Positions 1 through 64,000 of a stretch of DNA of 64,000 nt are shown piece by piece. The DNA comes from Mesostigma viride. Its lineage: Eukaryota > Streptophyta > Mesostigmatophyceae > Mesostigmatales > Mesostigmataceae. The stretch spans positions 130,043 through 194,042 of the forward strand of contig RPFO01000089.1 in assembly GCA_009746045.1 (NCBI GenBank), given 5' to 3'. Position 1 is the first letter of the stretch. Every line of letters begins with the position of its first letter. The position numbers and the translations under genes are program-made. The notes under the pieces were generated by a model. That model ran no database searches, was not told the origin of the DNA, and was given only the letters and a program-made list of their open reading frames with translations.

Positions 1-3000
1 TCAACGCATGCATCATGATCACACGTCATCCAACGCATGGCATCATGATCACACGTCATCCAACGCATGGCATCATGATCACACGTCATCCAACGCATGG
101 CATCATGATCACACGTCATCCAACGCATGGCATCATGATCACACGTCATCCAACGCATGGCATCATGATCACACGTCATCCAACGCATGGCATCATGATC
201 ACACGTCATCCAACGCATGGCATCATGATCACACGTCATCCAACGCATGGCATCATGATCACACGTCATCCAACGCATGGCATCATGATCACACGTCATC
301 CAACGCATGGCATCATGATCACACGTCATCCAACGCATGGCATCATGATCACACGTCATCCAACGCATGGCATCATGATCACACGTCATCCAACGCATGG
401 CATCATGATCACACGTCATCCAACGCATGGCATCATGATCACACGTCATCCAACGCATGGCATCATGATCACACGTCATCCAACGCATGGCATCATGATC
501 ACACGTCATCCAACGCATGGCATCATGATCACACGTCATCCAACGCATGGCATCATGATCACACGTCATCCAACGCATGGCATCATGATCACACGTCATC
601 CAACGCATGGCATCATGATCACACGTCATCCAACGCATGGCATCATGATCACACGTCATCCAACGCATGGCATCATGATCACACGTCATCCAACGCATGG
701 CATCATGATCACACGTCATCCAACGCATGGCATCATGATCACACGTCATCCAACGCATGGCATCATGATCACACGTCATCCAACGCATGGCATCATGATC
801 ACACGTCCATGGCATCATGATCACACGTCATCCAACGCATGGCATCATGATCACACGTCATCCAACGCATGGCATCATGATCACACGTCATCCAACGCAT
901 GGCATCATGATCACACGTCATCCAACGCATGGCATCATGATCACACGTCATCCAACGCATGGCATCATGATCACACGTCATCCAACGCATGGCATCATGA
1001 TCACACGTCATCCAACGCATGGCATCATGATCACACGTCATCCAACGCATGGCATCATGATCACACGTCATCCAACGCATGGCATCATGATCACACGTCA
1101 TCCAACGCATGGCATCATGATCACACGTCATCCAACGCATGGCATCATGATCACACGTCATCCAACGCATGGCATCATGATCACACGTCATCCAACGCAT
1201 GGCATCATGATCACACGTCATCCAACGCATGGCATCATGATCACACGTCATCCAACGCATGGCATCATGATCACACGTCATCCAACGCATGGCATCATGA
1301 TCACACGTCATCCAACGCATGGCATCATGATCACACGTCATCCAACGCATGGCATCATGATCACACGTCATCCAACGCATGGCATCATGATCACACGTCA
1401 TCCAACGCATGGCATCATGATCACACGTCATCCAACGCATGGCATCATGATCACACGTCATCCAACGCATGGCATCATGATCACACGTCATCCAACGCAT
1501 GGCATCATGATCACACGTCATCCAACGCATGGCATCATGATCACACGTCATCCAACGCATGGCATCATGATCACACGTCATCCAACGCATGGCATCATGA
1601 TCACACGTCATCCAACGCATGGCATCATGATCACACGTCATCCAACGCATGGCATCATGATCACACGTCATCCAACGCATGGCATCATGATCACACGTCA
1701 TCCAACGCATGGCATCATGATCACACGTCATCCAACGCATGGCATCATGATCACACGTCATCCAACGCATGGCATCATGATCACACGTCATCCAACGCAT
1801 GGCATCATGATCACACCATCGCATCATGATCACACGTCATCCAACGCATGGCATCATGATCACACGTCATCCAACGCATGGCATCATGATCACACGTCAT
1901 CCAACGCATGGCATCATGATCACACGTCATCCAACGCATGGCATCATGATCACACGTCATCCAACGCATGGCATCATGATCACACGTCATCCAACGCATG
2001 GCATCATGATCACACGTCATCCAACGCATGGCATCATGATCACACGTCATCCAACGCATGGCATCATGATCACACGTCATCCAACGCATGGCATCATGAT
2101 CACACGTCATCCAACGCATGGCATCATGATCACACGTCATCCAACGCATGGCATCATGATCACACGTCATCCAACGCATGGCATCATGATCACACGTCAT
2201 CCAACGCATGGCATCATGATCACACGTCATCCAACGCATGGCATCATGATCACACGTCATCCAACGCATGGCATCATGATCACACGTCATCCAACGCATG
2301 GCATCATGATCACACGTCATCCAACGCATGGCATCATGATCACACGTCATCCAACGCATGGCATCATGATCACACGTCATCCAACGCATGGCATCATGAT
2401 CACACGTCATCCAACGCATGGCATCATGATCACACGTCATCCAACGCATGGCATCATGATCACACGTCATCCAACGCATGGCATCATGATCACACGTCAT
2501 CCAACGCATGGCATCATGATCACACGTCATCCAACGCATGGCATCATGATCACACGTCATCCAACGCATGGCATCATGATCACACGTCATCCAACGCATG
2601 GCATCATGATCACACGTCATCCAACGCATGGCATCATGATCACACGTCATCCAACGCATGGCATCATGATCACACGTCATCCAACGCATGGCATCATGAT
2701 CACACGTCATCCAACGCATGGCATCATGATCACACGTCATCCAACGCATGGCATCATGATCACACGTCATCCAACGCATGGCATCATGATCACACGTCAT
2801 CCAACGCATGGCATCATGATCACACGTCATCCAACGCATGGCATCATGATCACACGTCATCCAACGCATGGCATCATGATCACACGTCATCCAACGCATG
2901 GCATCATGATCACACGTCATCCAACGCATGGCATCATGATCACACGTCATCCAACGCATGGCATCATGATCACACGTCATCCAACGCATGGCATCATGAT

Positions 3001-6000
3001 CACACGTCATCCAACGCATGGCATCATGATCACACGTCATCCAACGCATGGCATCATGATCACACGTCATCCAACGCATGGCATCATGATCACACGTCAT
3101 CCAACGCATGGCATCATGATCACACGTCATCCAACGCATGGCATCATGATCACACGTCATCCAACGCATGGCATCATGATCACACGTCATCCAACGCATG
3201 GCATCATGATCACACGTCATCCAACGCATGGCATCATGATCACACGTCATCCAACGCATGGCATCATGATCACACGTCATCCAACGCATGGCATCATGAT
3301 CACACGTCATCCAACGCATGGCATCATGATCACACGTCATCCAACGCATGGCATCATGATCACACGTCATCCAACGCATGGCATCATGATCACACGTCAT
3401 CCAACGCATGGCATCATGATCACACGTCATCCAACGCATGGCATCATGATCACACGTCATCCAACGCATGGCATCATGATCACACGTCATCCAACGCATG
3501 GCATCATGATCACACGTCATCCAACGCATGGCATCATGATCACACGTCATCCAACGCATGGCATCATGATCACACGTCATCCAACGCATGGCATCATGAT
3601 CACACGTCATCCAACGCATGGCATCATGATCACACGTCATCCAACGCATGGCATCATGATCACACGTCATCCAACGCATGGCATCATGATCACACGTCAT
3701 CCAACGCATGGCATCATGATCACACGTCATCCAACGCATGGCATCATGATCACACGTCATCCAACGCATGGCATCATGATCACACGTCATCCAACGCATG
3801 GCATCATGATCACACGTCATCCAACGCATGGCATCATGATCACACGTCATCCAACGCATGGCATCATGATCACACGTCATCCAACGCATGGCATCATGAT
3901 CACACGTCATCCAACGCATGGCATCATGATCACACGTCATCCAACGCATGGCATCATGATCACACGTCATCCAACGCATGGCATCATGATCACACGTCAT
4001 CCATCATGATCACACGTCATCCAACGCATGGCATCATGATCACACGTCATCCAACGCATGGCATCATGATCACACGTCATCCAACGCATGGCATCATGAT
4101 CACACGTCATCCAACGCATGGCATCATGATCACACGTCATCCAACGCATGGCATCATGATCACACGTCATCCAACGCATGGCATCATGATCACACGTCAT
4201 CCAACGCATGGCATCATGATCACACGTCATCCAACGCATGGCATCATGATCACACGTCATCCAACGCATGGCATCATGATCACACGTCATCCAACGCATG
4301 GCATCATGATCACACGTCATCCAACGCATGGCATCATGATCACACGTCATCCAACGCATGGCATCATGATCACACGTCATCCAACGCATGGCATCATGAT
4401 CACACGTCATCCAACGCATGGCATCATGATCACACGTCATCCAACGCATGGCATCATGATCACACGTCATCCAACGCATGGCATCATGATCACACGTCAT
4501 CCAACGCATGGCATCATGATCACACGTCATCCAACGCATGGCATCATGATCACACGTCATCCAACGCATGGCATCATGATCACACGTCATCCAACGCATG
4601 GCATCATGATCACACGTCATCCAACGCATGGCATCATGATCACACGTCATCCAACGCATGGCATCATGATCACACGTCATCCAACGCATGGCATCATGAT
4701 CACACGTCATCCAACGCATGGCATCATGATCACACGTCATCCAACGCATGGCATCATGATCACACGTCATCCAACGCATGGCATCATGATCACACGTCAT
4801 CCAACGCATGGCATCATGATCACACGTCATCCAACGCATGGCATCATGATCACACGTCATCCAACGCATGGCATCATGATCACACGTCATCCAACGCATG
4901 GCATCATGATCACACGTCATCCAACGCATGGCATCATGATCACACGTCATCCAACGCATGGCATCATGATCACACGTCATCCAACGCATGGCATCATGAT
5001 CACACGTCATCCAACGCATGGCATCATGATCACACGTCATCCAACGCATGGCATCATGATCACACGTCATCCAACGCATGGCATCATGATCACACGTCAT
5101 CCAACGCATGGCATCATGATCACACGTCATCCAACGCATGGCATCATGATCACACGTCATCCAACGCATGGCATCATGATCACACGTCATCCAACGCATG
5201 GCATCATGATCACACGTCATCCATCATGATCACACGTCATCCAACGCATGGCATCATGATCACACGTCATCCAACGCATGGCATCATGATCACACGTCAT
5301 CCAACGCATGGCATCATGATCACACGTCATCCAACGCATGGCATCATGATCACACGTCATCCAACGCATGGCATCATGATCACACGTCATCCAACGCATG
5401 GCATCATGATCACACGTCATCCAACGCATGGCATCATGATCACACGTCATCCAACGCATGGCATCATGATCACACGTCATCCAACGCATGGCATCATGAT
5501 CACACGTCATCCAACGCATGGCATCATGATCACACGTCATCCAACGCATGGCATCATGATCACACGTCATCCAACGCATGGCATCATGATCACACGTCAT
5601 CCAACGCATGGCATCATGATCACACGTCATCCAACGCATGGCATCATGATCACACGTCATCCAACGCATGGCATCATGATCACACGTCATCCAACGCATG
5701 GCATCATGATCACACGTCATCCAACGCATGGCATCATGATCACACGTCATCCAACGCATGGCATCATGATCACACGTCATCCAACGCATGGCATCATGAT
5801 CACACGTCATCCATCATGATCACACGTCATCCAACGCATGGCATCATGATCACACGTCATCCAACGCATGGCATCATGATCACACGTCATCCAACGCATG
5901 GCATCATGATCACACGTCATCCAACGCATGGCATCATGATCACACGTCATCCAACGCATGGCATCATGATCACACGTCATCCAACGCATGGCATCATGAT

Positions 6001-8108
6001 CACACGTCATCCAACGCATGGCATCATGATCACACGTCATCCAACGCATGGCATCATGATCACACGTCATCCAACGCATGGCATCATGATCACACGTCAT
6101 CCAACGCATGGCATCATGATCACACGTCATCCAACGCATGGCATCATGATCACACGTCATCCAACGCATGGCATCATGATCACACGTCATCCAACGCATG
6201 GCATCATGATCACACGTCATCCAACGCATGGCATCATGATCACACGTCATCCAACGCATGGCATCATGATCACACGTCATCCAACGCATGGCATCATGAT
6301 CACACGTCATCCAACGCATGGCATCATGATCACACGTCATCCATCATGATCACACGTCATCCAACGCATGGCATCATGATCACACGTCATCCAACGCATG
6401 GCATCATGATCACACGTCATCCAACGCATGGCATCATGATCACACGTCATCCAACGCATGGCATCATGATCACACGTCATCCAACGCATGGCATCATGAT
6501 CACACGTCATCCAACGCATGGCATCATGATCACACGTCATCCAACGCATGGCATCATGATCACACGTCATCCAACGCATGGCATCATGATCACACGTCAT
6601 CCATCATGATCACACGTCATCCAACGCATGGCATCATGATCACACGTCATCCAACGCATGGCATCATGATCACACGTCATCCAACGCATGGCATCATGAT
6701 CACACGTCATCCAACGCATGGCATCATGATCACACGTCATCCAACGCATGGCATCATGATCACACGTCATCCAACGCATGGCATCATGATCACACGTCAT
6801 CCAACGCATGGCATCATGATCACACGTCATCCAACGCATGGCATCATGATCACACGTCATCCAACGCATGGCATCATGATCACACGTCATCCAACGCATG
6901 GCATCATGATCACACGTCATCCAACGCATGGCATCATGATCACACGTCATCCAACGCATGGCATCATGATCACACGTCATCCAACGCATGGCATCATGAT
7001 CACACGTCATCCAACGCATGGCATCATGATCACACGTCATCCAACGCATGGCATCATGATCACACGTCATCCAACGCATGGCATCATGATCACACGTCAT
7101 CCAACGCATGGCATCATGATCACACGTCATCCAACGCATGGCATCATGATCACACGTCATCCAACGCATGGCATCATGATCACACGTCATCCAACGCATG
7201 GCATCATGATCACACGTCATCCAACGCATGGCATCATGATCACACGTCATCCAACGCATGGCATCATGATCACACGTCATCCAACGCATGGCATCATGAT
7301 CACACGTCATCCAACGCATGGCATCATGATCACACGTCATCCAACGCATGGCATCATGATCACACGTCATCCAACGCATGGCATCATGATCACACGTCAT
7401 CCAACGCATGGCATCATGATCACACGTCATCCAACGCATGGCATCATGATCACACGTCATCCAACGCATGGCATCATGATCACACGTCATCCAACGCATG
7501 GCATCATGATCACACGTCATCCAACGCATGGCATCATGATCACACGTCATCCAACGCATGGCATCATGATCACACGTCATCCAACGCATGGCATCATGAT
7601 CACACGTCATCCAACGCATGGCATCATGATCACACGTCATCCAACGCATGGCATCATGATCACACGCCATCCAACGCATGGCATCATGATCACACGTCAT
7701 CCAACGCATGGCATCATGATCACACGTCATCCAACGCATGGCATCATGATCACACGTCATCCAACGCATGGCATCATCCAACGCATGGCATCATGATCAC
7801 ACGTCATCCAACGCATGGCATCATGATCACACGTCATCCAACGCATGGCATCATGATCACACGTCATCCAACGCATGGCATCATGATCACACGTCATCCA
7901 ACGCATGGCATCATGATCACACGTCATCCAGCGCATGGCATCATGATCACACGTCATCCAGCGCATGGCATCATGATCACACGTCATCCAACGCATGGCA
8001 TCATGATCACACGTCATCCAACGCTTGGCGTCATGATCACACGTCATCCAACGCATGGCATCATGATCACACGTCATCCAACGCATGGCGTCATGATCAC
8101 TATACAGC
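1..8108. repeat. 30-bp tandem satellite array
   Basis: About 270 head-to-tail copies of a 30-bp unit whose core reads catcatgatcacacgtcatc, followed by caacgcatgg. The array continues off the left edge. From 1 to about 7660 I see no base substitutions, only shortened units: an 8-bp loss near 808, a shortened unit near 1815, five identical 20-bp units (about 4001, 5221, 5811, 6341, 6601) and a 13-bp loss near 7776. Substitutions appear only in the last 450 bp. Because 30 is divisible by three and the unit lacks stops in several frames, long open frames run on both strands. These are a consequence of periodicity, not genes. Likely centromeric, pericentromeric or subtelomeric satellite; the location is inference. 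Confidence 0.97.
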
Positions 8109-8650
8109 GGGGTGAGCTTTGGTCATCCTCCAAACTTACCGCGGAACGAACCAGAGTTTTGAACTCTTCGTGGGTCCCGCCTATCCACACCATCACAGTT
8201 GTGGGAGGCGCCCGCTAGCTTTGGATCAGCGGGCGTGCCACACCAGTAAGCCACACGAAGCCAAGCACACATGGGTGCACACATGGATGCATGCGCCTTC
8301 ATTTTTCTAATACCAATCCCCGCATGTGCTTACTAAGCACTTGCACGCATGCGTGGGTCACCAGCTGATTCAAGCCTTGGCACCATGGCCACCTTGCGCG
8401 GGGGATCATCCATAGCTACAGATCTCAACCATCCCCTCCCCCCCTTTCCACCTCGATTTGCCTCCCCCTTCCTTCCCCCCTCCTTCCCCCCCCTTCCCAC
8501 ATCTCCATGCACCTCTCTCCCCCCATTCCACCCTGTTCTCTTACCTCCTTCCCTCCCCCCCCATCTCTATTTACCCCCTTTTCTCCACAACTACCCACCC
8601 ACCCACCCACAACCAATGTCCCCACCTTTCCCCTCTTTCCCCTTTCGCAG
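8109..8650 (+). other. Satellite flank and polypyrimidine tract ending in a 3' splice site
   Basis: No gene is recognised from 8109 to 8420. From about 8425 to 8648 the plus strand is almost pure C and T, ending in cccctttcgcag at 8650. This is the look of an unusually long polypyrimidine tract and 3' splice site in front of the open exon that follows. The upstream exon and branch point are not identified. It could instead be a simple CT-rich repeat. Confidence 0.4.
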
Positions 8651-9289
8651 CTGCATGAGGAGCTGCAGCATGGCCTTCACGAGATCTCCGCCATCCGTAA
8701 CGAGATCCGGTCAGGGGTGGCCGTCTTCCGCCACGACCCCTCCCTGGGGACAGCCGCCCACGCGCATGCTTACGCGCCTCGGCCGCCACCCGTCACCGAC
8801 AGCGCCACACATCAGGCTGCCATGACCAACCCGGCCGGATCAGGATCGGGAGCGCTCCCATTCACCCCTGGAGGCAGTGACGCCATGGCAGCAAGCCCTT
8901 CTGGCTCCACAGGGAGTGCTACCACTCTCCCAGGGCAGGGGGCCACGTGGCCAGGTACTAGGCTTGGCGAGGGGGACCCCTTATTTAGTCCTAGTAGCAC
9001 TCTTCCGGGCCATGGTAGCGACAGAGGTTCTCCTCCTCCCTTGAGCAGGGGTGGATGGGAGCGCATCGACACTGGCTTGCCACCTGTCGCCTCGGCCGCG
9101 GTGGACAATGCACGCATGGTCCAGGGCACAGCATCGGGCCAGGTGTCGCCACCTGGAGGCGCGGCCGTGTTGTACGGCTCCAGTGAGGGCCCTGGGGGCC
9201 ATATTGATGAGAGTGGTGCCTGGGAGCCCCTGCCGGTGTCAGCCGTCGTTGCGGGCTTGCTACCTGTCAGGAGAGGTGAGGCGCGCTGA
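8651..9289 (+). CDS. Candidate terminal exon of an unrecognised Pro/Ser/Gly-rich protein
   Basis: An open frame continues from the splice-acceptor AG at 8649-8650 to a TGA at 9287-9289, about 212 codons in phase 0. The first 20 or so residues (LHEELQHGLHEISAIRNEIR) look helical and amphipathic. The rest is a low-complexity stretch rich in Gly, Ser, Pro and Ala without cysteine or histidine motifs. I do not recognise a family. Support for coding is the abrupt change from polypyrimidine to GC-rich open sequence exactly at the AG. Against it, the composition is repetitive, no upstream exon can be joined, and an internal AG|GTGAGG near 9275 could be a further 5' splice site. Confidence 0.35.
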   Translation: MHEELQHGLHEISAIRNEIRSGVAVFRHDPSLGTAAHAHAYAPRPPPVTDSATHQAAMTNPAGSGSGALPFTPGGSDAMAASPSGSTGSATTLPGQGATWPGTRLGEGDPLFSPSSTLPGHGSDRGSPPPLSRGGWERIDTGLPPVASAAVDNARMVQGTASGQVSPPGGAAVLYGSSEGPGGHIDESGAWEPLPVSAVVAGLLPVRRGEAR

Positions 9290-9751
9290 GTATCACTGAA
9301 ACGTATCAATGAATCAATGAAACGTATCAATGTATCACTGAAACGACCACGGGATTCATCGATGAGACAACACGCGCTTGCTTGAAATCTGGAAATTCGG
9401 GCTACGGTAGCTCATGCCTGCTGTTATCTTGTCCACGTTTGTTGAGTTTCTGTGCTATCTGTATAGCATTGGTATGGCTCTGTTGCTCTATCTGGGTATA
9501 GGAGATTATGCTGAGGCTCCAGCACGCCATGCGTCGCGTATCTTTTGTCCCACGTGTCCCATTTGATAGAACCAACGAGATGATGCTTGCGAGCTGTGTC
9601 CCCAGTCGGGCATGTCCCTCACCGCCTATGTGCAGCTGACTCCCAGGTCCTTGTGCTAGGCCCTTGGGCTCTGTAGTTGTAAGGAGGTGTTGTGTTGGTG
9701 CATCAGCATGCATGCGGTGCTGATTTTGTGTGGTGGGGAACCCTTCATGCA
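9290..9751. other. Non-coding stretch with short direct repeats
   Basis: From 9296 to 9345 the phrase gaaacgtatcaatg recurs three times with small variations. The remainder to 9751 holds no feature I can support. A 103-codon minus-strand frame at 9402-9713 has no recognisable motif. Confidence 0.4.
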
Positions 9752-10712
9752 GTGTGGGCGGTGCAGGCAGTGCAGTGCAGGCAGCGCAGGCAGCACAGGC
9801 AGCGCAGGCAGCGCAGGCAGCGCAGTCAGGCAGCGCAGTCAGGCAGCGCAGTCAGGCAGCGCAGGCAGCGCAGGCAGCGCAGGCAGCGCAGGCAGCGCAG
9901 GCAGCGCAGGCAGCGCAGGCAGCGCAGGCAGTGCAGGCAGTGCAGGTAGTGCATGCGGTGGAGGCAGCGCAGGCAGTGCAGGCAGCGCAGGCAGCGCAGG
10001 CAGTGCAGGCAGCGCAGGCAGCGCAGTCAGGCAGCGCAGGCAGCGCAGGCAGCGCAGTCAGGCAGCGCAGGCAGCGCAGGCAGCGCAGGCAGCGCAGGCA
10101 GCGCAGGCAGCGCAGGCAGCGCAGTCAGGCAGCGCAGGCAGCGCAGGCAGTGCAGGCAGTGCAGGTAGTGCATGCGGTGGAGGCAGCGCAGGCAGTGCAG
10201 GCAGCGCAGGCAGCGCAGGCAGCGCAGTCAGGCAGCGCAGTCAGGCAGCGCAGTCAGGCAGCGCAGGCAGCGCAGGCAGCGCAGGCAGCGCAGGCAGCGC
10301 AGGCAGCGCAGGCAGCGCAGGCAGCGCAGGCAGCGCAGGCAGCGCAGGCAGCGCAGGCAGCGCAGGCAGCGCAGGCAGCGCAGGCAGTGCAGGCAGTGCA
10401 GGTAGTGCATGCGGTGGAGGCAGCGCAGGCAGTGCAGGCAGCGCAGGCAGTGCAGGCAGTGCAGGCAGCGCAGGCAGTGCAGGCAGTGCAGGCAGTGCAG
10501 GCAGTGCAGGCAGTGCAGGCAGTGCAGGCAGTGCAGGCAGTGCAGGCAGTGCAGGCAGTGCAGGCAGTGCAGGCAGTGCAGGCAGTGCAGGCAGTGCAGG
10601 CAGTGCAGGCAGTGCAGGCAGTGCAGGCAGTGCAGGCAGTGCAGGTAGTGCATGCGGTGGAGGCAGCGCAGGCAGCGCAGGCAGCGCAGGCAGTGCAGGC
10701 AGTGCAGGCAGT
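9752..10712. repeat. 9-bp GCAGGCAGY minisatellite with higher-order structure
   Basis: Tandem 9-bp units gcaggcagc or gcaggcagt, with occasional gcagtcagg variants. A distinctive block, gcaggtagtgcatgcggtgg, recurs four times, at about 9942, 10161, 10398 and 10641, spaced 219, 237 and 243 bp, so the array is built from larger duplicated modules. All spacings are multiples of three, and Gly-Ser-Ala or Gln-Ala-Ala frames stay open for hundreds of codons. I treat these as repeat artefacts because no start, splice site or non-repeat domain supports a gene. Confidence 0.93.
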
Positions 10713-10719
10713 TGGGTAG

Positions 10720-10877
10720 CGGAGGGAGGGAGGGAGGGAGGGAGGGAGGGAGGGAGGGAGGGAGGGAGGGAGGGAGGGAGGGAGGGAGGAGGGAGGGAGG
10801 GAGGGAGGGAGGGAGGGAGGGAGGGAGGGAGGGAGGGAGGGAGGGAGGGAGGGAGGGAGGGAGGGAGGGAGGGAGGA
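10720..10877 (+). repeat. (GGGA)n purine tract
   Basis: About 39 tandem GGGA units with a single slip near 10788. The strand is pure purine with G-triplets every four bases, a mirror repeat able in principle to form G-quadruplex or triplex DNA. It directly abuts the GCAGGCAGY minisatellite. Confidence 0.95.
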
Positions 10878-11415
10878 GTGTGCCAATGTCTATGTGTGCC
10901 TTGGAATATTTGCAGGCATGGAGATTCGCTATATCGGACTCGAGTACAAATCTCTGTTATGTGTGTAGAAGCACGACTGTGATATGTTTGGCATTTGGTT
11001 GGAGGTGCGCAACCTATTAACTAATGAAGATGTTTCTGGCTGCGAATTTCTCTGGTACACACTCTTGCGCAGGCAAGGATGTTACGGCAACCGACATCTT
11101 CGCCGACGCACTCGAAGAGCGCGAGATTGCCCGGAAGTCACTGACATTGGTCCAACAGCACGCGAGGTCAAGGGGGCCGGACGCATGAAGAGGCCACCCA
11201 TTGTATGATCAGTTCATTAGGTGGCCATGGCCATTTCCCCCGATTTGCTTTGATCAGCTTTTATGGGTAGCTCGATGCCCACAAATTTGACTTGTTGCGC
11301 CCTTGAGGAGACGTGCGGAGAAAAGAAGAAGGCTTTTTCCTGTGAATGCAACGCAGTCCTGTCGAGGAGCTGCGGAGCATTACCCACAGCATTAATGCTA
11401 GTGTTCATATATTAA
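10878..11415. other. No recognisable gene
   Basis: A stretch of ordinary-looking sequence between the GGGA tract and the TTAA-element end at 11416. Short open frames at 10984-11208 and, on the minus strand, 11217-11408 carry no motif I recognise. Confidence 0.4.
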
Positions 11416-11651
11416 TTAAGGGGGACGGGACATCCCGAATTTTTTGGCGCCAAAAAATTCGCGGGACCGTCCGAGGTACCGTCCATACCGTGAAAAGTGG
11501 GTGCACGGTGCGCGCACCCCGTACAGAAGTGGCCATGGCAACTGAGTTTAGCCAAAACTACCATTTTAGTGCGACCGAAATGCAGAAATTTTACTCAACG
11601 ATGAGTTTATGATGTGGATTTGTCGCGGACATTAGCTTGTTTATAATATCG
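11416..11651 (+). mobile_element. Left end of a TTAA-target (Kolobok-like) transposon, interrupted
   Basis: TTAA at 11416-11419 is followed by gggggacgggacatcccg and then a perfect 24-bp palindrome centred on GGCGCC (11437-11460). The same terminus, with the same palindrome and a following gtggccatggc block, is found at 40594 (inverted), 53189 and 62521. The copy continues to about 11651, where a 2.9-kb tandem insertion breaks it. The next homologous part resumes at 14565. No transposase remains in this copy. Confidence 0.75.
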
Positions 11652-14564
11652 GTTTTCTCTGAATATAGTTTAATTAACGCATGCGGGAAAGATAAGGCCG
11701 CTATGCCTTGGCCTGGATGTGGAAGGCTGTCTGCGACATGGGCTGAATAATTCGATCTGTACAAAGGGTTTCCTGCTCGCCCGAATTTTCCTTGGATGAC
11801 CCGGTTGTTTATAAGGGTCGGTGGCTATTAATTAGTGGCCCGAGAAAATTAATTGTAGGTTTTGTACGACTTGCTTGCAAAGATTCGTGTTTGGTTGCAC
11901 CAGCTGAGGTTAGGTGGGGACCTGTAGGGTCGGCTGGTTGCTTCATGAATCTTTGGCTGATTTGGGTTCTTTAGTGAGTCGTGATTAATTATTGTATAGT
12001 GGATTCGGACCGGCCCAAGGGGTCGATGGGCGAGTTTTATGTTTGTCAGTCTTGGGAACCTTGTACAACTACCTGTACGGTTAACGCACTAGCCTGGGGG
12101 TGCGAGGCCACGTTGTTTGTAGTGGCGTTTTCAGCACTGTTCAGGCCGGCGTGTGACGCATGCCGGTGTTAATTAATTTAGGATGATGTCAGCTTGTGTG
12201 TCGGCGGGCCATGCCTTAAGCAAGCTAGGCAGGCAATGATCCGCAATTGTTTCTTTCCCAATGGCGGCAATGGCCGCCTGTGCAAAATTGCACATTCTAG
12301 CGCGGGTTGGATCTGTCTTGTAGCCGAGGCAGATGGTGGCACAACCGCTAAGTTGTCCGACCAAGCATAGTATAGTTGGTCGTGCAACGGAAAGAAAATT
12401 TAAATTTACCCCCATGTCGTTTTTCCCCGGCTGCGGGTCTTTCTGACATGGGCGAAGGATGGGGCGCTACTCCGGCGGTTTGGCCAGCTTCGGCGGAGCT
12501 GTTTATAAGTTTCTAAAACAGCTCTAGTGTCACATCGCAGGCTTGCCACCTTGCGATGGTGCGTGGGACGTGACCTGGACTCAAAAGGTCCTGAACCAGG
12601 TTCCTGTCAGCAACGGCCTGTTGTTTTATAAATTATTTTTTGTGGCGGCAGGTCAGTTGTCCAGCTGCCCCTGCCAAGGAGGGGTAGTTGGGGACAATAG
12701 GCACTGAACGCAAATGGTTTTCACCTTTGCGGCGTGCCGAATCAGAAAATCAGAATAGGAGCCGCGCGAGAGTCGCACTCCGAAGCTAGAAATTTCCCTA
12801 TTGCGAGACTCGAGTTGGGGAGGGCGTCTTAGGGAGGCGAGGCTACGCCAGACCTTTGTCGTTCCTTTTCGTCTCAGCACCTGCTGCGCGGCTCAGTCTA
12901 TTATGGTGTCGTAAAACCTCTTTCCTTTTTGGACGGTTCCGGAATTGCGAAATGCTGGCTCTTTTTGGGGGCTTGCTTTTGGGGTGGTCACCGGCTTGTG
13001 TCGCATTGTAACCAGCGGGCCCCTGCGGGGGTTAAAATAGCCTAGCGCGGGCTGAGTCGCCATTTAAGATGTTGCGACACGCTCTTTCACGCACGGTGGT
13101 CATGAGTTTAATCGGCGCAATGGGGTTGGTGCCAGGGGGGGGTAATTGGGTGGAGGCTTCTCGCTTCCGCGTGCGGATTGAGAAACCTTAAGGCCACTGT
13201 TAACTGCTGCATTTGTGGCAGGGCTCCACTTATTGTATTCAATCAAATGCTGGTCTTCTTGGGAGCTCAGTGATCTTAATCGGTTTTCTCTGAATATAGT
13301 TTAATCAACGCATGCGGGAAAGATAAGGCCGCTATGCCTTGGCCTGGATGTGGAAGGCTGTCTGCGACATGGGCTGACTAATTCGATCTGTACAAAGGGT
13401 TTCCTGCTCGCCCGAATTTTCCTTGGATGACCCGGTAGTTTATAAGAGTCGGTGGCTATTAATTAGCGGTCCGAGAAAATTAACAATAAGTGGAAGCATA
13501 AATGTGACACTATTGACATGCCCGGAGGCACGCCGTTCAAGGCCCTTCATGAAGTACGTTGCCCTAGAGGCAACCAAGACAAGGGTGGGTGGGTGGGGAG
13601 CAAAGAAAGAGGCCGACAAAACCAGCCAGGGCGGCTTTTAGTCGCAAAACCTCCCTTATCCCTAGCTAACTGACGTCATTAAACCCTTATGTTCAGTGAT
13701 GCTAGTAAGACGCTAACCGTACAGACCGGGGGTAGAATATCCCGAATCTGCACGGCTAGTATTAAATAATGCGTAGGTTGTTCTTTTCAGGGGCACTGCA
13801 CCTCACGCCCCGTTTCGCCCGGGTATAATCAACCCAAGCGCGGAACGCACATTTTATTTAATTCATTTTTCAACCATGCACTATACTGCATCTGCTAATC
13901 ACAAAAGCTCTAGCCAAACAGCTACGAGAAAACACTACGACCTATAAGCCGCTCAATCAGCGGCCTCTTGTTCCCGCATTCACGTATAGAAGAAACTCCG
14001 TTCAAAGAACCCCGATTTTATACGACTTGCTAGCAAAGATTCGTGTTTGGTTGCACCAGCTGAGGTTAGGTGGGGACCTGCCGTAGGGTCGGCTGGTTGC
14101 TTAACGAATCTTTGGCTGATTTGGGTTCTTTAGTGAGGCGTGATTCATTATTGTATAGTGGATTCGGACCAGCCCAAGGGGGTCAATGGGCGAGTTTTAT
14201 GTTTGTCAGTCTTGGGAACCTTGTACAACTACCTGTACGGTTAACGCACTAGCCTGGGGGTGGGTGGCCACGTTGTTTGTAGCGGCGTTTTCAGCACTGT
14301 TCAGGCCGGCGTGTGACGCATGCCGGTGTTAATTAATTTAGGATGATGTCAGCTTGTGTGTCGGCGGGCCATGCCTTAAGCAAGCTAGGCAGGCAATGAT
14401 CCGCAATTGTTTCTTTCCCCTCCCTCCCACCCTGGAGGCTTCTTGCTTCCGCGTGCGGAATGAGAAACCTTAAGGCCACTGTTAACTGCTGCATTTGTGG
14501 CAGGGCTCCACTTATTGTATTCAATCAAATGCTGGTCTTCTTGGGAGCTCAGTGATCTTAATCG
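11652..14564. repeat. Two-unit tandem insertion inside a TTAA element
   Basis: Unit A (11652-13282) and unit B (13283-14564) both start gttttctctgaatatag and end ctcagtgatcttaatcg. Shared blocks: 11652-11846 with 13283-13484, 11857-12257 with 14020-14420, and the last 130 bp of each. Unit A alone has 12258-13150; unit B alone has 13485-14019. Comparison with the uninterrupted copy at 40330-40400 (minus strand) shows that the TTAA element is continuous across this block, so the pair is an insertion or expanded tandem duplication. No coding region of note; terminal TG...CA is absent, so it is not an obvious LTR. Confidence 0.7.
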
Positions 14565-14664
14565 CTCTTTTTTTTTATGGGGGGTAAACTGAAATTTTTT
14601 GTCGCGGGAATCGAAATTGAATTCGTGATAGCGGCAGTAAAATCGCAGTTTGGGGGCGATTTTT
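14565..14664 (+). mobile_element. Continuation of the interrupted TTAA element
   Basis: The sequence from the T-run at 14566 to gggggcgattttt at about 14660 matches the inverse of 40240-40345 in the 38-40 kb TTAA element. It follows on from the part ending at 11651. It ends abruptly where an ORF1 fragment begins. Confidence 0.65.
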
Positions 14665-15076
14665 GACCGACATGGAGGAAGGTGAGAATTCCGAGAAGCT
14701 TGCACGTGCGCTTGAGAGAGAAATTCTTAGTCGCATGGGCCTTACCGGTGAGATCGAGCTGGTCGCCCACCGCCTTCCCCGCGTGCGGGGTAAGGCAGGG
14801 GCGCCCCCGCTCCTTCTCACCTTTAAGAACCCGGCGGACAAGATTTCTTTTCTCAGACGCCGCAGCAAGCGGCTCGAGAAGACTCACTTCACCCTTGACG
14901 ACGACTTGACCCTGGCGCAGCAACGACGGCGTCGGGAGCTATGGCCGACCTACCTCCAGCTCCGGCAGACCAAGGCGGGGCAGCCGGTGTACTGGAAGGG
15001 GGCGGCCATCTACGTCGGCCATAAGCGCTGGCATGCGACCCCCGCGGCCCCAACGACTCCAGACGCCCCAGCTTAG
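14665..15076 (+). pseudogene. LINE ORF1p-like fragment (RRM plus C-terminal domain), copy 1
   Basis: About 137 codons to the TAG at 15074-15076. The frame encodes the C-terminal two thirds of an L1-type ORF1 protein: an RRM-like segment with PPLLLTFKNPADKISFLRRR, then the FTLDDDLTLAQQRRRREL signature and a short C-terminal domain ending in YWKGAAIYVGHKRW. Such proteins bind LINE RNA as chaperones; the assignment rests on this motif order. The N-terminal coiled coil is missing, so the copy is truncated at its 5' side exactly where TTAA-element sequence stops. Related copies are at 16027 (minus), 33360 (minus) and 52494 (plus). No promoter is evident. Confidence 0.65.
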
Positions 15077-15086
15077 GGGAACACCC

Positions 15087-15314
15087 TTTAAGTACATGGC
15101 GGACAAGCTGGCGGAGCCGCAAGAAGCTCTCGGAGACTCGCTTCACGCTGGACGACGACTTGACCCTCGGGCCCAGCAACAGCGGCGACGCGAGCTATGG
15201 CCGACCTACCTTCAGCTCCGGCAGAGCGCAGGGGGGAAGCCGGTATACTGGAGGGGGGCGGTCATCCACGTTGACCACAAGCCCTGGCAGGCACCTCCTG
15301 CCACCTCAGACTAG
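15087..15314 (+). pseudogene. Second ORF1p-like C-terminal fragment fused behind copy 1
   Basis: Begins abruptly at tttaagtacatggcggaca and repeats the last third of ORF1: a shifted version of the FTLDDDLTL motif, the LWPTYLQLR-type helix and a YWRGAVIHVDHKPW ending, stopping at TAG 15312-15314. It resembles the minus-strand copy at 33360-34618 more than copy 1 just upstream. The result is two C-terminal ORF1 segments in tandem, probably the junction of two separate truncated insertions. There is at least one frameshift relative to copy 1. Confidence 0.55.
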
Positions 15315-15327
15315 GGAACATATACCA

Positions 15328-15425
15328 GTTCCGGTCGGATTCATTTGCAGATCGCGTTTTTCCGCGTTTTCCGCGGCCCGGTACTGAACGCAAATGGTTT
15401 TCACCTTTGCGGAGTGCCTGATCAA
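15328..15425. mobile_element. 98-bp insertion with 8-bp duplication ATATACCA
   Basis: ATATACCA occurs at 15320-15327 and 15426-15433. The related copy at 32570-32600 (minus strand) reads straight through without the 98 bp, so the duplication marks an insertion. Part of the insert (actgaacgcaaatggttttc) is also found at 12705. No terminal inverted repeat is obvious. A hAT-type miniature element or a solo remnant is possible. Confidence 0.55.
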
Positions 15426-15433
15426 ATATACCA

Positions 15434-16026
15434 GTAGTGTAGATTAGTCAGGCTTAGCCTAGCATGTGGCCAACGCGCATTAACCCACGCGCATTAATTA
15501 ATTAATTAATTAATAGACACGTGACTGCGTCACGTGAGCAGAAGTCCTCAGTGGGAGGGGGACATGGGATGGAATGGATGGTGTAAGCTATCTAGGTCCT
15601 AGTTAATTAATTAATTAATTAAACACGTGCTCCCGTTGGGGAGTCACGGAGCACTGAAGTGCTTTTAATCCCTGTGTGTGCACTACAGGAGAAAGGGCAG
15701 AGACCCCCAGTCTCCTTCATGCCAAAGGCATGCCACAGCTGCAATCGGGCGCGCTAGCTAAAAGGACAGGCTAACGATCCGGCAAACTGTGGGTGCAATA
15801 AGACCCATGTAAGCGTGGCATAACAAGTATAGCGTGGGCAAGTAATCTGACCATAGCACGGGCGTAGCATGGCTGTACTAGGACTAGGCTAAGGCTATGG
15901 CTGGTTGTGTACCGTGCGTTGGCGGCACGTGACTAGGTATGTTGGCACAGCTAGGCGAACATTCTGGGCATGGCTGCCTTAGCGGCAGTGACTCCAATGG
16001 TTACAATTGCTAGGGCTATTGCTATT
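15434..16026 (-). mobile_element. Stacked LINE 3' UTRs with (TTAA)n tails
   Basis: Read on the minus strand this is the 3' UTR that follows ORF1 (from 16026 down to about 15627), ending in a TTAA-repeat tail. It is followed by a second, different 3' UTR (15603-15500, matching the one after the RT fragment at 30265-30340) with its own TTAA tail, then the end of a third (15475-15434, matching 32435-32580). The target TTAA of the Kolobok element at 53189 is seen unoccupied here at 15665-15668. No protein is encoded. Confidence 0.6.
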
Positions 16027-16640
16027 CTAGCCCGCTGGGGGCGTCCACATCTTGTGGTTGATCATCAGGTCCCCGCCCCTCCAGTACACCTTGGGCTTCT
16101 GGGGGTCCTGCTTATGGCGGAGGTATTCCGGCCACAGGTCGCGTCGCTGCTGTTGCTGAGCGGGGGTCAGGTCGTCATCCAGCGTCCAGGTGAGGTCGTG
16201 CAACCTTTTGCGACGAGAGCCCTCCCCTGAGGAACCGCTGCTTATCCTCAGGGGAGGGGAAGGTGAGCAGGACTGGTGGGAGAGCCGCCTTGTCCCGTGA
16301 GTGGGGAAGGCGGTGGCACCCACGCAGTTCTACCTCACCTATACCAGGCCCATGAGGGTAAGAAGCTGGTTCTTGAGCTCGTCAGCAAGAGAGGTTGACG
16401 TCTCACCTGGCTTCTGGGGGAAGCGACGTAGCACCACTCGGCACTCGCGGCGAGCGCGGTCGGTGACCTCCCGTTGCTGGGCCTGGCGGTGGTCCTCCAG
16501 CTCCTGGAGCATCGTGGCGATGGCGTCGGTGGTGGAGGCGGTCGCTGACCGCAGCAGGTCCGCGTAGGAGAGCGGCGGGAGGTCACCAGCATCCTGCCGG
16601 GGTGGCTGGGATGCAGTGGTGGCCGTCTGCTCCGCTATCT
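16027..16640 (-). pseudogene. LINE ORF1p-like gene, minus strand
   Basis: Read from about 16640 downwards. After a stop at the N-terminal boundary the frame gives an N-terminal region with QDAGDLPPLSYADLL, a coiled coil (heptad-rich, around MLQELEDHRQAQQREV), then ETSTSLADELKNQLLTLMGLV, the RRM-like segment, and the TWTLDDDLTPAQQQQRRDLW and YWRGGDLMINHKMW motifs, ending at 16027. A frameshift lies near 16230. It is the most complete ORF1 in the window. Its 3' UTR and TTAA tail follow directly, with no room for a reverse transcriptase, as in the copies at 32575 and 52826. Confidence 0.65.
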
Positions 16641-16649
16641 TGGGGACCT

Positions 16650-16890
16650 AGTTAAACAGGGGTGTGCATGGGCATCGCGGCCCGAATCGCTATGAATGCC
16701 ATACTTGGTCACACCCGGAGCCCCCACAGGCTTGGGGGTGGTCTCCTTCATCACTACTTGCCATCTATCCTTGCGCACCATCTGCCTCCATACAGTTACA
16801 GACAAACCAGGAGGCTGCCCGCCGGGGTGTGAGCCCGTCACGTCTAGTGTAGCACATGTCCATGCCGAGTCTATCACGAAAAGTCCACGG
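16650..16890 (-). pseudogene. LINE reverse-transcriptase C-terminal tail fragment
   Basis: The minus-strand translation contains GQPPGLSVTVWRQMVRKDRW and KETTPKPVGAPGVTKYGIHS, nearly identical to the end of the RT fragment at 30100-30264. It lies immediately upstream (in minus orientation) of the ORF1 copy at 16027-16640. It is either the 3' end of one LINE abutting a second element, or an unusual fusion of RT tail and ORF1. Confidence 0.6.
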
Positions 16891-16929
16891 GTGGCGGCCC
16901 CACGCGCATGTGCGCCCATAATGGCCCCC

Positions 16930-17311
16930 ATGGATGATGCCTTCAGTATTTAGCTACGCCATGCCTATAATGGGACCTCCCATGGATGTTGCAGTAAGAT
17001 TATAGCAATGCTATGCCTATGCAGGGAGTTACTCTCTGCTGAGATGCCATGTGTACACCAGCTATAGCCTAGCCACATACCTTCCACCCCATATGTCATG
17101 CAGGCCTTCTAGGCCCTCTCCTCAAGCCGCCCTGTGTGCTTATGCTTGTTTAGGAGGCATGAACCATCATGGCGGTGCAGGTGCACCTTGTGCACCCAGA
17201 GCAGGTGATAGTTGTACATCCTACACCTGCAGGTTGTCGCTCTGATTGTATTACAAACCCATAGATGCCCCTTTCTCAGGGCTATGTGTTACATATGCTC
17301 CCCGGCCACGA
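16930..17311. repeat. Degenerate arm of the foldback family
   Basis: Contains diverged versions of the phrases gtgcacccagagca, tgcaggttgt and gatgcccctttctcagggctatgtgttacatat, in the same orientation as the right arm of the foldback element at 30999-31220. Non-coding. The LINE RT fragment begins directly at its end. Confidence 0.5.
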
Positions 17312-17504
17312 TGCCGAGGTCAACTACCCCGGCTCCTTCAGGCCGCTTCAAGCTGCTCGGCAGTTGGCTTCCCGACTGCGAGGACGACGTGACGACACGG
17401 ATCGGCATGGCGTGGGCGCACCTCCATGACCACCGCCGCTGGTGGAGCAACCCCGCCCTACCCCGGATCGTCAAGCGTGACCTCTTCAAGGTCGTCATTC
17501 TGAC
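17312..17504 (+). pseudogene. LINE reverse transcriptase, C-terminal part, segment 1 of 3
   Basis: The open frame encodes FKLLGSWLPDCEDDVTTRIG, then AWAHLHDHRRWWSNPALPRI and KRDLFKVVILT. This is the thumb region that follows the catalytic core in non-LTR retrotransposon RTs (RI..A......L...W, then K..LF..V). The frame is broken at 17504 by the hAT element. After removal of one 8-bp duplication it continues in frame into segment 2 at 19769. The 5' truncation at about 17312 is typical for LINE insertions. The catalytic core is absent. Confidence 0.75.
17497..17504. repeat. 8-bp target-site duplication, left copy (ATTCTGAC)
   Basis: ATTCTGAC at 17497-17504 is repeated at 19761-19768 on the other side of the hAT element, as expected for the 8-bp duplication made by hAT transposases. 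Confidence 0.9.
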
Positions 17505-17667
17505 CAGTGAACGCCAATACGCCGTATAATACGGTAAATACGCCGTATTATACAATACGGCGGGGTTTGGCGTACTAACGTACTAGAAATACGCGTATTG
17601 CGTTCTCAACGCAAATACGGCGCATAATACGTAATTTTCGCGTATTATAGGGCGCCCAGCACCGGAA

Positions 17668-17725
17668 TTTGGCGCCAGAGCTAGTTTTGGCGTAGCTCAT
17701 GCAGCCAACAGCCTTGCGCGCCAAA
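17668..17725. promoter_or_regulatory. Cluster of three E2F-like sites upstream of the BED frame
   Basis: TTTGGCGC at 17668-17675, TTTTGGCG at 17685-17692 and the inverse GCGCCAAA at 17718-17725 match or nearly match the E2F/DP consensus TTTSSCGC. They lie 130-190 bp before the likely start of the BED-finger frame. Binding is inference. Confidence 0.4.
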
Positions 17726-17856
17726 AGTAACCGCCGCTACCGAAGCTGAGGCCTGAGGCCGAACACTAAACATGCAAAAGGCACAGGTGCAGAGGTGCTG
17801 CTGCCTGTGTACCGGGCAGTTTGATAGCACAGTGCTGGCATTTACTAGCTGCATGC

Positions 17857-18396
17857 ATGGAAAGTAGAGCGATGGCGCACGGTCGAGGCAAGGAACCTGA
17901 CCTCGGAATAAACTACGATGACATGTCAGATACGGAGTACGAAGACGCCCGAGCACGACATCTTGCTAGCTTGGAGCTAGATGATGATGCCGACAACAAT
18001 GACGGTGGGGACGAGGAGCCTACTGGCCCCGACAACAGTGGGGACGAGTGGGATGGTGATGCAAAGCGGGACAAGGCTGCCGTTTGGGAGTTCGTCAAGA
18101 AGGAGCGCATTGTAGTGAACGGCCTGCTGACGAACAACTACAAGCAATCCTGCCTTCAGTGCGGCATTACCTGGAAGGGGAGCGCCACTAGGGCAAAGCT
18201 CCACATCGTGGGCAAGCCTTGGTGCCGGGATGTGAAGCCTTGCCCCAATCCGCCGAAGGCATATAGGGCGTATTTGCAGGGGATTTTCAGGGCCAAGGAC
18301 CTGAAGAGGCGTGGCCAAGCGGACCACATGGAGCTCGTGACCAAGCGCCGGGCAGTGACTCAACTGGGATGGCCTCGTGGAGGGCAGCGCCTCTGA
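17857..18396 (+). CDS. hAT transposase N-terminal fragment with BED-type zinc finger
   Basis: The open frame has ATGs at 17857 and 17872 and ends at TGA 18394-18396, about 179 codons. The first part is acidic (Asp/Glu-rich around residues 20-65). A BED-type finger follows, with CLQCGITWKGSATRAKLHI and then W/C residues before VKPC: two Cys, then a His and Cys about 20 residues on, as in DNA-binding BED fingers of hAT transposases. The catalytic RNase-H-like domain and hAT dimerisation region are missing; soon after the stop the sequence becomes a minisatellite. Read as the surviving N-terminal exon of a decayed transposase. A continuing frame near 18377-18560 could belong to the same gene after a frameshift. 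Confidence 0.65.
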   Translation: MESRAMAHGRGKEPDLGINYDDMSDTEYEDARARHLASLELDDDADNNDGGDEEPTGPDNSGDEWDGDAKRDKAAVWEFVKKERIVVNGLLTNNYKQSCLQCGITWKGSATRAKLHIVGKPWCRDVKPCPNPPKAYRAYLQGIFRAKDLKRRGQADHMELVTKRRAVTQLGWPRGGQRL

Positions 18397-18591
18397 GTGG
18401 CACGACGCCCAGGTTGGCTCTTCACAACAGCACAGCTCGAGCAGACCTGAGGCGTCCGAGGAGGGCCTGACCATGCCGCAGATGATGAAGCTGGATAAGC
18501 TGCAGCTGGACCTTGCATTGTGCAAGGGTTTTACTTCTGCTGGTATCCCTTTCAATGTCCTTAACAATTATGCATTTCGTGCTGCATTGAC

Positions 18592-19420
18592 ATTCATGTA
18601 TGTCTGGCATGGTGGTGGCTGCCTGCATATATGTGTTTATGGCATGCATGGTGCATGGCATTGTATGTATGGCATGGTGGTGGCTGCCTGCATGTCTCGA
18701 GAGCTTTAGATAGATAGGATTTTACATCTCATATGATGATGGATGACATTGTATGTATGGTATGGTGGTGGCCGCCTGCATATGTGTTTATGTATGGCAT
18801 GGTGCATGACAGTATATGGCATGCCGGTGGTTGCCTGCATGCATGTCTCAAGAGCTTTAGATAGATAGGATTTTACATCTCATATGATGATGCATGACAT
18901 TGTATGTATGGCATGGTGGTGGCTGCCTGCATATGTGTTTATGTATGGCATGGTGCATGACAGTGTATGGCATGCCGGTGGTTGCCTGCATGCATGTCTC
19001 AAGAACTGTAGATAGATAGGATTTCACATCTCATATGATGATGCATGACGTTGTATGTATGGCATGGTCAGGTAGCTGCCTGCATATGTGTTTATGGCAT
19101 GGTGCATGACAGTGTATGGCATGGTGGTTGCCTGCTGCAATGATGCATGTCTCAAGAACTTAAAATAGATGGGATTTTACATCTCATATGATGATGCATG
19201 TTCATGGCATGGGTGGTGATGCTACCTGCATTTGTTTATTGCCATGTTGGTTTTGGCCTTTTGGGCTTCTGGGTGGAGGAACTGGACCTTCTCGCCGTAT
19301 GACTTAGCAATTAATTAATGGTTGTCATAATTAAGGAATAATAAAATAATGGTTCATCATGGTGGCTGCCTGCAATTGTGTTTAGTAGGGCATGGTGCAT
19401 GACATTGTATGCATGGAATA
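18592..19420. repeat. About 150-bp minisatellite inside the hAT element
   Basis: Four to five units, each with tggcatggtggtggctgcct, gcatgtctcaag and tagataggattttacatctc. The last phrase recurs at about 18710, 18858, 19009 and 19163, so the period is 148-151 bp. The later units are more diverged. Non-coding. Confidence 0.85.
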
Positions 19421-19768
19421 AAGATTAGTTCAATTATACAAATGGGTGAGTATATATCACACTTCATGCAACTATAGACAACCAAGTGAGTGTCAACAGG
19501 CTATGACCAGTCTACGTGCATTGCATTGGTATTCATCAAGTTTGAGACATAAGCAAGAGCTTTTGAGAGGCACACCCATGGGATAAACACCTTAGAATAT
19601 TTTATCCTATTAGAAAATCCACTTTTCCGGTCAAAAAAACACTTTTTGAGCTTTTGGCGTATAATACGCGTATAATACGCGTATAATACGCGTATAATAC
19701 GAAATACGCAATACGCCGAGGTTTTGCCGTATTGCCGTATTGCCGTATTGGTGTACACTGATTCTGAC

Positions 19769-19864
19769 GATCCTGACCTACGGCGCCGAGACGTGGACAC
19801 TGACGCAGGAGCTGGAGCAACGACTCGACGGCGCCGTCACCAAGATGCTGCGCAAGGCCCTTAA
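19769..19864 (+). pseudogene. LINE reverse transcriptase, segment 2 of 3
   Basis: Continues segment 1 with ILTYGAETWTLTQELEQRLD and AVTKMLRKALN. YGAETWTLT is the well-conserved motif near the C-terminus of many non-LTR RTs. The frame is cut at the TTAA (19861-19864) by the piggyBac-like element and resumes at 29809. Confidence 0.8.
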
Positions 19865-20436
19865 CCCTTGGATCGTGTCCAACTCGCCACTACAAATAGG
19901 GGCCAGTTGCACTTTGCAAGAACATGCACACAAACCAACCTAATAACAATTTACTGTCCATACTGGGACCAAAGCACACACATATATGGACTTACTTGGG
20001 GGTCATGTCATGGGTCATGTACGCTGCAATGTCCTATGTGTGCTACATATAGCACCACCCTCAGGGGGGTGCGCGAGTGCGAAAAAAAACGCATGTATAA
20101 TGCATTATTACACCTCAAAACAATTCCGCTGCTCCCAATACTGGAAAGGCAGTCGCTTGGGTAGCCAGGCATGGCTTCTGAACACTGACATCATGGGTTG
20201 TCCCAGGGACCCAGCTGCACTATCTAAAAATAACTGGCCACTACAAATAGGGTCCAGTTTGGCTGGTGACATTACAACTCAGACTTCTTATCCCATAGCA
20301 ACCAAAAACATCATTGATGATCAAACATGCATTATATAATCAATTTCAGCCTGCAGAACATCCATAACAGCGATTAAACATAGGTAGCCATGCCAATGCA
20401 CAGTCACATTCGTGCGTATCATGGCATGGGAAGGCC

Positions 20437-20441
20437 AAAGA
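20437..20441. repeat. 5-bp target-site duplication of the copia element (AAAGA)
   Basis: AAAGA at 20437-20441 and again at 28270-28274, exactly outside the two LTRs. A 5-bp duplication is normal for copia-type integrase. Confidence 0.85.
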
Positions 20442-21058
20442 AGTTAACGTAAAGGATTTACGTTAGATGGATAGAGATTGTTACGCTCTTTCCAACGGCA
20501 CCTTGAACGCCTCATTTGGTTAAGGAACGTAAAAGTTATTACGTTTCCTAGGCTGTGCCGACAGTACCCGGCGCGCCACTGTGGGCGCGTACGGACACAG
20601 GATGTACAAGTGTCACTTTGATAGTCCGCAGGACGTTGACAGGACTTGTACAGGACTTGATGGTCAATTGATAGGTAGGCGTGCTGTAGCGCGCCAGGAC
20701 CTATGAGACAATTGATGCTGAGTAGTGTACGGATAGGTCCACAGGACTAGCCGTATGGACAATTGATAGATCTGCGCGCCAAAGGCGTGCCAGAGTCTGT
20801 GTAATCAATTGATTGACAGTTCAGCTGTGACAGTGCAGCTGAATACTTGGACGCGTCCCTAACAACCTATATGTGTGACTTGGTCGCACCGGGACGCTAG
20901 TTCTTGCGTGCACGTTCTCTTGGCACTGCGACCCTGTCGCCTGTGCTGCGTGCAGTCTTGGAAGTGACGTGACTTACGTCTGTGTTTCCTTGTTATTAAT
21001 AAAGGCAACTTCCTGCAAGAACCATGGCGGAATTCGTGGCATTCACTCTCATACAACT
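20442..21058 (+). repeat. 5' LTR of the copia-like retrotransposon
   Basis: 617 bp, almost identical to 27649-28269: I see one substitution (C/T near 20939) and a 4-bp indel near 20694. It begins AGTTAACGTAAAGG and ends CATACAACT, that is AGTT...AACT rather than the usual TG...CA. An AATAAA lies near 20997. An ATG in a good context (accATGG, 21024) opens a frame that runs out of the LTR into the internal region. Confidence 0.9.
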
Positions 21059-21704
21059 CGTATTACACCTCGTTCCAAATATGCCAAATTCTGAAGAATT
21101 CCGAATTCCCGGCGATGAGGAGATAGCCGCTCCGCCGGCTGATCCTTTACCAAGACCGGCTGCGCCGTCGTGGCAGCAATTGCTTGACGAGGTCACGATA
21201 TCGCTCGACGAACTTCATCGTCGGCAGCGCGCAGTTCTTCCATTGCTCGGGGATTTCCCCGAGGACCCCGATTTGCCGCAGCTGGTGCCGGCTATACGCG
21301 CGCCGTTGGACCAGATTCGCAACATTTTATCGCAATTTACGGTCCAGGTGCGGGGAGGTTTGCGGTCGGTGAACGAGGTCACCACTGCCATCGAGGAGCT
21401 GGACAACGCCATCTCTTCGCTCACCGGCTACCAGAGAAACTTACAAAACTGGGCATCGCTACGCACGGGGGGCGCGCCGGCGGTGTCGACAAACTTATTT
21501 CAAGACCTCGCGTTGCTGTCGCTGCTCACACGCGGCGTACGCAGTCGCGAACGCCAGGTTCTCATTAACCTGGTGGCTTTTCTCGCATCTCTGCGAGAGT
21601 GGATTCCCGCAGGTTGGGAATTGTTGTCCATTTTTACTCATCCTCTGCGCCTCGTCGCGCGTCGGCGCGCGCAACTTTCGCGACGGGGAGCACGCCGGTT
21701 TTGA
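21024..21704 (+). CDS. Unrecognised leader protein starting inside the LTR
   Basis: 226 codons from the ATG at 21024, the only good initiation context in this region, to TGA 21702-21704. The first 11 residues are LTR-encoded. The protein has a Pro-rich N-terminal segment, a helical middle region (about residues 50-140, with LDELHRRQRAVLPLL and IRAPLDQIRNILSQF), a hydrophobic helix-rich segment and an Arg-rich C-terminus (RLVARRRAQLSRRGARRF). No zinc, protease or membrane motif is clear. Its GC-rich codon use differs from the gag and pol that follow. It may be an extra gag-like coat protein, an accessory factor, or captured host sequence. It is not part of gag, which has its own ATG 257 bp downstream. 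Confidence 0.55.
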   Translation: MAEFVAFTLIQLVLHLVPNMPNSEEFRIPGDEEIAAPPADPLPRPAAPSWQQLLDEVTISLDELHRRQRAVLPLLGDFPEDPDLPQLVPAIRAPLDQIRNILSQFTVQVRGGLRSVNEVTTAIEELDNAISSLTGYQRNLQNWASLRTGGAPAVSTNLFQDLALLSLLTRGVRSRERQVLINLVAFLASLREWIPAGWELLSIFTHPLRLVARRRAQLSRRGARRF

Positions 21705-21960
21705 TACATACCGGCGCAGGTCCGGCACACACGCCGGATATGGAGGATCCTGAGTTTACCTATGAGTACTGCGATTTCCGGGGCCTCGACTACTGAGTCG
21801 GCCAATTTTTTTTCCAGTGCTCGTCGACATTTTGTCGAATTTTCAGCGGCGATTCGCGGGGGCGGCGGCGACACCGGCGCAGGCGGCAGTTGCGACAATT
21901 TTTGTACATACTTTATTCTGCTGCTTTGCTGAGGTGTTTTTGAATAGCTTGTAGTGCAGA
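21705..21960. other. Leader between the first frame and gag
   Basis: About 255 bp without a convincing gene. No tRNA-complementary primer-binding site of standard TGG type is seen directly after the 5' LTR at 21059. The nearest TGG-like candidate is atggcagacgggcgcc at 21961, which also overlaps the gag ATG. Confidence 0.35.
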
Positions 21961-23076
21961 ATGGCAGACGGGCGCCGTAGCAAAGGTGCCCCAGCCAGTG
22001 GGAATAATGGTGGTGCTGGTAGTGGGACCGCTCACGTAGATGACGTGGGGGTTACCGGAGAGATTACCAACATTCATCACAATAATAATAATGCACAAGC
22101 TGTTCTTGGCTTATGATCTCACTACCCAGGGTTTGCTTATTGTGAATCAACTGCAACCTGTCACGTCAGACACAAAGCCCAAGCAGGCTGAGGAGTTTGT
22201 GGAGGGGCTAGAGGGGTTTCCAAGTTTGTACGGTGGTACAAACTATTACCAGATCTGGATAGGTAGCCAGACTTTTGGCAAGTGTACAGATCAGATCAAG
22301 GACCTCACTAGAGAGTGTAAGAAGGCCAACAAGGCCTGGTCCAGCTACGTGGCAGAGTTAAAGGAGCTGCTAGAGGATCAGAGGAAGAAAGTGGGGATCC
22401 ATTGGCAGGATAAATACCAGGGGTGGGAGGTCAAGGGAGACCTGATCCAGAACTTCCTTAACTATTGTAAAATGGTTGAGGAGGGCAGGGCTCACGGCTT
22501 TAATGTTGCTGACAACATAGCCCTGACAAACTGGCTCAAGGTTTCTGGGCTGGACAAGGCTACACGTGGCTCCTTAAAGGTCATGTGTGCCCCACACTCA
22601 ACCCTCAAGGCCTACAAGGTCATAATCAAACAAGCACTCGAGGCAGAGGAGCTGTTTGAGGGTGGAGTGCCAGCAGTGAAGGCTACCCAGGCAGGTGGGC
22701 GTACCCAGGGTGGCTCCAAATCGTCTGAGGCTGACAGAAGCCAAGGAGGGCGTAGGGGCAACCACAACAAGCGAAGGCCAATCATTCACCCGACCCTGAC
22801 GGGAGGTCACACTCCAAGTCGGTGTTCAGGCGGGTGGGTGGTCAGCCCAAGCAGGGCAACGCGTCTGACAACGGGGGCAGTGGCCAGGGCAAGTCAAAGA
22901 TACAATGCTACCTGTGCAAGGGGTGGGGGCACATCAAGAAGGAGTGTCCCAGCTTCAAGAAGTCCCAGGGCCAGGGCAGCAACAAGAACAACAACAACAA
23001 CAAGAAGAACAACAACAAGTCCCAGGCAGGCCAGCCTTCAAAGGGCAGTCAGCAAGAAGACAACAAGGAGCAGTGA
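21961..23076 (+). pseudogene. gag: gag of the copia-like element, with frameshifts
   Basis: Starts MADGRRSKGAPASGNNGGAG at 21961. The frame shifts inside an AAT microsatellite near 22085, continues in another frame (residues such as NYYQIWIGSQTFGKCTDQ, a helical capsid-like region to about 22680) and returns to the first frame near 22800. It ends with a CCHC zinc knuckle (CYLCKGWGHIKKEC, C-x2-C-x4-H-x4-C, near 22910-22950) and an Asn/Lys-rich tail, stop at 23076. Gag forms the particle and binds RNA. The two shifts cancel each other. They may be real decay or assembly errors, given the nearly identical LTRs. Confidence 0.75.
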
Positions 23077-23215
23077 CTGTCTGAGGCAACCCCTACACAC
23101 CTTAATTCACCCAGGGGGAGGCCAGGTGCTCCAATGCAGATTTTATATCTGGGCAACAAGAGGGTGATCTCCAGGTTCAGGTGGCCCCAGGTCACCTGGA
23201 GAGGTACAGGTTCCT

Positions 23216-24600
23216 ATGAAGACGTCCTTGACAGCTGATGCAGCTGTAAGAATGTCTGACCCCATGCATCCTCGTGCTGGGCACGAGGGTGGACCTCTCA
23301 TTTTGAGAGAAACCAATGTACAACCACAGAGGGGTGTGAAGGCCTCTGGTGGTATGCATGTGGTCCCTGCTGGCGGTCCAGGTGTTGGGCATGAGCAGGG
23401 TGACTCAGGCTCTGAGTCAGAACAGGATGGAAGTCAGCATGGTGATGCTGGACAACCTGACAGCACAGTCCTGACTGTGCCAGGGACTGCTTCCTCTGTG
23501 TACCAGGAGTTGGGTGCCCGAATCCACAACATGTTTGGGCATGCCACTTCTCTGTCAAACAACTTTGCCTTCCGTATGGGCAGGGCACCCCTTCTCAAGG
23601 CGTGTCAGCAAGCTGCCTCACGGTGTAAGTGCCAGTTGTCCTCCAACAAGCCCAGGAAATCACATGCCAAAGCTCTACCTCAGAGCATTGGTGATCTGCA
23701 GTGTGATATCCAACACATCAGGGGCATGCAACTGTTGGTGTGCGTGGACAGGTACACGAAATACAAGGTGCTGGAGCATTTACCTTCTATGAAGAACAGG
23801 TACTTGCTGGCTGCCCTGCAGAATGTAAGAGCCAAGTTTCCTACCACAAGGATCCAGGTGGACATGCAGTTTCAGCATCTCAAGGGTGATCCTACCCTTC
23901 CTGAGTTGCTGGTTACACCTAGGGAGGCTCATGGGCAGCAGGGTGCTATCGAGAGGGCAATCCAGGAGGTCAAGAAATTGATCATCTCTGAAGACTGGGT
24001 ACCCTTGTCTGCACCTGCACTTGTCAGGAGTGCATGGCTGAGGAACGTGGAGCAGCAGCTGAACAGCAGGGTTAACTTCTACTATGATGGAGTTGCTGTC
24101 AGCCCAATGGGTCTATATCATGGCCTGTGCCCACCACATGTGCTGGAGGGCTGGAAACATGCTGCACATGTCACCTTTGCCAAGCTGAGGGAGAAGGACC
24201 GGGGTTGGAAGATGCTGGAGCCACAAGTGGGTCAGAAGGTCCTAGCTTGGAAGGAACCTAGCCTTTATGGCAAACGTGGTAGCTGGAGTCCTGGGGTGGT
24301 TACCCAGGTTGATGAAGCTAGCCACGCATGCTTGGTCAGCATGGAGGACGAACCAAAGCATGTACACCGGCTGAGTTGGTCATATGTCAAGCCTAACCTG
24401 ATGAATGAGGGCAGTCAGGCACAAGGCTCACAGGATCTGCAGGATTTTCAGGTCCCAAGTGACATCACTGACGCAACGACCACATCTGTTGCAGGGGAAT
24501 CTGTCAGCCCTGGCCAGGTTGCAGAGGTACTTGTTGAACAGGCTGCAAGGTCAACAGCTGGGGAGTCAACTGTCAAGCCCAAGGCACTAACCAAGCCCAG
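23216..24600 (+). CDS. pol: Integrase region of pol
   Basis: An open frame follows gag in a different phase. After about 90 unrecognised residues comes an integrase: an HHCC-like zinc region (H...FGH, then C..C within ACQQAASRCKC), a catalytic core with Asp in LQCDIQHI, the VDRYTKYKVLEHL strand, Asp in IQVDMQFQH and Glu in GQQGAIERAIQEVKKLI, then a C-terminal part with VLAWKEPSLYGKRGSWSPG. The second Asp and the Glu are 30 positions apart rather than the usual 36. It inserts the cDNA into the chromosome, consistent with the 5-bp duplication. The frame stays open to 24937 and runs into the protease-like segment. Confidence 0.8.
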
Positions 24601-24639
24601 GGGGACAAGTTTGGCTGGATTGATTGGGGCTCTACAAAG

Positions 24640-24990
24640 AGCCAAGAAGCAGCCCAAGGTAGCCAAGCTCAGGTGGCATGGCAATCTGGGGCTGGACACT
24701 GCCTTAGAGGTAGACACTAATTCTCAGGTTTCCATCATTGGGACCAGGGCTGCAGCAGGGTACAGCATGACTGAACCCAGCTATCAGTTTGTGTCTGACT
24801 TCAGTGGCGGGGTACACGTGAAGGTACTGGGTGAGGTATCATTCCTATCCTTGGACAGGACACTGCTTTTTGTGTCTTGGAGGGCTATCAAGGACCTGCT
24901 CTTCTGGGGCAGAATTTCCTATGCCAGGATGGGGTAGTGATCACGTCCTCTCTCCTGACTAAGGAAGGGGCTGGTCAGGTCCCACTGATT
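24640..24990 (+). CDS. Protease-like segment between integrase and RT
   Basis: The frame continues after the integrase with LEVDTNSQVSIIGTRAAAG, a strong match in layout to the retroviral aspartic-protease motif (hydrophobic-DTG-S-x-x-S), here with Asn in place of Gly. About 60 residues later, after a one-base frameshift near 24880, LLGQNFLCQDGVVI matches the second signature (ILG.dFL). Retroviral-type proteases cut the gag-pol polyprotein. In Ty1/copia the protease precedes integrase, and in gypsy it precedes RT with integrase last, so this order is unusual. The DTG glycine change may mean it is inactive. Confidence 0.55.
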
Positions 24991-25089
24991 AATTTCAGGA
25001 CCACTCACCTATCACGTGCAGTAACCAGGACGGTTAAGCGTGTGCAAGTGTGCCAGGGGCAGGAGCCCTTGGTTGATGACCTCATATTG

Positions 25090-26040
25090 CCAGCTGCTAG
25101 TCATCCAAGCAGTTTGGGCATTGGTCCTCACTCACTTGCTGGACACAGCCCTATCAACTACCAAGGCCTGGTGAAGCTCATGTCCTCTCCCATTATGTGT
25201 CCCCAGGTCACACTGGGTCTGATTAAATCTGGGGAGGACTGGATCTCCAAGAAATGCGTGGAACCTGTCAATGACCTGCCTCCTGCACGACGTCTACTCA
25301 AGCTCAAGTTTGTCATCAAGATGAAGGAGGTGGACGGGGTCAAGGTACCACATGTCAGGCCAGTGCTGAATGAGTTCAAGGGTACTGGTGAGTGCACTGC
25401 TGAGGAGTTGTATACCCCTGGCATGCTGCATGACACTTGGAGGCTGCTGCTGTGTGTATTTCTAGGCCTTCTCAACAAGGGCTTGGACTATGGCTCAGTG
25501 GTGGTAGACTTCAAGAGGGCATTTCTGGAGGGGATGCAGATGTGGCACAGGAAAAGTGGGAGGGCAAGACGCCTTTCTATGTTAGGGTGCCTGCTGTATG
25601 GAAAAGGGACATCCACACGGAGTTCCTTAAAATCCTCAAGGGCCTGGAGGGCCTGAGGTCAAGTCCAATAATCTGGAGGGAGACTCTCAACCGTTTCCTG
25701 AAGGAGCATTGCAACTTGAAGGTCTCTCCTGTAGACCCCTGTCTGTTTCTGGGGCAATGGGAAGGCCTGCCAGTGTATGCTTCGCTGCACGGGGATGACC
25801 TACATCTGATAGCTCCCACGTCGTGGCTTAAGGAGCTGATCTCCATCATTAAGTCCAAGTTTCCTCTGGGTAGGGAGCAATGGCAGGTGGAGAATGAGCC
25901 TCTGCTGTTTGTGGGCATGGAGGCCACACTGGTGAAGAAGGGGGGGAGTGGCGTATGCTGCTGGTGGGGGGCAATGATTATCAAGAGACCCTCATTAGCA
26001 AGCTTCCTCCAACCATCACACAGGCACTGTGTCCCATGGT
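25090..26040 (+). pseudogene. pol: Copia-type reverse transcriptase, two frames
   Basis: First frame to about 25560: LLKLKFVIKMKEVDGVKVPH, then RPVLNEFKGTGE, ELYTPGMLHDTWRLLL and VVVDFKRAFLEG, the fingers and the first catalytic-Asp motif of copia RT. A one-base shift near 25560-25640 leads to GLRSSPIIWRETLNRFLKEH, VDPCLFLGQWEG, SLHGDDLHLIAPTSWLKELI and the G-containing LLFVGMEATL. The catalytic Y-x-DD is represented by H-G-DD. A second shift falls in the G-run near 25937. All shifts have the same sign (one base missing). RT copies the element RNA into DNA. Confidence 0.8.
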
Positions 26041-26698
26041 GAGGGGCATGGTTGCTTGGGTGGCAGGCATTTCCAGGCCAGACCTTATGGTCATAGCCAG
26101 GTTGCCTGATGACATGCTGGTGGAGCTAGGGTCTGCCAAGGTGGCTGATCAGGTCAGGGCTTCATCTGGCATTCTGTTGTCTGCAGTGGATTTATCACAA
26201 CCCATTTGCATGGAGCTGTATGTGGATAGCTCAATGGACAGCAGGCAGGTCTCCAAGGTCAGGGGCAGGGCTGCAGGGCTCTTTGTGCTCAGACAGGAAG
26301 GCCTGGGGAGTTTGGTGAGCTGGTTTAGTCGCCTGCACAAACGGGTGGCTGTCAGCAGTGATGTGGCAGAATGCAGGGCTATTTGTGAAGGCATTCACAC
26401 AAGCCTTTATCTGAAGGAGTTGCTTCATCAGATGACTTCTAACACTCCTTGGCCACTTCAGGTTACCACTCTTCTAAAAACAGACTCCATGGGGATGGTG
26501 CAGTTTGTGCACAGGCAGATGGCCAGAAGTAGGGACTTGGATTATCTCCTTCTTAAGGAGTTGTCCTCCTTGGCCAATATTGAGCATATCCCTGGGGTTG
26601 ACAATCCTGCTGATGCTTTGACCAAGCTAGTGCAGAAGGCAGCAGTGCAATACAAGGTTCTTCAGTCTCTGATGGACCCATCTCAGCAAGCTGTCTAA
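25955..26698 (+). CDS. pol: Copia-type RNase H domain and pol C-terminus
   Basis: The frame runs to TAA 26696-26698. It begins with the copia region after RT (AWVAGISRPDLMVIARLPDD) and then RNase H: the first acidic motif in MELYVDSSMDSRQVSKVRGR, SWFSRLHKRVAVSSDVAECR with the conserved Glu, KTDSMGMVQFV with the third Asp, RSRDLDYLLLKEL, and IPGVDNPADALTKL, the usual end of copia pol. RNase H removes the RNA template. The open frame starts within the end of RT; the likely true start is by polyprotein readthrough, not the internal ATG. Confidence 0.85.
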   Translation: MLLVGGNDYQETLISKLPPTITQALCPMVRGMVAWVAGISRPDLMVIARLPDDMLVELGSAKVADQVRASSGILLSAVDLSQPICMELYVDSSMDSRQVSKVRGRAAGLFVLRQEGLGSLVSWFSRLHKRVAVSSDVAECRAICEGIHTSLYLKELLHQMTSNTPWPLQVTTLLKTDSMGMVQFVHRQMARSRDLDYLLLKELSSLANIEHIPGVDNPADALTKLVQKAAVQYKVLQSLMDPSQQAV

Positions 26699-27630
26699 GC
26701 TGGTGCCTGGTTATAGGGCATTGGAGAGCAGATTGTGTGGTAGTGTCAGCATTGTGACTGGCATAATACCTGTATTTTAGTCTGTACTAAGGCTCATGGA
26801 CCATGGTACACTCACTCTGATTTTAATCAGGATACAGCCAGGTTTTGGCTGGGGTTCATGCTGTTGACTACACAAGGTTGACAGGTCCATTACAGACCAT
26901 GTATTCTATTTTAAAAGAAATGTATATTTGTACATACTTCTCACAATGGTCTGGGAACCTTTATTCTGGGGTTTATAGGGCGGGGTTCGATTCCCTGGTA
27001 TTATGTTTCTACAAGCTGGCCTGTTCAGGTGTTTGCCTGTTCAGACTTCCCTAGTTCCCCAGGGCAGGATTTAATTGTTGCCTATGTGTTTCATTTTGTC
27101 ATTTGTTTGCTGTGGCAGTTTACCATCTGGCAAGTAGACGGGCGCCGTAAGACGGGCGCCAATAGACCCCTGTTGAGAGAATGACAGGCAAACTATTGTA
27201 ATACGCCTTACTTTGTCAAGTGGTATTTTAATTGTCATGGATTTATTGTACTTATATTGAATATGTACTGGGTTTTATGGGATTAGTATCTGGGATTAAT
27301 GTAACTCACCGCCAGAAGGTCATTGTACTGGAGGCTCTACCGAGGTGATGGGATTAATTCCTGGAGAAGACCTCATAGAATTAACCTGTATGTATTTAAT
27401 TTTGTGTGCTTCTAATATCTGGTGGTACTCTGTAATGCCACTTCCATAGGTTTTTATCCATTTCTCATGGAATGGTTTTCCCTGTGGCAGATCTGTTTCT
27501 TTTCCAGTTCCTTAAAAGAAAAGGCTGGGGGAATGGCAATGGCCATTAAAGACATCTGTTCAAGCTTCAAGCTGGAGTGAAGGACATTTCAAGCTACTTC
27601 AAGGGTCCCTGGCAGGGGATGTGATCCCTA
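26699..27630. other. 3' internal non-coding region of the copia-like element
   Basis: About 930 bp without a recognisable frame. It contains gacgggcgccgta at 27137-27149 and gacgggcgcc at 27151-27160, a motif also present at the gag start (21967-21979). Confidence 0.5.
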
Positions 27631-27648
27631 AAGAAAAGAAGGGATTGG
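27631..27648 (+). promoter_or_regulatory. Polypurine tract
   Basis: aaagaaaagaaggga directly before the 3' LTR (with attgg in between), the expected position for the plus-strand DNA synthesis primer. Confidence 0.65.
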
Positions 27649-28269
27649 AGTTAACGTAAAGGATTTACGTTAGATGGATAGAGATTGTTACGCTCTTTCC
27701 AACGGCACCTTGAACGCCTCATTTGGTTAAGGAACGTAAAAGTTATTACGTTTCCTAGGCTGTGCCGACAGTACCCGGCGCGCCACTGTGGGCGCGTACG
27801 GACACAGGATGTACAAGTGTCACTTTGATAGTCCGCAGGACGTTGACAGGACTTGTACAGGACTTGATGGTCAATTGATAGGTAGGCGTGCTGCATGTAG
27901 CGCGCCAGGACCTATGAGACAATTGATGCTGAGTAGTGTACGGATAGGTCCACAGGACTAGCCGTATGGACAATTGATAGATCTGCGCGCCAAAGGCGTG
28001 CCAGAGTCTGTGTAATCAATTGATTGACAGTTCAGCTGTGACAGTGCAGCTGAATACTTGGACGCGTCCCTAACAACCTATATGTGTGACTTGGTCGCAC
28101 CGGGACGCTAGTTCTTGCGTGCACGTTCTCTTGGCACTGCGACCCTGTTGCCTGTGCTGCGTGCAGTCTTGGAAGTGACGTGACTTACGTCTGTGTTTCC
28201 TTGTTATTAATAAAGGCAACTTCCTGCAAGAACCATGGCGGAATTCGTGGCATTCACTCTCATACAACT
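27649..28269 (+). repeat. 3' LTR of the copia-like retrotransposon
   Basis: 621 bp, AGTTAACG...ACAACT, nearly identical to the 5' LTR, followed by the AAAGA duplication at 28270-28274. The LTR-borne ATG is present here too, but downstream it reads into flanking DNA and stops. Confidence 0.9.
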
Positions 28270-28274
28270 AAAGA

Positions 28275-29750
28275 CTACCCACCACACAAACCTACCACAT
28301 GCACAGTTTTTCTCACATGCCAATGCTAGACTAAATGAGGTAAAGTAAGCCTACATCATTGCATGGCAATGCTACTGTAGCTCCTCATATGCTGGGCTTC
28401 ATCATATTGGCTGCTAACTGGCTATGGGGCGACAACTCTGCACTAAGAGGCATTACAACGGTAGGTGTGAACATGGTGCTTGTGACTTGCAGGGTAATGC
28501 TCAAAATGATCACTAACACGCAGCTTGAACTATATACTTCATGATGTTGTAAAGAAAACACCACCATGTGGTGGCTACCAATGTCTACTAGCAGGTATAC
28601 TGTGCCAAGGCCCAAATGCATGCATAGCAAGGGGGTACAAGGGGCTACGTAACCCACCATGCATCCACAACATAAGGAATGACCTCGATCCATATGCTTG
28701 CCTAAGGTGAAAATACACAGAGACACTGCATTGACCTTCTTTTGTATGCAAGCAAGGCACTGGGGCCTCCACAGGTGTTACATGAAGACAGATGGGGTGG
28801 CTGCACAACTGCATTACAAACAAAGCCAAAAGGCTAACCAAAAACTGGCCAGGACACCATCTTTTCTGAGTAATTTAGGCTGTGCAAACCATCTTGATAC
28901 CATATAGAACTTATTTGCATGTAACAACAATCCTTATTATAGTATATTTGGTACAGACGCAGCCAATCATGAACAAAACGGATGAAAATCTTACCGTAAT
29001 GGTTGTGCGCAACCACTACCACAAACCATTACAGAAAAGTGGTAAAGAAGCGACTTTGACATCCCAAACCTTCGACAATGAGGTCTAGATTACTTACCGA
29101 ATGATAGGACGACTTTACCTTGTCGACGGTAACCGCAGGGACACTAAACTGCGCCAGGTCAAAACCGCAAAAATAATAAGGCTAATAACGGACAGCTAGC
29201 AAGCTGACCACAGGACCGATGCGTTGAGACTTTCCTGGCCCACGACACTAATGAAGTATTCGAAATACAACGTAAGAAATGTACTCGATGAGAAATATTC
29301 AGTGACAAAGCCGCTTATAACAAGTGCTAGCTTCATCGTCACTCCCGTCACAATAAACGCGCATTGACGCAGTAAAACCCAGTCCAAGATGATTGCGCGA
29401 AGCCGCAGTTGTTGCGCGACTGCGGCTATAGCATCTTTATAACGTATAAATCATGCCTACAAAATTTGGAACGAATCCATGCATCGACGCTCCTACACCA
29501 ATCAGTTTTCTGCACCGCCATAGCCTCGAATTTGCATGTACGTAATTATTTTACATTCACTTTCGTCCCGGTGGACCTGGGTACCCCCTGTACTTTGGCC
29601 CTGAATTAGTCCCTGTAAACCTGGTCTGATCATAGTGATGTCCGGTATCAGGGCGTAGAACACATCTAGCTCTAGCAGCAGACCTGAAAATATCACGGAA
29701 ATGTCTACTGGCATTCGCGCCGCGCCCCTTCCCATCTGTCCCCTATTCGT
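28275..29750. other. Right part of the piggyBac-like element, non-coding
   Basis: About 1.5 kb between the copia 3' flank and the right terminus at 29804. I see no transposase and no other supported gene; short frames carry no motif. Confidence 0.5.
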
Positions 29751-29808
29751 AGGGGCGAGTTGAACTGGCCACTATTATAAATAGGGGACAGCACGATCCA
29801 AGGGTTAA

Positions 29809-30264
29809 TTAACATCCCCTTTGGTTTGCACATTAGTAATGAGGATTTGTACGCTGATTTGCCCTATCTATGTTTCCCACATTATTAGGCACAGGCGCCT
29901 GGGCCTAGCCGGGCACCTGGCCCGCACAGATCAGGTAGATACATCAGATAGACTAGCTGGCACCAAGCCCGCCCAGCCTGGGCGATATGTCCTCACCTGG
30001 CGTGCCCCCGGCCGCGCGCGGCAGGGCCGCCACCCGTGGACTTTTCGTGATAGACTCGGCATGGACGACATGTGCTACACTAGACGTGACGGGCTCACCC
30101 CCGGGCAGCCTCCTGGTTTGTCTGTACTATGGAGGCAGATGGTGCTCAAGGATAGATGGCAAGTAGTGATGAAGGAGACCACCCCCAAGCCTGTGGGGGC
30201 TCCGCGTGTGACCAAGTATGGCATTCATAGCGATTCGGGCCGCGGTGCCCACACCCCTGTATAA
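29809..30264 (+). pseudogene. LINE reverse transcriptase, segment 3 of 3 (C-terminus)
   Basis: After the TTAA the LINE resumes: HISNEDLYADLP, a frameshift near 29868, then HIIRHRRLGLAGHLARTDQ, the RRL..GH motif that ends many non-LTR RTs, then GRHPWTFRDRLGMDDM and a basic tail with LKDRWQVVMKETTPKPVG, ending in TAA 30262-30264. Together with 17312-17504 and 19769-19864 it makes one 5'-truncated LINE copy about 0.75 kb long, split by two DNA transposons. Confidence 0.78.
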
Positions 30265-30435
30265 CTAGGACCTAGATAGCTTATACCATCCATTCCATCC
30301 CATGTTCCCCTCCCACTGAGGGCTTATGCTCACGTGACGCAGTCACGTGTCTATTAATTAATTAATTCATTAATGCTCCCCACGGAGCTATGATTTTAAT
30401 TAATTAATTAATTAATTAATTAATTAATTAGGGGA
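30265..30435 (+). mobile_element. LINE 3' UTR and TTAA-repeat tail
   Basis: Starts actaggacctagatagctta and ends in ctattaattaattaatt. The same UTR with the same tail is found inverted at 15605-15480. A second (AATT)n run at 30393-30431 follows. Tails of TTAA repeats replace poly(A) in this LINE family. Confidence 0.65.
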
Positions 30436-30646
30436 ACACAGCAGTAGTAGTGTAGAATAGATAGACCGTGGCCATGTACATGTACGCCTCCTACAGGCAC
30501 TATACCAGCTGATTCACGAGCATTATGTAGCCATGTACAAGTGTACCTATGCTGTGCCACATTCCAGATGATGCCTAGCTTTATTTAGTTATGCTGTGCC
30601 CATGCAGAGAGCTGCTCTCTGCTTAGATTGAATTGAGCTGAATTGT
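30436..30646. other. No recognisable gene; foldback-flank repeats
   Basis: Contains phrases such as gagctgctctctgctta that recur around the foldback copies. Nothing coding. Confidence 0.35.
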
Positions 30647-31220
30647 AACATAACTCCGTTGGGAGAATATGTAGCACATATCCCAGAGAAGGGGCATATG
30701 GCTTTTAATACATTCTAAGCTACTTCCTGCAAGGATGGGAATGTAAACGACACTTGCTCTACTAGGTGCCCCAGGGCACCTGCAGCCCCATGATCTACTA
30801 TCAAGCTATGCCCAGCTAAGGGGGAGCCTGTCATGGGGGGGAAGATCAGCATGGCTATACAAGAGCTAAGGCATGGCGTCTCCTCAGCAGAGAGTGACTC
30901 CCTGCATGGGCACTGCATAATGAAATAAAGCTAGCTAGGCATCATCTGGAGTGTGGCACATCATAGGCACACATTTTTTAGTCTGCTTGGATGCCACGCT
31001 CTAGCTCTTGTATAGCCATGTGATGATCTTCCCCCCCCATGACAGGCTCCCCTTAGTTGGGTGTTGCTTGAGACTCTGGGGGGTGCAGGTGCCCTTGGTG
31101 CACCCAGAGCAAGTGTCGTTTACATTCCCACCCTTGCAGGAAGTAGCTTAGAATGTATTGTAGGCCATATGCCCCTTCTCTGGGCTATGTGCTACATATA
31201 CTCCCAACGGAGTTATGTTC
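30647..31220. mobile_element. Foldback element with 225-bp inverted arms
   Basis: The left arm (30647-30870) begins aacataactccgttggg; the right arm (30999-31220) is its imperfect inverse, ending ccaacggagttatgttc. The loop is about 130 bp. The arms carry matching blocks throughout (tagcacatatccc, cttcctgcaagg, gcacttgctct, gagcctgtcatgggg). (AATT)n follows at 31223. Non-coding; it could form a long hairpin RNA or cruciform. Confidence 0.8.
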
Positions 31221-32094
31221 CTAATTAATTAATTAATTAATTTTGACCGTGAAGGATTAATCAATAAGGGTAGCATCGAAATCTAAACTGAACGGGTGCA
31301 TTGTGCCACTTATTCGGCCATTCTCGGTAAGTGTAACAACAAAAAATGACTGTTTTTGTTACTCCTTGTATTAGGTTGTTACATCCAATGTTCTGTGAAA
31401 GTTTGGCTTTTGTTTGAGGACATTTGGACATGATTTGAGACCAGGATTATTACAGCTTATTCTAAGCAGAGGGGTGGAATTACTAGGCATGCTGGTAGTC
31501 TCCAGTTTACTGGCCAGTTATGCCGAGGGGGATTTGTGTTGGGAGCAGGGTGTGAAGGGGATTGGGCTGCATCTAACCCTTGCATGGGGGTAGCGTACGT
31601 GTGCTACGATTTACAAGTTGGGGCATACCGTTCATAATGCTGGTGATGCATTCCTGATCTTCTGCTATCCCTCTCAAGGCTGTGGATGGTTTTCCCAGGC
31701 ATCTTATGGAGAAAGTGTGCCTTGTGATTATAATAGGCCACTCGCTATGGGTTTGAGTGTATTAGCTACTAAGGAGATGTGGCTTTACCTCACTCTCACT
31801 CCTTTGGTGTGACTGGAGGGGGGGGAATTTGTTCTGGTGGGGAGGAGATCTGTGAGGATCATAGCGTGGAGACACCCTCGGATTTTCAGTTCATTTTTTT
31901 CTGTGTCACCTCATAGATCCCTGACTATGTGGTATCCTGGTTATGCTGGCCATTGGTGGGTTATTTTGGTTGTGCTTTGTGGCATCTTCCCAACCTGCTG
32001 AAGGGTACCCACCGGTGACAACCCTGTCCACGGCCTCTCTTCATCATGGGCGTATACGCCTGAGATTAATTAATTAATTAATTAATTAATTAGG
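31221..32094. other. LTR-like fragment between TTAA-repeat runs
   Basis: Flanked by (AATT)n at 31223-31242 and 32068-32093. From 31331 it reads tgtaacaacaaaaaatgac and stays similar for about 100 bp to the sequence at 37266, which follows a purine tract. This suggests a solo LTR or LTR fragment of the gypsy-type remnant at 35490-37265. No coding. Confidence 0.45.
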
Positions 32095-32430
32095 AACATA
32101 ACTCCGTTGGGAGTACATGATGTAGCACATATCCCTGAGAAGGGGCATATGGCTTTTAATTAATACACTCTGCATGGGCTACTTCCTGCAACCTTGTGTG
32201 GGAATGTAAGCTACACTTGCTCTAGGTGCGCCAGGGCACCTGCGGCGGGCCCCGCAGAGTCTCAAGCAACACCCAGCTAAGGGGAGCCTGTCATGGGGGC
32301 CGGGGGAAGATCAACATGGCTATACAAAAGCTAGGGCATGGCTTCTCAACAGAGAGCGTCTCTCTGCATAGGCATAGCATCCTGGCTCAATTCTTAATGC
32401 AACATCCATGGGAGGTCCCATTATAGGCAT
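32095..32430 (+). repeat. Single arm of the foldback family
   Basis: aacataactccgttgggag followed by the same ordered blocks as the left arm at 30647, without an inverted partner. A longer (TTAA) run precedes it. Confidence 0.7.
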
Positions 32431-32655
32431 TATTAATTAATTAATATAGACACGTGACTCCCATTATAGGCATGGCTTGGCTAAATTCTGAAGGCATCAT
32501 CAATGGGGGCCATTATGGGCGCACATGCGCGTGGGCCACATGCAAGGCTAAGCCTGACTAATCTACACTACTGGTATATATTCCCTAGTCTGAGGTGGCA
32601 GGAGGTGCCTGCCAGGGCTTGTGGTCAACGTGGATGACCGCCCCCCTCCAGTATA
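32431..32655 (-). pseudogene. ORF1 C-terminal end and 3' UTR, minus strand
   Basis: Minus-strand reading of 32655-32585 gives YWRGAVIHVDHKPW then a stop, identical in plan to the end at 15314. The 3' UTR then runs down to a TTAA tail at about 32435-32450. It continues the ORF1 copy at 33366-34618, from which it is separated by a 710-bp insertion. Confidence 0.65.
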
Positions 32656-33365
32656 GAGTTAAAGCGCAATGTGTAGGGATAGATAGATTCCAATGCGCGC
32701 GGATAGATTCATCATGAGAATGGTTGGAATGGAGCTTCCATGGTTAAAAATATAGGCTTACAGCACTCGTGCACGTGAGTGCTTAGACACGAGTTTGCCA
32801 AGTCAAGGCAACACACGTGAGGCGGGCTCGCAAGAGATCTAATAACCAGTTGGCACTGGCCTATTCTTTATATACTTGTGCACTGTGCTTTGCTAGGCCT
32901 GAGCAGCCTCGTAGGCCTGCTCAGTATTAACACCCCCGGTACAGTATTAACAACCTGTACAGCGTCCAGATCCTATACAGTAGGTCTGCCATACAGGCAC
33001 AGTGACCACAGAGTACAGTCCACAGTGATGATTGCGTCTGCACCCAATAGTCCAGGACTAAGCCTGCGGTACCAACAGACCACAGGTTAAGGTTCCTATT
33101 TCCTGCGTACGACGTATTAATCCAATACCGTCGTAGGTTCAGCACCTAATTCCTGTCAGCCCACCAGGAATTACTGTCGACCCCATATGCCGTCGGCACA
33201 TATTCACGCACGACTTAGAAGAACAGTCGGCTCGCGCTCGCGCGCGACCGGGAAGTCGGAACACCATAACTTTCTTGATACTTGTCGGAATGAACTAGTT
33301 CCGGTGCCGCTGGAATCGTAGAAATATGCCGAATCAGGAACCCGCCAATGCGCTTGGCGTTAACT
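32656..33365. mobile_element. Solo-LTR-like insertion with AGTTAA...TTAACT ends
   Basis: Inserted in ORF1 and flanked by AGTATA on both sides (32650-32655, then g; and 33366-33371); the uninterrupted ORF1 at 15245 lacks it. The termini AGTTAAAGCGC and GCGTTAACT resemble those of the copia LTR at 20442 (AGTTAACG...AACT). It contains a TATA-like ctttatatacttg at 32869 and no coding frame. Best read as a solo LTR of a relative of the copia-like family. Confidence 0.6.
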
Positions 33366-34618
33366 AGTATACCGGCTTGAATCCCCCCTGCACTCTGCCG
33401 GAGCTGAAGGTAGGTCGGCCATACATAGCTCGCGTCGCCGCTGTTGCTGGGCCATATGCAGGGTCAAGTCGTCGTCCAGCGTGAAGCGAGTCCCCGAGAG
33501 CTTCTTGCGGCCTTTAAGAAACGACAGCTTGTCCGCCATGTACTTAAAGGTGAGGAGCACGGGTGCCGGGCCAGCCTTACCCCGCGCGCGGGGGAGGCGG
33601 ACAGCCGACATCCGCAGCTCACCAGTGAGTTGCATGGGGGCAAGAATGTCGCGCTTAAATGCCGTGAGAAGAGTCGTCGAGGTCTCACCTGCCGGCTGGT
33701 CGAAGTGCTTGACGATGACATTGTGGCTGCGCTGGGTGATGTCGGCCTCCTCGCGAAGGTCGAGGGCTTGTTGCTTGAGCTGTGCCGCGATGGTGGAGGT
33801 GGTGGAGGTGGTATGATGCTTTATGCAAGTCCGCCCAGGTGCATGGAGGGAGCATCACTGGCCGGGCCAGCAGATGCCGGCTGGGCAGCGATGTCCTTCA
33901 CCGCCTGGGCGGTGAGGCCGGCGGTGTCATGCAAGCACTCAAGGGCGGTGGCGGTGGCTTGGAGGCGCTCGTCGAGGTCGAGGAGCTGGGCCTTGATGTC
34001 GGCAGTGGAGGCGGAAATGGCAGTGGAGGTGGAGGCGACGGTGGTGGAAAGGTGAGGAAGCTCCGTAGCCAGCGTGCCACCCATTGCTGCCACATCGGCG
34101 GCAAGGGGGGTCACGTGCTGCTGAAAGGCTTCCGTAAGGATGGAGCGGAGTGTGGGGGCGGAGATGGATGGAGCCCAGATCTCGCCATCAGAGCGCACGA
34201 GAAGGGAGTTGAGGATGGTGTGAGCACTGGAGTTGGGGGCGGGTGCACACGAACAGAACGCTGATGTTATGCCACCAGCTGCCGTCCGAGGTGATGAGGC
34301 GATTGATGTCGTGGAGATGGAGGCACAGATCGTAAAGCGAGGCGTAGTCCCCGTAGAAGATGCAATGCAGGGCAGTTGCCGGGGACATGTTGGTCCAGTC
34401 GTGATCATCGACCTTGAAAGGTTGCCCGGGGCCGAAATCGCGAGTTCTGTGGGGCGTGAAAACCCTCCTGTTTTGTTGGCTGGGCGGCTGCGTTTAGGGT
34501 CAGGCGATGCCGATGGCGAGGCATTAAGCCCGGGCGACCACCAGTGCTTGACTAGTGTCACCGCTGCCTGCCGGACCTGAGGGCGAAGCTGCAGCCGGAC
34601 CTGCAGACGTATTTTCAT
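33366..34618 (-). pseudogene. LINE ORF1p-like gene, longest copy, minus strand
   Basis: Read from the ATG at 34618 (minus strand). The first 265 codons contain a Pro/Ser-rich segment and then a long helical region (TLATELPHLSTTVASTSTAI, DIKAQLLDLDERLQATATAL), the likely coiled coil for trimerisation. A frameshift near 33820 leads to LREEADITQRSHNVIVKHF, GETSTTLLTAFKRDILAPM and the RRM-like segment with PAPVLLTFKYMADKLSFLKG and RFTLDDDLTL, cut at 33366 by the solo-LTR-like insertion. Together with 32585-32655 it covers a whole ORF1. No reverse transcriptase follows on this strand before the TTAA tail. Confidence 0.68.
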
Positions 34619-34926
34619 GGCCTAGCGCAGCCGCCAGGCTGCGTTGCGTCGAGGAGCGTTTGCTCGTCATATATATTGCGTAATAGCTTCGGAAGTTTAT
34701 ATCAGCATGTGCGTCTTAGAAAGATGAAGCGATTGTGATATTCACAGCCGAATTCGGTGCTCAAACGTGAAAGTTATGAGCTCCGCCGTCAGCCATCATG
34801 GCTATGTACCTCGTGGCTTGTGTCTTGTGGGTGACGCCTGAGATACCCTTGTTCTTCCAGAGGCGACCCTGTTGGCGACGTCTTCCTGCTAGACTTGCTC
34901 AGGCCTCTTGGTAACTGCACTTCTAT
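34619..34926. other. 5' flank of the ORF1 copy; no gene
   Basis: A TATA-like catatatattg lies near 34668, upstream of the minus-strand ORF1 start. No other feature is seen. TCTAT at 34922-34926 is the left duplication of the next element. Confidence 0.4.
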
Positions 34927-35475
34927 AGTTAGGTGAAATAGTGCCGGAACCTTTTTGCCGTTGGGGCAAATCGGTCCGGAACACTATTTTGCCCAGATTC
35001 ACCACTTCCAAGCACCCAAGTTAATTCGGCCGAATTAACTTGGGTGCTCGGAAGTGGTGAATCCGGGCAAAATAGTGTTCCGAACCGATTTGCCCCGACG
35101 GCAAAAAGGTTCCGGCACTATTTCACCTAACTATATAAGACCTGTGCACCTTGGAGGTCAGGGGTTCGAAACCTGCCAGAGACAGTTCCGGCGCAATGTC
35201 ATTTGCGTGCACTAGCCTAGGCGGTTGTCTCCAGGTCTATTCGACTCCCCCTCCACGAGGCCAGGTTTTAGTTAGGTGAAATAGTGCCGGAACCTTTTTG
35301 CCGTTGGGGCAAATCGGTCCGGAACACTATTTTGCCCGGATTCACCACTTCCGAGCACCCAAGTTAATTCGGCCGAATTAACTTGGGTGCTCGGAAGTGG
35401 TGATTCCGGGCAAAATAGTGTTCCGGACCGATTTGCCCCAACGGCAAAAAGGTTCCGGCACTATTTCACCTAACT
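34927..35475. mobile_element. Palindromic-terminal-repeat element, two-repeat form
   Basis: Structure: a 206-bp near-perfect palindrome (34927-35132, centred at 35029/35030), a 137-bp spacer (35133-35269), and a second 206-bp palindrome (35270-35475, centre 35372/35373). The outer ends are AGTTAGG and CCTAACT. TCTAT is duplicated directly outside (34922-34926 and 35476-35480), so the whole composite inserted as a unit. As each end is its own inverse, the repeats are direct and inverted at once. The size, 5-bp duplication and AGTT...AACT ends point to a miniature LTR-type element related to the copia-like family, but that is inference. No coding capacity. Confidence 0.8.
35133..35269 (+). other. 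Spacer with tRNA-like half, B-box and A-box-like motifs
   Basis: aggtcaggggttcgaaacct resembles a tRNA variable loop plus T arm; GGTTCGAAACC at 35163-35173 fits the RNA polymerase III B box. TAGCCTAGGCGG near 35213 resembles an A box but lies on the wrong side of that B box. The same spacer occurs inverted at 45254-45390 and direct at 45598-45732. Not a complete tRNA gene as I read it. Confidence 0.45.
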
Positions 35476-35489
35476 TCTATCTGTGGCGC

Positions 35490-35932
35490 GGTTGACGTTT
35501 CCTCGTTCCAGTTTGAGTGGACTGAAGGGTGTCAGCAGGCCTCGATCTGTCTGACTTGCTGCAGCAGAAGCTCACGTCTGCCCCTGTGTTAGTAGGTCCC
35601 AACCCCGATCTGCCTAGTTACCAGGTTAGGTCAGATGCCTGACAAGGTGCTGATGCAAGACCATGGTTATGGGCCACAGCCAATGGAGCACCTGTGAAGG
35701 TTTCAACCTATCTCTGTGCAGTACGTGCCAGGCTCACAGAGTGTGGTGCCAGATGCCCTCTCCAGGAGGCGGGACCTGATGGGGGAGTTGCATGAGGACA
35801 TTTGTGATGCTATGATTTCAGTGGTGGAGTGTGGTGCTGACACTAGAGCACAGGCAGCTAGTCAGCAAGCTTCCCAACTGCGTCCACCCCCTGTAGAGGC
35901 TAGTGATAGTCTCGAGATGCTCATTGACTAGG
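35490..35932 (+). pseudogene. Ty3/gypsy RT-RNase H remnant
   Basis: Broken frames give a segment resembling the RT/RNase H junction (FEWTEGCQQA-like, LQQKLTSAPVLVGPNPDLPS) and, from 35716, YVPGSQSVVPDALSRRRDL, the usual end of gypsy RNase H, stopping at 35931. Several frameshifts and stops. Integrase is not recognised downstream. Confidence 0.6.
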
Positions 35933-37265
35933 GCTCTGTCTCAGGGTTGACCGGCGTCCAGGTCAGTGGGTGGCCAGTTACTGCCAGGCAGTCCCAGGGG
36001 AAGTTTTGTTGATAGCCAGCCTACTCCCACTGTGCAGCCTAGTGCAGTCTCTCAAATCAAGAAGGGGAGGGTCTTGGAATCCATCCAGCCTGCTATGACC
36101 TGTTGGTGGTCTGATGGAGGTTCCCAGTTGGGATGGATTGAGGGTTTACTATGGCTCTGTTACGTGCCACTCTCTGTTGTGGTGAAACAGCATCTGTCCC
36201 TGACCCCCTGTTCCCTTGAGAAGGGCTGGGATCCTTGGGTGTGCAGTGTTGACTAGCTTTGATGAGCCTCGGACCCTGACAGCCCACTAAGTATGTGGTG
36301 GGGTTCGCTGTATATGTAGAGGGTTAGCCTTGCTACATGACAATCTGCTTCCTGCCCTGATCAAGCAGTTCACGAGAGCTGTCAGTATTTTGTGGCATGG
36401 ATTCCTGTGGATGACCCTTTATCCCTGGGAAGGTCAGGCTTGTCTTGGACTCATAACTGAGGAAGGGTGGTGTCCATAATATGGAGTGGCCTCGCCTTGT
36501 TTGGCTTAATTAGGTGCCTTGATGATTCCTGTTTACTCCTAAGTTTCTCGGATACATGTGGACTCATTGAATCCGACCGGGATCTGAGTTGAGTGGGATG
36601 GACCCTGGTGGGAGTTTGGTTGGACTGCATGAGCTGTGCTGATGACATCCAGGTTTTGGTGACCAGTTTCTGAGGATGGTTGAGGGGACCTCAGCTTGGA
36701 TGGCACAGGGAGGAGGGACTTCTGTGTTGTACTCTCGACATATATTCACCTAGGGCTTGATTCCTGGTCTGATTAGGACACTTGGTTCATGTCCTGCACG
36801 TCTAGCTTCTTGTACCAGACCATTATTATAACTGGAGTTTTCTACCTTGGAGCTGCTGAGTTTCATACTGTCACCTGCTGGAGGTCTGGACCGGCGGTTG
36901 TGGGACTTGATGGATTTATGGGTCGTGGGCAGATTCCAGGATGGATGATGGTGGGTTTCAGTTCAGTCCTGATGTTCCAGTCCAGAGCTCCAGAATTCCA
37001 GAATGCTGATGGCAGGATTTCCAGTATGGCTGTGAATTCTTGTTTTTATCCGGTTCATTGAGAAGACTAGGGAGTGACTTTTCTTTTCACAGTAACCTGT
37101 GAATAGATGTTTATGAGATAGGAGGCCCTGACACAGGGATGTAAAAACCCATCTGCTTTTCCCAAGAGAGGGTGGACTTTTGTTATGTGTATTCTCCCTC
37201 CAGTTGGGGTTCCGCCTGAGTACCTGATGTTTGTGGAACTGGGCAGTTCCATTTGGGGGGTGAGA
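35933..37265. other. Degenerate internal region, no recognisable gene
   Basis: About 1.3 kb after the RNase H remnant, with no motif I recognise on either strand. It ends in a purine-rich ggggggtgagata immediately before the LTR-like start at 37266, consistent with a polypurine tract. Confidence 0.4.
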
Positions 37266-37390
37266 TATGTAACAACAAAAAATGACTGTTTTTGTTACTT
37301 CTTGTATTAGGTTGTTACATCCAATGTTCTGTGTGAGTTTGGCTTTTGGACATGATTTGAGAAAGTTATAAGGTTTCAAGTGCACTACTA
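37266..37390 (+). repeat. LTR-like start TGTAACAACA
   Basis: tgtaacaacaaaaaatgac and the next 100 bp match 31331-31440. It follows a purine tract, so it may be the beginning of the 3' LTR of the gypsy remnant. The other end is not located. Confidence 0.45.
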
Positions 37391-37590
37391 GGACTGAGTG
37401 ACTGTTGAGTCGTGTTTGGGGCCCTCATGGGTCGTGGCCTGATCCACGTGGGGCTAATTAGTTGGTCGGTACTACCAAAGTCTTAAATGCTCCTTTGGGA
37501 CTTCAGTGCTTACTACAGATTCAGGATCTCACGTCTGGATTCTGCCAGGCTGTGTGTGGTGTTGTTCTGTTTCCGTGTGACTAGGAAGGA
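37391..37590. other. No feature seen
   Basis: Short stretch between the LTR-like sequence and the long/short repeat block; nothing to report. Confidence 0.3.
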
Positions 37591-38290
37591 TTTGCTGAGC
37601 TTCGCTCATTTTATATATGACGCGTGGATGGGCTCAAAGGGGACCGACCTGCCGTAGGTAGCGTAAGACTAGCGCTTGTCACGAGGGTACTTCACCGGCC
37701 GGCCCTTTTTGTGCCGAGGCTGAGTGTGGTTCCGGAGTGCAGGCCTAGGTAGCTTCTAACGTACGTCACTAGACCTTGTTACCTGCGCCAGCCGCCAGGC
37801 GTGGCGCAACTGTGATGGGCAGTCAGTACACCTTGTACCTGCGCCAGCCGGCAGGCCTGCGTGGCGCAATGTGAATGATAGTCAGTACTTAGAGTGGTGT
37901 AGGGGACGTAGGGAGGCCTCTTTTCAGCTTTGCAACTTGATCCCAGCATTTGCTGGCAAGGTCGGCTGGCCGCTATGGCGGCTGCGCTGAATGTAAGACG
38001 ATGCTATCGGCCTCTCCGGGCGTGGAGAGGCCTGGAATAAATTTCTTTATGTTCTCCACCAACCGTTACAGGCCACGGTAATGGTTGTTGGGTGGGGGGC
38101 TCTACAATTTGAGTAAAAGGGTGTGATTTCCGGCGCTGGGCCCACTGACGATTCCCCTGTACCCCTGGGTGCGGCAAGCAGCTTCCTGACACTGCCGGGG
38201 AAGCTGCGTTTTAAGTCGGACAACGTCAGGGAAGGAGCCATACAGGCCAGGGCCAGCGGCTACGGTGGAAAGAATCACAGGTGGAGGCGA

Positions 38291-40594
38291 ATCACAGGGG
38301 GAGGGGACACCCCTAAAGGGCACTTTTCTGGAAACCATACCTATGCATGTGCTAAAAATCCAATGATGATTGGGGACCATAAATATGATTTTAAAAAAAA
38401 ATTTCCAGCCACTTGGGGGTGGTACTAGCCCCCACCATACACCGGTTACGCGCTAAAAATAGAAAAAGACGCTATTTTAGTCACATTTTTCCTAGGACAA
38501 TGGGCAAACATATTGGGATCAAATATTGGGATCAAATCATATATTCCCGCATAGTTCCCCCACTTTTGAGAAAGCCTGCCTAATTTTGAGCACAAAATAA
38601 TGATGTTTAGACACATTGATGGATTTTCCCGCAAAAAGGGTCCTTTTTAAAACAAAAACAAAATAAAACAAATCATAAACACATGCAATAGTGCCAAATC
38701 ATATATTCCCAAATACTAGAGACTCAGGGGGGGACATGCAGCCCCAAATTTTCAGGTCATTCTGACAAGCGCAGCCCTATTTGATGGATATTCCTAGATT
38801 GCCACCTGTGACGAAGCTAAGGGAGGTTTTAGCTAGTATTTAACCACACTAACACCCCTTTATACATCTAAGCCTCATGAAAACTGGCCAAACCACATAC
38901 TACCATTCTCTGCACATATGGTACCTCCTATGTTCAAGGTTTGACGCCATTCTGACAAGAACTGCCCAAGTTACAACCATTCCAAGACGGCCACCCATGT
39001 AGACGCTACAAGGAAATTAGAGTAACCATTTAGCCACACTAGCACCTCCTTCTTCATCAAAGACATCTGCAAACTGACCAAAGCACACATAATCAACTCT
39101 TGCACGCTGACGGCAACGCATGCTCAATGTGGGGGGTCATTGCGACAAGAACTGCTCAAGTTGATGGGTTTCCTATATGACCACATGACAAGGCGCTAAG
39201 GACCACTCAGTAAGTTAGTAACCCCACAGTGCCATCCAACATGCACCAAAACCATGCAGAGTATGTTTACAAAGTACAAAGGGGTGGCCACGCACCTCAT
39301 ATGTCTTCATCATCCCTCCAGCATGGCCAGCCTTGTAAATATGTGCATAGCCTTGACGATGGTAGCCCTAACATGCCTAAGCAGCATTTCCTATGTTTCT
39401 CCCAGGTTAGAGTGTAAGGTTGATGCCAACCAAGCTAATCAACACAACAACACCTCCTAAACTGTCCTCCCCGGCATGGATGACAAACTGGGACTATGGA
39501 GGGCAAGGAACCAAGTAAGAACATGGTATATATAGCTTGCATGCAGTCATGCATGTCAACCATGGTTGGCTCAGCACATTGTAGTCTTGTCACATCATCA
39601 TAACAAAGGAAAGCTCAAACAACCATTGGTGCCAGCTATCTACATGCAGTCACACAAATGCAATATCTCCAACATCATCATCACTATAACACTTCCATCC
39701 CTGCACGATAAAATGCAAAGAAACCATTGGCGGCCCTTCACCGCATGAGCGCTGTGATGCCGCTGCGGCCTGCGAGAGAGGGTGCGTCACTCTCAAACAA
39801 CAAGAAGCGTCCATACGCACAACATCCTTGCCAGAACACGTTTTATGAAATGCCTTATACCTTCCCGAAGAGCTATAGGCTGCGACTGAAGCGGCCCTGA
39901 TCACGACATCAACGAAAACAATCTAAAGCTGCCAGGTATTCGACAACACAACGGCAAGCGACGGCGAGCTAGCTGGCGGAAACTGCCCAAAAAGAACGCA
40001 AAAAACCTCGAATTAACGATGAGCTCATAGAAGAAAGCACCGATAGCAGATAACGTTCGCGACAAATCTGTACCTTGCCCTCGTAAATCCCTCGCCCAGG
40101 CGCGCAACAACAGCCGTTCTTCCATGGACAGGTCAGACACGCACTGCGCAGGTCTGAACAATTACTTACCGATAATGGCCGAAAATATGGCAAAAAGCAC
40201 CAGCTCGGTTTAGAACTCGATGCAACCGATATTAATGCCTGCTTCAAGGTCAGAACAGCCCCCAAAACCGCGATTTTACAGCCGCTATCATGAATTCTAT
40301 TTCATTCCGCGCGACCAAAAAATTCAGATTACCCCCCATGCCGATGGCATAAAAAAACAACAGCGATATTGTAAACCAGCTGATTTCCGCCACAAACAAA
40401 CATCATAAACTCATCTCCTTTTAGATTCGAGTAAAATTTTTGCATTTTGCCTGCCCTAGTGTGGTAGTTTCGCCTGAACGCAGTCGCCATGGCCACTTCC
40501 GCAAGGGGTGCGCGCACCGTGCACGTGAAATTTGTGACCTTCGGCTCCGGCGCGAATTTTTTGGCGCCAAAAAATTCGGGGGTGTCCCGTCCCC
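38291..40594 (-). mobile_element. Non-autonomous TTAA (Kolobok-like) element, minus orientation
   Basis: The right boundary is gtcccgtcccc|TTAA at 40595-40598, the inverse of the ggggacggga terminus. The perfect GGCGCC-centred palindrome lies at 40554-40577. The left boundary is set by comparison with the unoccupied copy at 43105, where gcgaatctgccttaaacgtgg is continuous; here ggggacaccccta follows gcgaatcac, so the left TTAA has been lost. The subterminal phrase tagcgtctttttctattttt (minus strand, about 38460) also occurs near the right end of the Kolobok element at 57945. It contains three diverged 190-bp repeats (38758, 38948, 39137). No transposase. Confidence 0.7.
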
Positions 40595-41216
40595 TTAAAC
40601 GTGGGGATGGCTAGCGCGGGGTGCCAGGGTAGCCCATAACTGCCAGGAGCCTGACAGCGGACCCGATCTTTCGGCCTGTGGCCAGACGGGAGTTTCGGGG
40701 AGGATGCGGGGCTGGAGCAAATCTTGGTGGGAGGAGCGCGCTCTTCATCATTGCCCAGTTTTTTCAGCAAAGAATGCTCGCCTGCCGGCGAGGCTGCAAT
40801 TCTGGCTGTTTTACCGCCTTTGTTTTTATCCTGTACATAGATGCATTATAGGAAAAGCAATAAAGAGTTCGGTTCAGCCAGGGGGGCATATCTATGCCAT
40901 AAAAATTTCCTACAACAACACAAGCCCTGGTCAGGGCCTTGGCTAAGCAGTTTCCAAGCCAAGGCCTTGGTAGGGTATAGAGGGCCTATCGCCACAAAGG
41001 TTTCAATGCCGGGAAATCCCAGCCTCGGGGGTGGGGCTGGTGATGGGTCCTGGGCTTGTGAGAGACGGTCCGGGGGCGTAAGGCCTAATGAGCAGCCGCT
41101 GGAAACCGCCCCCCTAACGGGGGGAACGACATGGGTGCCGCCCTGCGTCCGCCGGGAAACCGTAGCGGCCACACGGGGGCGGCAGTACAGCCGTGGCAGC
41201 GTGCAGGAGGGGGGCC

Positions 41217-41333
41217 ATGGGTGGAAAGAAACTCGGCACCAAGGTTGGAGACAGCCTTGGTGGCCAGGTAGGAGGTGTGGGGGCAACACCTTGTGTTCGA
41301 GTATGCTGGACCCCCAGCATGGTGCTACAATAA
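41217..41333 (+). CDS. Conserved 38-codon frame in long unit, copy 1
   Basis: Begins MGGKKLGTKVGDSLGGQ in a good context (ggccATGG) and ends at TAA 41331-41333. Copy 2 has the same frame at 43723-43839 with six codon differences, three of them silent. Coding is uncertain: the ratio of changes shows no clear constraint. Confidence 0.2.
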   Translation: MGGKKLGTKVGDSLGGQVGGVGATPCVRVCWTPSMVLQ

Positions 41334-41468
41334 CCAACTTGATAATGATGTGCACTGAGTTTGAAGGTGTGGTATAGGCTGTCCGTATAAAGCCTAGCAC
41401 ACAAAAATGTAAAATAAATGTTTCTCTTGGTGGGAAGGAACTCCAATGGACCAAAAACAAGAAATGTA

Positions 41469-42020
41469 TTTGCTGAGCTTCGCTCATTTTATATATGACG
41501 CGTGGATGGGCTCAAAGGGGACCGACCTGCCGTAGGTAGCGTAAGACTAGCGCTTGTCACGAGGGTACTTCACCGGCCGGCCCTTTTTGTGCCGAGGCTG
41601 AGTGTGGTTCCGGAGTGCAGGCCTAGGTAGCTTCTAACGTACGTCACTAGACCTTGTTACCTGCGCCAGCCGCCAGGCGTGGCGCAACTGTGATGGGCAG
41701 TCAGTACACCTTGTACCTGCGCCAGCCGGCAGGCCTGCGTGGCGCAATGTGAATGATAGTCAGTACTTAGAGTGGTGTAGGGGACGTAGGGAGGCCTCTT
41801 TTCAGCTCCCACCCACCCACCCACCCACGCTGCTAAGAGGGGCAACACCTTGTGTTCGAGTATGCTGGGCCCCAAGCATGGTGCTACAATAACCAACTTG
41901 ATAATGATGTGCACTGAGTTTGAAGGTGTGGTATAGGCTGTCCGTATAAATGCACACAAAAATGTAAAATAAATGTTTCTCTTGGTGGGAAGGAACTCCA
42001 ATGGACCAAAAACAAGAAAT
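41469..42020 (+). repeat. Short repeat unit, copy 1
   Basis: Same start and end as the long unit, but the middle (about 1 kb) is replaced by a (CCCA)n run at 41808-41827. Directly follows long unit copy 1. Confidence 0.8.
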
Positions 42021-42403
42021 GTATACGAAGATCTCGTTTTGAGATTCCATGATTCTGATTGGTTCCTTTCAGACTAAGGTTGAGGCAAGCTCGACAAGCA
42101 CTTCGATATCAAGGACGTGGGGCCGCCATTGTTGATACATTGCTTTTGATCCATCATGGTATAATAAAGCTTGTCTTTGTTGTCCATCCTCAAAGAGCCC
42201 TTTGATACTGTCTACTAGACTGCTTTCAGTTCCACAGAAGATGTCTAGGGCACAACTTGTCTTTGTGTCTACAAGGGGTGTGGTTCCTTATCAAATCACG
42301 TGCTGTGGAATTTCCATCTCGACATTACTCAGTGGTATCCGTGCAGTCTATTTCTCAAGAAAGCAACCCAGGTAAAACGATCTTTCGTATTTCGGACTAT
42401 GGA
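42021..42403. other. Spacer between repeat blocks
   Basis: 383 bp of sequence not repeated elsewhere in the window; no gene seen. Confidence 0.4.
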
Positions 42404-43975
42404 TGATTTGCTGAGCTGCGCTCATTTTATATATGACGCGTGGACGGGCTCAAAGGGGACCGACCTGCCGTAGGTAGCGTAAGACTAGCGCTTGTCACGA
42501 GGGTACTGCACCGGCCGGCCCTTTTTGTGCCTAGGCTGAGTGTGGTTCCGGAGTGCAGGCCTAGGTAGCTTCTAACGTACGTCACTAGACCTTGTTACCT
42601 GCGCCAGCCGCCAGGCGTGGCGCAACTGTGATTGGCAGTCAGTACACCTTGTACCTGCGCCAGCCGGCAGGCCTGCGTGGCGCAATGTGAATGATAGTCA
42701 GTACTTAGAGTGGTGTAGGGGACGTAGGGAGGCCTCTTTTCAGCTTCGCAACTTGATCCCAGCATTTGCTGGCAAGGTCGGCTGGCCGCTATGGCGGCTG
42801 CGCTGAATGTAAGACGATGCTATCGGCCTCTCCGGGCGTGGAGAGGCCTGGAATAAAATTCTTTATGTTCGCCACCCACCGTTACAGGCCACGGTAATGG
42901 TTGTTGGGTGGGGGGCTCTACGTTTTGAGTAAAATGGTGTGATTTCCGGCGCTGGGCCCACTGACGATTCCCCTCTACCCCTGGGTGCGGCAAGCGGCTT
43001 CCTGACACTGGGGAAGCTGCGATTTTAGTCGGACAACGTCAGGGAAGGAGCCATACAGGCCAGGGCCAGCGGCTACGGTGGAAAGAATCACAGGTGGAGG
43101 CGAATCTGCCTTAAACGTGGAGATGGCTAGCGCGGGGTGCCAGGGTAGCCCATAACTGCCAGGAGCCTGACAGCGGACCCGATCTTTCGGCCTGTGGCCA
43201 GACGGGAGTTTCGGGGAGGATGCGGGGCTGGAGCGAATCTTGGTGGGAGGAGCGCGCTCTTCATCATTGCCCAGTTTTTCAGCAAAGAATGTTCGCCTGG
43301 CGGGGCTGAAATTCTTGCTGTTTTATCGCCTTGTTTTTATCCTGTATGATGCATTATAGGAAAAGCGATAAAGAGTTCGGTTCAGCCAGGGGGGCATATC
43401 TATGCCATAAAAAATTTCCTACAACAACACAAGCCCTGGTCAGGGCCTTGGCTAAGCAGTTTCCAAGCCAAGGCCTTGGTAGGGTAGAGGGCCTATCGCC
43501 ACAAAGGTTTCAATGCCGGGAAATCCCAGCCTCGGGGGTGGGGCTGGTGATGGGTCCTGGGCTTGTGAGAGACGGTCCGGGGGCGTAAGGCCTAATGAGC
43601 AGCCGCTGGAAACCGCCCCCCTAACGGGGGAACGACATGGGTGCCGCCCTGCGTCCGCCGGGAAACCGTAGCGGCCACACGGGGGCGGCAGTACAGCCGT
43701 GGCAGCGTGCAGGAGGGGGGCCATGGGCGGAAAGAAAATCGGCACCAAGGTTGGCGACAGCCTTGGTGGCCAAGAAGGAGGTGTGGGGGCAACACCTTGT
43801 GTTCGAGTATGCTGGGCCCCCAGCATGGTGCTACAATAACCAACTTGATAATGATGTGCACTGAGTTTGAAGGTGTGGTATAGGCTGTCCGTATAAAGCC
43901 TAGCACACAAAAATGTAAAATAAATGTTTCTCTTGGTGGGAAGGAACTCCAATGGACCAAAAACAAGAAATGTAT
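42404..43975 (+). repeat. Long repeat unit, copy 2 (uninterrupted)
   Basis: 1572 bp, matching copy 1 without the TTAA insertion. It provides the unoccupied site at about 43105-43125 used to define the element at 38291-40594. The 38-codon frame is at 43723-43839. Confidence 0.85.
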
Positions 43976-44530
43976 TTGCTGAGCTTCGCTCATTTTATAT
44001 ATGACGCGTGGACGGGCTCAAAGGGGACCGACCTGCCGTAGGTAGCGTAAGACTAGCGCTTGTCACGAGGGTACTGCACCGGCCGGCCCTTTTTGTGCCT
44101 AGGCTGAGTGTGGTTCCGGAGTGCAGGCCTAGGTAGCTTCTAACGTACGTCACTAGACCTTGTTACCTGCGCCAGCCGCCAGGCGTGGCGCAACTGTGAT
44201 TGGCAGTCAGTACACCTTGTACCTGCGCCAGCCGGCAGGCCTGCGTGGCGCAATGTGAATGATAGTCAGTACTTAGAGTGGTGTAGGGGACGTAGGGAGG
44301 CCTCTTTTCAGCTCCCACCCACCCACCCACGCTGCTAAGAGGGGCAACACCTTGTGTTCGAGTATGCTGGGCCCCCAGCATGGTGCTACAATAACCAACT
44401 TGATAATGATGTGCACTGAGTTTGAAGGTGTGGTATAGGCTGTCCGTATAAAGCCTAGCACACAAAAATGTAAAATAAATGTTTCTCTTGGTGGGAAGGA
44501 ACTCCAATGGACCAAAAACAAGAAATGTAT
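43976..44530 (+). repeat. Short repeat unit, copy 2
   Basis: Matches 41469-42020 with a slightly shorter (CCCA)n run at 44314-44329. Completes a duplicated long+short block. Confidence 0.85.
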
Positions 44531-44549
44531 GTTGATGATCATTTTTAGT

Positions 44550-46020
44550 CGTTACAGTAAGTAATTATTCAGGCCTGCGCTGTGCGTGTCTGACCTAGCT
44601 TTCCATGGAAGAACGGCCGTTGTTGTGCGCCTGGGCGAGGGATTTACGAGGGCAAGGTACAGACTTGTGGCGAACGTATTGCACTATAAGTTCTTTCTTC
44701 TACACCGTTCGAAGTCTTTTGCGTTCTTTTGGGGCAGTTTCTGCCACTGAGCTAGCTCGCCGTTTCTTGCCGTCGTGTTGTGGCAATACCTGGCAGCTTT
44801 AGATTGTTTTCGTTGATGTTGTGGTCAGGAACGCTTCAGTCGCAGCCCATGGCTTCTCGGGAACGTTCAAGGGGTTACATAAAATGTGTTTTGGCAAGGA
44901 TGAACATTGTGCGTATGGAGGCTTCTTGTAGTGTGAGAGTGACGCACCCTTTCTTCGCAGCGGCATCACAGCACTCAGAAGCTGAACGGCCGCGAATGCT
45001 TTCTTTAGATTTTATCGTTCAAGGAAGGATGGTTATGGTGATGGCCAAGTTATGTGAAATAGTGCTGGAACCTTTTTGCCGTTGGGGCAAATTGGTCCGG
45101 AACACTATTTTGCCCGGAATCACCACTTCCGAGCACCCAAGTTAATTCGGCCGAATTAACTTGGGTGCTCGGAAGTGGTGATTCCGGGCAAAATAGTGTT
45201 CCGGACCAATTTGCCCCAACGGCAAAAAGGTTCCAGCACTATTTCACCTAACTAAAACCTGGCCCCGTGGAGGGGGAGTCGAATAGACCTGCATGGAGAC
45301 AACCGCCTAGGCTAGTGCACGCAAATGATATTGCGCCGGAACTGTCTCTGGCAGGTTTCGAACCCCTGACCTCCAAGGTGCACAGGTCTTAGTTAGGTGA
45401 AATAGTGCCGGAACCTTTAATGCCGTTGGGGCAAATCGGTCCGGAACACTATTTTGCCCGGAATCACCACTTCCGAGCACCCAAGTTAATTCGGCCGAAT
45501 TAACTTGGGTGCTCGGAAGTGGTGATTCCGGGCAAAATAGTGTTCCGGACCGATTTGCCCCAACGGCAAAAAGGTTCCGGCACTATTTCACCTAACTAAG
45601 ACCTGTGCACCTTGGAGGTCAGGGGTTCGAAACCTGCCAGAGACAGTTCCGGCGCAATATCATTTGCGTGCACTAGCCTAGGCGGTTGTCTCCAGGTCTA
45701 TTCGACTCCCCCTCCACGCGGGGCCAGGTTTTAGTTAGGTGAAATAGTGCCGGAACCTTTTTGCCGTTGGGGCAAATCGGTCCGGAACACTATTTTGCCC
45801 GGAATCACCACTTCCGAGCACCCAAGTTAATTCGGCCGAATTAACTTGGGTGCTCGGAAGTGGTGATTCCGGGCAAAATAGTGTTCCGGACCGATTTGCC
45901 CCAACGGCAAAAAGGTTCCGGCACTATTTCACCTAACTGGCCATACTGGAGATATTGCATTTGTGTGACTGCATGTAGATAGCTGCCAATATTGGTTTAT
46001 TTGAGCTTTCCCATGTTATG
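44550..46020 (+). mobile_element. Internal part of a TTAA element, interrupted by a palindromic element
   Basis: 44560-45042 matches the inverse of 39680-40180 (phrases such as ccatggaagaacgg, gcgcctgggcgagggattta, gtgagagtgacgcaccc). After the palindromic insertion it continues with atactggagatattgcattt, as at 39650-39670. Neither TTAA terminus is present here, so it is a fragment. Confidence 0.65.
45048..45938. mobile_element. Palindromic-terminal-repeat element, three-repeat form
   Basis: Palindrome (45048-45253), spacer inverted (45254-45390), palindrome (45391-45597), spacer direct (45598-45732), palindrome (45733-45938). GGCCA is duplicated outside (45043-45047 and 45939-45943), so this 891-bp composite also inserted, or was formed, within a single target duplication. 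The related TTAA-element copy at 39640-39680 lacks the insertion. The two spacers are in opposite orientation. No coding. Confidence 0.82.
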
Positions 46021-46048
46021 ATGATGTGACAACAGACTATACATAATT

Positions 46049-46165
46049 TGAAAAGCACTGAAGAGGTTATTGCTTAGCCTTTGTTTGAAAAGCACTGAGG
46101 AGGTTATAGCTTAGCCTATTTGAAAAGCACTGAAGAGGTTATTGCTTAGCCTATGTTTGAAAAGC
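46049..46165. repeat. 37-bp minisatellite, about three copies
   Basis: tttgaaaagcactgaagagg and ttattgcttagcc recur three times, then a partial fourth. Confidence 0.8.
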
Positions 46166-46240
46166 ATGTGTGGTCCTGCAGTGGGAATTTTTTCCCCATA
46201 TGTGATCCTCTTTTTGCCTTTTTGGCTCTTCCAGTTTCGA

Positions 46241-46815
46241 GCTAAAAAGTGGGGGGGATATATAGTGGATCACACACATGATCGAGTGCTCTATATTTGC
46301 TGTGGATATGTCTTCCAAGTGATAGTCCAGGACATAATGGCACGCAAACGCGACAGCTGTCGCGTCCGTGATCATTTACGTCCGTGCACTCGAGAAACGG
46401 CTGTTCACCGAATCATTTACGTCCGGTTCAGTTCCGTTGGTTTGGTTCTGCGGTAGCCGTTTGGCTTGGATTTGTTCAAGGCTACTGGGCACCGGCCGGT
46501 GTGAAGCGCCGCGCCGGATGCTAGTCGTACCCAACTCTACGACGCTCAATGTGGCTGAATATTTACTTTTGTAGTATGTTCAGTCTACCGTTGGTAGATA
46601 TCGGACGGCACAGTCATTATGTCATGATGACTGCTCAAGCGTCGCGCGTAATCATTATTGTATTGCTGCCGTGCAGACTGTTTTGATTGATGCGCACACG
46701 CCTCGCTCATAGCCTGAGCTAGATATAGTGGATCACACACAGTGAGTGCTCTATTGCTGTGGATATGTCTGCCAAGTGGACATGTCTTCCAAGTGATAGT
46801 CCAGGACATAATGGC
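46241..46815. repeat. Pair of 95-bp direct repeats and intervening DNA
   Basis: The block from gatatatagtggatcacaca to gtccaggacataatggcacg occurs at 46255-46343 and, with small changes, at 46727-46818. The first copy continues into caaacgcgacag uninterrupted; the second is interrupted at GCACG by the LTR element. Between them (46346-46725) no gene is seen. Confidence 0.7.
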
Positions 46816-46818
46816 ACG

Positions 46819-47562
46819 TGTCAGAAACCGGGGCTCGGAGGAAAGATCTTTTGCCTGTTATGACCCAGATATTGCACAAGTGTATGGAAAAGACTTCTTG
46901 TATTAAAATACGTTTACTGAGAGTGGAAAACACGGTGCGGCCAACACTGGGCGCAGTCTGCCATAGCCAACACTGGGCCAGGGCAAATGACAATGCCAAC
47001 ACTGGGCAGGGTCACACGACCAACACTGGGTCGGGGCCACACACGGCTCGGCAAGCAAACAACTCTAGGCACACAAAGTAGTGGCGGCTAATGCATTATG
47101 CACCGTTGATTTACATCTGACGGCACTGCAGCTTAGCGTCTCTACAACCACGGAAAGAACACTAGATAATAACGACTTTGCAGCCTGTAATCTATTGTCC
47201 ACATCATGGTACATTGTGTGTGTGGTCTGATAGGCTCAAAGTCCTATCGCCTCCAGGGCGGCACCACAAACTGCGGACCTGATCTGATCCGGAGAGAGCC
47301 GATGTAAATTACGGCACCTGTAACGGTGCTGACAGGTAACGCTTGCTGTATTCCGAGCAACATCATTCGGATTTTAGTACACTCAAACATTGTATATGAT
47401 ATTAAACTAGTCAACGACCTGTGGGTGCAATTAATAGGGATGCAAACCCAACAACAAGTCGTGTAAATAAACACCTAGCTGACGACGTCAATTTTCCCCG
47501 CATATAATGCGTGATAACATAATGCGTGACAAAAGTAGAGAAACATCGCTAGATATTTGACA
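46819..47562 (-). repeat. LTR (3' LTR in minus orientation)
   Basis: 744 bp with inverted ends TGTCA/TGACA. It contains a motif ccaacactggg repeated five times (about 46940-47035). Confidence 0.9.
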
Positions 47563-47592
47563 CACCCCCATACTGCATGTCACGTATTCCGG

Positions 47593-48480
47593 CTACTCAA
47601 TGAAAAAACCAGCAGGAACATCTGCCACGTCGTCAGCCAGTGGCTCGCCGTCCATGGTGAAGTGCGCCTCAGGTTTCTTGGACTTGTTCTCCGCCTTCTT
47701 GGACCAGCAGCGATCCTCAGTGTGACCGGTACGGTGGCAGTGCTTGCAGGTCAGCACTTTCCCAACCTTGGTGAGGAAGACTGATTCGTCGATAGTACCC
47801 GCACAGTGGGGGCAGGCAGCAGTATGATACACTGGTGCACTGGAATCTGAGCTGCCAGCTTGGGCCGCGCGGTGCACACGCAGATGGTCGTCCACTTTCA
47901 GGACGGCGGTCTTGTAGTCTTTCCACGTCAAGTCGGGGGGAAGGTTGTACGCCGCCAGGACGGGGCCATACTGGGCAGGAAGTCTGCGGCGGTGTGATGT
48001 CACCAGGATGGAATCATGGAGTTTATTGTTGCTTAATTTATTATATTGCAGGTACAATCGTTCGGTGAGATTGACATTTGCAGGAACAGAATCCATGGGA
48101 ATCTGCTCAGCTGACAGCAGTTCCTCAAGTGTCGCGGCCTGATGGGTGGATGTCGTTTCGTCACGTCCATAGACGTCAACCAGGACGGTCCACGCCTCGT
48201 GCATATACTTGTTGGGGGCCGTAGCGGCATGCAGTAGTAGCGCGTTGCCGTCGAGGCCAGCAATCAGGGCAGCGTAACCAATTTTTTGCTGCTTTACCAC
48301 GATCGGATCCTTTCCAGCTAGTACATCTGAATATCCGAGGGCGTCGAATTGCCCTTCCGCCTTGATTCGGAATCCGGTGAATTTCTTGGGGTCGCTCCCA
48401 TCAAAGTTGAGATTCTTGAGAGCACTAAGAACGCTGCTCTCCTTGACTTCTCGTGCCACAGCTGGCGCACCTCCCGACAT
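47593..48480 (-). CDS. gag: Gag polyprotein with copia-type (UBN2-like) capsid and CCHC knuckle
   Basis: 295 codons on the minus strand, ATG at 48480, stop at 47593. The N-terminal part has KNLNFDGSDPKKFTGFRIKA, the copia gag signature of a short motif before a helical domain. The middle contains HEAWTVLVDVYGRDETTSTH and LTERLYLQYNKLSNN, typical of UBN2-type gag. CPHC and then CKHCHRTGHTEDRC (C-x2-C-x4-H-x4-C) near residues 230-265 form the zinc region for RNA binding. The frame is intact, unlike most others in the window. It ends 30 bp before the 3' LTR, so there is no space for pol. Confidence 0.85.
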   Translation of the reverse strand: MSGGAPAVAREVKESSVLSALKNLNFDGSDPKKFTGFRIKAEGQFDALGYSDVLAGKDPIVVKQQKIGYAALIAGLDGNALLLHAATAPNKYMHEAWTVLVDVYGRDETTSTHQAATLEELLSAEQIPMDSVPANVNLTERLYLQYNKLSNNKLHDSILVTSHRRRLPAQYGPVLAAYNLPPDLTWKDYKTAVLKVDDHLRVHRAAQAGSSDSSAPVYHTAACPHCAGTIDESVFLTKVGKVLTCKHCHRTGHTEDRCWSKKAENKSKKPEAHFTMDGEPLADDVADVPAGFFIE

Positions 48481-48826
48481 GTTCTTGATTGCGTTGGAGA
48501 TTTGTAATGTGAAGTAAAGTGTGATTTAATCTCTCCAGAGATACTGCGTTGTTGTCGAGCAGATCCTGTAGATTTCTGATTGAAAAGTCTGGAAGTTCGC
48601 TGAAACACACACAGTTGAAAAATTCTTGTCGAATGCCACGCAGGAGCCAGCGGCAGTAGGCAGATTCAGGAAACACGCCCGGGAAGATGTCTTCAACTTG
48701 GGCAAAAAGCAGATTTGCTCTTGCGAGGTAGTCTGGGCAAGATTCTTCGGGAAATTGAAAAAGCTCAATTCCAGATCTCAGGTTGCGGTCGTTGGGAATT
48801 GGAAAATATGGGTTCATAGGCATCAC
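48425..48826 (-). CDS. Upstream frame overlapping gag, unknown
   Basis: 133 codons from the ATG at 48826, just inside the primer-binding site, to 48425. It overlaps the first 56 bp of gag in another frame. Residues such as GIELFQFPEESCPDYLARAN and YCRWLLRGIRQEFFNCVCF suggest a folded helical domain reminiscent of retroelement capsids, but I do not recognise a family. It could be the first ORF of a bicistronic gag, or the N-terminal half of a gag broken by a frameshift. Confidence 0.45.
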   Translation of the reverse strand: MMPMNPYFPIPNDRNLRSGIELFQFPEESCPDYLARANLLFAQVEDIFPGVFPESAYCRWLLRGIRQEFFNCVCFSELPDFSIRNLQDLLDNNAVSLERLNHTLLHITNLQRNQEHVGRCASCGTRSQGEQRS

Positions 48827-48842
48827 TCGCTACTCGATACCA
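48827..48842 (-). promoter_or_regulatory. Primer-binding site
   Basis: Minus strand tggtatcgagtagcg directly adjoining the LTR end, resembling TGGTATC-type sites complementary to the 3' end of initiator methionine tRNA. Confidence 0.6.
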
Positions 48843-49586
48843 TGTCAGAAACCGGGGCTCGGAGGAAAGATCTTTTGCCTGTTATGACCCAGATATTGCA
48901 CAAGTGTATGGAAAAGACTTCTTGTATTAAAATACGTTTACTGAGAGTGGAAAACACGGTGCGGCCAACACTGGGCGCAGTCTACCATAGCCAACACTGG
49001 GCCAGGGCAAATGACAATGCCAACACTGGGCAGGGTCACACGACCAACACTGGGTCGGGGCCACACACGGCTCGGCAAGCAAACAACTCTAGGCACACAA
49101 AGTAGTGGCGGCTAATGCATTATGCACCGTTGATTTACATCTGACGGCACTGCAGCTTAGCGTCTCTACAACCACGGAAAGAACACTAGATAATAACGAC
49201 TTTGCAGCCTGTAATCTATTGTCCACATCATGGTACATTGTGTGTGTGGTCTGATAGGCTCAAAGTCCTATCGCCTCCAGGGCGGCACCACAAACTGCGG
49301 ACCTGATCTGATCCGGAGAGAGCCGATGTAAATTACGGCACCTGTAACGGTGCTGACAGGTAACGCTTGCTGTATTCCGAGCAACATCATTCGGATTTTA
49401 GTACACTCAAACATTGTATATGATATTAAACTAGTCAACGACCTGTGGGTGCAATTAATAGGGATGCAAACCCAACAACAAGTCGTGTAAATAAACACCT
49501 AGCTGACGACGTCAATTTTCCCCGCATATAATGCGTGATAACATAATGCGTGACAAAAGTAGAGAAACATCGCTAGATATTTGACA
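48843..49586 (-). repeat. LTR (5' LTR in minus orientation)
   Basis: 744 bp, nearly identical to 46819-47562 (G/A difference at about 48983), TGTCAG...TTGACA, followed by GCACG. Confidence 0.9.
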
Positions 49587-49591
49587 GCACG

Positions 49592-49860
49592 CAAACGCGA
49601 CAGTGCTCATAAATGAAACCCATCAACTTGAGCAGTTTTGTCAACGTTGTGCGTCAACGTTGTGTGTCAACGTTGTGCGTGGCACGTGCGCAGCCGCAGG
49701 GGGGGGAAGGACTTCGGCCCCGTACAGCCATGTGGTGCCGGCGACAGGAGTTTACCCTCCAATGCAGCCCGTTGGAGAGGCATTAATTCACGTTGGCAAA
49801 TACTGCAACAACGGTCGTCATCAGCTCGGACCAATAGAGCGCCTCATCTCGCGCTTCACG
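49592..49860. other. Flank with short GTCAACGTTGTGCGT repeats
   Basis: gtcaacgttgtgcgt recurs three times at 49640-49684. The remainder leads into the truncated gypsy element. Confidence 0.5.
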
Positions 49861-51390
49861 GTCACTGAGGACAAGGCAAATGAAGCCATAGCTGCCCGCC
49901 GGCCCTCAGAGCATGGACGGCTACCCAGCCAAGTTTCAAAACGGGTTCCTTTACGTGAATGTCAGTGGCCAGGCGGCCCGTCAAGACTCATGGCGCTTGT
50001 ATGTCCCCCAAATATGCCGCGCCGAGGTATCATTTGAGTTACATGACTCCGTCTTGGGGGGACACCAAGGCCAGGATAGGCTGTTAGCGAGGGCCCGGAG
50101 GTCCTACTATTGGCCTAAGATGGCTCGTGATGTGCGGGAGTATGTCAGTACCTGTGACAGCTGCCAGCACATGAAGCCACGGAATACGGGCAAACAGGGC
50201 GTTCCAAAGGAAATTCCAGACCCCATGTTCCCTTGGGACTCGGTGATGATGGATTTCATTGGGCCCTTGCCAGAGACCAAGGCGGGCAATGCTCAGATCC
50301 TGGTAGTGGTGGACCGGCTCACGCGGAGATGCCATTTAATCCCCTGCAAGGCCACCTTGACGGCTGAAGAGTGTGCCCACTTGTTCCTAAATAATGTGTT
50401 CCGGCTCCATGGCATGCCCCGACAATTTATCACCGACAAAGACAAACTGTTCACGTCAAAATTTTGGACCTCATTCTTTCAGGTCGTCGGGACTAAGTTG
50501 TCTATGGGTACGGCCCATCACAGTAGCTCTTCTCACATGGTGGAGAGAGTGAATCGTGTGGTTGAAGAGGCACTGCGGCACTACCTGGATCGAGCTACTG
50601 TAGACGGGAAGAATTGGGACGAAGTGCTGGGATTCATTGAGTTTTCACTCAATAATGCCCCCCATTCTGCCCACGGGTATACCCCGTTCTTTCTTGATAC
50701 AGGCAGGCATCCCCTTACACCCACCGATCTCTTGACCGCCCCTGGCAGCCATCACCACGACAACGGAGCTACTACGCTCCACAGTCGCAGGGGCGCGGGA
50801 GCTGGTACAACGGATGGTGCAAGCTCATTCCAGTGCCATAAGTGGCCTACGTCAGGCGCGTGCCAAGTACATGGCGCGAGTCCAAAGTACCCTAGCTGGA
50901 CGGGCGCACCCCTGCAATCGAAGCAGGTGACTTGGTTTTAATTGAGGGCCCCCACCAAGGCCGCTCAGTTCTCGCACAAGTTCGAGGACAGCCTGAAGGT
51001 CAAGCTCCGCCCCTTATTCCTTGGACCGTATCTGGTGGAGAAGGTGTTCAATGAGGTGATGGTGTCTGTCGCCATCCCGGACTCGTGGCAGCTGAAGTCC
51101 AATGTTTTCCACGTTGACCAGCTTAAGCTTTACCGCAAGAGCACCTTCCCAGGTCGTGTCATGGCACCCGCCCCCTTGGAGTTCAACCCCGAGACGGGCG
51201 AACCCGAGGATGAGGTGCCGAGGACATTGTAGCCCACCGCAATCGAGGCCGCCGCCGCGAGTACCTCCTTAACCCATGGGTTAAGTGGAAGTTCTCCCAA
51301 ACAGAGCTAGAGCACTCATGGGTAGCTGAGGCTGGACTCACGGGCTGTGCACGCTTGCTACAGGAGTATAAAGCCCAGGCAGGGTTGGCA
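49861..51390 (+). pseudogene. Ty3/gypsy integrase with chromodomain, 5'-truncated
   Basis: The frame from about 49913 encodes the integrase zinc region (ELHDSVLGGHQG, then CDSCQHMK), catalytic Asp in MMDFIGPLP, Asp in FITDKDKLFTSKFW and Glu in MVERVNRVVEEALRHYL, the usual D,D,E core. A frameshift follows near 50770, an in-frame TAA at 50939-50941, then the C-terminal barrel (LRPLFLGPYLVEKVFNEV, FHVDQLKLYR). After another shift near 51215 a chromodomain is readable: RRREYLLNPWVKWKFSQTEL, EHSWVAEAGL, LLQEYKAQAGLA, stop at 51389-51391. Chromodomains steer integration to particular chromatin. Gag, protease and most of RT are missing. Confidence 0.8.
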
Positions 51391-51937
51391 TAATTCCGGC
51401 CCTTCTCCTACCTCTTGCGTAATGCTCCTTGCATGTGCATTGCCTTGATGCAGGCCGCCCCGCCCCAGGGGTCCATGGGCGACATCGAGTTATTCGGTGC
51501 GGTATCGTTTGGACAGGAGGTTCGGTGTCCCTCACCCGACACACGTTCCTCGCCGCCTTCTTGAGCGTTTTCCCACTGGAGGCGCTGCGGGATGTCAATC
51601 TGGCCAAACGCCATGATTCACGCGCCGGCGCGCGACAACTCACCTTCCAGCACGCCCTAGTCCAGGCCAATGGCCTGCCTCTTCCCGAGCCGGCTGAGGC
51701 CGCGCCGGCTGAGCGTGTCCACCGGCGTCAACGCCCGGCCGCACCTCTGCGCGGGCATGGCCGTGGGGGCCCCGCTCGTGGGGGTCACCGCCCGAGCCCT
51801 TACCGCCCGGCGCCGTAAATCATCGCCTGAACCGATGGTGACAGTTGGCACGTTGCGTGCCCTGGAAGGGAACAGTGACCATGTATACAGTCAATTATAA
51901 GTCCCGGCTACAGGATCGAGTAGCCGCCTCTTTTGTT
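51391..51937 (+). other. 3' internal region of the gypsy element
   Basis: GC-rich; an open frame at 51429-51818 has an Arg/Pro-rich end but no recognisable domain. Confidence 0.4.
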
Positions 51938-52490
51938 GGGGGGGGAGGTGTGTTGCACGGATGCAACATGCCATCTGTGGTATTAAATTATCCGTCCCGG
52001 TCGATCGGCGCCGACCGTAATCCGGCGCCAGTGCCGAGCCGGCCATAGTATATAGTTGGCAGCCGAGGCAATCCGTGTGGAAGTAAGTGTAGAAGTTTTG
52101 CTGACGAACTTGGCCTTTGCGCCGTAGGCAGACCTAGCGCCTGAACGGGAGTTACGGGACAGCCAAGTGGCTCTGCACACGCGTTATGATGGTACCTACG
52201 GACATTTGGATATTTTTCAGGAGAGGCCTCCAGCCGTACTGGTTGTATGTGGTGGTATGTGTTCTAGACGGTTCGAGAAGCCCGTCCCCGCGGACCTGAC
52301 GTCATGCCTGGTTGGCAGCGCTAGGCGCAGCCACCAACGGGGACGAAGGGACAAAATAGGCAAGGCACGAGCTATCCCAGCAATCCGGACCTTGTATCGT
52401 AATATACCACGTTGCTCTACAGATTATTTACCATCGCTTAATCCTGGAGTGTAATTCTCCTGTGGGCTCGAGTGTGAATCCCTCGCCTAC
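51938..52490 (+). repeat. Polypurine tract and 3' LTR of the gypsy element
   Basis: ttgggggggggaggtg ends at 51950 and is followed by TGTTGCACGGATGCAACAT, a typical LTR start. The 5' LTR is not present, and the LTR end is not exactly placed; an ORF1 copy starts at about 52490. Confidence 0.55.
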
Positions 52491-52493
52491 TGG

Positions 52494-52826
52494 GTGTCCC
52501 TCATGGGCCTGGTAGGTGAGGTAGAACTGCGTGGCTGCCACCGCCTTCCCCACTCACGGGACAAGGCGGCTTCGGCCCCACCAGTCCTGCTCACCTTCCC
52601 CTCCCCTGAGGATAAGCAGCGGTTCCTCTCTCGTCGCAAGAGGTTGCACGACCTCACCTGGACGCTGGATGACGACCTGAACCCCGCTTATTAGCAATTA
52701 CAGCAGCGACGCGACCTGTGGCCGGAATACCTCCGCCATAAGCAGGACCCCCAGAAGCCCAAGGTGTACTGGAGGGGCGGGGACCTGATGATCAACCACA
52801 AGATGTGGACGCCCCCAGCGGGCTAG
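52494..52826 (+). pseudogene. LINE ORF1p-like fragment with an in-frame stop
   Basis: Begins within ORF1 (MGLVGEVELRGCHRLPHSRD), continues with the RRM-like PPVLLTFPSPEDKQRFLSRR and TWTLDDDLNPAY, then a TAG at 52692-52694, and resumes in the same frame with LWPEYLRHKQDPQKPK and YWRGGDLMINHKMW to a TAG at 52824-52826. It is the plus-strand sister of 16027-16323. Its 5' end is truncated near the end of the gypsy LTR. Confidence 0.65.
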
Positions 52827-53188
52827 AATAGCAATAGCCCTAGCAATTGTAACCATTGGAGTCACTGCCGCTAAGGCAGCCATGCCTAGAATGTTTGCCT
52901 AGCTGTGCCAACATACCTAGTCACGTGCCGCCAACGCACGGTACACAACCAGCCATAGCCTTAGCCTAGTCCTAGTACAGCCATGCCACGCCCGTGCTAT
53001 GGTCAGATTACTTGCCCACGCTATACTTGTTATGCCACGCTTACATGGGTCTTATTGCACCCACAGTTTGCCGGATCGTTAGCCTGTCCTTTTAGCTAGC
53101 GCGCCCGATTGCAGCTGTGGCATGCCTTTGGCATGAAGGAGACTGGGGGTCTCTGCCCTTTCTCCTGTAGTGCACACACAGGGATTAA
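52827..53188 (+). mobile_element. ORF1-type LINE 3' UTR, split by the Kolobok element
   Basis: Matches the inverse of 15665-16026 throughout. The UTR continues after the Kolobok element at 58132-58185, ending in ttaattaatta. TTAA at 53185-53188 is the left target copy. Confidence 0.8.
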
Positions 53189-53210
53189 GGGGACGTGCGC
53201 CCGCCGAATT

Positions 53211-53222
53211 TTTGGCGCCAAA
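53211..53222. promoter_or_regulatory. E2F-like palindrome TTTGGCGCCAAA near the Kolobok left end
   Basis: A double-sided match to the E2F/DP consensus TTTSSCGC, 22 bp inside the terminus. The same site is at 11443-11454, 40560-40571 and 62544-62555 in the other TTAA elements. Confidence 0.5.
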
Positions 53223-53251
53223 ATTTCGCGGTACCGTCCGACGAGTGAAAA

Positions 53252-53665
53252 GTGAGGGTGGCGGCGATGCACGAGTGCAATGCACGAGCGATGGCGAACA
53301 CCCGAGCTGACGCCAGGCTAGAAAATGCTTGTCTCGCGCGACTTAGGGCATGGCAAACGGACTCTGAATTTTCCGGCGTCAACCTAGATGATTTGTTGAA
53401 CCGGGACAAATTAATTGCGCTGCCTCCATGCGGCAAGAATCACGTACCTCCAAAGCCGGGTGATTCGGCACCTGCTAAACTCCGTCATGCTGCCTATCGC
53501 AATTTTGCGGATCGTTTTGGCTGGCTTAAGGACGGGAAATTCGCAAAACCCCTGCCTGGTGAATTTGAGACAAATTTGTTAAAGACCGGTTTCCTGACCC
53601 CAAGGGGATTTACACCGGTTTTATCGAGACTTCGGACAGATAGATTTTCGCCTGAGTTTCTGTAA
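53252..53665 (+). CDS. Unrecognised 137-residue protein in the Kolobok element
   Basis: Open from the ATG at 53252 (others at 53267 and 53291 are possible) to TAA 53663-53665. The composition is mixed, with LRHAAYRNFADRFGWLKDGK, PLPGEFETNLLKTGFLTPRG and few repeats, so coding is plausible. It lies 14 bp upstream of the transposase frame and in a different frame. It may be a first exon or the N-terminal domain of the transposase. No known domain is recognised. Confidence 0.5.
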   Translation: MRVAAMHECNARAMANTRADARLENACLARLRAWQTDSEFSGVNLDDLLNRDKLIALPPCGKNHVPPKPGDSAPAKLRHAAYRNFADRFGWLKDGKFAKPLPGEFETNLLKTGFLTPRGFTPVLSRLRTDRFSPEFL

Positions 53666-53679
53666 CGCAGGCTTCTGTC

Positions 53680-55332
53680 GTGATGGGGGGTGTTTCTGGA
53701 CAAAAAGCTGCGCAACGTAAGCGTCGGCAGGCAGAGGCAGTAGGCAAGGATGAGCCGCAAAAATCAACTGCGAAACGAGGGCGTGGAAGGCCGCTCGGCT
53801 GCAAGAATGGGCCGCGGGTCGGCAGGCCAAAGAAACAGCAGAAGAAAAAAGGGCAGGGTAATAAAAAGCGCAAGCAGAACACGGTCGGCATTGAAACTGG
53901 CGCTGCACCAGCAGTTAACGATGGCATCATGGCAGAGCCCACCTCGCCTAAGTCACCTGACGAAGGTATGCCTGGCGATGCTCGCATCCGCTTTCCGGCA
54001 TCTAGGTACTCGTTCTCGCCTGTTTCGCTTGACGAGTGGGGGCATTTCAAGAAGTCGTCATCCACCACCTGTGATCCTATTTCTAGGGGCCAGCCTTTCA
54101 CCTTTACACGCATGATTGTGGACACGCAGTGCCTGGCCTCTGCCTTCACACAAATGCGCTGCCCATCATGTGCTGAGCTTAGCATTCAAGTGGCAGAAAA
54201 GCCTGATCCCCAGCACAAGGCAGCACCTGAGCTTATCATTTATTGCAGCAATGCCGCCTGCCTTTCTGAGAATGAGGAGCCCTGGCAGATGCCGTGCCCA
54301 ACACAAGAGGCGGGGGGGGTTGCTCCACTGGGCTCTGAGCGTGCTGGGGTCAGTGCCCTCCTAGCTCTTGCCACTACTATCTTTTCTATCACACGCCCCG
54401 AGCGAGCTGCTGCGCCTGTTTACCATGCTAGGGCTGCCCTTCCCCACGCGCAGTCGTGCGTGGGAGGCCAACGTGGCAACTGCCAAGGAGGCCATTGATG
54501 AACACCTCCACCACATCATCATGCGCAACCGTGAGGAAGTGAGGAAGTGGGAGCAAAAGGAGGGCAGGTTTCCTGTGGATGAGGAGGGCAGGCAGGGCAC
54601 GCGCGTAAGCATTGATGGCTCGTGGCCAAATGTTCAAGGGATTCCATTCGCTGTTGGGGCAGCAGCTGGCCGTGCACGATGTGCTCAAGCTCGTCATAGC
54701 TCACCATGTCAGTGCTAAGTGGTGTGCCTCGTGCAGCGCGGTAGAGGGCAAGGTGGATGAGGTCGGCAACCCCTTGGCTCCCACTCCCCATGTGTGCTAC
54801 AAGAATCATGAGGGCAGCAGCAAGTCAATGGAGGCGACGGGGGTGGTGGCCATGCTGCGTGATGTGCAGTCCTTGCACGCGGGTGTGTCCACGGGGCAGG
54901 TGGTGCATGAGGAGGAGGGGGTGGAGCGGGCTAGCAAGCCAGAGGCCCAGCTGTTGTACGTTGAGAAGGTGGTCTCGGATGGGGACACGAGCTGGTTGTG
55001 TCAGGCACGTGAGGATCCGGTGTTGAAGGGGGAGGGCCACGTCCCAGGCAAGGACCATGACCTCAACCACCTAGCTAGCAACATGCACGCTGCACTAGCC
55101 AACACCAAGAAGAAGTGGCTGTCCAAGCACAATTAAGGGGGTGCTGGGTGAGAAGGGCCACATCCACTGCATGATGCGGGGCTTCAGGGCATGCGTGCGT
55201 GCAAACTGGCTCAAGGGGGCAAAGTGGCTGCCAGGGGGGGCACTGACCAACGCACGCGAGCACTACCACGGCAATCACGCGAGGTGCATGCCATGCTTTT
55301 CCTAACCACAACCTGCAGCCAGATGGTAGCAT
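53680..55332 (+). pseudogene. Kolobok/Mutator-like transposase, N-terminal and catalytic parts
   Basis: The first 272 codons (53680-54498) carry two AT-hook-like motifs (KRGRGRPLGCKNG, RVGRPKK), a Lys-rich nuclear signal and a zinc ribbon (MRCPSC ... CSNAAC). After a shift near 54390 the second frame gives EAIDEHLHHIIMRNREEVRK and VSIDGSWP, the first catalytic Asp motif. After another near 54635: GFHSLLGQQLAVHDVLKLVI, WCASC, NHEGSSKSMEATGVVAMLRD and VVSDGDTSW, the second Asp, with KGEGHVPGKDHDLNHL likely carrying the Glu. After 55132 a third shift leads to REHYHGNHARCMPC, the conserved H/C motif. The order DGSW, EGSS.ME, SDGD, H..G.H..C is that of Kolobok and Mutator-like transposases. The hAT element interrupts at 55333. 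Confidence 0.8.
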
Positions 55333-55340
55333 CAAGGAGG

Positions 55341-56786
55341 CAGTGTACAGCCATACGCAATACGCAATCATACGGGGCCCATGGGTATATGGTGTATAAT
55401 ACGCCATACGGGGTATAATACGCAAATCATACGGGGACTCTTGAAAATGCTGTTTTTTGCATGGTTCAGGGGGTTCTTCAACATTCTGACCAATCAGGCA
55501 TGTTTTTTTTGTGTTCTTGCAACACCACTTGCCTTTATTTAACACATCATCACATAATATTGCCGTTGCCGTCGCTGCATGCCTACAAATACAAGCATTG
55601 TAAATCTGTTGTTATTAATAATGTCTGTAAACAGCACAAAATAACAAAGTTGTATGCACAATCAGTGCACACCTGAAAAGGATAATAACACAAGTAGATA
55701 TGCATGCACATTGACACTTGCAGTGGTATAGAGATCGCTGCCACCATTACTGTATGTTGAAGTTAAAAAACCATGCCATCACTGCATGGAATGGCTATAC
55801 TAGGACTGAAATACTGCACATGGTCAGTCGGCCAACTTGCCAAAAGTAATAAGACATTGTGCCAGAAACAGACATCTTGCCTACTCGTGGTAGGCCACCA
55901 TGCAATATTGATCTACATGAAGCAAGAATCCATACGGGCTGCCAACAATGTGGCTAGCGTGCAGGATACCATGCATGCCAGCAACCCGACCCAGCTTCCC
56001 TAAACCATTAACACATATGGTACGGTGGCTGGCTAGCAGCAGCCTGCATGGCTAAATAAGGCATTTATGTGCATCGCGAGTCACACCAAATACCCCGCAG
56101 CCTGCGACGTAATGCCTCCGGCGGCCTCTTGCACTCGCTCACTCTTGCCTCCTTCGCATACGGCCCATGATATGGCGGGTGCTAGCCTTGCTCGGGTGGT
56201 AGAACCCGAGAATTTTGCATCCAAAAGTGTGCACGTCACTGAGCTAGTAGTTACCTGTCGGCTGCCCTTTCTTGTTGAGAGTCTGTTCTTTCACGATGTG
56301 TGTCCAGACAGTCTCGAATACGGCCTGCATCTCGTCGGCCCCATTATCATCGTGTTCCATAGACCCACACCATCACCGTCGCTAGCCATGGTGCCTGGAT
56401 GTCAATTGTGCTACGATTAAATGTTAGGTGCTAGATGCGCGCCCTTGTTGGCAGACAACATAACTTCGTCACCTAATTTCCTCGTCCTTCGTCTCCTAGA
56501 CCCTAGTCCGACACGCAGCAATCTGCAGCAATGCACGTACAGTCGTACATGCACGGCCAGCTTGGCACCTGAATCTAGTTCCGGCTCCACGTGCCGTCCA
56601 AAATGATGCCAGAAGCTACTTCGAACGAGGTTCATACGCAAAAAATACGCAAAAAATACGCAATACGCAAAAAATACGCAAAAAATACGCAGTGCGTATT
56701 TTTTTTCCCATTTTCATACGGAAATCTTGCGTATGGCGTATAATACGCGCCATACGGCGTATTATACGCCGTATGGCTGTTCACTG
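55341..56786. mobile_element. Non-autonomous hAT element inside the Kolobok gene
   Basis: CAGTGTACAGCCATACG at the left and its near inverse CGTATGGCTGTTCACTG at the right, with CAAGGAGG duplicated at 55333-55340 and 56787-56794 (8 bp). The subterminal regions are rich in atacgcaaaaaatacg and gtataatacgcc motifs, as in the hAT element at 17505. 1446 bp, no transposase frame recognised. Confidence 0.92.
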
Positions 56787-56794
56787 CAAGGAGG

Positions 56795-57612
56795 AGCAGT
56801 GGTGCTGCGTGCACAGGCTGCAGAAGAATGAGCCACCGTGGGGGGGTGACAGCACCAACTGGCTGCCGCGTGCGTCTACAACAAGGGGCAAGGACACAGT
56901 GGATGTGCAGGGGCTAGTGAAGGACTGAGGTCTGGGATAGGTACACCACCCCCGACATCCTCGCAGGCCTCTGCCACAACTCAAGCTCCAACATCAATGA
57001 GTTTCACCACAGCATGCAGGTCATGAGCACACCTAATGGCAAGGGGGGGTTTCCTGCTGGCTTGTACCCCACGTGCTGTGCTGTGGGGATTTGTCGGGCG
57101 TCGGAGGGGGAGGACTGGTGGCCCGGGGCTGTAGCGCAGAAGCTAGGTGTGGATGCCTCACCCGCTGCCCTAGCCCAGCTCAGTGAGCTGCAGAAGAAGA
57201 GAAAGCGCCAGCAGGTGGTCAAGAAGACGCTAGAGTACAAGGCTGAGGCAGCCCGGGCGTGGCATGTGAAGCGTGGCCATCGCTGGGATGAGGGCAAAGT
57301 AGATGCCCAGAGGGGCCAGGTCACCTACAGCAAGGGGGTGCACTATGGGGGTGTGGGGGCTGCTACTGGGGGGCGGGGGCGGGCAGCAATGAGGATGATG
57401 ACGACACTGCACACATCCCTTGCTTGCGCTGCTCTAAGACTGATGCATCTGATGATGACCCTTTCTTGCTGTGCAGCACACCCGGGTGCGATGGGGGGCT
57501 CCACCTGAGCTGCACGGTCCCTCTCCTGCCCAGCGTACCTGATGGGGACTGGTTCTGCCCAGTTTGCTGCGGGGAAGACTGTGATGATGGCAGTGATAGT
57601 GACAGTGACTAG
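56795..57612 (+). pseudogene. Kolobok transposase C-terminus with PHD finger
   Basis: After the hAT insertion the frames contain PDILAGLCHNSSSNINEFHH, the usual C-terminal G.C.N.NE..H motif of this family, then CCAVGICRASEGEDWWPGAV, a Lys/Arg/Gln-rich helix (LSELQKKRKRQQVVKKTLEY) and a C-terminal PHD finger: CLRC, LLCSTPGCDGGLHLSC and DGDWFCPVC, the C4HC3 arrangement, ending with an acidic Asp/Ser tail at TAG 57610-57612. PHD fingers read histone H3 tails, so the transposase may recognise chromatin marks. Two or three frameshifts lie between these parts. Confidence 0.75.
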
Positions 57613-58127
57613 TATAATGGACGCCCAGGTGGCATGCTGCCAAAGAGCATAACTTCCACACCGCTTGTCCAAATGCAGCCAGATTTTGCGAGCGTGTGTG
57701 TCGATGACTAATGGAATTTTAAATATCATGTTTGGCCCATTTCACATGTGTTTGGTATTTTATTATTTTTGGCATGTGTGAAAAACAGCGTTTTTGTACT
57801 TGCAAGAGCATAAAAATTCTAAAGCATGTCAGATATGGGTTGTGAGTGGCTCTAATTTTTGGCCACCCACGACCTGCTTGGAAAATATCATGGCTGGCCT
57901 GAATTGATGTGTGCATTGGCTGGGGCATACTGTGCCCTAATTAGCGTCTTTTTCTATTTTTAGCGCGATACCGGCGCGTGGTTGGGGGTAGAACCTTCAA
58001 TGAATGCATGGATAACTCACTAAACATGTTATTTAGGGCCCCTAATCATGGCTGGGCATAACTCAATTGAATTCATATTGAAACAAGTGTATTCCAGTTT
58101 TGGGGGGGTTTGGTGGCACAACTCCCC
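57613..58127. other. 3' non-coding part and right end of the Kolobok element
   Basis: AT-rich. Contains gcgtctttttctatttttag (57944-57963), shared with the TTAA element at 38460, and ends ggcacaactcccc|TTAA. Confidence 0.6.
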
Positions 58128-58131
58128 TTAA

Positions 58132-58302
58132 AAGCACTTCAGTGCTCCGTGACTCCCCAACGGGAGCACGTGTTTAATTAATTACTGGGTGTAAGTCTTC
58201 CCGCATTGAGTGTTTTAATCTGTGTGGTAACATTGTAATATACGAAACCGGTTTTCCGGGTTTGAACTTAATATTCGTATACTGTGTGACAAGTATTCTT
58301 AA
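58132..58302 (+). other. End of ORF1-type LINE 3' UTR and following flank
   Basis: aaagcacttcagtgctccgtg and following match the inverse of 15610-15665; a short TTAA tail ends at about 58185. The rest to 58302 is unique and ends in ATTCTTAA, the left duplication of the next element. Confidence 0.65.
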
Positions 58303-58791
58303 AGGAGGGGTGACATCTCCAGGCAAAATTTCCTGGGTAATAGGGGCCCGTCCCAGGGCCTGACTGCTGCGGAACGCGCCGGCCCCTATTTGGATATAGG
58401 GGCTGGCGAGCAAAACGAAGGTCGGCGGCGGTGGCCCCTGATTACTGGCCCCCAATAGCGCGGCGCTACGTGGCAAGATGCGGCGCCACGTGGCATGATG
58501 CGCATGCCTCCCCGGTGACAAGGGCCAGGCAACTGGGCAAGTCTGCTGCTGTACACTGTGTACAATAGCGCGGCGTGAGGATGCCGGCACGTTTTTTTTT
58601 GTTATGTGTGCAGGCTGCCTAAATAAATGGTGCTTAAAATGGTGGCATCTTGTTGGCTGCGCACCTGCTGAGCTTTTGACAGATCTGTAAAGTTAGGGCC
58701 CGAAAAATACAGATGGCTAGGCGTATATGCAGATCTGTTTTTTTATTACAGATCTGTACGTAAACTCCGACGTAATGCCCTTACGTCTTCG

Positions 58792-60139
58792 AGACTCGTC
58801 CATGCATGCGGGCGGTGCGGCCAGTGGTACAAATACCTGTAAATTAGCTAAAATTAGTCAGCCATGGTTAAGTAAGCTAATGGAATTTGAAGGCACGGTA
58901 AAACCAGTACTGAAAAGCTATCAGCCCAGTTCTCTCGCGTGTAGATTGTTTGCTTTCTCGACATTTTGTTCGGACGCGGAGTGCATTATCACGGGAAGCA
59001 TAGCGATTGGTAGCCAACGATGGCGACGTACGTGAAGCCTCTGCTCTATGACGGGAAGGCATCTGGCGTTGCTGCAACTGGAATCAGGCCAGTGCCATGT
59101 TCGGCACCGTGCACGCGGAAATAAGGCGCCGTCACGTTAGATAGCACTGCTGAGGACGAGCTGCGCCTGCCTGCCCATATTTACCGAGTTTGTCTCGCAT
59201 CGCACTGCATTATTGCTGGCCAGACTTTGCTGTCTTTATGCCCGACAATCTGGTTCACGAACCGTTTTAATTTGCTGCGTGCGTGGCTCCTGCCCTTCCA
59301 TGGCAATGTTTGCAATTTCGCACGTTTTCGTTGTGATTGTTGGCACATACTACATAGCCATGCACATGACATACTGCATGAAGGTCGCAAAGTTAGGTAT
59401 AGTTTCTGTTTGTAAATCCTGAGTTATTGCTTCACACACGGTTCCTTGAAATGAAGGCCCTGGCCGAAGCTCGTTGCTTGCCAAAGCCTTCTTGTGTCGA
59501 AGAACAGCGGTTCTCAGTGGGCACATGAAAGAGACGTCGCCAGGCATTGTAAGATTTCCAACCACACGCTTGTCCTGTAACCATGCAATTCATTCCATGT
59601 GCGTTATGAATCTGGCAGCTTGTGAGCCTGCAACCATTAATTGCAGTTTGGCACATGTTACAAGAAGTAGGCTCCTTGAATTTAGGCTGCTTTCTCGCTT
59701 ATTTTTGTTGATGCTATAGGCAACATTGGACTTAACACTAACTTGAGTCCCACCCGCATCCAACCCCCCCAATCATCCATCCACTCCGTCCCTACCCACC
59801 CAATTATACCACCGTCTTCCCGCCCACTCTTGAACTAATCAGCCCAACGCCCCAGCCTAAGACACAGGCAAATGCCCATGTAGCCACCCATGTGCGCGTG
59901 CCTAGAGACACTCAACTAGCTAGGCTGCATGTATGTGCCATGGGGGCATAATAGGTGCATGGGCGCAGGTGCACATGCAGGCCCGCAGGCATGCACACAA
60001 GCAGGCAGGCAGGCAGGTTGACAGATGGGTGGGCAGATAGGCGGGTGGCAGACTTGTAGGCGGGCAGGCGGGAGGATGGGCAGAACATTGGGTGGACAGG
60101 CGAGTAAGAAGGTCGTTGGGTCCAAGCAACCCGTTTATT
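58792..60139. other. Interior of the long-TIR element, no recognised gene
   Basis: Short frames only. A segment of gcaggcaggcag-like repeats occurs at 60000-60070. No feature otherwise. Confidence 0.4.
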
Positions 60140-60149
60140 GGTGATGGAT

Positions 60150-60850
60150 TGATGTGTGTGGCGCATGTGTGCAAGTCGGCCTGTGTTTGTGTGCGTTTGT
60201 ATGCATGTGCACGTGTGCTCGTGGGTGTGTGCACATGTTTGTGTGCATGCATGTGTTAGCGTGCATGTGCGCACGTGGGTGTGTGCGTGTGTGCGTGCGT
60301 GTGTGCGTGTGTGCGAGTGTGCGTGTGTGCGTGTGTGCGTGTATGCGTGTGTGCGTGTGTGCGTGCGTGTGTGCGTGTGTGCGAGTGTGCGAGTGTGCGT
60401 GTGTGCGTGTGTGCGTGTGTGCGTGTGTGCGTGTGTGCGTGTGTGCGTGTGTGCGTGTGTGCGTGTGTGCGTGTGTGCGTGTGTGCGTGTGTGCGTGTGT
60501 GCATGTGTGCGTGTGTGCATGTGTGTATGTGTGCATGTGTGTATGCGTGCGTGTGTGCATGTGTGTATGTGTGCATGTGTGTATGCGTGCGTGTGTGCAT
60601 GTGTGCATGTGTGCATGTGTGCGTGTGTGCATGTGTGTATGTGTGCATGTGTGCGTGTGTGCATGTGTGCGTGTGTGCATGTGTGTATGTGTGCATGTGT
60701 GTATGTGTGCGTGTGTGCGTGTGTGCATGTGTGCATGTGTGCGTGTGTGCATGTGTGTATGTGTGCATGTGTGTATGCGTGCGTGTGTGCATGTGTGTGT
60801 GAACATTTATGTGCATGTGTATGTATGTGGGCGTGTGTGTGTGCTGGGGG
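60150..60850. repeat. (GTGTGC/GTGTGT) microsatellite
   Basis: About 700 bp of gtgtgcgtgtgtgcatgtg-type alternating purine-pyrimidine DNA, with local gcat, gtat and gagt variants. Open frames on both strands (His-Thr or Cys-Val-rich) are artefacts of the repeat. Such DNA can adopt Z-form. Confidence 0.95.
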
Positions 60851-61862
60851 GTAGGATGGATAGGGAAAAGAAAGAGTGAAAAATGCAAGGTGTGGGGGAG
60901 TTAAATGTTTCACCTCGCGGCAAAAGTCGTTGTGCCTGCCGCGTGTATTGACAAGCAGCTGTGGGCACGGTTGCAGCAAGTGAGTACACGCCAAGGGCCT
61001 ACACGGTTCATGCAATAGCACACAGCCAGTGGGACGAAACATCTGCACATATTACTTGGGTTCATCTATTTTGCACATTACCTGCTTGGGTTCATCAACT
61101 GAATTCTGCACCTTACACTTGCATGGCTCATGGTTTCAATCGCTGCTCAATTGACGGAAAATGAACAGGCAATCAACATTCAGATATGTTAATCCTGAAA
61201 AGTGACCTTCCACACCAGGAGAATGAAGGTCGATGCTGCTTTGACGCATGAGCCTAATCCACGTGCTCTCGGAGGTCTCCACCTCGGCAGGAGCACCTGC
61301 AGGCGTCGTGGCTCGCTTACCTCAAGCAATATGCGCGTGCTGAAAGCTACCGGGATCTAGGCAGAGTTAAATTATCTGCCCGGAAAAAGCACCTCTTAAA
61401 CCTTTCTCGACAACGAAGCTCTGAGCAGCGCTATACTGTCGTGGCCGGACTTCATTGTCGCCATTAAAATGTCAAAAGCTGTTTGATTCATCCAAGGAAA
61501 ATGCGTGCATGGTAGACAGATCATGAGATGCCCGGGCGTATAGACATGACAAGCAACTGCTTAGATGGCGCTCCTCGCGTTTTCCCTCGACTGAGTTCGT
61601 TAAGGCGCCTAATCCAATGTAGCCAATGCATCTGGGTGTGACCAGAATACAGAGCCTAGTGCACGCGGCGATATTGTTTGGTCTGTCGCACAATTGCTGT
61701 TGTGTTTGCAATTATTCTGCTCGCTCAGATGCAGGATTAACTTCGGCTTGATTTCTTAATTACCCTCGTGTGCAGGTCATACGGCTGACATTCCTCTATT
61801 AGCTTTCGTAGCCATGGCTGAATTTTGCTTCCAGGTACTGAGCACGGCCTGCACTTCGACCC
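60851..61862. other. Interior of the long-TIR element, right part
   Basis: No supported gene or RNA. Confidence 0.4.
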
Positions 61863-61981
61863 CGAAGACGTAAAGGCATTACGTCGGAGTTTACGTACAG
61901 ATCTGTATTAAAAAAACAGATCTGCATATACGCCTAGCCATCTGTATTTTTCGGGCCCTAACTTTACAGATCTGTCAAAAG

Positions 61982-62300
61982 CGCTTGTCATGACCGCATG
62001 CTATGCATTTCACCGATAGACCATCCTCACCCAGAATTAAATAAGAATATTCTGCAGTGGCTCGGCGGTTGTCTTGGTCATAATACAAGTCTGGCCAGCC
62101 GCGTTGCAGACCAGGCCCTTCCTCCGGTCCAATGTCCGGCGGTTCAGACATGCTACTATGAGCGGCTCCCTCCTCGGTAACGATCTGACAATACGCTAAT
62201 ATATAGGCAGCCTGAAACTAAAATCCCAAGGAATTGTTCGCAACAAAACACTAAATATGCGGTGCGGGCAGACTCGGCCGCCTTGCTTGCAAATTCCGCC
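61982..62300. other. Right interior of the 8-bp-TSD element
   Basis: No gene seen; leads into the ggcccctat subterminal repeats. Confidence 0.35.
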
Positions 62301-62520
62301 ATGCTGTAGCATTTGGGGGCCAGACTCTATGGGCTGACGGCTGCATGAAAGTCGGCCCCCTGCTCCCCTATAGGGGCCGAAAACATGGGGGCCAGCTCCA
62401 GTTGGTGCCGGTTGCTGCACTGGCCCCTAATATGGAAATAGGGGCCAGATATTCTGGACCGGCGGCTGCAGGATCCGGCCCCTATTTAGCTTGGCTCAAT
62501 GTCACCCCTCCTATTCTTAA

Positions 62521-64000
62521 GGGGACATGACACATCGGAATTTTTTGGCGCCAAAAAATTCGCGCCGGTACCGTCGGTACCCCCGGACCGTGAAATTGTG
62601 GTGCACAATGCGCACACCTCGTGCGGAGGTGGCCATGGCGACGTGTGTTCCGTAAAAATTTGCCTTATCGGCCAGGCGACAAGCGAAAAATGTACGCCGG
62701 TGGTTTTAAACGATGTTCTAGTATGATGTTTCATAGCCAGATATGCACAATTTGAAAAGTCGGTGCCTTTCTTAATCCAGATTTGCACGGGGGTCTAATC
62801 CGAAAATCTGGCCGCACATATTAATTTAGAATGCGTGCCTGCGACGGTAGAATTTAAGATTTGTGGGTTATATTGATGCAGGAAGAAGCGTTTATTAATG
62901 GAAACCGTGAAAACATCCTAAGCGGCTTCGATCTGCGGCCATTTCCCGTCATTTCTGAAATGATATCGTTCAGGCCTGCGCGATCCGCGGTCAAGCCATC
63001 CATGGATGGCTGGCTGTCTCGCGCGCCTGGGTCGGAAATAAAGCCGGCCGTGGTACGTTCATTTGCCGCATGTCACCGCCCTGTCTGTTTGCGCTCTAAA
63101 TGTTCCTGGCATGAAGCTTTGGCGCCGATTCCGGGTGTTCTTGCTATTATTTTGTTCGCCACTTGTTGCAGTTGCGCTATCTAGTGTTTTCGCAGGTTTC
63201 AATGTTTTGCCTTATGCTGCGTATGCCATGCTTCTTAAAGCTAGCAAGAGTTGATCGGGCAGTTTTGCGGCTCTGCTTCACTTTCTTTTATGGAGTTTTT
63301 CATATGGTAGACATTGTATATTGCGTAGTCAAGGACCCTAGCTGCCTGGGAGCGGCATCAACGTTGCAAGGAGCTGGCGAGCTCATAAACGCTTGTCTTG
63401 GCTCTTCAGCATGCTGGAAAACAAGGTGTGAAGTTGTAGGGAAGGTGAGCATGTGTTATATAGTTATCTCCTTCCAATATGTTTTGCTTCCATTACACAT
63501 GGCTGGGGCTTCCTAGATGATAAGGATCAGGTGCTTATTATGACAATATTAAAGGATGGCCCTTTTATCCTTTAGCATCATGACTGGGTGTTAGCTATGA
63601 GGTGATTCCCGCAAGTGGTCATGCCTGCTTGCGTAATGATTTTGTCGGTGGATGTCTTCTTCAAGCATCTAGCATTTGCTTTACGTGCTTCTGCCCAATT
63701 TGCAGGGGGCAAGCTTAGGAATGTGCTTATGGTGTCCCTCATGCCACAGTGTACCAAGCATGCAGGGTGGCAGCTATAACATGATGTACTATGGGCAAAC
63801 TAGGTCAGAATGACCTGTAATTTGGTGGCAAGCTTTATGATACATTTTATTAATTAATTGCACCTGGTTTGCCCCAGTTAGTGGTTGGCTAGGGTGTAAA
63901 AGGGGTGTTGTTTGTGCTCATAACCCGGATTTTCTGTCATTTTTTTTTTGCATGTTTACACCCATCAACATGAGTAAACGTGCTCAGAATGAGCTCAAAC
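62521..64000 (+). mobile_element. Left part of a further TTAA (Kolobok-like) element, open at the window end
   Basis: TTAA at 62517-62520, then ggggacatgacacatcgg and the GGCGCC-centred palindrome (62539-62560), then the gtggccatggcgac block as in the other copies. Phrases near 63830 (inverse of ggtcattctgac) recall the 190-bp repeats at 38758-39140. Short frames at 62861-63184 and 63163-63516 carry no motif I can name, though the latter looks hydrophobic. The right end lies beyond the window. Confidence 0.65.

Follow-up and report, generated by a model that had tools for sequence, protein, structure and literature searches.

The described systems closest to the element presented here are the TRIMs with a pol III promoter and the foldback elements; it sits between the two, and neither fits it fully. 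Throughout, P stands for a palindrome, S for a spacer and S' for the same spacer inverted. Helenus, equal to TRIMp3 (Kojima 2024, PMC10886601), resembles the element, in the excerpts of its description used here, by its tiny non-autonomous form, two terminal repeats, short inner part, tRNA-like A and B boxes and 5-bp duplications. According to the same excerpts of PMC10886601 the tRNA-like part of Helenus lies inside the LTR, with PBS and PPT present, whereas here the boxes straddle P and S and no PPT is seen, P is palindromic and the full form is P-S'-P-S-P. Neither "palindrom" nor "inverted" was found in its text. Cassandra is similar in its pol III promoter within the terminal repeats, its LTR-spacer arrays and its LTRs predicted to be self-complementary (PMC7215508, in excerpts), but its promoter is of the 5S type and the arrays are described there as tandem, whereas here the promoter signals are tRNA-type, P is almost perfectly palindromic, and the spacers on the two sides of a central P point in opposite directions.

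Foldback elements and MITEs such as Galileo and FB have long inverted repeats that can fold back on each other, duplications of fixed length and short gene-free copies, and as in these the inverted repeats make up most of the element; here each end is at once a complete palindrome and a direct repeat, in a nested three-palindrome design with promoter boxes. Parvoviruses have palindromic termini and monomer and inverted-dimer forms, whereas the present elements have 5-bp duplications and are dispersed nuclear repeats. Bacterial REP/BIME sequences are, in the portion of their literature covered, dispersed and possibly non-autonomous palindromes; they are far smaller, bacterial and linked to TnpA-REP. 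We know of no target duplications for them. In the literature searched, with most subscription papers and Repbase outside the search, no described family with such a design was found, and the searches found no published description of a palindromic build combined with tRNA-like promoter signals; "palindrom" was not found in the excerpts of PMC3532108, PMC4717578 and PMC12859917. The element joins two things known separately, pol III-promoter miniature elements and foldback DNA.

The window, the whole stretch of 64,000 nucleotides of Mesostigma viride analysed here (contig RPFO01000089.1), contains a 549-base unit at 34927-35475 in which two 206-bp palindromes surround a 137-bp spacer (P-S-P). 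The palindromes are zero-loop inverted repeats with 103-bp arms, 96.1% (P1) and 99.0% (P2) identical to their own reverse complements and 97.6% identical to each other. A sequence-only reading had described these palindromes, the spacer and an outer TCTAT duplication, and all are present where it placed them; its point that the terminal repeats are direct and inverted simultaneously is borne out, as P reads alike both ways. Chance is excluded by two such inverted repeats with an exact outer duplication and by many further copies flanked by duplications of this length. The features of the unit are as follows.

34922-34926, no strand: target-site duplication TCTAT, left copy
34927-35132, no strand: P1, 206-bp palindrome, arms 34927-35029 and 35030-35132
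35099-35109, plus strand: A-box-like CGGCAAAAAGG near the end of P1, putative promoter part, first base off consensus
35133-35269, plus strand: spacer S, 137 bp, B-box end to the left
35163-35173, plus strand: B box GGTTCGAAACC inside S, matching GGTTCGANNCC
35266-35269, plus strand: TTTT at the S/P border, candidate pol III terminator
35270-35475, no strand: P2, 206-bp palindrome, 99% self-complementary
35476-35480, no strand: target-site duplication TCTAT, right copy

The unit is best read, from its sequence, as a short copy of a non-autonomous mobile element with the full form P-S'-P-S-P. The P-S-P design given in the sequence-only reading is incomplete; the longer regular form has an inverted spacer and a further palindrome. 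This form is seen in a second unit of the window, at 45048-45938, with the duplication GGCCA, which the sequence-only reading had passed over. Its features, together with two element-free paralogues of insertion flanks, are the following.

45043-45047, no strand: target-site duplication GGCCA, left copy
45048-45253, no strand: P1 of the second unit, with 19C>T and 50C>T mirrored between its arms
45254-45390, minus strand: inverted spacer S', minus-strand B box at 45354-45364
45391-45597, no strand: central P
45598-45732, plus strand: spacer S, B box at 45624-45634
45733-45938, no strand: P3, 100% self-complementary
45939-45943, no strand: target-site duplication GGCCA, right copy
39582-40169, minus strand: diverged, element-free paralogue of the second-unit flanks, empty site near 39671-39679 (by eye)
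34700-34770, plus strand: element-free sequence paralogous to the flanks around a family-B insertion (C125:114781-115790)

Among the P copies of the second unit, 19C>T and 50C>T occur in P1 only, in both of its arms. The flanks of this unit match 39582-40169 with 82-89% identity, in two pieces. At 34700-34770 the sequence GATGA occurs singly, and GACGA stands on either side of the family-B insertion (by eye).

The home assembly (440 Mb, 2243 contigs) was searched with P, and all units formed by the best 40 of 427 candidates constitute the family-A set (30 units). Three P are present in 12 of these units, two in 10 and a solo P in 6; the remainder are one four-P unit (P S' P S P S P, on contig C1391) and one truncated unit. 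In some two-P units one P is shortened or broken. Elements end in AGTT...AACT. An exact 5-bp target-site duplication was found at 26 of the 30 units from these best 40 candidates, the others being L023 (one mismatch), L042 (altered ends), and L034 and one C1391 unit, which are truncated. Both C1391 units sit in a local tandem duplication; L024, L028 and L038 have some flank repeat sequence in common, yet carry different duplications. The sequence-only reading had taken the composite for a mobile element inserted as a whole, which is supported by the further copies with 5-bp duplications of their own; these lie outside the composite there too, and the claim survives. The P/S junction motif CCTAACTAARACCT occurs at 518+525 places in the genome, and its reversed control at 1+2.

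In family B the P is about 70% like the family-A P and the S is different (236 bp). The copy at L019:5733-6822 is 1090 bp long and 100% self-complementary. The best 40 of 680 candidates for full-length family-B palindromes are 100% identical over 206 bp and represent 16 sites, ten of them with three full P; at three more the spacings (828, 804) fit a shortened centre, as demonstrated for C402 (L084). All 12 testable family-B places of 15, at 10 distinct sites, have 5-bp duplications (10/10 for the first 10 units, at 8 distinct sites; of 5 further places 2 were testable, both with a duplication). The duplication CCCCC at L019 is ambiguous and lies outside this count. The genome also contains three exact family-B arms with an unmirrored centre. 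An old family-B copy (L066 135-254 and 2499-2620) is without both outer arms, each breaking near the P centre.

L068-L072 are further subfamilies. At L069 the duplication CCCCC is ambiguous, lying within a C run, and a scripted search of the flanks of L068, L070, L071 and L072 found no exact duplication. L071 (C36:568100-568710) is a P-S-P with inverted copies of host DNA on its two sides, the 31 flank bases at 1-31 being the exact reverse complement of those at 575-605; the arrangement suggests a snap-back event at the element. Family E (C998:594063-595016) has a P of 152 bp and an S of 249 bp, 954 bp in total, with the duplication AGATG. The best 40 of 433 candidates in the genome search for this family fall at 21 sites, at least 7 of them with three P, and 6 of 7 units have 5-bp duplications, that of C224 lying in a CCT repeat. 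The right flank of one family-E unit (C1912:2169335-2170288, L086) adjoins half an A-type P, from two bases past its centre. Family D is a single copy, a 78-bp palindrome unit with the duplication CAGAC.

Family E has little in common with A and B beyond short stretches at the two putative promoter boxes. The best match of E with A/B covers 22 bases at the B box in S (E 4e-5) and the next 20 bases at the A box in P (E 0.013); a 12-base S stretch is common to E and B (E 0.022). The best cross-family matches fall at the boxes, so that boxes, palindromic build and ends are the conserved features.

The consensus of the A box is TRGYNNANNNG and that of the B box GGTTCGANNCC. The B-box motif occurs 48 times in the 249,041 bases scanned for it, 47 times within S, mostly 24-29 bases off the P junction. 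An A-box-like stretch of the TGGCAAAAAGG type lies inside P about 60 bases ahead of the B box (CGGCAAAAAGG in family A); in family E TAGCTAAAAGG is found 76 bases before it. Departures of the A box from TRGYNNANNNG are an initial C in family A, G for Y in L068 and L069, where the A-box regular expression fails, and a length one base shorter in L070-L072. TTTT ends S at the far P. In every one of the 17 triples read (12/12 of family A, together with L019, L084, L068, L069 and family E) S turns its B-box end towards the central P, and the four-P C1391 unit keeps this polarity with one extra S in direct orientation. In a listed part of the 1043 junctions, 7 triples whose ends can be told apart show this polarity and none the opposite one (by eye), two of the seven being family-B units on contig C2 with mutually duplicated flanks, and irregular clusters such as C1:7358791 being omitted.

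The A-box-like stretch in P and the B box in S resemble, at the central P, a tRNA-type pol III promoter, and we infer transcription from the central P/S junctions. The Rfam tRNA model RF00005 straddles both central P/S junctions of L068 with 23.1 bits, below the gathering score of 29 (E 0.15, or 0.0054 for a search space of 141 bases); the acceptor and T stems are kept in this alignment and the other stems are not. RF00005 was listed in none of L069-L072, L017, L019, L032 and family E, and ARAGORN found zero tRNA genes in L017, L019, L026, L032 and L068-L072. Rfam miRNA and other matches were rejected, being below gathering, as expected from any hairpin. A SINE was also considered and rejected; boxes are present, but the duplications are fixed at 5 bp, the ends are AGTT...AACT and no tail was seen.

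The full form is itself a palindrome of 0.87-1.09 kb. Mismatched pairs over the whole unit number 0 in 1090 bp (one family-B copy), 0 in 954 (one family-E copy), 1 in 866 (L069) and 4-13 in seven others. In ten triples with three complete P, S' and S show 0-2 differences in nine and 6 in one, and the outer P are identical in four and different in six, partly via mirrored variants. The arms are identical in 25 of the 49 complete family-A P. Across these 49 P, 37 variants are mirrored between the arms and 62 are not; with shuffled partners the mirrored count averages 10.3 (maximum 18 in 1000), and without the commonest variant it is 17 against 1.3 (maximum 8), although the shuffle incompletely separates the shared ancestry of P types, which contributes to the mirrored count. 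P copies within one unit can carry different mirrored variants. Mirrored variants within a single P point to arm-to-arm copying inside it, which may proceed by hairpin repair or hairpin replication; the unmirrored variants, the larger class, fit later point mutations.

In A and B a single arm forms two hairpins, and folding of the left arm of C is barely above shuffles (z -1.2). In 12 arms, 94.2% of sub-hairpin cells are paired (slid controls 27-49%) and 24 cells show changes on both sides, where shuffles average 9.8 (0/500 as high), for pairs picked after the alignment was viewed. Two of the five arm-pairing measures are no better than shuffles: 5 pairs have changes on both sides (4.6 in shuffles), and there are 10 further pair types (9.3 in shuffles). 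The signal is mainly the split between A-like and B-like families, which means few independent events, and dimeric protein sites would be expected to give the same one.

The reading that we favour, held at about even confidence, is that of a non-autonomous, palindromic element moving at the DNA level, mobilised in trans by an enzyme with a 5-bp staggered cut and with its arms homogenised through hairpins. An integrase or transposase would cut with a 5-bp stagger and insert double-stranded element DNA; a candidate source of it would be a retroelement with AGTT...AACT ends, such as that at 20442-28269. The P arms may extrude into hairpin or cruciform structures; mismatch repair or copying between the arms would preserve the near-perfect mirror symmetry of each P and of the entire unit. 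The central P would drive two divergent tRNA-type pol III transcripts, via S' and S, and recombination between P copies would yield P-S-P and solo P. Movement at the DNA level is favoured because a triple would be an RNA hairpin of 430-545 bp, no purine tract was seen and the outer repeats often differ.

The strongest rival, which we consider rather unlikely, is a TRIM in which the solo P is a solo LTR and P-S-P the element, longer forms arising by recombination or by snap-back during reverse transcription. It would cover the direct repeats at the ends, the short interior, the 5-bp duplications, the solo repeats, which also carry duplications, and the tRNA-type boxes, and the AGTT/AACT ends are common to the copia-like LTR of the window. 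The excerpts used here offer precedents in Helenus, whose LTRs are tRNA-like and whose plant and fungal copies have 5-bp duplications (PMC10886601), in the predicted self-complementarity of Cassandra LTRs (PMC7215508) and in TRIMs of two green algae (PMC4717578). However, inspection showed no purine tract before P, where family A has CCAGGTTTT or ACAGGTCTT and the copia-like element AAAGAAAAGAAGGGATTGG, and no clear primer site was seen by eye, AAAACCTGGCC... standing on one strand. In the putative primer-site region TGG is found six bases in for A, L068, L069, L071 and L072, and TAG for B and L070 (by eye). In 6 of 10 compared triples the outer P are unlike, with mirrored variants accounting for part of the difference; the long hairpin of a triple would probably make a poor template, TTTT at the S/P border would tend to stop pol III transcripts ahead of the far P, and all 17 triples read have a single polarity. 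An LTR-like mechanism is doubtful.

An ordinary cut-and-paste foldback element or palindromic MITE, whose symmetry would reflect youth only and whose pol III boxes would be passengers, is improbable. The long inverted repeats, the fixed duplication length, spacers too short for genes and the identity of the best 40 of 680 full-length family-B palindromes suit it, but mirrored variants in single P copies require arm-to-arm copying, the two best matches with family E fall in box regions, and design and polarity recur from family to family. Still less probable is a rolling-hairpin replicon, in which P would be a hairpin terminus of the parvovirus type, P-S-P the monomer and P-S'-P-S-P the dimer, integrated afterwards. 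The occurrence of monomers and of inverted dimers built around the same end, paired sub-hairpins within arms and the exact inverted duplication of the 31-base host flank on two sides of L071 agree with it; parvovirus integration is not known to leave fixed 5-bp duplications, which counts against it. Inverted dimers are a familiar type of artefact, but an origin of the units in inverted-dimer reads during sequencing or assembly is hardly credible given site-specific exact 5-bp duplications, old diverged copies and empty paralogous sites.

Beyond the favoured reading of a DNA-level element moved in trans, we tentatively raise the possibility that the elements form a separate class, built as inverted dimers of a tRNA-promoter unit whose mirror would be kept as one hairpin arm templates the other in each round, with the central P acting as a pol III promoter in both directions and the outer P as integrase ends. 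The very different families A, B, E and D have the design wholly or partly, which would argue that it is selected in its own right. Chromosomes are generally considered a poor place for long perfect palindromes, which tend to be unstable there. A genome with more than 1000 P/S junctions nonetheless keeps near-identical, cleanly inserted palindromes of 0.9-1.1 kb, and the system is a natural assay for palindrome replication and arm homogenisation. If the mover were a retroelement integrase, such enzymes could insert DNA unlikely to be made by normal reverse transcription.

No transposase, integrase or same-ended autonomous partner was found in the stretches examined and a few genome queries, and an autonomous partner with the same ends was absent from 238,727 bases scanned. 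The long spacers of L066 and L067 were rejected as such partners, the first holding a nested 5'-truncated LINE (RVT_1) and the second a nested 1.76-kb stretch between overlapping halves of S. The LINE family of L066 is very abundant (6465 genome candidates, e.g., C2:5649861-5651402); among the best 84 of these most are 99% identical, with open frames.

The window also contains, at 20442-28269, a copia-like element with the duplication AAAGA and LTR ends AGTT...AACT instead of TG...CA; its RVT_2 match (E 0.0013) is below the Pfam cut-off. The proposed resemblance of the unit to this element stands for the AGTTA/AACT ends and the 5-bp duplication, which are common to both, but BLAST matches of P and S to 20442-28269 are at chance level and kinship of either was rejected. 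The shared ends and duplication length amount only to a lead for the mover. Positions 1-8100 of the window hold a 30-bp satellite with more than 260 copies and 97% matches. At 46819-49586 a pair of 744-bp repeats (99.9% identical, TGTCAG...TTGACA), with GCACG outside both sides, encloses an open frame of 310 amino acids with a zinc-ribbon-like stretch.
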